Shown piece by piece: positions 1 through 34,846 of a stretch of 34,846 nucleotides of DNA; position 1 is the first letter of the stretch, and each line of letters starts with the position of its first letter. Under the pieces are notes generated by a model. The model was given only the letters and a program-made list of their open reading frames with translations. It was not told the DNA's origin and did not search any database. The position numbers were made by a program, and so were the translations under genes. Source of the DNA: Bacteroidales bacterium (GTDB taxonomy: Bacteria > Bacteroidota > Bacteroidia > Bacteroidales > Muribaculaceae); NCBI GenBank assembly GCA_910575615.1, contig CAJTEX010000027.1, positions 1 through 34,846 of the forward strand. The letters run 5' to 3'.

Positions 1-111
1 AAGCGACCAAACTTTTCCTTTAAATTACTAAATTCCAGGGACTTTTGCAAATTTAATCACTTGAAAATTAGATGTTTAACAGCATAAATTTAAATTTTGT
101 CATCTACTAAA
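1..111. mobile_element. Terminus of a repeated element, inserted in hsdR
   Basis: Bases 1-111 are the exact reverse complement of 34727-34837. The match stops abruptly at base 111, where the hsdR coding sequence begins. This is what the outer end of a repeated insertion element looks like. The terminal bases, read outward-in from hsdR, are TTTAGTAGATGACAAAATTT and supply the stop codon for the broken hsdR. No transposase is visible because the element runs off the window. The element family is not recognised. Confidence 0.7.
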
Positions 112-1660
112 AAATCGTCTTCTTGTCATCATCACCTAGTGCTTCTTCCTCTGTATGTGCCTTTGCTTTTTCAAGAGCAACAGCTTTTCGCAAATCTATG
201 TCATCATAAGTGGGACACATCACTGGATTAAATCCCAGCACATTGCCGTCCCTGATACCGTCGGGCATAACATATCGGTGCAGTTCGTCGCCGAATAGAG
301 AGACAGTGGTGTTCATGTTCTTTTCATATTCCGGCATAATCGGTGTACCGGTAAATCCGAAGAACAGTGCCATCGGGAAAGTTTCTCTGATGGTTGGATA
401 CATCTCTCCGAAAACAGAGCGGTGTGCTTCGTCAACGATAAACACAATCTTCTTAGCCCGAATCTGCTCCAGCTCGTTTTTTCGCTGTTGCATATTCTCC
501 TCATTGATACGACTCATCTTCTGAATGGACGTAACAATAAGTTTATCCTTTGAATCGGAACTTTTTAGCTTTGTGATTAATTTGTTGGTGTTGCTTGTGT
601 CCTGAACGGTATCTTCCTCGGCAAAGCCTGAATACTTTTTGTAGCTCTGATCTCCGAGTTCGATACGGTCAACAAGAAAGACAACCTTTTCAGCATCTTC
701 ATTAGATTGGGCTATAAGCTGGGCACTCTTGAAACTGGTCAATGTCTTACCGCTACCGGTCGTATGCCATATATGTCCGCCAAGCTGGTCTGACACCTTC
801 CAGTTATGTTGCTGAACCTTTTGAAATATGCTTCTTGCGGCGTAATACTGGTAACTGCGCATGACCTTCAATATGCCGTCGCCTTTGTCCGGGACAGTGT
901 AATATCCTATGAGCTGATGTGCCATAGGAATAGACAACAGAGTCTCTGCAATATCGGGCCAATCATTTATCAATTCGTTATTGAAGTCTGCCCAATGAAA
1001 GAAGAAATCTGGATTGAATTTGCCATCTGGTCCGGGATTTGCAAAATACAGTGTCTCTTCCGGATTCATGGCAACGAATATCTGAACGAGAGAGAATATT
1101 CCATCGAATACCCCCGAACCCATGTATCGTTCAATCTGATTACAGGCATTTCTCACAGGTACACCGCTACGTTTCAGTTCCACATGGATTAACGGCATAC
1201 CGTTTATGAGCAGCGTGAAATCGCCCCGTCGTTCGCCCAATATCTGGGAATTGGTTGTAAACTTAGGCTGACGGGCTATTTGATAAACCGTATCATTAGA
1301 ACCGATTTTTTGCTTATCATATACGATAAGGCTGACAGTTTTACCATTATGTAGTGTATCATTGGCGTTATCGCGGATAATCGACACGCTTTTGCCATTG
1401 ATAAATTCGCTATTCAGACGCAATGGTGTACGGAGGTCCATCACTTGCTGAAGAACCTGCTGCATCTCTCCATCAGTTAAAGGACAGCCATTCAGACAGT
1501 CTATGCCATTATTTATTTTTGAGAGTATCTGCCGCCAGTTCTCAATAAGATCTGCTTCCGTGGGGTACATCAATACGGGTTGTTGCCCCCAACCCTTACG
1601 GCGGAGAGCCTCAACCAATGCCACCTCAAATGGGGTCTCTTTATTAAATTTCTCTGCCAT
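107..1660 (-). pseudogene. hsdR: Type I restriction subunit HsdR, C-terminal half missing
   Basis: HsdR is the nuclease and translocase subunit of a type I restriction-modification complex. The 517 residues present contain the N-terminal PD-(D/E)xK nuclease region (D147, then E161-L-K163), Walker A HTTGSGKT at 299-306, the DEAH box at 410-413 and motif III TGT near 437. Full-length HsdR proteins are usually around 1000 residues. Helicase motifs IV-VI and the C-terminal HsdM-binding part are absent because the frame runs into the repeat at 1-111 and stops at TAG. The start lies 3 bp beyond the hsdS stop, so it is the last gene of the operon. The truncated product should not translocate DNA, which would leave modification without restriction. 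An alternative is that the window is a contig ending in a repeat; the break in hsdR would still be real if reads cross base 111. Confidence 0.85.
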
Positions 1661-1663
1661 AAC

Positions 1664-2884
1664 TTATACAAACATTTTATCGAGCATAGCTTGTTTCAAA
1701 TTTCGCAACTTATCCAACTTTTGCTCGTTAAGCTGGATAAGTCGGTCATATCCTGATAAGATGTCTGAAATTGCTTTTTGCTCTTTCTCGGCTGGAACAA
1801 GCATTTTATATTCGAGCATCTTGTCAATTTTTAGCACTCTGTTACGTCCGGCACTTCCTGGAGATGCCAGTGTTAGATGCTTCCTAAATCGATTGTTAAT
1901 TAAGGCATAGCGAAAGAATATCGGCACATTCTTCTCTTTAAATGAAAATTGTGGGAAACGATGGGACACTAATTTCCCCTCATCGGATGGTTCCGTTATG
2001 GCAACGGCTAACTCCCATCCGAAAGTAATGTTTACAATCAGATTGTTAGGACGTACTACACCCATCTGTGCAGTTTCAAGTTCTGCTCCTTTCGGTACGT
2101 AACTGTGAAATGTACCTTTGCCATGACTCCTTATGCCTAACCGGTCATAACCATCATGAGGGGTTTCTACAATTTCTTTATAAGGAGTAATGATTTCATC
2201 AAGACTTTTTTCTGTCCATGCTTCAGTAAATCCATCTAATCTAACACGAGGCTTAGTTTCTTCTCCTTGAGGTAAAAGAGATGTGAGCAATGCAGCTCTT
2301 AAGTTGCGTAATTTTTCACAAACATCCACTTGATGAGAAATCAGCGCATCAATATTTTTGAATGATTCCGTTATCTTAACCTGTTCATCTCTCTTCGGGA
2401 AAATTACATTCCCTAATATTGCCTCATCATCTCCGACATTGAGAGTATTCTTAGCTCCTTTGTGAACAAGTGGGCGAAGATAATCATTCAGACGTTTATC
2501 TTTATCAAAGAATGTCTGAATGAAATCAGGCTCAATATTGTCGTTTGGATGATATATAGCATAGAGCGCAGACACAATTCCAGGAACACCTTTGTTGGTT
2601 TTAATAATTCCGTATGGTTGATCTCTCAAGGGTGATTTGGTATATATAATGTCATTTGTTTCCGCAATACCATAGCCAGTTACGGAAGCACCGGCAAATG
2701 AACGTCCTTGGTATTCTATCTGGTTGATAACACCAAATTCACGAGATACAGACAACACATCTTCTTTACCAAACGTATTGTCTCGGTTTTTAGCTTTGGA
2801 CGTTGTCAGATATTCGGACAAAGGCAATTTGTCCCAATCCCCTTCAAATCCGGCAAAACGTATTTCAGGAACTTTACTTGCCAT
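1664..2884 (-). CDS. hsdS: Type I restriction-modification specificity subunit HsdS
   Basis: HsdS recognises the two halves of the target sequence and docks HsdM and HsdR. The 406-residue protein has the classic duplicated plan: target recognition domain 1 (about 1-180), a central conserved helix containing LRNLRAALLTSLLPQG (about 193-208), target recognition domain 2 (about 215-375), and a C-terminal conserved helix ending LRNLKQAMLDKMFV. The two helices resemble each other (LRNLRAALL and LRNLKQAML), as expected for the two spacer arms. The gene overlaps the end of hsdM by 11 bp and is followed 3 bp later by hsdR, so the three are co-transcribed. No second hsdS or inverted TRD repeat is visible nearby, so there is no sign of a shufflon. 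The target sequence cannot be read from the protein alone. Confidence 0.93.
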   Translation of the reverse strand: MASKVPEIRFAGFEGDWDKLPLSEYLTTSKAKNRDNTFGKEDVLSVSREFGVINQIEYQGRSFAGASVTGYGIAETNDIIYTKSPLRDQPYGIIKTNKGVPGIVSALYAIYHPNDNIEPDFIQTFFDKDKRLNDYLRPLVHKGAKNTLNVGDDEAILGNVIFPKRDEQVKITESFKNIDALISHQVDVCEKLRNLRAALLTSLLPQGEETKPRVRLDGFTEAWTEKSLDEIITPYKEIVETPHDGYDRLGIRSHGKGTFHSYVPKGAELETAQMGVVRPNNLIVNITFGWELAVAITEPSDEGKLVSHRFPQFSFKEKNVPIFFRYALINNRFRKHLTLASPGSAGRNRVLKIDKMLEYKMLVPAEKEQKAISDILSGYDRLIQLNEQKLDKLRNLKQAMLDKMFV

Positions 2885-5477
2885 GATTAAGGAGATTTTT
2901 AAATGATTCCAATGCCTTCATGTCAAAGTCGTTTCCCCGCAAAGAGACTACCATATCCGAAAGTTTTGACTCAGAGTAAGAAATTGACTTCTCTACATCA
3001 TTGAGAGTGACCGAGTATTTGGACACAAGAGCTTCAACCTTGTCTATAAGCGTTGAGATAACATTTGTATGTTCAGCTTTCACTGCATCTACTACCGGCA
3101 TGACCCATTTGAGACGAAGCAGTTCTCGGATTTGGTCCTCAGAGAGCGACTCTATTGTGAAGATTGTCTTCACTTCGAGTTCGTTCATCGCGTCCTTTAT
3201 CTCAGCTTTCAGTCGTTTCTGTTCATCGGCATTCTTAGTAAGAGCGATTATGTGAGCCTCCATGCTCCCATCGGAGAACTGCGGTAGGTCGGTATATTTC
3301 CTCTTCTTATACTCTTTGAGCATAAGTTTAAGCTGAGCTTTGACTTTCTTGTTATCAAAGGCATCACCATCGTCAGTGAGAATCTCAGAATCTTCCTCAC
3401 CGGCTTCTTCGAGCAAAACAGAAACTTCGCCAACTGTTTCAGCAAGTTGGTTCTTCAGCTCATTAACTTTGTCAAGGTATTCAGGAAGGAGCGTCCGCTG
3501 AACAAGGTCAAAAGGCATTATGCGTCCCTTCCATCCTTTCTGAACTTCGTCTTCTTCATCTCCGTTCTTGACTATGACCATGTTCGGTTCAATTTTTTTG
3601 AGAACCTCAATACCTTCAGTCTGAATGATTTCAATATCAGTAGCTGTTTGCTCCCAACAATCATTGAGTGCTTGGAATGCAGCGTACCGATCGAGCAACG
3701 GAACTGTAGAAAGACGCCCGAACAAGTCTTCGCCTAAGATGTCAACCTCTTTGGCAACATTGAGTGTCATCATCCCATCAATGAGTTGGGCGATGAGATA
3801 TTGTTCGTAATCGCCAAAAGCAGAATTATACGCTGCTTGGAATTTCTTTATATCATCATGATTCCGAATGGTGTCACCAACATTGTCTGACAGACATTCC
3901 ACATATTCACCTTCAGGGAACAAAGTGGATTTCAAGGCAGGCATTACCTCCCAATAATCTTTGAGTAGTTCGATTTCAGTACGAGGCACACCGCCGAGAA
4001 GCGAAGAGTATAAATCCCATTTCTCAACAGCGTCAGAGGAATCGACATATTTGGGTATATTGAGGTCGTATTCGTTTTCGAGAATCTCTTTCAGGCTCAC
4101 GAGACGTGCGAATTTATCAATGGAGGCAGGGCGGGTGGTTACGGCATCAAAAATTCGCTTAATATCAGAAGCTTGGAGTTTCTTTTTCTTACCATCCTTA
4201 GAAGCATATTTTGAGGCATCAATAAAAAGCACGTCTGTGTTATCACGATTGGCTTTCAGCACCATAACAATAGTGGCAATCGGAGTCCCGAAGAAAATAT
4301 CAGCCGGGAGTCCAATTATTGCCTCAATTTTGTTCTGCTCAATTAGATTCCTTCGGATTTCGGCTTCATCACCGGGTCTGAACAGTACACCATGAGGCAA
4401 CACGATAGCCATAATACCATCGGATTTTAGGTGGTAGAGATCGTGAAGCAGAAAAGCATAGTCTGCTTTCTTTTTCGGGGCTAATCCATAATCCTTATAT
4501 CTGGGGTCGGAATCCTTATCGGATGGCCTATCCCATTCCTGAGAATAAGGCGGATTGCTGACCACGGCATCCATCGGACGGTATTCGTAAGAGGTTTCCT
4601 TGTCATCGTCCTCAAACATAGGCCAATCACTACCATGCTCCAGAGTGTCGCCGTTGCGGGTGATGATGTTGTTTGGTTTAATGCCGCGCATCACCAAGTT
4701 CATGCGCGTGAGGTTGTAGGTGTTGCGCTTCAACTCCTGTGCGTAATATTTGATATTGTCCGGACTGTCGTTGTGTTTCGCAACGGCACGTCCAATTGTA
4801 ATGAGCAGGGAGCCGGAACCACTTGTTGGGTCATAAATCTCAATCTTCTCTCTGTCGCGCAGATGATGAGCCACAATCTCGGCCATGAGTACAGATACCT
4901 CGTGTGGAGTATAGAACTCTCCAGCTTTCTTACCGGCCGAAGCCGCGAAATTGCTGATGAGATATTCGTATATGTAACCAAGGACATCATATCCTTGGTT
5001 TCCGTCCATAGGAATATCTTTAATAAGTTGAATTAGCTTTCTTATAGCTGTAGAGCGGTTTGTATCAGAATCGCCAAGGTTCTTCAATCCTGTTTCAAGA
5101 GTATTGAAGATGCCTGAGAATACTTTCTTGTGAGTGGGGTAAATCAAACGGTTGAATGCTGACAATGCCTCAGAGACATCTTTCACACCAAAGTCAGTGC
5201 CTTTATTGAGCCACGTACTGAAAAGATTTTTGTATCCTATGAAGTAGCCACGATTTTTACGGACATATTCGGTGTATTCAGGATCATTCTCTTCTTCAAG
5301 CGTAGGCATATCTTCTTCGCTCCAGCCCTCACTATGGTAGAAGTTCTCAATCTCTGTGCTCAGATAGCGATAAAAGATGAAGCCAAGAATATAATCCTTA
5401 TATTCATTCGCCTCAATCTTAGAGCGCATTTTGTTTGCTGAAGCCCATATTTTGGAAGCTAATTGCTGCTTGTTCAT
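2874..5477 (-). CDS. hsdM: Type I restriction-modification DNA methyltransferase HsdM
   Basis: This is an N6-adenine methyltransferase that modifies the HsdS-defined target using S-adenosylmethionine. An N-terminal HsdM_N helical domain (about 5-150) precedes the catalytic N6_Mtase domain, which carries the SAM-binding motif DPTSGSG at 216-222 and the catalytic NPPY at 308-311. At 867 residues it is much longer than E. coli-type HsdM (about 530). The extra C-terminal third (about 520-867) is rich in Glu/Lys and looks helical or coiled-coil; long HsdM proteins of this layout are common in Bacteroidetes. It follows the 159-residue gene after 19 bp and overlaps hsdS, so it is an internal operon gene. 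It appears intact and probably still methylates DNA even though hsdR is broken. Confidence 0.95.
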   Translation of the reverse strand: MNKQQLASKIWASANKMRSKIEANEYKDYILGFIFYRYLSTEIENFYHSEGWSEEDMPTLEEENDPEYTEYVRKNRGYFIGYKNLFSTWLNKGTDFGVKDVSEALSAFNRLIYPTHKKVFSGIFNTLETGLKNLGDSDTNRSTAIRKLIQLIKDIPMDGNQGYDVLGYIYEYLISNFAASAGKKAGEFYTPHEVSVLMAEIVAHHLRDREKIEIYDPTSGSGSLLITIGRAVAKHNDSPDNIKYYAQELKRNTYNLTRMNLVMRGIKPNNIITRNGDTLEHGSDWPMFEDDDKETSYEYRPMDAVVSNPPYSQEWDRPSDKDSDPRYKDYGLAPKKKADYAFLLHDLYHLKSDGIMAIVLPHGVLFRPGDEAEIRRNLIEQNKIEAIIGLPADIFFGTPIATIVMVLKANRDNTDVLFIDASKYASKDGKKKKLQASDIKRIFDAVTTRPASIDKFARLVSLKEILENEYDLNIPKYVDSSDAVEKWDLYSSLLGGVPRTEIELLKDYWEVMPALKSTLFPEGEYVECLSDNVGDTIRNHDDIKKFQAAYNSAFGDYEQYLIAQLIDGMMTLNVAKEVDILGEDLFGRLSTVPLLDRYAAFQALNDCWEQTATDIEIIQTEGIEVLKKIEPNMVIVKNGDEEDEVQKGWKGRIMPFDLVQRTLLPEYLDKVNELKNQLAETVGEVSVLLEEAGEEDSEILTDDGDAFDNKKVKAQLKLMLKEYKKRKYTDLPQFSDGSMEAHIIALTKNADEQKRLKAEIKDAMNELEVKTIFTIESLSEDQIRELLRLKWVMPVVDAVKAEHTNVISTLIDKVEALVSKYSVTLNDVEKSISYSESKLSDMVVSLRGNDFDMKALESFKNLLNHGK

Positions 5478-5496
5478 ATATAATCAGTCAAATGAG

Positions 5497-5976
5497 TTAA
5501 TAGCCCATCTTCTTATTTAAATCAGCCACCCTCGTAAAGAGCTCAAAAGTAGACGAATTATTTGCTAGGCATTCTATAAGAATTTGAGCAATCTGTTTCA
5601 TGTCTTCCTGATATGCCATACGAGAATCGGCACCCCTTGGCTTACCATTCTGCGCACGGTGTCCTCGGGTTAGGAATGTTTTAATTTCCTCACGTACCAT
5701 TGCCCTGGCTTTCTTGTAGGCGTCACCAGACGGTAGAATCTTGCGAAGGAACTTCTCTATAACTTTATAGAAAAGTTCATATTTCTCTTCTGGAGAGTCA
5801 ATTGACTGAGGTATGAGTGTAGTCAATTCATCAATTAGTTCGACATTGCCATTGTCGTCGAAGCTAAGTGTTGGTGCTTTTGGCATCTCTGTCGCTGCAA
5901 GAATCGATTGAAGTTCATAATCTATCTCATTGGATTTGCCAATTTTTTCAATATGTAGTTCCTTATCCTTAGACAT
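5497..5976 (-). CDS. Small unknown protein between the ImmA/IrrE gene and hsdM
   Basis: I do not recognise this 159-residue family. It is acidic and mostly helical in appearance: a variable N-terminal stretch (about 1-60), a helical block with IDSPEEKYELFYKVIEKFL, a basic patch (TRGHRAQNGKPRG, about 104-116) and a helical C-terminus ending LNKKMGY. No signal peptide or membrane segment is seen. Its ATG lies inside the end of the upstream protease gene (the shared bases ATGTCTAA contain both the start and the protease stop), so translation is coupled. It sits 19 bp before hsdM. The position suggests a partner or substrate of the protease, or an R-M accessory factor. That is inference only. Confidence 0.8.
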   Translation of the reverse strand: MSKDKELHIEKIGKSNEIDYELQSILAATEMPKAPTLSFDDNGNVELIDELTTLIPQSIDSPEEKYELFYKVIEKFLRKILPSGDAYKKARAMVREEIKTFLTRGHRAQNGKPRGADSRMAYQEDMKQIAQILIECLANNSSTFELFTRVADLNKKMGY

Positions 5977-7204
5977 ATATTGTTTGTTTTAAATCAATTA
6001 TTTTGTTGATGGGTAGTGCTTCGTTCTCAGGGTTTTCCGAAAAGCAAACGGCGTTTAGTCCCTTTAGCATTTCATCGGTTTTGGGAATTCGAGATGTGTA
6101 TTTCTTCCAATCGCTTGGGTGTGAATAACAATGGATGCTGTAAACGATAGACGGATGCACTCTCCATTCTTTGCAGTAAGATTGCACTATAGCAGGAGAA
6201 TCTAGATATGGCGTTATCATTTTATGATTATCTCCATTCAAGAAGTAGTCGCTCGCGAAATTGTCGCATCGTTCTTCATCGAGCAAAAGAAGATCTCCAT
6301 CGCCATCAGAAATATGATACTGGTATTCGCGAATTAAATCTAGGTGAGATAGAACGTGGCATAGTTCGTGTAGTAAAGCAAACCAAACAGTTGGGTATCG
6401 ATTATTATAATCAGAAAGAATTATGCAGGGTTTATCATTTACAACGAGCGTGGCTCCCCTAAGATGCAAATCTTTTATTGTTGGCTGATATATTACGGTT
6501 ATTCCAAGCCTATAAAGCGCTTTTACAACAGTTATTAAACCTGTTTTTTCGTTTAGCGTACAGGCTCTTATACTTGGAATAAGCCTAATTAGCGCAGCTC
6601 TATCGTATGAATATGGGTTATTTATTATTTCAAATACATGAAAGGCTGAGCTCAACCAAAACTCACGCATAAGATCGCTTTTGCTTTTTCGACGTATTTG
6701 GCTAAATGCTTTGACTAGAGGGGTGTCGCAATATTCGTACAAATTATTCAATCCGAAATATTCAATGATGCGTGCTTTTAATTCAGGGACAGATGCTCCT
6801 TTCTTAAAAAAGCCTATTTTGGTTAAGGCTCCTACATCGAAGTGTGCCATAATGTAGGCGGCATCTTTAGCTAGCTGTATATCGGATATTTGCGATGGGG
6901 ACATATCTTGAAGGGATAGCAAGAGGACTTCATCCAAAGTTGTATTGAGAAAGTAAGCTAACTTTATCATTGTAAAAAGGCTTATTCTCTTCGCCTCCCC
7001 GTCTAATATGGGTTTTACTTGTTTAGCATCTAAATCCAGCATCTTGAACACGATATTATCCGTCAAATTCAATTCGGCTTTTCGTGCATTGAACTGTTCT
7101 TTCAGCGACCCATATACAATCGCAGATGGATCTTCAGACACAATGTCTTTGATCAATCCGGAGAATAGTTCTACATCAGATATGTTCGGTATGAAATTTT
7201 CCAT
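5969..7204 (-). CDS. HTH and ImmA/IrrE-type zinc metalloprotease regulator
   Basis: The 411-residue protein has an XRE-like HTH segment (about 35-95) and a C-terminal ImmA/IrrE (COG2856) domain. The zinc-binding motif HELCH is at 279-283, with a downstream acidic stretch DEERCDNFASDY (about 309-320) that supplies the expected third metal ligand. ImmA of ICEBs1 and IrrE of Deinococcus cleave repressor proteins, so a role as a sensor-regulator of this operon fits. It is the first gene of a tight five-gene operon ending in hsdMSR and overlaps the next gene by 8 bp. A promoter and two inverted repeats lie directly upstream. The -7 box ends only 5 bp before the ATG, so the mRNA may be nearly leaderless if this start is used. 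No key residue seems missing. Confidence 0.88.
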   Translation of the reverse strand: MENFIPNISDVELFSGLIKDIVSEDPSAIVYGSLKEQFNARKAELNLTDNIVFKMLDLDAKQVKPILDGEAKRISLFTMIKLAYFLNTTLDEVLLLSLQDMSPSQISDIQLAKDAAYIMAHFDVGALTKIGFFKKGASVPELKARIIEYFGLNNLYEYCDTPLVKAFSQIRRKSKSDLMREFWLSSAFHVFEIINNPYSYDRAALIRLIPSIRACTLNEKTGLITVVKALYRLGITVIYQPTIKDLHLRGATLVVNDKPCIILSDYNNRYPTVWFALLHELCHVLSHLDLIREYQYHISDGDGDLLLLDEERCDNFASDYFLNGDNHKMITPYLDSPAIVQSYCKEWRVHPSIVYSIHCYSHPSDWKKYTSRIPKTDEMLKGLNAVCFSENPENEALPINKIIDLKQTIYV

Positions 7205-7208
7205 GTCG

Positions 7209-7240
7209 CAAAATTACTAATATTTGTTTATATATGCAAA
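7209..7240 (-). promoter_or_regulatory. Promoter of the protease-hsdMSR operon
   Basis: On the minus strand, TTTG (7240-7237) and TAATTTTG (7216-7209) are separated by 20 nt. This matches the Bacteroidetes -33/-7 pattern, with the same spacing as two other promoters in this window (higBA and the type II endonuclease). It ends 5 bp before the ATG of the HTH-protease gene, which implies a very short or absent 5' leader. Confidence 0.65.
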
Positions 7241-7244
7241 TAAT

Positions 7245-7264
7245 GTTTGGAAAATTTTCCAAAC
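7245..7264. promoter_or_regulatory. Perfect 20-bp palindrome, candidate operator
   Basis: GTTTGGAAAATTTTCCAAAC is its own reverse complement and sits 4 bp upstream of the -33 box of the protease-hsdMSR operon. A second inverted repeat with the same TGGAAA half-site (7343-7358, ATGGAAA and TTTCCAT around AA) lies about 95 bp further upstream. Shared half-sites point to one DNA-binding protein; the HTH-protease encoded just downstream is the obvious candidate. The link is inference. Confidence 0.55.
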
Positions 7265-7342
7265 TATTTTAACCGTGCTGGCTCTAATAGGATTAATACG
7301 CTGAATACTAGAGTGTATAGCAATACGAACAGTTGCAATGGG

Positions 7343-7358
7343 ATGGAAAAATTTCCAT
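7343..7358. promoter_or_regulatory. Second TGGAAA inverted repeat, candidate operator
   Basis: ATGGAAA and TTTCCAT flank a 2-bp AA spacer. The half-site matches that of the perfect palindrome at 7245-7264. Two related sites about 95 bp apart would allow cooperative or looped repression of the operon. Binding is not shown. Confidence 0.4.
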
Positions 7359-7404
7359 ATTTGTCTTATTGGCTTATGCATTCTTTTGTGGTTATAACAT
7401 AATT

Positions 7405-7435
7405 GCCCCGACAAAAGCGGTTTTCTTGTCGGGGC
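7405..7435 (-). terminator. Hairpin downstream of the mobilisation operon
   Basis: A perfect 10-bp stem, GCCCCGACAA with TTGTCGGGGC, closes an 11-nt loop. It lies about 20 bp after the stop of the 167-residue gene, read on the minus strand. There is no long T-run, so it may be an mRNA-stabilising 3' end or a weak intrinsic terminator. It separates the mobilisation genes from the protease-hsdMSR operon. Confidence 0.6.
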
Positions 7436-7453
7436 GATGGGTGGGATTGGGGC

Positions 7454-7957
7454 TTAGTAGAGGCGGATGCAAGTGACGTCGGCTTCTTTGACGGTGGCCG
7501 GGTGGTCGGGCTTTTCTTTGGAGAAGGCGAGGGCGAGGTGCTGGATGCGGTGTGTCCGACCGAGTTTTTTGAGTAACACGATGAATTTGCTGAGTTCATC
7601 GGTGAGCCAATCGTCATCGTTGGTTGAAGTGACTCCTCCGAGTATCATCACGTTGTCGGGTAGATGAGCGGCACCTTCCGTCGCCGTCAGTATTACGAGC
7701 GACACGGCAAAGGTCGCATCTTCGGAGGTCAGATTGGCCCCGTTGGTGTACTCCTTATATTGCAGCTTCGCGGTCGGAGTGCCGAAGTTGTCGGCGAGAT
7801 ATTTCTCGATGTCGGCGAGTGCTGCTTTCAGTCGAGGGTCGCTTACGACCGATATGTCGGTGGGCGGTTCTGCGCTTGTTGCAGCGTTGGTAGCGGGTGT
7901 AGCCTTGCGGCCGAAGATGTTTTTTACACGCGAAATGAGGTTGTTGAATGCTGTCAT
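7454..7957 (-). CDS. Unknown protein at the end of the mobilisation operon
   Basis: I do not recognise this 167-residue family. A short basic N-terminus (about 1-20) leads into an Ala/Thr/Pro-rich linker (about 21-40), then a compact mixed alpha/beta-looking domain from about 40 to the end (ATFAVSLVILTATEGAAHL, then LSKFIVLLKKLGRTHRIQHLALAFS). No clear membrane segment or catalytic motif is seen. It overlaps the upstream 226-residue coiled-coil gene by 4 bp and so is translated with the relaxase genes. Its place in a mobilisation operon suggests an accessory to DNA processing or to the host cell surface, but no function can be assigned. Confidence 0.75.
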   Translation of the reverse strand: MTAFNNLISRVKNIFGRKATPATNAATSAEPPTDISVVSDPRLKAALADIEKYLADNFGTPTAKLQYKEYTNGANLTSEDATFAVSLVILTATEGAAHLPDNVMILGGVTSTNDDDWLTDELSKFIVLLKKLGRTHRIQHLALAFSKEKPDHPATVKEADVTCIRLY

Positions 7958-8634
7958 TTTCTGGAATTTTTGTTGTTGGTTTTGGAATTGAGTTCGTTGA
8001 TTTTTTCTTCGAGGCGATGCTTCTGGTCGAGGGCGCGGGCTGTTTCCTGCACGCGGTCTTCGTAGTCTTTCACCTCTTTTTCGATTTGCTTGACACGTTC
8101 AGGGTCGCGGAACCAGCTCTGAATGCTGTCGAGTCCCTCGGAGTTAACTCCTCCATGCATAAGTATGTAGTGATACTTGATGTCGGAGATACGTGCCTTT
8201 TCGATGCGTGATTCCTGCCATATCGTGGTCGCACCAAAAAATATGAACGTAAACACCGAGATGAACATAGCGAGGTAGACCTGCCATGATTCCTTGGCGA
8301 TGCGGATGGTCTTTTCAATCTTCTGCACCGGTGGATTGGCGGTGAAGTTGTCAATCTTATTGGTGATTTCGGTTTTCAGGTCATTGACCTCGGTAGTCAT
8401 ATTGCTACCGATTTCGCTGACCGTCTGCGTCTGGGTTTCGATGGATGTCTGCATCTCATCGACTTTCTCGGTGACGGCTGACGTTATGGTTGTACCCATA
8501 TTGTACAGGTCGTCGGCGGTGGCGCAGTTGAGCTGCGATTCTTTGATCTCGGTACACGTACCGGTGATTGTGCTGAGGTCTTCAGCTATGTTCTGGAGAA
8601 TATTCTCCGAGAAATTTTCAGGATTTTCTTTCAT
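7954..8634 (-). CDS. Coiled-coil membrane protein in the mobilisation operon
   Basis: The 226-residue protein has a long Ser/Thr/Glu-rich N-terminal part (about 1-100) with heptad-like spacing (TEKVDEMQTSIETQTQTVSEIG). A single hydrophobic segment follows (about 119-137, LAMFISVFTFIFFGATTIW), and then a charged C-terminal coiled coil (about 180-226). It looks like a single-pass inner-membrane protein. It follows the relaxase gene after 18 bp and overlaps the 167-residue gene. A protein of this shape next to a relaxase could tether the relaxosome to the membrane or to a coupling protein. That is inferred from context only. Confidence 0.75.
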   Translation of the reverse strand: MKENPENFSENILQNIAEDLSTITGTCTEIKESQLNCATADDLYNMGTTITSAVTEKVDEMQTSIETQTQTVSEIGSNMTTEVNDLKTEITNKIDNFTANPPVQKIEKTIRIAKESWQVYLAMFISVFTFIFFGATTIWQESRIEKARISDIKYHYILMHGGVNSEGLDSIQSWFRDPERVKQIEKEVKDYEDRVQETARALDQKHRLEEKINELNSKTNNKNSRK

Positions 8635-8652
8635 GTTTTTCAGTTTTTGAAA

Positions 8653-9627
8653 TTACACACTTCTGCCTCTTTTTCTCTTTTGGCGGCGTTTCATCTCGTT
8701 GATGAATGCCTCTTCTTCCGGGTCGTAGGCAGGTCCGACTTGGAAGAGACCACCGAGTGCATTGCCGAGTCCTTCGACCATATCGGCACCGGCTTCAAGC
8801 ACTTTGTCGACTGCACTTGGTTCCTGTTTAGGCTGCTGAAGCATAGGTTTCGGCGAGGGCGATGTCGGCTGGGACTGTCGGTTTTTATTCCGGTTAAGAG
8901 CCTTGCAGATGACATCGTAGGAGCATCTGCCGTTGCGGTCAACCTGCGAAGCCTTGAACTTTTGCCCGTCCTTGAAGTAGGAAAGACCATCGACTTCGGT
9001 AGAACCACGTCGGAATTTTTTCCTTACTGTTACACCTTTTTGTGCGAGTTCGCGCTGAAAAGTAGTCCAGTCCTTTGCCGATCTTTTGGCGGCTTGAACG
9101 GCGAGATAAATCTCCTGTCGGATTTTCGGCCGTCCTTTCAAACTTTGGGTTTTCACGTTGTCTTTGTTCTCACCATAGGTCAGACCATACTTTTGTTTCA
9201 TCTCGTCGCATATCTCGTTGTTGCGATAATATTCGAAACTGTCACTTACACATTTGCCGTCATTGTCCACCCGATTATAGACGATGTGGCAGTGCGGATG
9301 CTCCTTATCAAGATGCCGGGCTATGATAAACTGGGTGTTTTTAATGCCCATTTTATCCATATATTCCAGCGCAAGTGTCACCATAAATTCATCGCTCATG
9401 CGCTCCGCGTCTTTCGGAGAATAGGATAAAGAGATGTGTCCGCACCAGTGCTGAACCCTGCTGTTGAGATGTCGCTGACACTCAAAACCGTCGATAATAT
9501 CTTTCGGCGTGTCGGTCAACAGACCCTCGGAATAGAGCAGACGAGCCTCCTTATTTTTCTCTTTCAGCGCGAGAGCATACTCCACGCAGCCGGAAAAACA
9601 GCTGCCTTTAGTTATGCCTCCAATCAT
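8653..9627 (-). CDS. Relaxase/mobilisation nuclease (MobA/BmgA-like)
   Basis: Relaxases nick oriT and lead the transferred strand into the recipient. This 324-residue protein shows the family's three-histidine motif, H105-L-D-K-E-H110-P-H112-C-H114-I, and a Tyr near the N-terminus (Y17 in CVEYAL) placed like the nicking tyrosine. The N-terminal 200 residues form the relaxase domain; the C-terminal third is basic and Pro/Gln-rich, ending KRRQKRKRGRSV. The start overlaps the mobC gene by 20 bp, so the two are coupled. No transfer (tra) genes or coupling protein are in the window, so the element should be mobilisable rather than self-transmissible and would depend on a helper conjugative element. 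Confidence 0.92.
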   Translation of the reverse strand: MIGGITKGSCFSGCVEYALALKEKNKEARLLYSEGLLTDTPKDIIDGFECQRHLNSRVQHWCGHISLSYSPKDAERMSDEFMVTLALEYMDKMGIKNTQFIIARHLDKEHPHCHIVYNRVDNDGKCVSDSFEYYRNNEICDEMKQKYGLTYGENKDNVKTQSLKGRPKIRQEIYLAVQAAKRSAKDWTTFQRELAQKGVTVRKKFRRGSTEVDGLSYFKDGQKFKASQVDRNGRCSYDVICKALNRNKNRQSQPTSPSPKPMLQQPKQEPSAVDKVLEAGADMVEGLGNALGGLFQVGPAYDPEEEAFINEMKRRQKRKRGRSV

Positions 9628-9973
9628 AAGACAGTCTTGAATAAAGTGTTTTTATTTCCTTGCTCAGACCTTTGAGAGACCACTCCACGAGTTTGAAACC
9701 CGCTTCGTTTGCCTTCTTTGCAAGCTGATTCAGATTATTCGCCATGCTCCCGATCTGACGCAGAATCACCATATCATCGGGTGTGGCTACTGCCGTAACC
9801 TTGGCGTTGAGCAGAGCGTGGCGCCAGAAGTCGGATAGCTTTCTGCCGGATTTTAGACAGTTTTCCTGTACGGTCTGATACTGGTCTTCATTGAGCCTGA
9901 CACTGACAACGTATGACTTGCCGGACTTCTCGGTTGCTCCCGGAGGAGCTTTCTTTCTTCTTGTGAATGTCAT
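9608..9973 (-). CDS. mobC: Relaxosome accessory protein MobC
   Basis: MobC-family proteins bind oriT and help the relaxase open DNA. This 121-residue basic protein has an N-terminal ribbon-helix-helix-like stretch (about 20-55, SYVVSVRLNEDQYQTVQENC) and the MobC core (about 68-105) with IGSMANNLNQLAKKANEAG, a strong family signature. It overlaps the relaxase start by 20 bp. The start lies beside a 185-bp gap with inverted repeats, which is the likely oriT. Confidence 0.9.
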   Translation of the reverse strand: MTFTRRKKAPPGATEKSGKSYVVSVRLNEDQYQTVQENCLKSGRKLSDFWRHALLNAKVTAVATPDDMVILRQIGSMANNLNQLAKKANEAGFKLVEWSLKGLSKEIKTLYSRLSYDWRHN

Positions 9974-10158
9974 TGTCTTGGGATTTTGGAATTTGACATT
10001 GTGACCATCGGGAACGGACTCCAGCCGCCCGGTAACGGAGGATGCAAGGTCGGGAATGTTTACATTGCCAGTACCTTGCTATCCTCCTATTCCTTACAGA
10101 ATATCCGGATACCGGCGTTGCTGATGTCTTCGCCATTTTCACTGCCTTGGGGCAGTGG
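9974..10158. other. Candidate origin of transfer (oriT) region
   Basis: This 185-bp non-coding gap lies directly upstream of mobC and the relaxase, the usual oriT position in Bacteroides mobilisable elements. It contains an inverted repeat GCAAGGT (10044-10050) and ACCTTGC (10073-10079) around 22 nt, a TATCCGGATA palindrome (about 10102-10111), and a perfect 7-bp hairpin CACTGCC-TTGG-GGCAGTG (10140-10157) just after the stop of the DUF3408 gene. The last hairpin could instead end that transcript. The nick site cannot be placed by eye. Confidence 0.5.
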
Positions 10159-10569
10159 TCAGAACGATTTACTGATTAAGGTGAACCAGCCTTCATAGTT
10201 GGCGGCGTTATTGTCGAGATGTTCATTGATGATGTGCTCGACAAAGTTGCTGACGCTATAACCGGGACCGCCGAAGAATCGGGCAGTGCGTTCGACTCGG
10301 TCAAACGTCTCATTGCTGATTGCTACCTGATGCTTGTTGTCCTTGCCGAGTTTAATCGGGGCAAAGAAAGCGGTGCGGTAATCTTCGAGTTCGCTCTTGC
10401 GCTGCTTGGCGGTGGGGCGGGTTGACTTGGACTGAGCGGCTTCGCTCTGTTCAGCAATGGGCTGAACTTCGGGGTTGGTAGGATTTTCCATAGTTTCCGA
10501 GAAAATTGAATTGTTAGACATACCAGTCATTTCGGATGACTGAGGATTCGAGATTTTTGATTGTGCCAT
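10159..10569 (-). CDS. DUF3408-type element protein
   Basis: The 136-residue protein has a low-complexity N-terminus (about 1-50, Ser/Asn/Gln/Glu-rich) and a conserved C-terminal domain. The C-terminal pattern KLGKDNKHQVAISNETFDRVERTARFFGG then SVSNFVEHIINEHL is typical of DUF3408 proteins of Bacteroides conjugative and mobilisable elements, which resemble ribbon-helix-helix DNA-binding proteins. It sits between the toprim-like gene and the oriT region, with a single base between its start and the upstream stop. A role in DNA partition or relaxosome regulation fits the context but is unproven. Confidence 0.8.
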   Translation of the reverse strand: MAQSKISNPQSSEMTGMSNNSIFSETMENPTNPEVQPIAEQSEAAQSKSTRPTAKQRKSELEDYRTAFFAPIKLGKDNKHQVAISNETFDRVERTARFFGGPGYSVSNFVEHIINEHLDNNAANYEGWFTLISKSF

Positions 10570-10570
10570 T

Positions 10571-11356
10571 TCATTCAGATTTTAGTGAGCTTTCGCTCGG
10601 TTTGTATTCTTCGATGCCTACGAGTTCCAGCTGTAGTGCGTCAACAAGTTGCCGCAGTGCCGGATTTCGTTGCATCATTTGTTCAAGTATACCGTGTGGA
10701 GTCTGCTCGGCAATCAGGAAGTCTGCAATGTCGAGACCTTGGTCACGCTGCTCATCGGTAGCCATCTGTTCAAGCGATTCAAACAGAGTTGCCTTTATTC
10801 CCGAATCATTGAATAGCGACAGTCTCTTGCGCCAATCGTCTGTAGCGTTTAGGTCGGGTACCAGCATCACCTCTCTGCCTCGGAGTGCTTGGATTGCCTC
10901 GCGGTTGAGACAACTGCACTTGCCGCCTGTGGCGAGCCACAGATATTGCGGGAGGTAATGAGTCGCGAGCATTGCCGTCTTTTCACTCTCCACAATGGCA
11001 ACCGGCTTGTCGCGGATGTATGGGAGCAGGTGCTCACCGAAGAAACATTGGATTAACTTGAAGTCGGGCAGTTTCAACACCGAGTGTACCCAGTTGATGT
11101 GGGGGAACGGTTCCTGCACACGATGTCCGGTCAATCGGTTATACAGCATAATCTTACCACCACGGACATTGCCGTCAGCCGAGATTTGCCAGAATACTGT
11201 GGCACCTTGCCAATGCTTCGATGTGCCCACACGATACATTTCCATCAATCGTCGTGCTTCATCACTTCCAATTATCGCCGCCACGAAAGCAAAGAGATTG
11301 TTCCGGTCGTAGCCACGCATGGTGGCCGCCACCATTGCATCATCAATCCTGCTCAT
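10571..11356 (-). CDS. DUF6371/toprim-like primase-associated protein
   Basis: This 261-residue protein matches the DUF6371/toprim-like proteins that accompany DUF3987 helicase-like proteins in Bacteroides mobile elements. Visible features are RRLMEMYRVGTSKHW near 36-50, the toprim-like KPVAIVESEKTAMLA (about 117-131; the Glu is the expected catalytic residue) and a second acidic site VMLVPDLNATDDW (about 159-171). Toprim folds handle DNA strands in primases and topoisomerases, so a role in priming element replication is likely. The start overlaps the end of the DUF3987 frame by 14 bp. The gene looks intact, whereas its DUF3987 partner is frameshifted. Confidence 0.8.
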   Translation of the reverse strand: MSRIDDAMVAATMRGYDRNNLFAFVAAIIGSDEARRLMEMYRVGTSKHWQGATVFWQISADGNVRGGKIMLYNRLTGHRVQEPFPHINWVHSVLKLPDFKLIQCFFGEHLLPYIRDKPVAIVESEKTAMLATHYLPQYLWLATGGKCSCLNREAIQALRGREVMLVPDLNATDDWRKRLSLFNDSGIKATLFESLEQMATDEQRDQGLDIADFLIAEQTPHGILEQMMQRNPALRQLVDALQLELVGIEEYKPSESSLKSE

Positions 11357-12786
11357 CGGTAGTAACTTTGTTAGCGGAGTAACACGACAGCTTCTTATAC
11401 CACCCTTGGCGTATGCGACGGAAGAGAGTGTTGAGATTGCGGGTGAGGAACATCTTGAATGTGTGGTCTTTCATCCCGAACCGCTCGGCTATACGGATGC
11501 CGTCGGCGGTTGAAAATTCCTCGGTGAGATGCTCATACACGGTGCGGTGCAGTTCATTCAATTTCTCTTCGCTGATGCAGGTGAGTACACTGAGCGCGTT
11601 GCCCCGGAAGTATTCAGCCAATTCTATCGCTCTGGCCACGTCATCATCTTCGATGTCCGAGGGGCGCGGTTCTTCCTCGCTGACAGCCCAGCGAACCAAT
11701 CGGAGTATCAGGCAGAACCGGAGTACATAGATTTCGAGCTTGCAGAAGAAACTGACCACATTGTCGCTCATCTCATTATCGCATAGCGCGGCGTTCTCAT
11801 GTTGCCACTCATAGAGTCTGCGTTTGGCATCCGCAGTGAACCGCATGACAGTGGGTATTGGCTCTTTCTCCTCGTTGACCACACATTCTACCGAAAGAAG
11901 CCGGTTGAGTATGCGTTCCCATTCACGGTCGAGATTGTCGCGCACTTCATCCTCGTTCCATCTCGGTTTGCCGTTGCTCTTGGTCATAGCAAAGAGTATG
12001 CGGTCAATGACCACGAAGTAGGGCGAAGCTTGACTGAGCCAACCCGTTGGCGGCTCTCTCACCGTTGGCAAGTTCGGTGAGCAGACGTTTCTGGATTGTT
12101 CCGACCACCGAAATGAACGGACGCTTGATGAAGATGGAGTTCTGACAATTCTTGCGGTCAGACATAGTTGTGCTGCCGTTGAAAGCCGAAAGCCAGAATT
12201 GTTCTTCCGAGCCGGTGTTGTAGCGGGTGAAGTTCTTGAACCATGCCGACAACTCATCAACCCAAAGGCATAAGCCACGGGGATTATGGGAGTGAATGGC
12301 ACTCAGACCCTCCTGCGTCACGTCCGACACGAGGTATCGCAGACGCTTAGGCTCTTTCGGGAATTCATCCAGTCCGACACTGATGCGTTCCTTACGACTC
12401 ATAGCCACAGCCTGCTGATACTCGCAATGTTTTTTCTGAAACTCCTGATTGTTTTTCCAGTCGGCATTGACAAGCGGTCGCATCACGAATGTAAGTGGGT
12501 GTGACTTGCAATCTCCGGGACGTCCGACAATCGCTATATACACGATTGCCGATTCCTGCCAGTTGCGTTTCACTTCGATTCGGTGGGTATTGCCGATTGC
12601 CACGGATATGGCGGCAATCATAGCCGATGCCGTGTAGTCAATCGGAAATCCGCAGGTGGTGTTGAGTTCGAGGATAATCCGTTGCATCTTGGCGGGGAAC
12701 ACCTGCACCGGGAAATCACTGTCGGATGTCTTGGCGTGATTCATCAACGCGCTGATCACAGAGTCCGGGGTAATATTCTTTTCCAT
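11343..12786 (-). pseudogene. DUF3987 helicase-like replication protein, frameshifted
   Basis: Two frames together make one DUF3987 protein of about 480 codons. The N-terminal part (12786 to about 12042) has the P-loop-like GRPGDCKSHPL and ends in frame at GERAANG. The C-terminal part (from about 12010 down to 11343) resumes in another frame with VIDRILFAM. Family members read NGFIDRILF-like across this join. The two halves are separated by an extra stretch of about 31 nt (12011-12041), one more than a multiple of three. Read straight through, the first frame stops at 12004. DUF3987 proteins usually serve replication of mobile elements with a toprim partner, which is the next gene here. An assembly error is possible but unlikely for an insertion this size. 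Confidence 0.75.
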
Positions 12787-12790
12787 AGGC

Positions 12791-13177
12791 TCAGAAATTA
12801 TAGCCCCCTCGGGGACGGCGTTTCATACCGGCAGTGATGGCCGCTGCTGTTTCGGCAAGGGAAGGAGCGGCGGAGTGTTTGCGACCGCCTTCAATCCATG
12901 CATAGATTTCGTCCTCATAGAAATAGAGGAGCTTGCCGCGCTTGTAGCTCGGAATGGGGTCATTCGGAGCCTTGACCGCGCGGTAGAGGGTCGAAAGTGA
13001 CTTGCCGATTATCTGGCAAGCCTCTTTCGCATACACGAGTCTGCGTGAAGGCTTGGACTGCTTGGAGTGGCCGGCGATGCCTGCCTTTTCAAGCAGGTCA
13101 AGCACTCGGTCGAGTTTCTCGGAGAGACCGCTTACCACATGTGGCAGCTGGTCGAAAGTTGGTGTTGATGTTTCCAT
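12791..13177 (-). CDS. Helix-turn-helix (excisionase-like) DNA-binding protein
   Basis: The 128-residue protein has an N-terminal helical segment (about 10-35, LPHVVSGLSEKLDRVLDLLEKAG) and a HTH_17/MerR-like domain (about 48-95) with RLVYAKEACQIIGKSLSTLYRAV, then the wing YKRGKLLYFYEDEIYAWIEGG. Proteins like this lie first in the DUF3987 to toprim to mob operon of Bacteroides mobilisable elements and act as excision or operon regulators. The stop is 4 bp before the DUF3987 start. An inverted repeat CGGTTTTA/TAAAACCG (13185-13192 and 13209-13216) lies just upstream of the start and could be its operator or a leader hairpin. Confidence 0.85.
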   Translation of the reverse strand: METSTPTFDQLPHVVSGLSEKLDRVLDLLEKAGIAGHSKQSKPSRRLVYAKEACQIIGKSLSTLYRAVKAPNDPIPSYKRGKLLYFYEDEIYAWIEGGRKHSAAPSLAETAAAITAGMKRRPRGGYNF

Positions 13178-13467
13178 TTCAGTACGGTTTTAAATTGTTT
13201 TACGGAAATAAAACCGCACTGATTGAAAGTGAGTTGTCAGTGTCATACGGACACCTTGAAATAACCGAAAATAACCTCATTTGAGTCTGTAAACTGTTGA
13301 GTATCAATCCAGGCTGAGCATAAACTTTTTGATTGGTGATTAAATGAATTTTTGAGTGATTTTATGGTTAGGATTACAGATAACCTAAATTTAAGCGATC
13401 TTGACTTAATGCAATATTAAGTTGTTCGATGTCGGGTTTGATGTAATGATGTAAGTTTAGACAAAAT
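13178..13467. other. Divergent intergenic region, mob operon leader
   Basis: These 290 bp separate the leftward replication/mobilisation operon from the rightward higBA locus. The segment is AT-rich with no credible reading frame. It holds the inverted repeat CGGTTTTA/TAAAACCG next to the HTH gene start. I see no confident -7 box for the leftward operon. The higBA promoter and operator occupy the bases immediately to the right. Confidence 0.6.
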
Positions 13468-13511
13468 AAACTTCACAAATTTGTGAAGTTTGAGAACTTT
13501 TTATATCTTTG
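13468..13511 (+). promoter_or_regulatory. higBA promoter with palindromic operator
   Basis: A perfect 24-bp palindrome (13468-13491; AAACTTCACAAA followed at once by its reverse complement) covers a TTTG -33 box (13480-13483). TATCTTTG (13504-13511) lies 20 nt further on and matches the TAnnTTTG -7 box. An operator on top of the -33 element is the layout expected for autorepression by HigA, alone or with HigB. The toxin gene starts 18 bp beyond the -7 box. Confidence 0.7.
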
Positions 13512-13528
13512 CATCGTAATAGAATTAT

Positions 13529-14075
13529 ATGATAGTCGAATTTGAAGAAGAGTATTTAAGAGACCTCTATACGATAGGTGTTAGTAACGACAAAAAACGT
13601 CGTTACAGAATTGACGTAATCAAACGTTATAAACGAGGAATCGATTACTTGAAATGGGCATCTCGCAAAGAGGACTTATTTCGTATTATTGCTGTCCGGT
13701 AAAAAAAGACAAAATCATATATTCTCTACAAATATAATAAGTTACACCTGTTTTACGAAAAAGGGCTTGTCATTTGAGGCGATGTGAAATTGGTAGCATT
13801 AAGCATCAAAAAGCCCTTAAAAGACATCTATACGAGTCTGTTTCATGCTGTATGAGATAAAAATAGTCCATTTCCTATCATGTCAAAGTTTTACCGGACA
13901 GCAATAATTTCGTATCAACTCTTTGAATTTTGAGGCATTAAAAGGAAATAAAGTTGGACGGTTTTCTATTCGGGTGAACGATCAGTATCGAATAGAGTTT
14001 ACCATGCGAGAAACTACTGAAGAGCCGATTTTGACTATCTGTAATATTGTTGAACTCTCAAACCATTACGATTGA
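13529..14075 (+). pseudogene. higB: HigB/RelE-type toxin gene split by a MITE
   Basis: HigB toxins are RelE-fold ribonucleases that cut mRNA on ribosomes. Removing the 220-bp insert (13687-13906) and one copy of the 9-bp duplication restores a 105-residue frame starting MIVEFEEEYL. It crosses the join as KEDLFRINSLNFEALKG and ends RIEFTMRETTEEP...ICNIVELSNHYD. That C-terminal part carries the conserved HigB core. As it stands, translation stops 57 codons in, at TAA inside the insert, so the toxin should be inactive. The stop of the original frame lies 1 bp before the higA start. The rest of the toxin frame has no other defect, so the insertion is probably recent. Confidence 0.88.
13687..13906. 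mobile_element. 220-bp MITE with 18-bp terminal inverted repeats
   Basis: The ends are exact inverted repeats, TATTGCTGTCCGGTAAAA (13687-13704) and its reverse complement (13889-13906). The flanks are exact direct repeats, ATTTCGTAT (13678-13686 and 13907-13915), a 9-bp target duplication; with the boundaries shifted it could be read as 7-8 bp. Inside there is only a short internal inverted repeat (AAGGGCTT near 13761 and AAGCCCTT near 13811) and no transposase frame. It must have been moved in trans by an IS with the same ends. A long duplication of this size suggests an IS4-like parent, but the family is not identified. Confidence 0.92.
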
Positions 14076-14076
14076 T

Positions 14077-14421
14077 ATGATTACATTACAAGGCGTTGCT
14101 CCGGACATGATAGCTAACAATCTTACTCCGTTTGAACCCACTCATCCTGGAGAACTTATCCGAGATGAACTTGAGGCAAATAGTCTTACTCAGGCAAAAC
14201 TCGCCGAGAGTATAGGTGTAAAGCCTTCTCTGCTTAATGAGATAATCAAAGGGAAGAGAGGGGTTAATACCGAAATAGCTTTACTTATAGAAGCGGCATT
14301 GAATATTCCGGCTGATTTATTGCTTAATCTACAAAGTGATTATAATATGCATATGGCGAAGTCAGACGCATCTTTCATGAAGCGTCTTTCTTCAATTCGT
14401 AATATTGCGGCAGTGTTGTAA
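14077..14421 (+). CDS. higA: HigA-type XRE antitoxin
   Basis: The 114-residue antitoxin neutralises HigB and represses its own operon. It has the HigA/VapI signature PTHPGELIRDELEANSLTQ followed by an XRE helix-turn-helix (about 34-64, KLAESIGVKPSLLNEIIKGKRG). An in-frame ATG at 14047 lies inside the toxin gene; I prefer 14077 because it follows the toxin stop by 1 bp and starts the family-like MITLQGVAP. The gene is intact although its toxin gene is broken. The MITE lies between the promoter and higA, so its expression may now be altered. Confidence 0.9.
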   Translation: MITLQGVAPDMIANNLTPFEPTHPGELIRDELEANSLTQAKLAESIGVKPSLLNEIIKGKRGVNTEIALLIEAALNIPADLLLNLQSDYNMHMAKSDASFMKRLSSIRNIAAVL

Positions 14422-14436
14422 AGTATTGATTTTTGA

Positions 14437-14961
14437 ATGATATTTATTGAAACAGGCCGATTGATTCTTCGCTCGTGGAAACCGGGGGATTTACCTTTCT
14501 TCGCCGAGATGAACAAGGACTCACGTGTTATGCGCTATTTCCCGGCAACACTGAGTGATGCTGAGACAGAGGCTTTCTACAATCGTATTCAGAATGAGTT
14601 TGACTCTAAAGGCTGGGGATTATATGCAGTGGAAATAAAATCCACAGGTGAGTTTATCGGATATGTTGGACTGCATGAGATTAGTTTCGATGCAGACTTC
14701 ACTCCCGGAATCGAAATAGGGTGGCGTCTTGCCGCTGATTATCACAATCAGGGATATGCAACCGAAGCCGCCAAAGCTGTGCTAAGTCTGGCAAAGAGTG
14801 TGGGGATTGAAAGGCTGTTTTCTTTCACTGCTAAGATAAATGCACCGTCAGAGCGTGTGATGCAAAAGATTGGAATGGTAAAGGCCGGAGAGTTCATGCA
14901 TCCTAATCTGTTGGATGATTCTCCGCTGTGTGTTCATGTGCTTTATAAGATTGATTTATAA
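14437..14961 (+). CDS. GNAT acetyltransferase (RimJ/RimL-like)
   Basis: The 174-residue protein is a GNAT-fold acetyltransferase of the RimJ/RimL type, using acetyl-CoA to acetylate an amine, often a protein N-terminus or an antibiotic. The pattern is typical: ETGRLILRSWKPGDLPFFAEMNKD at the N-terminus, IGYVGLHEI in the core beta strands, and the acetyl-CoA region GYATEAAKAVLSLAKSVGIERLFSFTAKINAPSERVMQKIGM split over residues about 109-150. It starts 15 bp after higA on the same strand and may be read from the same promoter. The substrate is unknown. It looks intact and is followed 6 bp later by a broken kinase-like gene. Confidence 0.88.
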   Translation: MIFIETGRLILRSWKPGDLPFFAEMNKDSRVMRYFPATLSDAETEAFYNRIQNEFDSKGWGLYAVEIKSTGEFIGYVGLHEISFDADFTPGIEIGWRLAADYHNQGYATEAAKAVLSLAKSVGIERLFSFTAKINAPSERVMQKIGMVKAGEFMHPNLLDDSPLCVHVLYKIDL

Positions 14962-14967
14962 GCCGCA

Positions 14968-15448
14968 ATGAAGAAAGTTATTGTAATCGGCTGTCCCGGA
15001 GCAGGCAAGAGCACATTTTCTCGCAAACTTGCTGCTAAGACCGGATTGCCGCTGCATTATCTTGACATGATCTGGCATCGGGCTGACCGAACGGTAATCG
15101 GACGAGAAGAGTTTGACAAGCGGTTAGACAAACTTGTAAAGGAAGATGAATGGATTCGGTAATTATGCGCGAACACTTCCTGTACGTCTTGCTCATTGCG
15201 ACACGGTGTTCTTTTTCGACATACCGTTGGAGCTGTGCATCGAGGGAGCGAAGTAGCGGCTTGGTAAGGAGCGTGTCGATATGCCGTGGGTGGACGATGA
15301 ACTGGATCCAGAATTCCTGCAATGGATTATAGATTTCTCTCGTGATGTCATTCCTGAAATTGAGCATCATCTGAGAGACTTTGATAAGACCGTAGTTCGT
15401 TTCCATTCAAGGGAAGAGGCCGACGAATTTATAGAATCGTTGAAATGA
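14968..15448 (+). pseudogene. Decayed P-loop (adenylate-kinase-like) NTPase
   Basis: The gene starts with a clear P-loop, VIVIGCPGAGKSTFSRKLA, then LPLHYLDMIWHRADRT, as in small topology-modulation/adenylate-kinase-like NTPases. The frame stops after DEWIR at 15162. The family continues WIIDGNY at this point, and a frame shifted by a 5-nt deletion reads GNYARTLPVRLAHCDTVFFFDIPLELC. It then meets an in-frame TAG (about 15253) before resuming RLGKERVDMPWVDDELDPEF and running to the TGA at 15446. Two independent lesions mean the protein is dead. The intact form would be about 160 residues. It trails the GNAT gene by 6 bp, so the two were once co-transcribed. Confidence 0.85.
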
Positions 15449-15498
15449 AAAAGCGGATTGCTCTGACATGGGTGTCAGTGTTATCCTCCTAATACTGA

Positions 15499-15515
15499 GT
15501 ATTTGAGACAAATAC
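15499..15515 (+). terminator. Small hairpin after the kinase remnant
   Basis: GTATTTG and CAAATAC form a perfect 7-bp stem with a 3-nt AGA loop about 50 bp after the pseudogene stop. It has no T-run, so it is at most a weak terminator or transcript end. The rest of the 150-bp gap up to 15597 shows nothing else clear. Confidence 0.35.
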
Positions 15516-15597
15516 AGTCCCTGTCACTCTAATCACGCAATAATCTAAAATGAACCGTCGTTATAAACGCAATATTAGATATGTAATTAGATAAGAT

Positions 15598-16279
15598 ATG
15601 AGTACACTGGAAAATGAATTGAAAAGATTTAATCCTGATTCGGAAGCAGAACTTGATATCCATTTTATGAGGTTATCAAAGGCATTCCTTTATGGTGGTT
15701 ATATCTCGGTGTCTGATTACAAAGAAGAGCGATATAAAATTTTTATTCGCACAGTCGAGTTCTATTGTCATTATGAGGGAGACAAGAAAGATTTGCCCAA
15801 AGACCCGATTGTGTATCATCGTAATGGACACTATGTCGAAGGGGAAGTGCCTTATTTCCCATTAATGTCATTCCATGCACATGCCTCGGGATATGACATT
15901 ACTTTTGAGAACCCAGAACTAGAACTTCGTTCTTCAGCGTTAATTCGTGCGTATGAAGTGTATGATGTGCTGCAAAAGACGTTTCTACACTATGATCGGA
16001 AAAAGAAATTATTCGTCAGTTGTAATGATTCTAAAGATAGAGTGAATAAACAATCAACCTATCTATATGACTTCATAAATGGGTTTGGTGGCGACAAAAT
16101 CAAATGGGTTGACTCCTATTACAGAACAGCATCAAGAATTGAATCCCGCTCAACGTCAAAACGTGTATAAATACGATTTGCACGAGAATAAGATTGTAGA
16201 TGCAAACGGTAAGTACATCAAGGACGATCGAAAGTGGAGTTTTACGCGTTTAGATGAAATCGAAAATATTCCGGATTAG
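15598..16279 (+). pseudogene. Unknown protein with probable late frameshift
   Basis: I do not recognise the family. The main frame (15598-16170, 190 residues) starts MSTLENELKRFNPDSEAELD and is acidic and soluble-looking, with aromatic-rich segments (FYCHYEGDKKDLPKDPIVYHRNGHYVEG split over about 55-83) and no membrane helix. Its last 15 or so residues (RTASRIESRSTSKRV) look out of frame. The other frame from about 16100 reads ITEQHQELNPAQRQNVYKYD and continues coding-like to 16279. A loss of about two A residues in the A-rich stretch near 16100 would explain this, with an original product of about 225 residues. The two-frame reading is inference from amino-acid character. The short form may still be expressed. 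Confidence 0.6.
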
Positions 16280-16327
16280 GTTTGCCGTTTTGGATACGGT
16301 TTGCCGTCAGTCTTGTCCCTAACTTTG
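16279..16327 (+). promoter_or_regulatory. Promoter and direct repeats before the deiminase gene
   Basis: TAACTTTG (16320-16327) matches the -7 box and lies 27 bp before the deiminase ATG. Upstream is a direct repeat, GGTTTGCCGT at 16279-16288 and 16298-16307, offset 19 bp. No TTTG is found at the usual 20-nt spacing, so activation may be needed. AraC-family activators bind direct half-sites about two helical turns apart, and an AraC-type gene lies 1.5 kb downstream. The link is inference. Confidence 0.45.
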
Positions 16328-16354
16328 CAGTGTTTAACTTAAACACCGTAAGTT

Positions 16355-17254
16355 ATGAAGACAATTCACTATTTTTCTCCATGGCTCAAAAGCCTCAAGA
16401 AATATCAGCCGGTATGGGCGCAGATTGAGTCTGCACTCACCGCTGAAAATGAAATCTACGATTTTGTACCCAACGCTGCCGATATTTGGGTTCGTGATTT
16501 TATGCCTTTCCAACGGCACGATGGAGAATTTGTGGTTTATCGCTATAATCCCGACTATTTGCAAGGCAAGGACTCCCGATATATAACCAACTGTCGGGAC
16601 GCTTTTCTTGCGATAGGCGGAAGCGATGCTCTATCATCGTCCATCTGCAATCACACCAATCTCATAATCGATGGCGGCAACATGATACGTTGTACCGATA
16701 AGGATGGAGTGGACTGTGTTATCATGACAACAAAGGTCCTGTATGAGAATCTGGGACTTTCACACCATGAAATATTGCTTGAGCTTGACGACATATTCAA
16801 TGCCGAAGTAATACTCATCCCCTGGGACACAGAAGAAGAAACCGGCCATGCCGATGGAATGGTTAGAAGTCTCGGCAAAGGTCGACTTCTGATGAATTGC
16901 TATGTAGATATGAAGCCCGACCTTGGCAATGCAATTAAGAAGGCTCTTGGCAATAGATTTGAGATTCAAGAATTGAAATATGGCGATAAATACCGTGAGA
17001 AAAGCTGGTGTCATCTCAACTTTCTTGAACTGCGAACCGCAATACTTGTACCAACTGCAAGTATTGCGTCTGATAAAGTTGCTCTGAAACAAATTGAAAA
17101 TATCCTCGGCAAGAAATGTATCCCTATCTCAATGTCAAAAATTATATCCGAGGGTGGCGCCATGCACTGCATATCCTGGAGCTTGAATACTCGAATCTTC
17201 AGGGAGGAGGGAATTAACTTTGGGCATCCACTCTGTGCTCCTCAATGTCAATAA
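16355..17254 (+). CDS. Agmatine deiminase/PAD-family guanidine-modifying enzyme
   Basis: This 299-residue protein belongs to the bacterial agmatine deiminase and Porphyromonas-type peptidylarginine deiminase superfamily, which hydrolyses guanidino groups to ureido groups and ammonia. The key motifs are present: WVRDF at 45-49, DGGN at 106-109, GHADG at 164-168 (family GHxD) and GGAMHC at 267-272, with the nucleophile Cys272. It is shorter than typical agmatine deiminases (about 340-370 residues), so the substrate may differ; agmatine, free arginine or a peptidyl arginine are all possible. There is no signal peptide, so it should be cytoplasmic. It has its own -7 box and direct repeats upstream. 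An unknown gene follows 22 bp later, and an AraC-type regulator converges on that gene. Confidence 0.85.
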   Translation: MKTIHYFSPWLKSLKKYQPVWAQIESALTAENEIYDFVPNAADIWVRDFMPFQRHDGEFVVYRYNPDYLQGKDSRYITNCRDAFLAIGGSDALSSSICNHTNLIIDGGNMIRCTDKDGVDCVIMTTKVLYENLGLSHHEILLELDDIFNAEVILIPWDTEEETGHADGMVRSLGKGRLLMNCYVDMKPDLGNAIKKALGNRFEIQELKYGDKYREKSWCHLNFLELRTAILVPTASIASDKVALKQIENILGKKCIPISMSKIISEGGAMHCISWSLNTRIFREEGINFGHPLCAPQCQ

Positions 17255-17276
17255 CCCTATTAAATGATATTCTTTT

Positions 17277-17765
17277 ATGGACAGAATCACTCAATCACTC
17301 CAGGCATATCTGAAGTCTGCCAAGATTAAGTATCAGACCCTTTTTAATTCTGATACGGGAAACAAAAATGGTAATCCCACTTCAACAAGTTTTCATGTTA
17401 GGAACTCAGAAGATCCTAGTCAAGTTGCGGACATCGTAATAGATATATTTCCCAGAGATAGTCAAATTTTCCTTTCGGCTCATCCCAGAATAGTTATTGA
17501 TGGTGAAGAAATAGGCAAGATAAAGGCATTGGAAACCAAATGGAATGCATGTGGATTGTTTACCAGAATAAACATATCGGAAGAAATGGGCGTAGTGGAG
17601 GATGACCGATATTATTTCTCGTTAGTGGTTCAAGGCATAAGCGACCCAAATGGACCGTCGAAATATGTTTGGAAGAGGTATATTGAAATTCTTAAAAGCG
17701 ATACATTTCAAGCATGGAATAAAATAGTTACATTGTCTATACCCAAATATGCAGTCCCAATCTAA
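17277..17765 (+). CDS. Unknown protein downstream of the deiminase
   Basis: I do not recognise this 162-residue protein. It looks like a soluble alpha/beta domain. The beginning, ITQSLQAYLKSAKIKYQTLF, resembles the first helix of YbjN/type III chaperone-like folds, followed by alternating strands (DIVIDIFPRDSQIFLSAHPR, FTRINISEEMGVVEDDRYYF) and a final helix. That fold similarity is only an impression. It lies 22 bp after the deiminase gene on the same strand and is probably co-transcribed. Its stop overlaps the stop of the convergent AraC-type gene by 4 bp. No membrane segment or catalytic motif is seen. Confidence 0.75.
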   Translation: MDRITQSLQAYLKSAKIKYQTLFNSDTGNKNGNPTSTSFHVRNSEDPSQVADIVIDIFPRDSQIFLSAHPRIVIDGEEIGKIKALETKWNACGLFTRINISEEMGVVEDDRYYFSLVVQGISDPNGPSKYVWKRYIEILKSDTFQAWNKIVTLSIPKYAVPI

Positions 17766-18652
17766 TCAGCCAAGCCGACCCACAACTCCGTAATCAATTC
17801 CTCCGCAGGTACATCGGTGGGGGAATTGAGGTATTTCTCCATATACGGGGCTGTTATGTCAATACTTAAATCACTATTGTTAATTGTAGTAATAACCTCA
17901 TCATAAAATGAGGTTAAGCCATCATAATTGCCTTTGTGTGTAAATACGGCATATTTTCGTGCCGGAATTAATCTCCAGCCAATACTACCGGGGATAACTT
18001 TATTGAGTTCTGACGAATGGATTCCTTGAAATAAGATGCCGGAAATGAATGTTCCCGAATATTTATCATCAGAGATATATCTATCTATTGCAAAACCAAC
18101 ATATCCTGATGCTTTTGCCTTTGGATGCCTTGTCAAAACAAATGCTTCGATTTTATTCCAATTATCCGTCTCAAATTCACAGGTTGAGCACTCATCATAA
18201 TGAGTCTCCAACTGTTTGTAAAAGAGTAAGCATTCGGACATATACTCTTTCCTGAAAGGAAGATGAATGGCAGAATCATTGACAATCATGCTTCTGAGAG
18301 AGTCGATATTAGCGACACCGTTTTTTCGCATCAGCCTATAAATCCCGTTCGGACAGTTAAAACCTAATGAGTATGCCGCTTGCGCTTTTGAAACGGCAGG
18401 GTATAATCTGAATATACGGGCTGCATATTCGGCACGTCTTTGGGAAACATAGTTCACCAGACTCTGACCGGTATATGCTTTAAAATAATCTCGTAAACTG
18501 CGCGCGGACAATCCGGACGCATGTGCCAATGATGATACTGAAGTGGCATCGTTGAAATCCTTGTCACATATACCATCAAAAGCGGCCGACTCTTCAATGT
18601 GCCTTAACACAATTTGAAGTTTCTTTTCAATATCCTTCAGAATTATTCCCAT
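17762..18652 (-). CDS. AraC-family regulator with GyrI-like ligand domain
   Basis: The 296-residue protein combines an N-terminal AraC helix-turn-helix pair (about 35-110; SVSSLAHASGLSARSLRDYFKAYTGQ split, then QRRAEYAARIFRL and KAQAAYSLGFNCPNGIYRLM) with a C-terminal GyrI/BmrR-like effector domain (about 140-296; GYVGFAIDRYI, IGWRLIPARKYAVFTHKGNY, PYMEKYLNSP). This domain order occurs in Rob/MarA-related ligand-responsive activators, whose GyrI domain binds small cationic or lipophilic molecules. It converges on the deiminase/unknown pair with a 4-bp overlap, so it may regulate that locus. TAATTTTG (18689-18682), a -7 box match, lies 30 bp before its ATG. Confidence 0.9.
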   Translation of the reverse strand: MGIILKDIEKKLQIVLRHIEESAAFDGICDKDFNDATSVSSLAHASGLSARSLRDYFKAYTGQSLVNYVSQRRAEYAARIFRLYPAVSKAQAAYSLGFNCPNGIYRLMRKNGVANIDSLRSMIVNDSAIHLPFRKEYMSECLLFYKQLETHYDECSTCEFETDNWNKIEAFVLTRHPKAKASGYVGFAIDRYISDDKYSGTFISGILFQGIHSSELNKVIPGSIGWRLIPARKYAVFTHKGNYDGLTSFYDEVITTINNSDLSIDITAPYMEKYLNSPTDVPAEELITELWVGLAD

Positions 18653-18681
18653 TACGCGTTAGATGGTTGATTTTTAAAGTA

Positions 18682-18689
18682 CAAAATTA
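18682..18689 (-). promoter_or_regulatory. -7 box of the AraC/GyrI gene
   Basis: TAATTTTG on the minus strand lies 30 bp upstream of the ATG. No TTTG is found 20 nt further upstream, so the promoter may be weak or activator-dependent. Confidence 0.45.
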
Positions 18690-18781
18690 CGAAAATTTAT
18701 GATTTTGGGCGTATTATAGTCTGAAACTTATATACTATTTATGCTAAAATACCAAGTGATTTGAAGGTAAGATAACAAGTT

Positions 18782-18817
18782 GCGGATAACACCGACATGG
18801 AAGTCAGGATTATCCGC
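18782..18817 (-). terminator. Hairpin after the 449-residue membrane protein gene
   Basis: GCGGATAA and TTATCCGC form an 8-bp stem around a 20-nt loop that contains an inner GAC/GTC pair. It lies about 20 bp after the stop of the leftward gene ending at 18839. No strong T-run follows, so termination is probable but not certain. Confidence 0.5.
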
Positions 18818-18838
18818 TAAATGAGATTATTATATTGA

Positions 18839-20188
18839 TTATTTCTTGTCTAAAATGCCGGGATTGATATTTCCATAGCGTTGGAAGTGTGCAAACAGCT
18901 TATCCATTTGGTCTGCCGTGTGGATCGGGATTCTCTCTTTTGTCGATTTACTTTCACGCAGTTTCTGTTCTATGGTGCGAACATGGGTGCTTTCAAAAGG
19001 TTTCTCAAACACTTTCTTAACAAATCGGGCAATAACTCCACCTTGCAAGCGTAGGAATTTGCCAACGTTATAGCCAAGGCGCTTTAAGTCCTCCTTAGTG
19101 AGATGATTGCTCCGTAGCTGAACAGCATCGAACCGGGCTAACGGATTGACTGTCCAAATTTTTGCATTATTGTGTAGTTTGTCCAGTTCGTGAGACTCCA
19201 TGAACCGTTCCATCGTATGTGTGATATATGCACAGATAAACGACACTTGTTCAAGATTATATAGTTCTTCGTGACGTTTTAGTTCGTTAAACGCCTCATC
19301 ACATCGCTGCTTTCGTGTCATTATCTCCTCGTGCGATTCGATATTGTCTTTGTGTTTCTCATAGAAATCACAAATTGGACCCATGTCCTCGAGATAATAT
19401 ACCGAACCATTGGGAGTAACGTAAACCTCTTGCTCTGTTTCCTCTATCAAAGTGGACCCATCCGGATTCTTGTGAACATCTTGAATGCATACCGATGAGA
19501 AGAAACCTACATCTTCATCATATTCCCGCTTCTTTTGAATGCGGGTAACTCCGTGCTCATGGTCATAACGCTCCTCATCTGTCATAGAGTCAAGATATAC
19601 GTTGTATGCTTCCTCAAGTTCAGTATCATAGTTTCTTGAATCATTATATGATTTCTCAATCAGAATCTCATCGTCAGATAATTCCATGCCTACATAAGCC
19701 TCTTCTCCATCAGGGAAACGTATATGACGCATATCGTCTACAATTTCCAATACCTCAAACGGCCGGTTTTCATTCATGGGAATGACGACTTTCGATTCTC
19801 CTTTGTTCTCTGCTACACAAGCTGTTTCTGGAATCGGCGTTGAGCATTGTTCCTGTATTTCCTGTACATCTGTCGTGGATACCGAGACCTTTTCACCGGT
19901 CGGAGTCTCGGCAATAGCCATGACTTCACGGCGGCGAAAAAGAGCCGAAAGGCGGTTGAACACGTCTTCGATTACCGATTGGAAACCGCAATAAAGACCG
20001 ATTGAGAGGACAAAGAAAACGGCAAAGAGTACATTGCCGGTAAATAGGTCGGTGCCAAAACGATGAATGGCGGCGTGACGACCAAGTAAAGCCATGATGC
20101 CACATCCGGCAACAACGGCACTCCAGATAAAAATTTTGTCCCGGGTAGGGGAAGCATAGCTCCTCGTGCGCTGGGGCGTATTTCTCAT
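18839..20188 (-). CDS. Unknown protein with two N-terminal membrane helices
   Basis: I do not recognise this roughly 449-residue protein. I use ATG at 20188 rather than the TTG two codons upstream. Two hydrophobic helices lie near the N-terminus (about 15-35, IFIWSAVVAGCGIMALL, and about 47-68, GNVLFAVFFVLSIGLYCGF), followed by a large, very acidic cytoplasmic-type region (about 100-300, with EETEQEVYVTPNGSVYYLED) and a basic C-terminal region (about 340-449, LKRLGYNVGKFLRLQGGVIARFVKKVF split). No enzyme motif is seen. It is third in a leftward cluster after an AAA/DUF4143 ATPase and a 178-residue unknown. The cluster could be a phage-defence or maintenance cassette; that is only a guess from its position beside the integrase. 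Confidence 0.75.
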   Translation of the reverse strand: MRNTPQRTRSYASPTRDKIFIWSAVVAGCGIMALLGRHAAIHRFGTDLFTGNVLFAVFFVLSIGLYCGFQSVIEDVFNRLSALFRRREVMAIAETPTGEKVSVSTTDVQEIQEQCSTPIPETACVAENKGESKVVIPMNENRPFEVLEIVDDMRHIRFPDGEEAYVGMELSDDEILIEKSYNDSRNYDTELEEAYNVYLDSMTDEERYDHEHGVTRIQKKREYDEDVGFFSSVCIQDVHKNPDGSTLIEETEQEVYVTPNGSVYYLEDMGPICDFYEKHKDNIESHEEIMTRKQRCDEAFNELKRHEELYNLEQVSFICAYITHTMERFMESHELDKLHNNAKIWTVNPLARFDAVQLRSNHLTKEDLKRLGYNVGKFLRLQGGVIARFVKKVFEKPFESTHVRTIEQKLRESKSTKERIPIHTADQMDKLFAHFQRYGNINPGILDKK

Positions 20189-20196
20189 AAGCAAAT

Positions 20197-20239
20197 AGTG
20201 GATTAAAATTTCATGTCTTTATAGACAATTTAACCCACT
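20197..20239 (-). promoter_or_regulatory. Imperfect long hairpin before the membrane protein gene
   Basis: AGTGGATTAAAATT (20197-20210) pairs with AATTTAACCCACT (20227-20239), with one mismatch and one bulge, and an inner GTCT/AGAC pair extends the stem. It lies 9 bp upstream of the ATG at 20188 and 33 bp after the preceding stop. It may partly end the upstream transcript or act as a leader structure on the following gene. Confidence 0.4.
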
Positions 20240-20271
20240 GTTTTGTTCACCACCCAAGTATTAATATAAAA

Positions 20272-20808
20272 TCAATCCCACCAACTTCGCATAAAGTAAA
20301 GCCTGAGCGTATGGTATGTATGCCATGCCTTTTCAACTCTCAGATGTGATTGCCATAGTGCGCCATCTTTACTATCTGTATATCTGGATAATTCTATCTT
20401 ACAAAACCGCATGGCATTTTTGTAATTCACATAAACCGGTATGGTGTAGTAGGATTCAGGATCGTCTTCAATTTCATACATATCCTCCTTATTTTTACAT
20501 TTTACTATGTTAAACGGCTTGCCGATACGTTCGCAACATCCGTTCTCTTCTATAATGTCCAACAACCTTAATGCAAGATTAAGTCGTTCAATATCACGCT
20601 CGGCGTACAGATGATTATGGTAATGCGCTATTGAATCGCGCACTCGGCTTATCTGATGCCGTTCAACAGCGAGAATACTTGAATAATCAAAGTCATAGAT
20701 GCGACGCGATATGTTGAAATAGGAAAACCATCTTCCGATATTCTCCCAAAATCTGCGGACGCTAAGATCTTTGGCACGGTAGTATAGCCGTATGATTTTA
20801 TTTCTCAT
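20272..20808 (-). CDS. Unknown basic protein after the AAA/DUF4143 gene
   Basis: I do not recognise this 178-residue protein. The N-terminal half is basic and aromatic-rich (MRNKIIRLYYRAKDLSVRRF, then FWENIGRWFSYFNISRRI); a helical middle has HYHNHLYAERDIERLNLALRLL; the end is rich in Trp, His and Tyr (EKAWHTYHTLRLYFMRSWWD). No classical membrane helix is evident. It starts 4 bp after the stop of the AAA/DUF4143 gene and is almost certainly co-transcribed with it. The His/Tyr-rich helices could belong to a small nucleic-acid-binding or phage-derived protein, but no motif proves this. Confidence 0.7.
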   Translation of the reverse strand: MRNKIIRLYYRAKDLSVRRFWENIGRWFSYFNISRRIYDFDYSSILAVERHQISRVRDSIAHYHNHLYAERDIERLNLALRLLDIIEENGCCERIGKPFNIVKCKNKEDMYEIEDDPESYYTIPVYVNYKNAMRFCKIELSRYTDSKDGALWQSHLRVEKAWHTYHTLRLYFMRSWWD

Positions 20809-20812
20809 TTAG

Positions 20813-22105
20813 TTATGGTTTAAGAGCAGCAAGTGGTATTACTTTTACGCCATCATTGCGGGTATAGGCCATTGTGCCTCCTGTGAGGATAATCAGCAGA
20901 TCCGGTTCTCTAATGGGCATCTGCTTTTCTGCCTTGTTTTTCTCACGGATGAGTTCTTTGATTTTTAGCAGGTGTTCTGCACCTTTTTCAATTTCCATGC
21001 TGCCAAGTTTGCATTCTATCAGAGCATATCTGCCATCTGGCAGATGAAGGACTACGTCAGCCTCCAGCCCATATCTATCACGATAATAGGAGATTTGACT
21101 ATCAAGGTCAATCGTATATGCACGAAGATCACGAATACACATCTGCTCAAAAATGAAACCGAAGGTCTTTAGCTGCATTTTCAGCGCATCCGGAGTTAGA
21201 CCAAGTGCGGCTACCGCAATAGAGGGGTCACAGAATCCCCGCTTGGGCGCACTGCGAATAGTCGTTTTACTTCTGATTGCCGGACACCATGCCTCTATAT
21301 CTTGAATTACGAACAAACGTTCCAGAGCTGTGATGTAATCATCAAGAGTCGGAATACTGCAATTGATATCCTTAGATGCCGTTATGTCTTCAAGTATGGA
21401 TGTCTTCTTAGCTAAAGTGGAAATATTCCGGGCATATGATTTCAAAATTTGTCTTGATAGCTTTTCATCACGATTCTTTCCATCAATGCGAGAAATATCT
21501 TTAGCACAAACACTATTGATGTAGTTACGGGCTACCAACAGCTGCGCGGCAGGAGTATTGCCATTGAGAGACGCAGGCCATCCCCCTCGGCAAGCCGCAA
21601 AAATTAAATCTTCAATTGACAGTTTTGATGTTGCGCCGTCAAAATCATAATCAGCATCGTTAAACAATTCCGAAATTGACACTTGCCCAGATGACTCTTT
21701 AGACTCCCATAAACTCATGGGTAGCATTCTGAGAGTAGCAATACGTCCCGTTCCTGAATGTTTGATTTTGTCTTGTGGCACGGTGTTAGATCCTGTAAGA
21801 ATGAACTGTCCCGGTTTACTGCGTTTATCAACCATCGTGCGTACTGAATCCCAAAGGACAGGTATGTCCTGCCACTCATCGATAAGACGAGGCGTTTCGC
21901 CGTTAAGCAAAAGCGATGGTTTTGATTGAGCGGTGACGAGATAGTCTTCTTGCATATCCGGATCTTGCAATTTTATAACGCTCTTAGCCATTTGTTCCGC
22001 GGTTGTAGTCTTTCCACACCACTTAGGCCCTTCTATCAAAACTGCTCCAAAAGCGTCTAATAGAAGATGTAATATTGGGTCCGCGGTTCTAGATAAGTAT
22101 TCCAT
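20813..22105 (-). CDS. AAA-family ATPase with DUF4143 domain
   Basis: The roughly 430-residue protein is an AAA_14/DUF4143 ATPase, a family of unclear function common in bacteria and archaea. It has Walker A GPKWCGKTT at about 26-34 and a Walker B-like LIDEWQD at about 73-79. The C-terminal DUF4143 region has a PD-(D/E)xK-nuclease-like strand set, GLEADVVLHLPDGRYALIEC, which carries the D...E-C-K triad. I chose ATG at 22105 because the TTG start six codons earlier lies next to the -7 box. It heads a leftward cluster with the 178-residue and membrane-protein genes. Orphan ATPases of this kind occur on many mobile elements; a defence or competition role is possible but not shown. Confidence 0.85.
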   Translation of the reverse strand: MEYLSRTADPILHLLLDAFGAVLIEGPKWCGKTTTAEQMAKSVIKLQDPDMQEDYLVTAQSKPSLLLNGETPRLIDEWQDIPVLWDSVRTMVDKRSKPGQFILTGSNTVPQDKIKHSGTGRIATLRMLPMSLWESKESSGQVSISELFNDADYDFDGATSKLSIEDLIFAACRGGWPASLNGNTPAAQLLVARNYINSVCAKDISRIDGKNRDEKLSRQILKSYARNISTLAKKTSILEDITASKDINCSIPTLDDYITALERLFVIQDIEAWCPAIRSKTTIRSAPKRGFCDPSIAVAALGLTPDALKMQLKTFGFIFEQMCIRDLRAYTIDLDSQISYYRDRYGLEADVVLHLPDGRYALIECKLGSMEIEKGAEHLLKIKELIREKNKAEKQMPIREPDLLIILTGGTMAYTRNDGVKVIPLAALKP

Positions 22106-22120
22106 AAACTGTATTTTGCG

Positions 22121-22128
22121 CAAAGTTA
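22121..22128 (-). promoter_or_regulatory. -7 box of the AAA/DUF4143 operon
   Basis: TAACTTTG on the minus strand ends 16 bp before the chosen ATG. A near-match -33 box, CTTG, lies 20 nt upstream. The box rules out the upstream TTG as a start. Confidence 0.6.
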
Positions 22129-22154
22129 CTAATAATTAACGATATTCGCAAGAG

Positions 22155-22200
22155 GTTTGGTGCTTTTGGGGTGATTTGTTTGGTGTTTTTGGGGTGATTC
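22155..22200. repeat. Two tandem 23-bp repeats between integrase and ATPase genes
   Basis: The units at 22155-22177 and 22178-22200 differ at only two positions; each begins GTTTGGTG and ends GGGGTGATT. They lie between the integrase stop and the ATPase promoter, 27 bp upstream of its -7 box. They could be binding sites for a regulator or for the recombinase/excision factor. No similar unit is seen elsewhere in the window. Confidence 0.8.
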
Positions 22201-22232
22201 GCTTTTAATATTTGGGATGTTTCACTTGGAAG

Positions 22233-23339
22233 TTATTTCAGCGAGATGGAATTAGCGGCATCGCGCTTCTTTTGGTTCACGACCTCTGCATAGATCTGGG
22301 TGGTGGCCACGTTTTTATGTGTTAGCATTTTGCTGACAGTGTAGATGTCAGTGCCGTTGGTTATCAGCAATGTAGCATAAGTGTGGCGCAGACCGTGAAA
22401 TGAGATTTTCTTCTTGATACCGGCATCTTTGAGCCATTTCTTGAACGGCTCGCGGGTGTGGGCGCGGCTCAGACCTTTGAATACCATGCCTCGACCTTGT
22501 TCGCCACAGTACGACAAGGCTTCATCACTCAATGGCAATGTAGCCTGCGTCTTGGTTTTCTGAGTGCGGATGCGCATACAATAGCCGCCATCGGGCGACA
22601 GTTCGATATTCTCCCAACGGAGTTGAAGAATGTCGCTGATACGAAGTCCGGTCATGCAGGCGAAAAGTGATGCTCGTTTCAGAACATCAACTTTACAAGG
22701 TGTAGCTGCTAACTTCTTAACCTCCTCGATTTCGAGATAGTTTATTTTCGGTTCCTCCCAATCGATGCGATCCAGATAGTCATTGACATTTTCCCGAAGC
22801 CAGCCTTCCTTATATGCCAGTTTTAGCAGAGCGCGGAATGTTGACCAATATCCGGCTGCTGAGTTGCGCGAAATAATATTGCCAGTCTGCTTCACCCGGA
22901 TTTTAAGAATGTATGTTCGGAAGTCGTTACATAGGCCGATGGTTACGTCTTTCATCAGACATCTGCCATTGCAGAAGTCCTTGAAGTGCTTATACACGAT
23001 TTCCCATTTCTGATATTTCTCTTTGGTCTTGCTCTCGAAGTATTCAAGAAAGTCAGCCTGCTTCTTTGTACGGTCGAGGAAACCAAACTCCTCATTTATG
23101 ATAGCCAACTCGCGGGTGGCACGGATGCCACGTGCTTTGAGCATGATTTCCTCGTTGTAGTCAAGCTCAAACTTATCCTTAGGATTACCGATGAGATACA
23201 GCCCGAGGAACTCCCGGCGCGACATCTTTTTGATGTGCGGATTCCAGATTGGTGGGTAGTAGTCGAGGTAGAGCGACAGTTTGCCGCTGCGGAGTTTCTC
23301 TTTTCGGAGGGTCACTTTGGTGATGGTTGCAGATTCCAT
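22233..23339 (-). CDS. Tyrosine recombinase (element integrase)
   Basis: This 368-residue integrase catalyses site-specific insertion and excision of the element. It has an arm-binding N-terminus (about 1-90; SGKLSLYLDYYPP is typical of Bacteroides integrases), a SAM-like core-binding domain (about 95-190) and a complete catalytic domain. The catalytic residues are visible: R233 in TGLRISD, H315 and R318 in HGLRH, H341 in LTHKN and the nucleophile Y350 in QIYAEV. It is intact. It lies 1.2 kb from the 3' end of mnmE, and the quadruple-HTH gene upstream is probably its regulator or excisionase. The most likely target is just after mnmE. Confidence 0.93.
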   Translation of the reverse strand: MESATITKVTLRKEKLRSGKLSLYLDYYPPIWNPHIKKMSRREFLGLYLIGNPKDKFELDYNEEIMLKARGIRATRELAIINEEFGFLDRTKKQADFLEYFESKTKEKYQKWEIVYKHFKDFCNGRCLMKDVTIGLCNDFRTYILKIRVKQTGNIISRNSAAGYWSTFRALLKLAYKEGWLRENVNDYLDRIDWEEPKINYLEIEEVKKLAATPCKVDVLKRASLFACMTGLRISDILQLRWENIELSPDGGYCMRIRTQKTKTQATLPLSDEALSYCGEQGRGMVFKGLSRAHTREPFKKWLKDAGIKKKISFHGLRHTYATLLITNGTDIYTVSKMLTHKNVATTQIYAEVVNQKKRDAANSISLK

Positions 23340-23386
23340 ATTTCTTTGTTTTAGATTTATAATGTGTAAGCGAAAGAGGTGGTTGC

Positions 23387-23406
23387 CCGGTGAGAGAAAT
23401 CACCGG
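23387..23406 (-). terminator. Hairpin between the HTH regulator and integrase genes
   Basis: CCGGTGA and TCACCGG form a perfect 7-bp stem with a 6-nt loop, 2 bp after the stop of the quadruple-HTH gene and 48 bp before the integrase start. It could attenuate read-through into the integrase gene. There is no T-run. Confidence 0.5.
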
Positions 23407-23407
23407 A

Positions 23408-24301
23408 TTATAACTCAATCTTGGGGTTGAATAACTCGGCTAACTCTTTGGCGTTCAGTTTGACATACTTCCCACATCGGAGCTTGGTTATCTTATATGT
23501 TTTGACGTAGTGATACAGCTGGTCACGGGTCAATGAGTATTTTTCCATGGCATCAGCCACCGAAATAAACTCTACATCCTCGGCCGACTTGGCACCTTTA
23601 GCCACGTCAAAGTGATATTTGGAGTAATAGACCTTCGGACCCTCCTTGCGCTTCGGAATACCGATTTTCGACACCAGCGTATATATCGCTGAGAGCGTCA
23701 TCCCATACTTGGACTGAATATCCTCCACCGAATACCACTCTGTAATTTCCGGATTCTCCTTTCTCGCCGAGAAAAGCCGGTCGATATGGCTCTTGCTGAA
23801 ATATGCCTTACCGCGAAGGATTGTCTTAGGCACACTGTTCTCAGTAACGACCTTGTATATCCACGAATCCTTGACTCCGAATTTCTCGCGAATTTCAGCA
23901 CGGGTATAGAACTCATTTATAGTTTTCTTTTCATTGGTTTCTCTTTTTGTATATGGAGAACCATCAAGCATTTTGTCTATACTCTCACGTTTGATAAGTG
24001 TCAGGCGAGAACTGAGTTTGGCTGCAACAAGATCGCCGCGATAAATCAGTTTATAAATACCCTGTCGAGTCATGCCTAAGACTTTCGCTGTTTCCGCGAC
24101 TGTCAGATAATCTTTCTCCTTAATAGCAGATGTCGTCGCTGGCACAGTTGAGTTTGCCAGTTGAATCTTCTGCTGTCTCATTCGCTCCTTATAGGAGTGC
24201 TCCGCACATCGCTTCGAGCAGAAGCGAGTGACGGTAGTCTGAGCGGTGAATTGTTTGCCACACCACTCGCAAATTTTCTCAATTCTAATGTTGCTACTCA
24301 T
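23408..24301 (-). CDS. Zinc-knuckle regulator with four HTH repeats
   Basis: From ATG at 24301 the protein has 297 residues; I reject the longer start at 24469 because that stretch is the mnmE-side non-coding region. An N-terminal zinc knuckle has Cys11, Cys14, Cys28 and Cys32 (CEWC, then CSKRC). Four HTH_17/excisionase-like modules follow at about 65-111, 131-176, 188-233 and 244-291; each has a tyrosine near the recognition helix (GIYKL, WIYKV, AIYTL, QLYHY) and a short wing. Excisionases normally have a single such domain. It lies directly upstream of the integrase on the same strand and probably controls excision by bending attachment-site DNA at several repeats. The architecture is clear; the role is inference. 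Confidence 0.85.
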   Translation of the reverse strand: MSSNIRIEKICEWCGKQFTAQTTVTRFCSKRCAEHSYKERMRQQKIQLANSTVPATTSAIKEKDYLTVAETAKVLGMTRQGIYKLIYRGDLVAAKLSSRLTLIKRESIDKMLDGSPYTKRETNEKKTINEFYTRAEIREKFGVKDSWIYKVVTENSVPKTILRGKAYFSKSHIDRLFSARKENPEITEWYSVEDIQSKYGMTLSAIYTLVSKIGIPKRKEGPKVYYSKYHFDVAKGAKSAEDVEFISVADAMEKYSLTRDQLYHYVKTYKITKLRCGKYVKLNAKELAELFNPKIEL

Positions 24302-24411
24302 CTCATTTGTGGAGATTTCTCCGTTGTTTGTAAATGTTCGTAAACCATTGACAACCATTGTCAACTTTCTCCACCACCTTGCTGACGCTTGGGGTGAAAT
24401 GAGTCGCTGTC

Positions 24412-24431
24412 GTACAAAATCCGTACAAAAT
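24412..24431. repeat. GTACAAAAT direct repeats with 11-bp period
   Basis: GTACAAAAT occurs at 24412-24420 and 24423-24431. Read toward the integrase it is TTTTGTAC twice, one helical turn apart, just outside the mnmE terminator. The same layout (TAGTACAC twice, period 11) precedes the second integrase at 33344-33362. They are candidate integrase arm or core sites. Confidence 0.6.
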
Positions 24432-24441
24432 AGTGCATAAA

Positions 24442-24477
24442 AACGCCTAACACTGACAGTTATCAGCATTAGGCGTT
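24442..24477 (-). terminator. Intrinsic terminator of mnmE
   Basis: AACGCCTAA and TTAGGCGTT form a perfect 9-bp stem with an inner CTGA/TCAG pair, followed on the minus strand by a T-rich stretch (GGCGTTTTTATG). It lies about 75 bp after the mnmE stop. It marks the end of the chromosomal transcription unit and so limits where the element boundary can be. Confidence 0.75.
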
Positions 24478-24549
24478 CTTGTAAGATTTAAGTTTTATCG
24501 TTCAGTAATAGTCAATTGCTGTCAATATAACGCATTGATAATCAACTAA

Positions 24550-26190
24550 TTACTTGCCGATGCAGAAGCGGGAGAAGATGGATGCGAGGATGTCGGGGGT
24601 GGTGAGGGTGCCGGTGATGGAGGAGAGGTGGTGGAGGGTGGCGCGGAGGTCTTGGGCGATGAGGTCGCCGGGGAGGCCTGTGCGGAGTCCCTGGAGGATG
24701 GCCGAGGTGGAGGATGCTGCCTCGCGGAGTGCCTGGGCATGGCGGATGTTGGTGACAAGGATGGTGTCCTCGTCGGTGGAGCCGCGTAAGTTGTCGGCTA
24801 TGGAGGTCAAGGTTGCCAGCAGATCTTGGTGGCCTTCGCCTGTCTTTGTCGAGAAATTAATGGAGGATACTACACGGGGGTGTGAATTTCCAGAACCATT
24901 AGAATCACCAGAATCATCAGAATTGCCAGACTTGCCGGAATAACCAGATCCTTCAGAATCATCAGAACAACCAGAGTCCTCAGATTCCTTATGCCCAAGC
25001 TGATTCATATTATCCCCAGAGCCCGCAAATCCGCCAGGACAATAAAATCCATCTGAGGTCACAGAGCCATCAGGGACAGAGCTGGCATTGGTGGGGTTGT
25101 GATTTGTCGCTGAGACCTGGGACACGAGGTCAGATTTGTTAAGCAGAAGGATGGTGGGCGCCAATGGCTGCATTTCTCCTGAAGCGTGTTTCTCCTGGTT
25201 GCCGTCAGAACCCTCCGGCAGGATGGGGGAGGGGAGAGGGCAGGTGGCATCCACCACCGAGATGATGATGGCGGCGCGAGAGAGTGCCTGGCGCGAACGC
25301 TCGATACCCAGGGCCTCGATGGGGTCGGAAGTATCGCGCAGTCCCGCCGTGTCGATAAACCGGAACAGATAGTCGCCGATCTCAAGCGTGTCCTCGATGG
25401 TGTCGCGCGTGGTGCCGTGTATGTCAGATACGATTGCCCGGTCCTCTCCCAGCAGCAGGTTGAGCAACGAGGACTTGCCCGCGTTGGTCGGGCCTACAAT
25501 CGCTACGGGGATGCCATCCTTTATCGCAGAACCGGCTGAGAAAGATTTCTCGAGCCGTGACACCTCAGAGTGGATTTCGGTGGCGATTTCACGCAGACGT
25601 TCGCGCGAGGCAAACTCCACCTCCTCCTCCGAGAAGTCCAGCTCCAGCTCCAGCAGCGATGCCAGGTCGAGCAGCTTGTCGCGGAGCTCCTCAAGACGGC
25701 GTGAAAAGCAGCCTTTCATCTGCGACGCCGCGAGCCTGTGTGACGCCCGCGAGTTGGAGGCAATCACGTCGGCGACAGCCTCGGCCTGGGCAAGGTCCAT
25801 CTTGCCATTGGCGAATGCCCTGCGGGTGAATTCCCCCGCCTCGGCGAGCCTGGCCCCGTTGCCCGTCAGCATCTCAAGCAGACGACGCTGGACATACCGC
25901 GAACCATGCACCGACAGTTCCACCACATCCTCGCCCGTGAATGATGCCGGGGCGCGGAACACCGTGGCGACCGCCTCGTCAAGCATCTCACCTCCCCGGG
26001 AAGGGTCTGTAATACGGCCGAACCTCGCCGTGTGGCCCGCGGTCTCGCTCAAAGATTTGCCATGCCATACACGGTCGGCCACTGCGATGGCCTGCGGGCC
26101 GCTTATGCGGATCACAGCGATGCCACCGACTCCTGGCGGTGTCGATATGGCGCAGATAGTGTCCTCAATGATTGTGGAGTTGCTTTTCAT
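24550..26190 (-). CDS. mnmE: tRNA modification GTPase MnmE
   Basis: MnmE with MnmG installs the carboxymethylaminomethyl (or aminomethyl) group on wobble U34 of tRNAs. The 546-residue protein has the N-terminal folate-binding domain (about 1-125), helical domain, and an inserted G domain with P-loop GPTNAGKS (233-240), TTRDTIED with the K-loop, DTAG (280-283) and NKSD (351-354). It ends in the invariant CIGK with catalytic Cys543. Usual length is about 450-460; the excess is mainly an insertion between NKSD and the G5-like NFSTKTGEG (about 355-443), including a Ser/Gly/Asp-rich stretch (402-437). The -7 box ends only 5 bp before the ATG. It is the chromosomal landmark at which the left element ends. 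Confidence 0.97.
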   Translation of the reverse strand: MKSNSTIIEDTICAISTPPGVGGIAVIRISGPQAIAVADRVWHGKSLSETAGHTARFGRITDPSRGGEMLDEAVATVFRAPASFTGEDVVELSVHGSRYVQRRLLEMLTGNGARLAEAGEFTRRAFANGKMDLAQAEAVADVIASNSRASHRLAASQMKGCFSRRLEELRDKLLDLASLLELELDFSEEEVEFASRERLREIATEIHSEVSRLEKSFSAGSAIKDGIPVAIVGPTNAGKSSLLNLLLGEDRAIVSDIHGTTRDTIEDTLEIGDYLFRFIDTAGLRDTSDPIEALGIERSRQALSRAAIIISVVDATCPLPSPILPEGSDGNQEKHASGEMQPLAPTILLLNKSDLVSQVSATNHNPTNASSVPDGSVTSDGFYCPGGFAGSGDNMNQLGHKESEDSGCSDDSEGSGYSGKSGNSDDSGDSNGSGNSHPRVVSSINFSTKTGEGHQDLLATLTSIADNLRGSTDEDTILVTNIRHAQALREAASSTSAILQGLRTGLPGDLIAQDLRATLHHLSSITGTLTTPDILASIFSRFCIGK

Positions 26191-26191
26191 G

Positions 26192-26237
26192 GCCGCAAAG
26201 TTACAGATTTCCCGGAAAACTTGCGTAACTTTGCGGC
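26192..26237. promoter_or_regulatory. Mirror-image divergent promoters, mnmE and MATE gene
   Basis: GCCGCAAAGTTA (26192-26203) and TAACTTTGCGGC (26226-26237) are a perfect 12-bp inverted repeat. Each arm contains a TAACTTTG -7 box, one pointing left to mnmE and one right to the MATE gene, so the two promoters face away from each other around a 22-bp centre. The mnmE box ends 5 bp before its ATG. Confidence 0.7.
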
Positions 26238-26282
26238 TGAAAAGCTCTGAAAACTACCCTGCGTTTATCCCCCCGCCGAACT

Positions 26283-27671
26283 ATGCCACAGCCACACAAC
26301 GCCACACGTGACGCACGCAAGTTGCGTGAACTCGCCGAGATGTCAATCGGACGTCTCTTATGGAAATACTCCCTGCCCTCCGTGGTGGGGATGCTTGTCA
26401 TGCAGCTTTACAACGTCATGGACCGCATCGTCATCGGTCAGGTCGTGGGCCCCAAGGCCATTGCCGGACTGGCCATAACCTTCCCGGTGATGAACATCGC
26501 CACCGCGCTCGGGGTGCTTATCGGAGCAGGTGCCACGGCCCGCATGAGCCTATTCCTCGGGTCCGGGGATGTCGACGGGGCGCGCCGCATACTCGGCAAC
26601 TCCCTTGTGCTGACCCTCACGATAGGTGTGGTGTATATCGGCATGTTCGCGCTCTTTATGTCTCCGGTGCTGCGCCTCTTCGGGGCCGACGAGCAGACAT
26701 TGCCCTACGCCCGCGACTTTATGATGTACATCCTCCCCGGCCTGCTCATGACCAACCTGACATTCACATTCAACAACATGATGAGGGCCACTGGATTCCC
26801 CACCCGCGCCATGCTGACGATGTTCATCGGGTTCGGCCTCAACATGCTCCTCGCCCCGACTTTCGTCTACCTCCTGGATCTCGGAATAAAAGGGGCCGCC
26901 ATCGCCACCGACATCTCCATGACCGTCTCAATGATATTCGTTATGCGCCACTTCTGCTCCCGCCGCAACGGCCCAGTGGTGTTCACCCCCGGCACATACC
27001 GCATATCCTGGCCCCTGGTCTGTGGCATCATCGGCATCGGAGCCGCCCCGTCAATCATCAACGTGGCCTCCTGCCTCATAAATATCTTCCTCAACAACTC
27101 CCTGAAACATTATGGAGGCTATGAGGCAATCGCGGCCTCGGGCATATTCGTCACATACACCTCGATGCTCTGCTGCATAGTCCTGGGCATATGCCAGGGG
27201 TTCCAGCCCATTGCCGGCTACAACTACGGCCACGGCATGCCGCGCCGGGTGGCCCGCGTCTTCTGGCTCGCCACCGCCGCCGCCACGCTCGTGACCCTCC
27301 TGGGATGGGCGTTCGGCCTCACCATCCCGCGTCTGATCGCCCGCGCATTCGTGAGCGACATGCAGCTCGTGGAGTTCACCGGCCATGCCCTCTCCAACGC
27401 GTTGATATGCTTCCTGTTGGTCGGATTCCAGATTGTCGCCACCACCTATTTCCAGTCAATCGGCAAGGTCGGGACATCCATATTCCTCAGCCTCGTCCGC
27501 CAGGTCATATTTCTGCTCCCCCTGCTGATGATACTCCCCCGCTTCTTCGGGCTCGACGGCATCTGGTTTACCTTCCCCGTCTCCGACGCCATGGCGACAA
27601 TCGTCTCCGCCATTCTTGTCGTGCGCTCGCTCAACTCCCTGCGGGATGATACTATTTTTGCGAATGCTTGA
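26283..27671 (+). CDS. MATE-family multidrug exporter
   Basis: MATE proteins exchange cationic drugs or metabolites for Na+ or H+ across the inner membrane. The 462-residue protein has the usual length and about 12 hydrophobic helices in two similar halves. The first carries the family start region (LLWKYSLPSVVGMLVMQLYN, about residues 24-43) followed by GQVVGPKAIAGLAITFP; the second begins near 235 with GIIGIGAAPSI. The first about 20 residues are charged and cytosolic. It diverges from mnmE from a mirrored promoter and is followed 79 bp later by the cellobiose phosphorylase gene on the same strand. The transported substrate cannot be told from sequence. Confidence 0.95.
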   Translation: MPQPHNATRDARKLRELAEMSIGRLLWKYSLPSVVGMLVMQLYNVMDRIVIGQVVGPKAIAGLAITFPVMNIATALGVLIGAGATARMSLFLGSGDVDGARRILGNSLVLTLTIGVVYIGMFALFMSPVLRLFGADEQTLPYARDFMMYILPGLLMTNLTFTFNNMMRATGFPTRAMLTMFIGFGLNMLLAPTFVYLLDLGIKGAAIATDISMTVSMIFVMRHFCSRRNGPVVFTPGTYRISWPLVCGIIGIGAAPSIINVASCLINIFLNNSLKHYGGYEAIAASGIFVTYTSMLCCIVLGICQGFQPIAGYNYGHGMPRRVARVFWLATAAATLVTLLGWAFGLTIPRLIARAFVSDMQLVEFTGHALSNALICFLLVGFQIVATTYFQSIGKVGTSIFLSLVRQVIFLLPLLMILPRFFGLDGIWFTFPVSDAMATIVSAILVVRSLNSLRDDTIFANA

Positions 27672-27710
27672 CCAATCTTGACATTCCGCCTCCGGGCTGT
27701 GGAAAATTCG

Positions 27711-27718
27711 TAAATTTG
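27711..27718 (+). promoter_or_regulatory. -7 box of the cellobiose phosphorylase gene
   Basis: TAAATTTG matches TAnnTTTG and lies 32 bp before the ATG at 27751. No TTTG is found at 20 nt upstream. It shows that the phosphorylase gene has its own promoter and need not be read from the MATE gene. Confidence 0.5.
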
Positions 27719-27750
27719 CGCAGACTGTTAACGCGCAAACCTTTTACGAT

Positions 27751-30189
27751 ATGAAATACGGCCATTTCGACGACCAAGCCCGTGAGTATGTGATTACTGA
27801 CCCTGCCACCCCCTGGCCTTGGATCAACTACCTCGGAAACGAGGCATTCTTCTCGTTGATTTCCAACACCGCAGGAGGCTACTCCTTCTATCGTGACGCC
27901 AAATTCCGGCGTCTCACCCGCTACCGCTACAACGGGGTGCCGATGGATGCCGGAGGCCGTTATTTCTATATAAAAGATGGCGACACCGTCTGGAGCCCCG
28001 GCTGGAAGCCCTGCAAGACCCCTCTCGATTTCTACGAATGCCGCCACGGCCTGAATTACACCATCATCACAGGCCGCAAGGAGGGACTGCAGGCGCGCGC
28101 CCTCTTCTTTGTCCCCGTCGGAGTCAACGCCGAGGTCACCAAGCTTACCCTGACCAACCTCTCCGGCCGTCCCAAAAGCTTCAGCCTCTTCTCGTTCCAG
28201 GAATGGTGTCTGTGGAACGCCGCCGCCGATATGGAGAATTTCCAGCGCAATTTCTCGACCGGCGAGGTGGAGATCGACGGCTCGGCCATATACCACAAGA
28301 CCGAATACAAGGAGCGGCGCGACCATTACGCCTTCTACTGGGTCAACGCCCCTGTCGCCGGATTCGACACTGACCGCGAGGCGTTCCTGGGCCTTTACAA
28401 CGGCTTCGACGAGCCCCAGGTGGTGCTTGAGGGGAAATCACGCGGGTCAGTGGCCCACGGATGGTCCCCCATCGCCTCCCATCATCTTGAAATCACCCTG
28501 CAGCCGGGCGAGAGCCGCGACCTGGTGTTCATGCTCGGATATGTCGAGAACCCCGCCGACCGCAAATGGGAGTCGAAAGGGGTGATTGACAAGAGCGCCG
28601 CCCGCCATATGATGGCGATGTTCGACACCCCGGGAAAGGTCGACAAGGCGTTTGCGAAGCTGCGCGCCGACTGGGACGCTCTGCTGGGCAATTTCACTCT
28701 CGCCTCAGCCGACCCCCGCCTTGACCGCATGGTCAACATCTGGAACCAATACCAGTGCATGGTCACATTCTGCTTCTCCCGCTCCGCCTCATTCTTCGAG
28801 AGCGGCATCGGGCGTGGCATGGGATTCCGCGACTCCAACCAAGACCTTGTGGGCTTCGTCCATCAGATACCATCCCGCGCCAGGCAGCGCATCCTCGACA
28901 TCGCCGCTACCCAGTTTCCCGACGGAGGATGCTACCACCAGTATCAGCCGCTCACCAAGCGCGGCAACAACGACATCGGTGGCGGATTCAACGACGACCC
29001 CATGTGGCTCATCTTCGGCACCGTCGCATATGTCAAGGAGACCGGCGACTTCTCCATCCTCGACGAACCCGTGGCGTTTGACAACCAGCCTGGCTCAGAA
29101 GTGCCGCTGCTCGAGCATCTGCGCGTGTCGTTCAACCATGTGATTGACAACCTCGGGCCCCACGGTTTGCCGCTCATAGGCCGTGCTGACTGGAACGACT
29201 GCCTCAACCTCAACTGCTTCTCCACCGACCCCAACGAGTCATTCCAGACCACAGAAAACCGCGCTGAAGGCTCCAAAGCCGAATCGCTGATGATTGCCGG
29301 GCAATTTGTCATCTATGGCCGCGACTACGCCGCCCTGTGTCGCCGACTCGGGCATGACACCGAGGCCGACAGGGCCATGCGCTATGTCGACGCCATGGTC
29401 GAGGCGGTCAAGGCCCACGGGTGGGACGGCGAATGGTACCTGCGCGCCTACGATTACTTCGGCCGGAAGGTTGGCTCATCCGAAAACAAGGAGGGGAAAA
29501 TCTTCGTCGAGTCACAAGGCTGGTGCACAATGGCCGGAATAGGGCTCGAGGAAGGCATGGTTGCCAAATCCCTTGACTCAGTAAAGAAATATCTCGACTG
29601 CGACCACGGCATTGTCCTCAACAACCCTGCCTTCACCGAATATGTGGTCGACTACGGGGAAATATCCACCTACCCCGCCGGTTACAAAGAGAACGCCGGA
29701 ATCTTCGCCCACAACAACCCCTGGGTGATTATCGGCGAGACCGTCCTGGGGCGTGGCGACCGCGCCTGGGAATATTACCGCAAGATATGCCCGGCATATG
29801 TCGAGGAACACAGCGACCTCCATAAGGTCGAGCCATATGTCTACTGCCAGATGACCGCCGGGAAAGACGCCGCCCGTCCTGGCGAGGCCAAAAACTCATG
29901 GCTTACCGGCACCGCAGCCTGGAACTGGTATGCCATCACCCAGTTCATCCTCGGCATCCGTCCCGATTACGACGGCCTGGTCATCGACCCGTGCGTTCCC
30001 TCGCAGTGGGACGGCTTCAAAGTCACCCGCCGCTTCCGTGGCGCGGTCTATGACATCGAGGTCGCCAACCCCTCCCATGTCAGCCGTGGAGTCGCCTCCG
30101 TTACGATTGACGGCAACCCCGTCGACGGCAACCGCCTGCCGGTGTTCCCCGCCGGTTCGCGCCATCGCGTCGAGGTCATCCTTGGCTGA
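27751..30189 (+). CDS. Cellobiose phosphorylase (GH94)
   Basis: This cytoplasmic enzyme splits cellobiose with phosphate to glucose 1-phosphate and glucose, saving ATP compared with hydrolysis. The 812-residue length and the sequence agree closely with characterised GH94 cellobiose phosphorylases. Examples are the start [16 protein letters not shown], the block [34 protein letters not shown], the phosphate/sugar-site RDSNQDL, and [10 protein letters not shown] (about 477-486) with the catalytic acid in the DWND motif. It also keeps [14 protein letters not shown] and [12 protein letters not shown] in the C-terminal half. There is no signal peptide. It overlaps the convergent Nudix gene by 14 bp, tail to tail. 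No cellulase or SusCD pair is nearby, so cellobiose uptake must be encoded elsewhere. Confidence 0.95.
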
Positions 30190-30568
30190 GCCTGTCGATA
30201 ATCTCCTCGTCAGCCGGGAGCCATTTCAACCTGCCAAGTTCACAAGCCGGGAGCCAGCACCCCGACTTGTGTTCGAGCAGGCGCGGCTCATCGCTCCCGG
30301 CGAGCGAGCAGAAATAGCAATGCAGCTTCAGCCTGAACCGGGGATATTCAAACTCGCGCACACAGAACAGCTCCTCCACCGTGACCTCCACATCCAGCTC
30401 CTCCCGGATTTCCCTGACGAGCGCCCCCTCGGGCTCCTCGCCCGGCTCTATCTTTCCCCCGGGGAACTCCCACATCCCCTCGAATTCGCCATACCCCCTC
30501 TGCGTCGCGAAGTACAACCCCTCGCGCCTGATGATGGCCGCCACCACCTCGATCTGCTTCATAGCCAT
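30176..30568 (-). CDS. MutT-like Nudix hydrolase
   Basis: Nudix hydrolases of this type clean up oxidised nucleotides such as 8-oxo-dGTP. From ATG at 30568 the protein has 130 residues. I prefer this to the GTG ten codons upstream because the protein then starts [13 protein letters not shown], as in MutT-like enzymes. The Nudix box is complete: [26 protein letters not shown] split at residues about 40-65 (Gx5Ex7REUxEExGU with Asp in place of the last Gly). WEFPGGK is typical of (d)NTP pyrophosphatases. It runs into the 3' end of the cellobiose phosphorylase gene with a 14-bp overlap. A terminator hairpin lies upstream, between it and the right-hand restriction-modification genes. Confidence 0.9.
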
Positions 30569-30591
30569 GTCTCTCTGCTCTACGTTTCTAA

Positions 30592-30765
30592 ATTTCACTG
30601 CAAAAAATAACGACTGAAATCAATGCGATTCTCAGTCGTTATCAGTACTCTAACCGTGCCGTGTTGGAACCGATTGTGGCCGACCTCGACCGATTGTGGG
30701 AAATGCGTCACTGGATACCAAACCCAGGCGAACCGATAAAAGTTATTCAAAATAGGGATAATTGA
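30592..30765 (+). pseudogene. C-terminal remnant of an unknown gene
   Basis: The open frame reads ...INAILSRYQYSNRAVLEPIV, then ADLDRLWEMRHWIPNPGEPI and ends KVIQNRDN at TGA 30763-30765. The amino-acid pattern is protein-like, but there is no start codon or upstream gene body: the frame is closed by a TAA at 30589 beside the Nudix gene. It is convergent with the methyltransferase gene and overlaps its end by 19 bp. It probably marks the junction where the right-hand island replaced or cut a gene. The family is not recognised. Confidence 0.45.
30602..30641 (-). terminator. Intrinsic terminator of the type II R-M operon
   Basis: TAACGACTGA (30608-30617) and TCAGTCGTTA (30632-30641) form a perfect 10-bp stem with a 14-nt loop, followed on the minus strand by six T residues. 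It lies about 105 bp after the methyltransferase stop and before the Nudix gene, so it stops leftward transcription from the restriction-modification genes. Confidence 0.8.
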
Positions 30766-32405
30766 TGGCACATACCATTGTCAAAACGTTGTGTTTTAAT
30801 TTTAAGCCCCTTATCTATGCTTAATTGAACTAAATCCAGTCTCATTAAAAGACTTTTAGTAACTACTCTTTTTGCGTCTTTGAAAACCAACGATTGCAAT
30901 AAATAATTTATTTCCTTGCTGTTAATAGCCGATAAGATATTATTTGCTTCTTCTAAGTTGTCAAAGTCAAGTTGATAACACGTGTCATCAACCATAATGG
31001 GCTTCTCATCTAACTGAGACACAAGAATAAACTTAATGGTTTTATATAATGAAGAAACAACTATTTTATAGGGCTTGAATGAATAATCTCCTATTCCAAA
31101 AATGCTAAATCTATCTTTACCTTTATAGATGCTACTTTTCCTACTTGAAAATGCGTATTCGTGTTTAGATAAATAGGCATATGCAAGAGGATGGGAATAT
31201 TTTAATACTGACGTATCGTCGCCTGTTTTTCGTTGTGGTACTATTATAAATTTTCTACAAATTTTGTCTCCATAATTATATATATCAGAACTTTTTAACA
31301 ATGGATATATTAAATCATCCTCTATATTGACTATTTCTCCTAACCCATTTATATATGAGCCGTCAGAAAATGTTAACTCTAAAACTGATGCGCAGTCGTG
31401 TTTAATGCCAGAGCGCCACACATAAGATGAGACACTATCATATTTAGAGACATCTCTATATAATTTTGTGTCAGAAACAAAAGATTTATTAACCCAGCCG
31501 TATTCTCGAATATATGAATTTGTATAGAAATCTAAAACCTTACATGTAAAAGATGGAGAGCAATCAAATTGTGCAAAAAAGCAGGATGCATCTACTGAAA
31601 CGTTAAACTCCGAAGACGCATCTATTAATCGTTGTTCAATGTTGCCTATATGAAATTCCTCAGAGTTTTGCTTTACTAAAATATTACGAATTACAGAGTT
31701 TTTGAGGAGGAGGGAGATTCCGCCACTATTTAATTGTGATAAATGTAATAATTGTAATGTAATAAACTCGCTTATATCGAAATTGCTTTTACCTGTAATT
31801 GCATCAATGCCTTTTAGCCCATAAATATTACTTTTGGATGGAACATTAAGAGAATTGTTTTTTCCTTGTCGACTGTTGGTTACCCAAGGTGGATTTCCTA
31901 TGACAGCCATATTCCATGACATTTGTTTACACTTCTCTATTATGGGAGCAAAGTTAAATTCAAAAAAATTAGCATTATATATATATATATCGGGACGCCT
32001 TTGTAATGGAGTGTTTAATGCATCGAGCAGTAATTTTAGTTTTAATTCAATAGTATATTGACGATTAATCTCTATCGCATGAATCTCTTTTATATTTTGA
32101 AATTTGATTAGTGCAGAAAACACAAATGCACCGAGTCCACACGTAGGCTCTATTACTATATCTGGACTGCCATATTTTGACAGATGTATATCACATACCT
32201 TTTCAGCCAACGCTATTGGTGTCTGCCAGTCACCATAAGAAACACGATCTTCGCATACCAAGTTAGATTTGCCTTCGTGTAGATATACAAATTCAGATTT
32301 CTCATTTTCGGACGAGAAATAATCAACTATACCACTTAGTTGTTTAATAATAAAATTTGCATCGGTGTAGCAAACACCACGTATCATTTTTAACAACGTA
32401 TTCAC
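30747..32405 (-). CDS. Adenine-specific DNA methyltransferase of a type II R-M pair
   Basis: This methyltransferase protects host DNA from the partner endonuclease. The 552-residue protein has YGDWQTPIALAEKVCDIHLS ahead of the SAM-binding motif EPTCGLGAF (86-94), IHAIEIN as motif II, and the catalytic NPPW at 171-174, typical of N6-adenine enzymes. The remaining 370 residues probably hold the target-recognition domain (about 200-500). It starts at GTG 32405, which overlaps the endonuclease stop as GTGA, so translation is coupled. Codon use is very AT-rich compared with the neighbouring chromosome, a sign of recent transfer. It looks intact. The recognition site is unknown. Confidence 0.88.
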   Translation of the reverse strand: MNTLLKMIRGVCYTDANFIIKQLSGIVDYFSSENEKSEFVYLHEGKSNLVCEDRVSYGDWQTPIALAEKVCDIHLSKYGSPDIVIEPTCGLGAFVFSALIKFQNIKEIHAIEINRQYTIELKLKLLLDALNTPLQRRPDIYIYNANFFEFNFAPIIEKCKQMSWNMAVIGNPPWVTNSRQGKNNSLNVPSKSNIYGLKGIDAITGKSNFDISEFITLQLLHLSQLNSGGISLLLKNSVIRNILVKQNSEEFHIGNIEQRLIDASSEFNVSVDASCFFAQFDCSPSFTCKVLDFYTNSYIREYGWVNKSFVSDTKLYRDVSKYDSVSSYVWRSGIKHDCASVLELTFSDGSYINGLGEIVNIEDDLIYPLLKSSDIYNYGDKICRKFIIVPQRKTGDDTSVLKYSHPLAYAYLSKHEYAFSSRKSSIYKGKDRFSIFGIGDYSFKPYKIVVSSLYKTIKFILVSQLDEKPIMVDDTCYQLDFDNLEEANNILSAINSKEINYLLQSLVFKDAKRVVTKSLLMRLDLVQLSIDKGLKIKTQRFDNGMCHQLSLF

Positions 32406-33067
32406 TTGTCAAACTTTATTATTTGTCTTATACCTATTACGTTATCATTCAAAGAAACAATACGACTGTACTGAAGCCTCCATTGAAGAGCATTAGATAT
32501 TGTAAGATATCCGATTTGAGGGGGATTATTAAGAATCTCTCCTGCTATCTTGTATAAAGTAACTTCGTCACTTGGTATATTGTGGTCTACCAAGAAGGCA
32601 AAAACATCATCTTGGTTACCTTGATTTGAAATTATTTTATGAATTCCTGTTGTAGTCTGGAAATCTGCAGTTCGACTTTTGTCAATAAAACTACATGATA
32701 CAAATTCCAGCATACCCTTTTTGCTTTTTGAATCATCATGTTTCTTATAGACAAAAACCAGCAAATTATATCCCAATCCAAATATCTTCTGTTTGCTGTC
32801 TTTGAAAGGGCAACTTGATTGGGGCTGCTTTATTGATGTAACTTTGATATCAGTGTTTACAGATGGCAAATCCAGTCCACTTGCAGAATTACCAACAGTT
32901 AAATCATATCGATTCGCTAGATATTGTTGAAAAAGATGTTCAACAAATGTGCCAACAGCTTTTCCATCTGTAACACCAAATAATTCAGGCCTGTAAACAC
33001 CTGTATTATTTGCACAGAATTTTTCGGCCTCATTTATGAGAGATTCTATCGTCAACTGTTTCTTCAT
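32402..33067 (-). CDS. Type II restriction endonuclease, PD-(D/E)xK type
   Basis: The 221-residue protein is encoded directly upstream of the methyltransferase and overlaps it by 4 bp (GTGA). A likely PD-(D/E)xK site is Asp66 in SGLDLPSVN with D73-I-K75 in NTDIKVTS, preceded by a conserved Glu44 in FVEHLFQQYL. The stretch KVTSIKQPQSSCPFKDSKQK follows the active-site strand and is a family-like signature I recall from other small endonucleases without being able to name the prototype. It has a strong promoter (33103-33072). Encoding the endonuclease first is less common; usually the methyltransferase or a controller precedes it. It appears intact, so the right island should be an active restriction system. 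Confidence 0.8.
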   Translation of the reverse strand: MKKQLTIESLINEAEKFCANNTGVYRPELFGVTDGKAVGTFVEHLFQQYLANRYDLTVGNSASGLDLPSVNTDIKVTSIKQPQSSCPFKDSKQKIFGLGYNLLVFVYKKHDDSKSKKGMLEFVSCSFIDKSRTADFQTTTGIHKIISNQGNQDDVFAFLVDHNIPSDEVTLYKIAGEILNNPPQIGYLTISNALQWRLQYSRIVSLNDNVIGIRQIIKFDK

Positions 33068-33071
33068 AAAA

Positions 33072-33103
33072 CAAAGTTAAAAAGAATATCTAACATGTGC
33101 AAA
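33072..33103 (-). promoter_or_regulatory. Promoter of the type II R-M operon
   Basis: On the minus strand TTTG (33103-33100) and TAACTTTG (33079-33072) are exactly 20 nt apart. The -7 box ends 4 bp before the endonuclease ATG, again implying an almost leaderless mRNA. This is one of the best matches to the Bacteroidetes consensus in the window. Confidence 0.75.
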
Positions 33104-33186
33104 TATAAAGCCAATTCCCACAACAAAATACTCAAACTTATCTACAGGTAAACCAATGAGTTACGTAGAGTAAAGACACAAGAAAA

Positions 33187-33233
33187 GGGAGCAGATTGCT
33201 CTACTCCCCGTTTCTGTACCCGGACCCGGGATA
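33187..33233 (-). terminator. Terminator-like hairpin with tRNA-3'-end-like sequence
   Basis: On the minus strand a GC-rich stretch (33233-33216, TATCCCGGGTCCGGGTAC) is followed by a hairpin (33208-33187: GGGAG and AGA pairing with TCT and CTCCC around GCAA) and a T-run. A GC-rich end followed by a hairpin terminator is how tRNA genes finish in this group, so this may be an attachment-site remnant of a tRNA target. No whole tRNA can be folded here. Around it, 33104-33343 shows no gene. Confidence 0.4.
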
Positions 33234-33343
33234 ACCATAAGAAAACACATAGAAACACCCACAATTAAATGTAATGATAACCAACAAATTACACCGAATC
33301 CCAATTATATTGATTTGCTGATTTTTCTATCTTTTTTGCCAAG

Positions 33344-33362
33344 TAGTACACTTTTAGTACAC
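33344..33362. repeat. TAGTACAC direct repeats with 11-bp period
   Basis: TAGTACAC occurs at 33344-33351 and 33355-33362, about 90 bp before the truncated integrase. The period equals that of the GTACAAAAT pair beside mnmE at 24412-24431. They are candidate binding sites for the integrase or its excisionase. Confidence 0.55.
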
Positions 33363-33425
33363 GTTGTTTGTTATAGAACTGTTAAAGACTCTTTAACCCA
33401 ATTTTACCTTTTGCGTTAGTATAGG

Positions 33426-33433
33426 TAAATTTG
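33426..33433 (+). promoter_or_regulatory. -7 box of the second integrase gene
   Basis: TAAATTTG lies 16 bp before the integrase ATG. A near-match -33 box (TTTT) is 20 nt upstream. Confidence 0.5.
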
Positions 33434-33449
33434 TAGAAAAGAAACTATT

Positions 33450-33827
33450 ATGGCAAATATCAAGACTAAGAACAAACAAAACCCGAAACTACAACAAGCC
33501 ACTTTGAGCGACGGTCGAGCAAGTCTATATCTTGAATTTTATCTCGGTCGTACCGAAACACCTGTTCTTGATGAGGACGGCAATCCGGTATATTATACCG
33601 CCGGAGCAATGAAAGGCAAACCTAAGTACAAAATCAAACATGACCGCCGAAAAGAAAATCTCAATCTCTACATTTGGATTGCACCTCGAACCCAACAAGA
33701 ACGGCTACAAAACAAAAACACACTCGCACTTGCCGAAAAAATAAGGTTTGAGCGAGAGCAACAACTATTGGAGGATAGAGAGGGGTATCGCTTAAAGAAA
33801 GAGCGTGAAGTCATCTTGACTTTTTGA
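33450..33827 (+). pseudogene. N-terminal stub of a second tyrosine integrase
   Basis: The first about 117 residues are the arm-binding N-terminal domain of a Bacteroides-type tyrosine recombinase: DGRASLYLEFYLGRTETPV, YKIKHDRRKENLNLYIWI, and the helix NTLALAEKIRFEREQQLLED. The intact protein would be about 400 residues with a catalytic C-terminal half. That half is missing because an IS5-type element starts at about 33801; the last residues (VILTF) come from the IS. Nothing resembling the missing part lies beyond the IS, so flanking DNA was deleted or lies outside the window. The right-hand island can no longer excise with its own enzyme. Confidence 0.85.
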
Positions 33828-34702
33828 GTCTGTTAATGTGTTTAAGAAATATCACATAGAATGCCAGGAGATTCCACCCTTTCCAGCTGGAAACCGTTTT
33901 GTCGAAACGATTGAGCACGGATCGGAAAGAGTCCATCCAGGCATTTGTCCTCTCAATGCTATATCTGAGAGACAGGAGTTTTCTGTCCAAAAGATATTTC
34001 TCATCGTTTTTGGTATGATTGTTGAAATCTACATTAGCAATGACTCCGGCACTGTCACATTTTCTTCTGAAATCGTGACAGTCAAATCCGGCATCGGCAT
34101 TGAGGAAAAGGCCGTCAATGGAAATTCCTGCGTTATCCATCATGCCAAAAATCTGGTCAAGCGACGTTCCAATCTCATGAACATCATGGTGCTTGCCGGA
34201 TTTTGGCTCAGACATAGCCACCGGAATGCCCTGGCGGTCAGTAATAAATATGGCATTGGTGGTCTGAGCCGCTTTATGCGCTGCTCCACCTACTTCCTCT
34301 CCTCCGCGTCGTGCCACGGTATGGCTGCCGTCAAGGTCGGCACTGGAGAGGTCTATCATGTCGCGATTGCGTCCAAGCGGCGATTCCCAACTTTTTTGCC
34401 ACGAACCGTCCTTGCACCACTGCCGAAACTTCCCAAAGATTGTTTTATAATGGAGGACTACTTCGGTGAATATCGCCATAGTGGGAATCATGTGCCATTG
34501 GCAGCCTGTCTTGAGCTTGTACAATATGCACTGGATGACCTCGCAAAGGTCTCCCTTGCATGTGTAGCCTCGTTTGGCGGTTGTCAGATACGGCAGGATT
34601 TCCATTCTTGGCAGGATTTCCATTCTTATGGTGTCTTTATCTATGAGTTCTATCAATTCAAGGAGTGTTTAGGTGTGTTTTTTCTCATTACACTTAACAC
34701 TC
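33801..34702. mobile_element. IS5-type insertion sequence, about 0.9 kb
   Basis: The element carries one DDE transposase. Probable terminal inverted repeats are GAGCGTGAAGT (33801-33811) and the reverse complement of GAGTGTTAAGT (34692-34702), matching at 9 of 11 positions. The left repeat overlaps the transposase stop, as in compact ISs. The bases beyond the two ends do not form an obvious target duplication, which fits an adjacent deletion. It truncates the integrase at 33450. Confidence 0.7.
33811..34656 (-). CDS. IS5-family DDE transposase
   Basis: The 281-residue transposase cuts and joins the IS ends. It begins with a DUF4096-type domain (ILPYLTTAKRGYTCKGDLCE, CQWHMIP) and has a complete DDE triad: D109 in LDGSH, D188 in NADAGFD and E235 in RYSIERTNAWMD. 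The frame opens at TTG 34656; ATG codons at residues 12 and 18 are equally plausible starts. They lie in a perfect 18-bp tandem duplication (34592-34627) that doubles the hexapeptide RMEILP near the N-terminus, so the extra copy may be a recent slip. The catalytic part is intact, so the IS is probably still active. Confidence 0.9.
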   Translation of the reverse strand: MIELIDKDTIRMEILPRMEILPYLTTAKRGYTCKGDLCEVIQCILYKLKTGCQWHMIPTMAIFTEVVLHYKTIFGKFRQWCKDGSWQKSWESPLGRNRDMIDLSSADLDGSHTVARRGGEEVGGAAHKAAQTTNAIFITDRQGIPVAMSEPKSGKHHDVHEIGTSLDQIFGMMDNAGISIDGLFLNADAGFDCHDFRRKCDSAGVIANVDFNNHTKNDEKYLLDRKLLSLRYSIERTNAWMDSFRSVLNRFDKTVSSWKGWNLLAFYVIFLKHINRLKKSR

Positions 34703-34726
34703 CTTATTGTATTTTGTATGTTTAAA

Positions 34727-34846
34727 TTTAGTAGATGACAAAATTTAAATTTATGCTGTTAAACATCTAATTTTCAAGTGATTAAATTTGCAAAAGTCCC
34801 TGGAATTTAGTAATTTAAAGGAAAAGTTTGGTCGCTTTTTCTCATG
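34727..34846. mobile_element. Second copy of the repeated element terminus
   Basis: Bases 34727-34837 are the exact reverse complement of 1-111. The element's outer end (TTTAGTAGATGAC...) is at 34727, 24 bp beyond the IS5-type element, and it runs off the window to the right. The final bases, CTCATG, could be the start of its first gene. The left and right copies are in inverted orientation. No family could be assigned. Confidence 0.7.

Follow-up and report, generated by a model that had tools for sequence, protein, structure and literature searches.

A conserved HTH-protease and partner protein pair encoded ahead of a type I restriction-modification operon in Muribaculaceae

We suggest that two genes lying ahead of a type I restriction-modification (R-M) operon in the window (the whole 34,846-nucleotide stretch of DNA analysed, contig CAJTEX010000027.1 of a Muribaculaceae genome) form an autoregulated module of toxin-antitoxin-like or defence-control type, and that hsdMSR came to lie behind its promoter in a single event. 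We put the probability of this reading at about 55%. The two products, an HTH-ImmA/IrrE-type metalloprotease and a 159-residue partner protein (p159), are a conserved stand-alone pair, widespread in Bacteroidota, whose joining to type I R-M appears to be rare and, in the loci compared, to have happened once. Should the pair prove to be a trigger, it would offer a tractable two-protein system with a fused repressor-protease, a partner family without known relatives and operators that are directly testable. The case illustrates how toxin-antitoxin-like modules may get picked up by restriction operons. It is also a caution that five adjacent genes need not be one system, as the comparison reveals two joined units.

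Gene organization

The genes lie on the minus strand in the order protease (411 aa, 5969–7204), p159 (5497–5976), hsdM (methyltransferase subunit, 867 aa, 2874–5477; N6_Mtase, 1.2e-97), hsdS (specificity subunit, 406 aa, 1664–2884; Methylase_S, 2.5e-8) and hsdR (107–1660; HSDR_N, 7.5e-20). The protease and p159 genes overlap by 8 bp and hsdM and hsdS by 11 bp; gaps of 19 bp and 3 bp separate p159 from hsdM and hsdS from hsdR, respectively. The original prediction of a five-gene run holds for order, strand, overlaps and gaps, and fails for hsdR, of which only an N-terminal fragment is present. Between mnmE and the protease gene no convincing repeats marking an element end were found.

Occurrence of the pair

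The protease adjoins p159 at 33 of 36 p159 loci, and hsdM is present at two, the window and L009 (two of 30 when loci with at least 1.5 kb downstream are counted). The 36 include L036 and L038, which have the same protease match and are possibly near-duplicates; L006, on the same contig as L017, was excluded. With these counts the predicted single five-gene system gives way to a composite. The window genome is not alone in this gene order, which L009 shares, and the expectation that p159 homologues lie between the protease gene and hsdM stands for its first half: they are nearly always beside the protease and usually without hsdM. The proposed role of p159 as an R-M partner found no support, both hsdM-bearing loci belonging to one shared block, and p159 as an R-M subunit was rejected on the same count.

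Among 393 genomes of the order four had a p159 match, one of them at a contig edge, and among 397 genomes of the family two had one, the window's own included each time; none besides the window was R-M-linked in either sample. In viral contigs the single p159 sequence found no locus and the alignment query found one, which lies at a contig edge; plasmids yielded one record.

The block common to the window and L009 has ~86% DNA identity and begins 68 bp before the protease start, and its surroundings differ between the two genomes. The restriction of the R-M link to one lineage would suit a chance juxtaposition, in which the R-M cassette happened to arrive beside the pair and hsdM is transcribed from a promoter of its own; a lone −7-like box at 5551 within p159, absent from L009, could be that promoter. 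We consider such a juxtaposition rather unlikely, as the p159-hsdM gaps are 19 bp in the window and 28 bp in L009 on the same strand, the common block extends to the pair, and the window scan gave no second full-consensus promoter. It can hold together with the stand-alone part of the preferred reading, and the odds of the two overlap.

The genes following p159 bear on a further reading, possible if doubtful, in which the pair is a portable defence controller: the HTH-protease and p159 would be a fused CapH-CapP-like switch before varied defence effectors, with p159 as sensor or co-repressor and R-M induced here on damage or infection. It draws on CapP as the best-ranked PDB match of the protease fold, on hsdMSR following the pair in the window and L009, on an ApeA-like gene 194 bp behind p159 in L016 (Aquimarina; Pfam ApeA_NTD1, 8.6e-27), on a gene of L033 (Flavobacteriaceae MAG) that starts 9 bp after p159 and is SIR2-like by eye, confirmed by no library, and on the CapH+CapP precedent in the available text of PMC13373217. 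However, one of the six scanned p159-following genes other than hsdM belongs to a known defence family, the next ORF (at least 60 aa) is on the opposite strand at 16 of the 32 loci having one, and repressor and protease are fused here, unlike CapH and CapP.

The HTH-protease

HTH and protease are one fused protein, with the HTH at about residues 34–94 and HExxH at 279–283. Its Peptidase_M78 (0.0024) and HTH_26 (0.045) matches are both below curated cut-offs; the protease assignment rests on the PADLOC model PD-Lambda-2_B (PDLC03982), which matches the window protease at 3.6e-17 and 29 of 29 family members, and on H279, E280 and H283, invariant among the 29 protease sequences. RmrA models match the window protease more weakly (2.8e-5), one of them being found in 26 of the 29 members, and the capP model gives 0.0042. 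The HTH part matches repressors of the lambda type as well as immunity repressors. In a Foldseek search against PDB no match reached E 0.001, and the best-ranked one was CapP 7t5t (probability 1.00, E 0.027, TM-scores 0.25/0.35). By these matches, the protease is related to PD-lambda-2B and probably also to RosmerTA RmrA and CapP.

PD-lambda-2, as outlined in the available part of PMC9519451, is an E. coli defence system in which a HigB-like gene comes first, the second component joins an Xre-HTH to a C-terminal peptidase, and there is a third gene. The fusion (component B) is present here. Unlike in that description, the protease comes first, with no HigB-like component A found before it; the partner follows the protease and, with its relatives, has no PADLOC model below E 0.01; and no third component C was found, p159 and 31 relatives having no match up to E 0.1 to any PD-Lambda-2 model of PADLOC, a set that may lack models for A and C. 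The fit of the model to all 29 proteases, and the toxicity of PD-lambda-2B alone with its rescue by A in the same text, would favour an HTH-protease that is itself the toxic effector, with p159 restraining it and R-M as an unrelated neighbour. We regard this as distinctly unlikely, given the p159 family's lack of PADLOC matches at that threshold and the absence of a visible HigB-like gene before the protease, the latter because the ORF at 7454–7957 has no Pfam or PADLOC match (two shorter ORFs nearby lay outside that scan).

The partner protein p159

For p159 no convincing match was found in Pfam, NCBIfam, PADLOC, PHROGs, PDB-sequence, PDB-fold or BFVD-fold. The lowest Pfam E in the family was 0.00064, in one of 32 members, and the PADLOC search with p159 and its relatives reported no RmrT model. 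Known toxin, nuclease and DNA-binding families were rejected as candidates, the best matches scattering over unrelated families. Its predicted structure has a low-confidence N-terminus and is helical at residues 62–157; R114, D117 and R119 are invariant in the family.

RosmerTA (RmrA/RmrT), in the accessible text of PMC10440598, is a two-gene pair in which the antitoxin is an ImmA protease, in many cases bearing an N-terminal HTH, and the toxins vary. The pair here is likewise two genes with an HTH-bearing ImmA-type protease, and differs in that p159 has no match to a known toxin family. By analogy with RosmerTA, p159 is most likely an effector (toxin) held by the HTH-protease, with a co-regulator as the next choice. 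Since no convincing fold or family match was found, the case for a toxin is one of gene layout and analogy. Against it stands the other analogy: in PD-lambda-2, going by the same part of PMC9519451, the HTH-peptidase is toxic alone, which would be the reverse role.

Promoter and palindromes

The putative promoter TTTG-N20-TAATTTTG, which we take to be of the Bacteroidetes type, lies at 7209–7240 on the minus strand, with 4 bp between its −7 box and the protease ATG. It is the one full-consensus match on the minus strand of 7500–1600, in agreement with the predicted single promoter ahead of the operon.

Both inverted repeats predicted before the protease gene were found, and the second is not seen upstream of the L009 protease. 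The first is a 20-bp perfect palindrome, GTTTGGAAAATTTTCCAAAC (7245–7264), a putative operator upstream of the −33 box; the second, the 16-bp ATGGAAATTTTTCCAT (7343–7358), is a possible extra operator. The tested 18-mer of the first forms 9/9 pairs, and a chance origin was rejected, as 0/200 shuffles reach this pairing; its L009 counterpart is imperfect (8/9 pairs, P ~0.10). The palindromes look like operators.

In 18 of 28 loci the two palindromes of the best pair near the protease start are exactly 53 bp apart, and in 20 of 28 their distance is 52–54 bp, versus 7 of 197 control gene starts; L005, L011, L013, L023, L027, L038, L008 and L095 are outside this test. By hand, the 52–54 bp spacing corresponds to 13 of 19 clusters at over 80% protease identity. 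The palindrome sequence varies between clades and the spacing is constant. The L034 pair, at 53 bp, has a shuffle P of 0.13, and L035, L036 and L007 gave no 52–54 bp pair in the test. With shorter motifs, 52–54 bp pairs occur in L017, L032, L033 and L035 (ranks 1–11 of 90 by motif length), a post hoc result not counted in the 20 of 28. The best pairs of the window and L009 are 23 bp (shuffle P ~0.02) and 21 bp (P ~0.00) apart; shuffles alone are a lax control for palindrome pairs, as these two also beat most of them. In some loci, judged by eye, the sites flank the promoter on both sides.

In the window and in L009 a 53-bp partner site was sought and not found; a weak match at 57–58 bp in the window overlaps the start codon and is not seen in L009. 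The R-M-linked lineage retains the upstream palindrome only. This counts against the preferred reading, as the only R-M-linked loci are without the 53-bp partner palindrome.

A bolder version would turn this loss into a cause. The pair would be a portable proteolytic switch that has its own promoter and two operators five DNA turns apart, includes p159 as a third part not described before, and has been coupled to type I R-M, to ApeA in Aquimarina and to the SIR2-like-looking gene of the Flavobacteriaceae MAG; loss of the downstream operator in the R-M-linked lineage would have reset its strength and brought R-M under protease control. We consider this version speculative and rather unlikely.

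Suggested mechanism

In the preferred reading, the protease and p159 would be the self-contained, autoregulated first half of a composite operon; the pair seems to control its own expression. In the 411-aa protein, the HTH half would bind the palindromes near the module's own promoter and repress it, and the ImmA/IrrE half would be a zinc protease acting as the trigger. A signal, e.g. single-stranded DNA or a phage component, would activate the protease, the HTH half or p159 would be cleaved or released, the promoter would open and p159 would act. In CapH+CapP systems it is ssDNA that switches on the protease, which then cuts the repressor. The hsdMSR genes are probably read through from the promoter of the pair, because they lie 19 bp (28 bp in L009) behind p159 without a full-consensus promoter of their own, and their expression would rise and fall with it. 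Repression, the trigger, cleavage, toxicity and the joint transcription of the genes are inferences, and so is the control of R-M by proteolysis.

Protease control of R-M had been predicted to be a new regulatory design. It is not new in kind, as defence operons whose repressor is cleaved by a protease, and type I R-M systems under a repressor, are already known, in the portions of PMC13373217 and PMC12255303 available. The former describes CapH+CapP, an HTH repressor and a protease controlling CBASS and other immune operons. The locus is similar in having HTH and protease before a defence operon and CapP as the best-ranked solved fold, and differs in that the two are fused, p159 is added and hsdM follows at 2/36 loci only. 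The latter describes RptR, a 9-kDa HTH repressor encoded first in a type I R-M / DarTG2 island, where it binds TAGCTA; the island has palindromes at its promoter and toxin-antitoxin genes embedded with R-M. Here, too, an HTH protein is encoded first in a type I R-M operon with palindromes at the promoter, but it is a 411-aa HTH-protease, and the palindrome is of 18–20 bp, TTTGGAAAATTTTCCAAA, instead of TAGCTA repeats. Among the open-access papers listed in literature searches, none describes in its title or abstract opening a type I R-M operon headed by an HTH-ImmA gene. If true, the mechanism would mean that protease-switched control reaches beyond CBASS-type operons to type I restriction-modification as well.

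The hsdMSR genes

HsdM, HsdS and HsdR of the type I R-M system are encoded together, and L009 has the full-length set. In the window genome an insertion sequence splits hsdR and HsdR is incomplete: the gene encodes 517 aa (the HsdR N-terminus and ATPase) versus 1044 aa in L009, and residues 514–1043 are found on contig C7. One end of the insertion sequence occupies bases 1–111, which are repeated identically at 34727–34837 (reverse), at the ends of C42, C45 and C46 and inside C44. Because hsdR is split, at most methylation should remain in this genome.

These genes bear on a very improbable reading, in which the pair guards restriction: it would sense inactivation of the type I enzyme and kill or stop the infected cell, the model being PrrC with its type I R-M partner. 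The block, preserved as a unit in two genomes with different surroundings, and a SIR2-domain gene behind hsdR in L009 speak for it. Against it, hsdR is broken in the window genome and hsdM is missing at 34 of 36 loci (six of them with under 1.5 kb downstream); HsdM can therefore not be a general requirement of the pair.

Between the window and L009, dN/dS is 0.034 for the protease, 0.041 for p159, 0.067 for hsdM and 0.027 for the N-part of hsdR, and all four are under purifying selection. A 421-bp stretch in the second half of hsdS does not align with L009. The dS values are unequal, 1.9 for p159 (near saturation) and 0.56 for hsdM; therefore, the genes may not share one history. Among Bacteroidota type I R-M systems with an HsdM of 860–920 aa, the five closest relatives found in two genome samples are 51–58% identical to the window HsdM (best segment) and, unlike the window, none has the protease pair before hsdM. 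One of the five, L072, has a 64-aa ORF of HTH-like appearance directly before hsdM.

The conserved unit is a protease–p159 pair

The conserved unit is the pair formed by the 411-aa HTH-ImmA/IrrE protease and the 159-aa protein encoded behind it (p159), together with spaced palindromes, and not a five-gene R-M system. We found no description of such a pair in the open-access literature searched. A single scan of genome contigs, queried with an alignment of five p159 sequences, yielded 30 loci. p159 occurs in 4 of 393 genomes of the order and 2 of 397 of the family, the window's own being counted in both, in one plasmid record and at one locus in viral contigs. With L006 left out, as it lies on the same contig as L017, the final set comprises 36 loci, window included.

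The protease gene adjoins p159 in 33 of the 36 loci, and the two are thus conserved together. The exceptions are L027, where p159 sits at the contig edge, L008, where just a 97-aa ORF precedes it, and L095, where positions 6597–6908 hold a decayed remnant with a stop, no protease and, by eye, phage-like neighbours. hsdM is present at only two loci (2/36, or 2/30 among those with at least 1.5 kb downstream), which argues against reading the five genes as one system. The protease alignment, run against 295 genomes from the order, matched 11 of these genomes at E up to 1e-20: four strongly (E below 1e-130), all at loci that carry p159, and seven only distantly. A tyrosine integrase, whole or in part, recognized by similarity to that of the window, lies upstream of the protease in L010, L012, L017 and L031. 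Hence, small integrative elements may carry the pair along.

The R-M-linked lineage

The predicted layout in the window is confirmed: protease (7204–5969), p159 (5976–5497), hsdM (5477–2874), hsdS (2884–1664) and hsdR (1660–107) share the minus strand, with overlaps of 8 and 11 bp and gaps of 19 and 3 bp. The identities of HsdM, HsdS and the N-terminus and ATPase part of HsdR are backed by Pfam and PADLOC. The gene order also extends beyond this genome, being identical in L009, a Bacteroidales MAG contig and the only other R-M-linked locus. L009 has two extra genes: its hsdM and hsdS are separated by a Bro-N gene (12115–12996), and its hsdR is directly followed by a gene with a SIR2 domain (17343–18476).

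The two loci share three homologous DNA stretches of 85.8–87.2% identity, starting 68 bp ahead of the protease start, with identity per gene from 79.5% (p159) to 88.7% (hsdM); in the second half of hsdS 421 bp cannot be aligned. Since mnmE lies upstream of the block in both and yet is only 66–70% identical in two aligned pieces, the block appears to have been acquired and kept as a unit. Purifying selection acts on the four genes tested (dN/dS 0.027–0.067), and dS is uneven, from 0.56 (hsdM) to 1.9 (p159).

The pair is absent ahead of hsdM in all five closest HsdM relatives found. In L072 a 64-aa ORF of HTH-like appearance (6919–7113) lies 2 bp before the hsdM relative (58% over the best segment) and might encode a small regulatory protein for a related type I R-M operon. 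A divergent gene precedes hsdM in three further relatives (L096–L098), and in L073 the preceding ORF resembles neither protease nor p159.

The window hsdR is split

The predicted hsdR is present as the last gene of the putative operon, but as an N-terminal fragment only. Residues 1–517 are encoded in the window, and residues 514–1043 at 138054–139643 of C7, another contig of the same genome, close to its end; the intact L009 HsdR has 1044 aa. The window comprises one entire contig (C27), and its start lies within a repeat. Window bases 1–111 recur at 100% identity at the other end (34727–34837), inside C44, and also terminally on C42, C45 and C46; the copies in C26 (76%) and a further one in C45 (72%) are diverged. 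The same insertion-sequence end is found at both extremities of the window. Between the ends of the C26 copy sits a 373-aa ORF, presumably a transposase. The terminal sequences of the two hsdR junctions are related (about 85% over 20 bp), and by eye a string of about 10 bp is common to both, as expected from target duplication. On this evidence hsdR is split by an insertion sequence, unless the assembly is misleading. Restriction should be lost in this genome, and methylation may persist. Of the original reading, the layout is confirmed, hsdR needs correcting and the interpretation has partial support.

Spaced palindromes near the protease start

In 28 loci, 18-mer pairs located between 150 bp ahead of and 90 bp past the listed protease start were scored for how palindromic and how similar to each other they are. 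The best pair is exactly 53 bp apart in 18 loci and 52–54 bp apart in 20; by hand count, the latter spacing holds in 13 of the 19 clusters formed at a protease identity above 80%. The same test around 197 further ORF starts from these loci gave seven at 52–54 bp, six of them at 53. The palindrome sequence varies by clade (e.g. TGAAGAAAATTTTCTTCA, TTAGGTAAATTTACCTAA, TTATGTAAATTTACATAA), and the spacing of roughly five DNA turns persists. As the spacing is kept while the sequence differs between clades, we read the palindromes as two putative operators of the HTH-protease near its own promoter.

The best pair falls outside 52–54 bp in the window, L009, L017, L032, L033, L035, L036 and L007. The upstream palindrome is retained in the window (perfect) and in L009 (imperfect), and the 53-bp partner was not found in either. 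Against 60 shuffled sequences, a laxer control than the ORF starts, the best pairs of the window, at 23 bp, and of L009, at 21 bp, outscore most shuffles, and the 53-bp pair of L034 does not (P about 0.13). One full match to the Bacteroidetes promoter consensus precedes the protease in the window, and a full match with a 23-bp spacer is found in L009 too. A lone -7-like box at 5551 within p159, 74 bp ahead of hsdM, occurs in the window and not in L009.

Protein anatomy and known systems

The HTH of the protease matches profiles of lambda-type repressors and one immunity repressor. Its Peptidase_M78 match in Pfam is weak (0.0024, under the curated cut-off), and PADLOC gives PD-Lambda-2_B (3.6e-17) and RmrA (2.8e-5). 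Across 29 sequences H279, E280 and H283 are invariant and E310 nearly so. In a fold search with the predicted model (mean pLDDT 81.7), CapP (7t5t) ranks top in the PDB with probability 1.00, but with E 0.027 and TM-scores of 0.25/0.35. For p159, Pfam and NCBIfam gave no match at E up to 0.1, and PDB and BFVD none at E 0.001. Its prediction (mean pLDDT 72.8) has low confidence at residues 1–17 and 31–53, followed by four helices at 62–157; residues invariant in 30 sequences include R114, D117, R119, N154 and Y159.

Among known systems, PrrC has a type I R-M partner. The PD-lambda-2 Xre-peptidase is toxic alone and rescued by a HigB-like partner (PMC9519451), in RosmerTA an ImmA antitoxin goes with toxins of various kinds (PMC10440598), CapH+CapP exemplify the switching of defence operons by a protease (PMC13373217) and RptR the control of type I R-M by a repressor (PMC12255303). 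Since its gene content matches neither PD-lambda-2 nor CapH+CapP, we class the present pair as a variant, not a member.

Proposed mechanism

In the best supported reading, the pair is an autoregulated toxin-antitoxin or defence-control module, behind which hsdMSR came to lie in a single lineage. The HTH part would repress, the protease part would serve as the trigger and p159 would act or assist; read-through into hsdMSR would then place R-M under control of the pair. It is only the anatomy that we observe; we infer repression, trigger, cleavage, toxicity and read-through. The odds of the explanations overlap, and several can hold at once.

Neighbouring genes and other window features

Six genes behind p159 in loci without R-M were compared with Pfam and PADLOC, and one, in L016, is an ApeA-like HEPN defence gene (9585–10814) that shares the orientation of the pair and lies 194 bp behind it. 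In L033 the gene 9 bp behind p159 (2686–3759) has a start SIR2-like to the eye, and neither Pfam nor PADLOC matches it at E 0.001. L036 carries AbiEi/AbiEii (2924–4580) upstream of the pair on the same strand, and L024 a DNA polymerase III beta-clamp-like gene (9476–10666) 46 bp behind it.

Two further stretches of the window, 8653–9973 and 22233–26190, hold a tyrosine integrase gene, located beside an HTH_17 gene and next to mnmE, together with relaxase and MobC-like genes. This gene set resembles an integrative mobilizable element sitting at the mnmE 3' end; a search for flanking repeats gave none that convinced. A DUF3987 protein at 11343–12786 lies in two overlapping frames (profile positions 3–223 and 224–363), the split being a frameshift or sequencing error.
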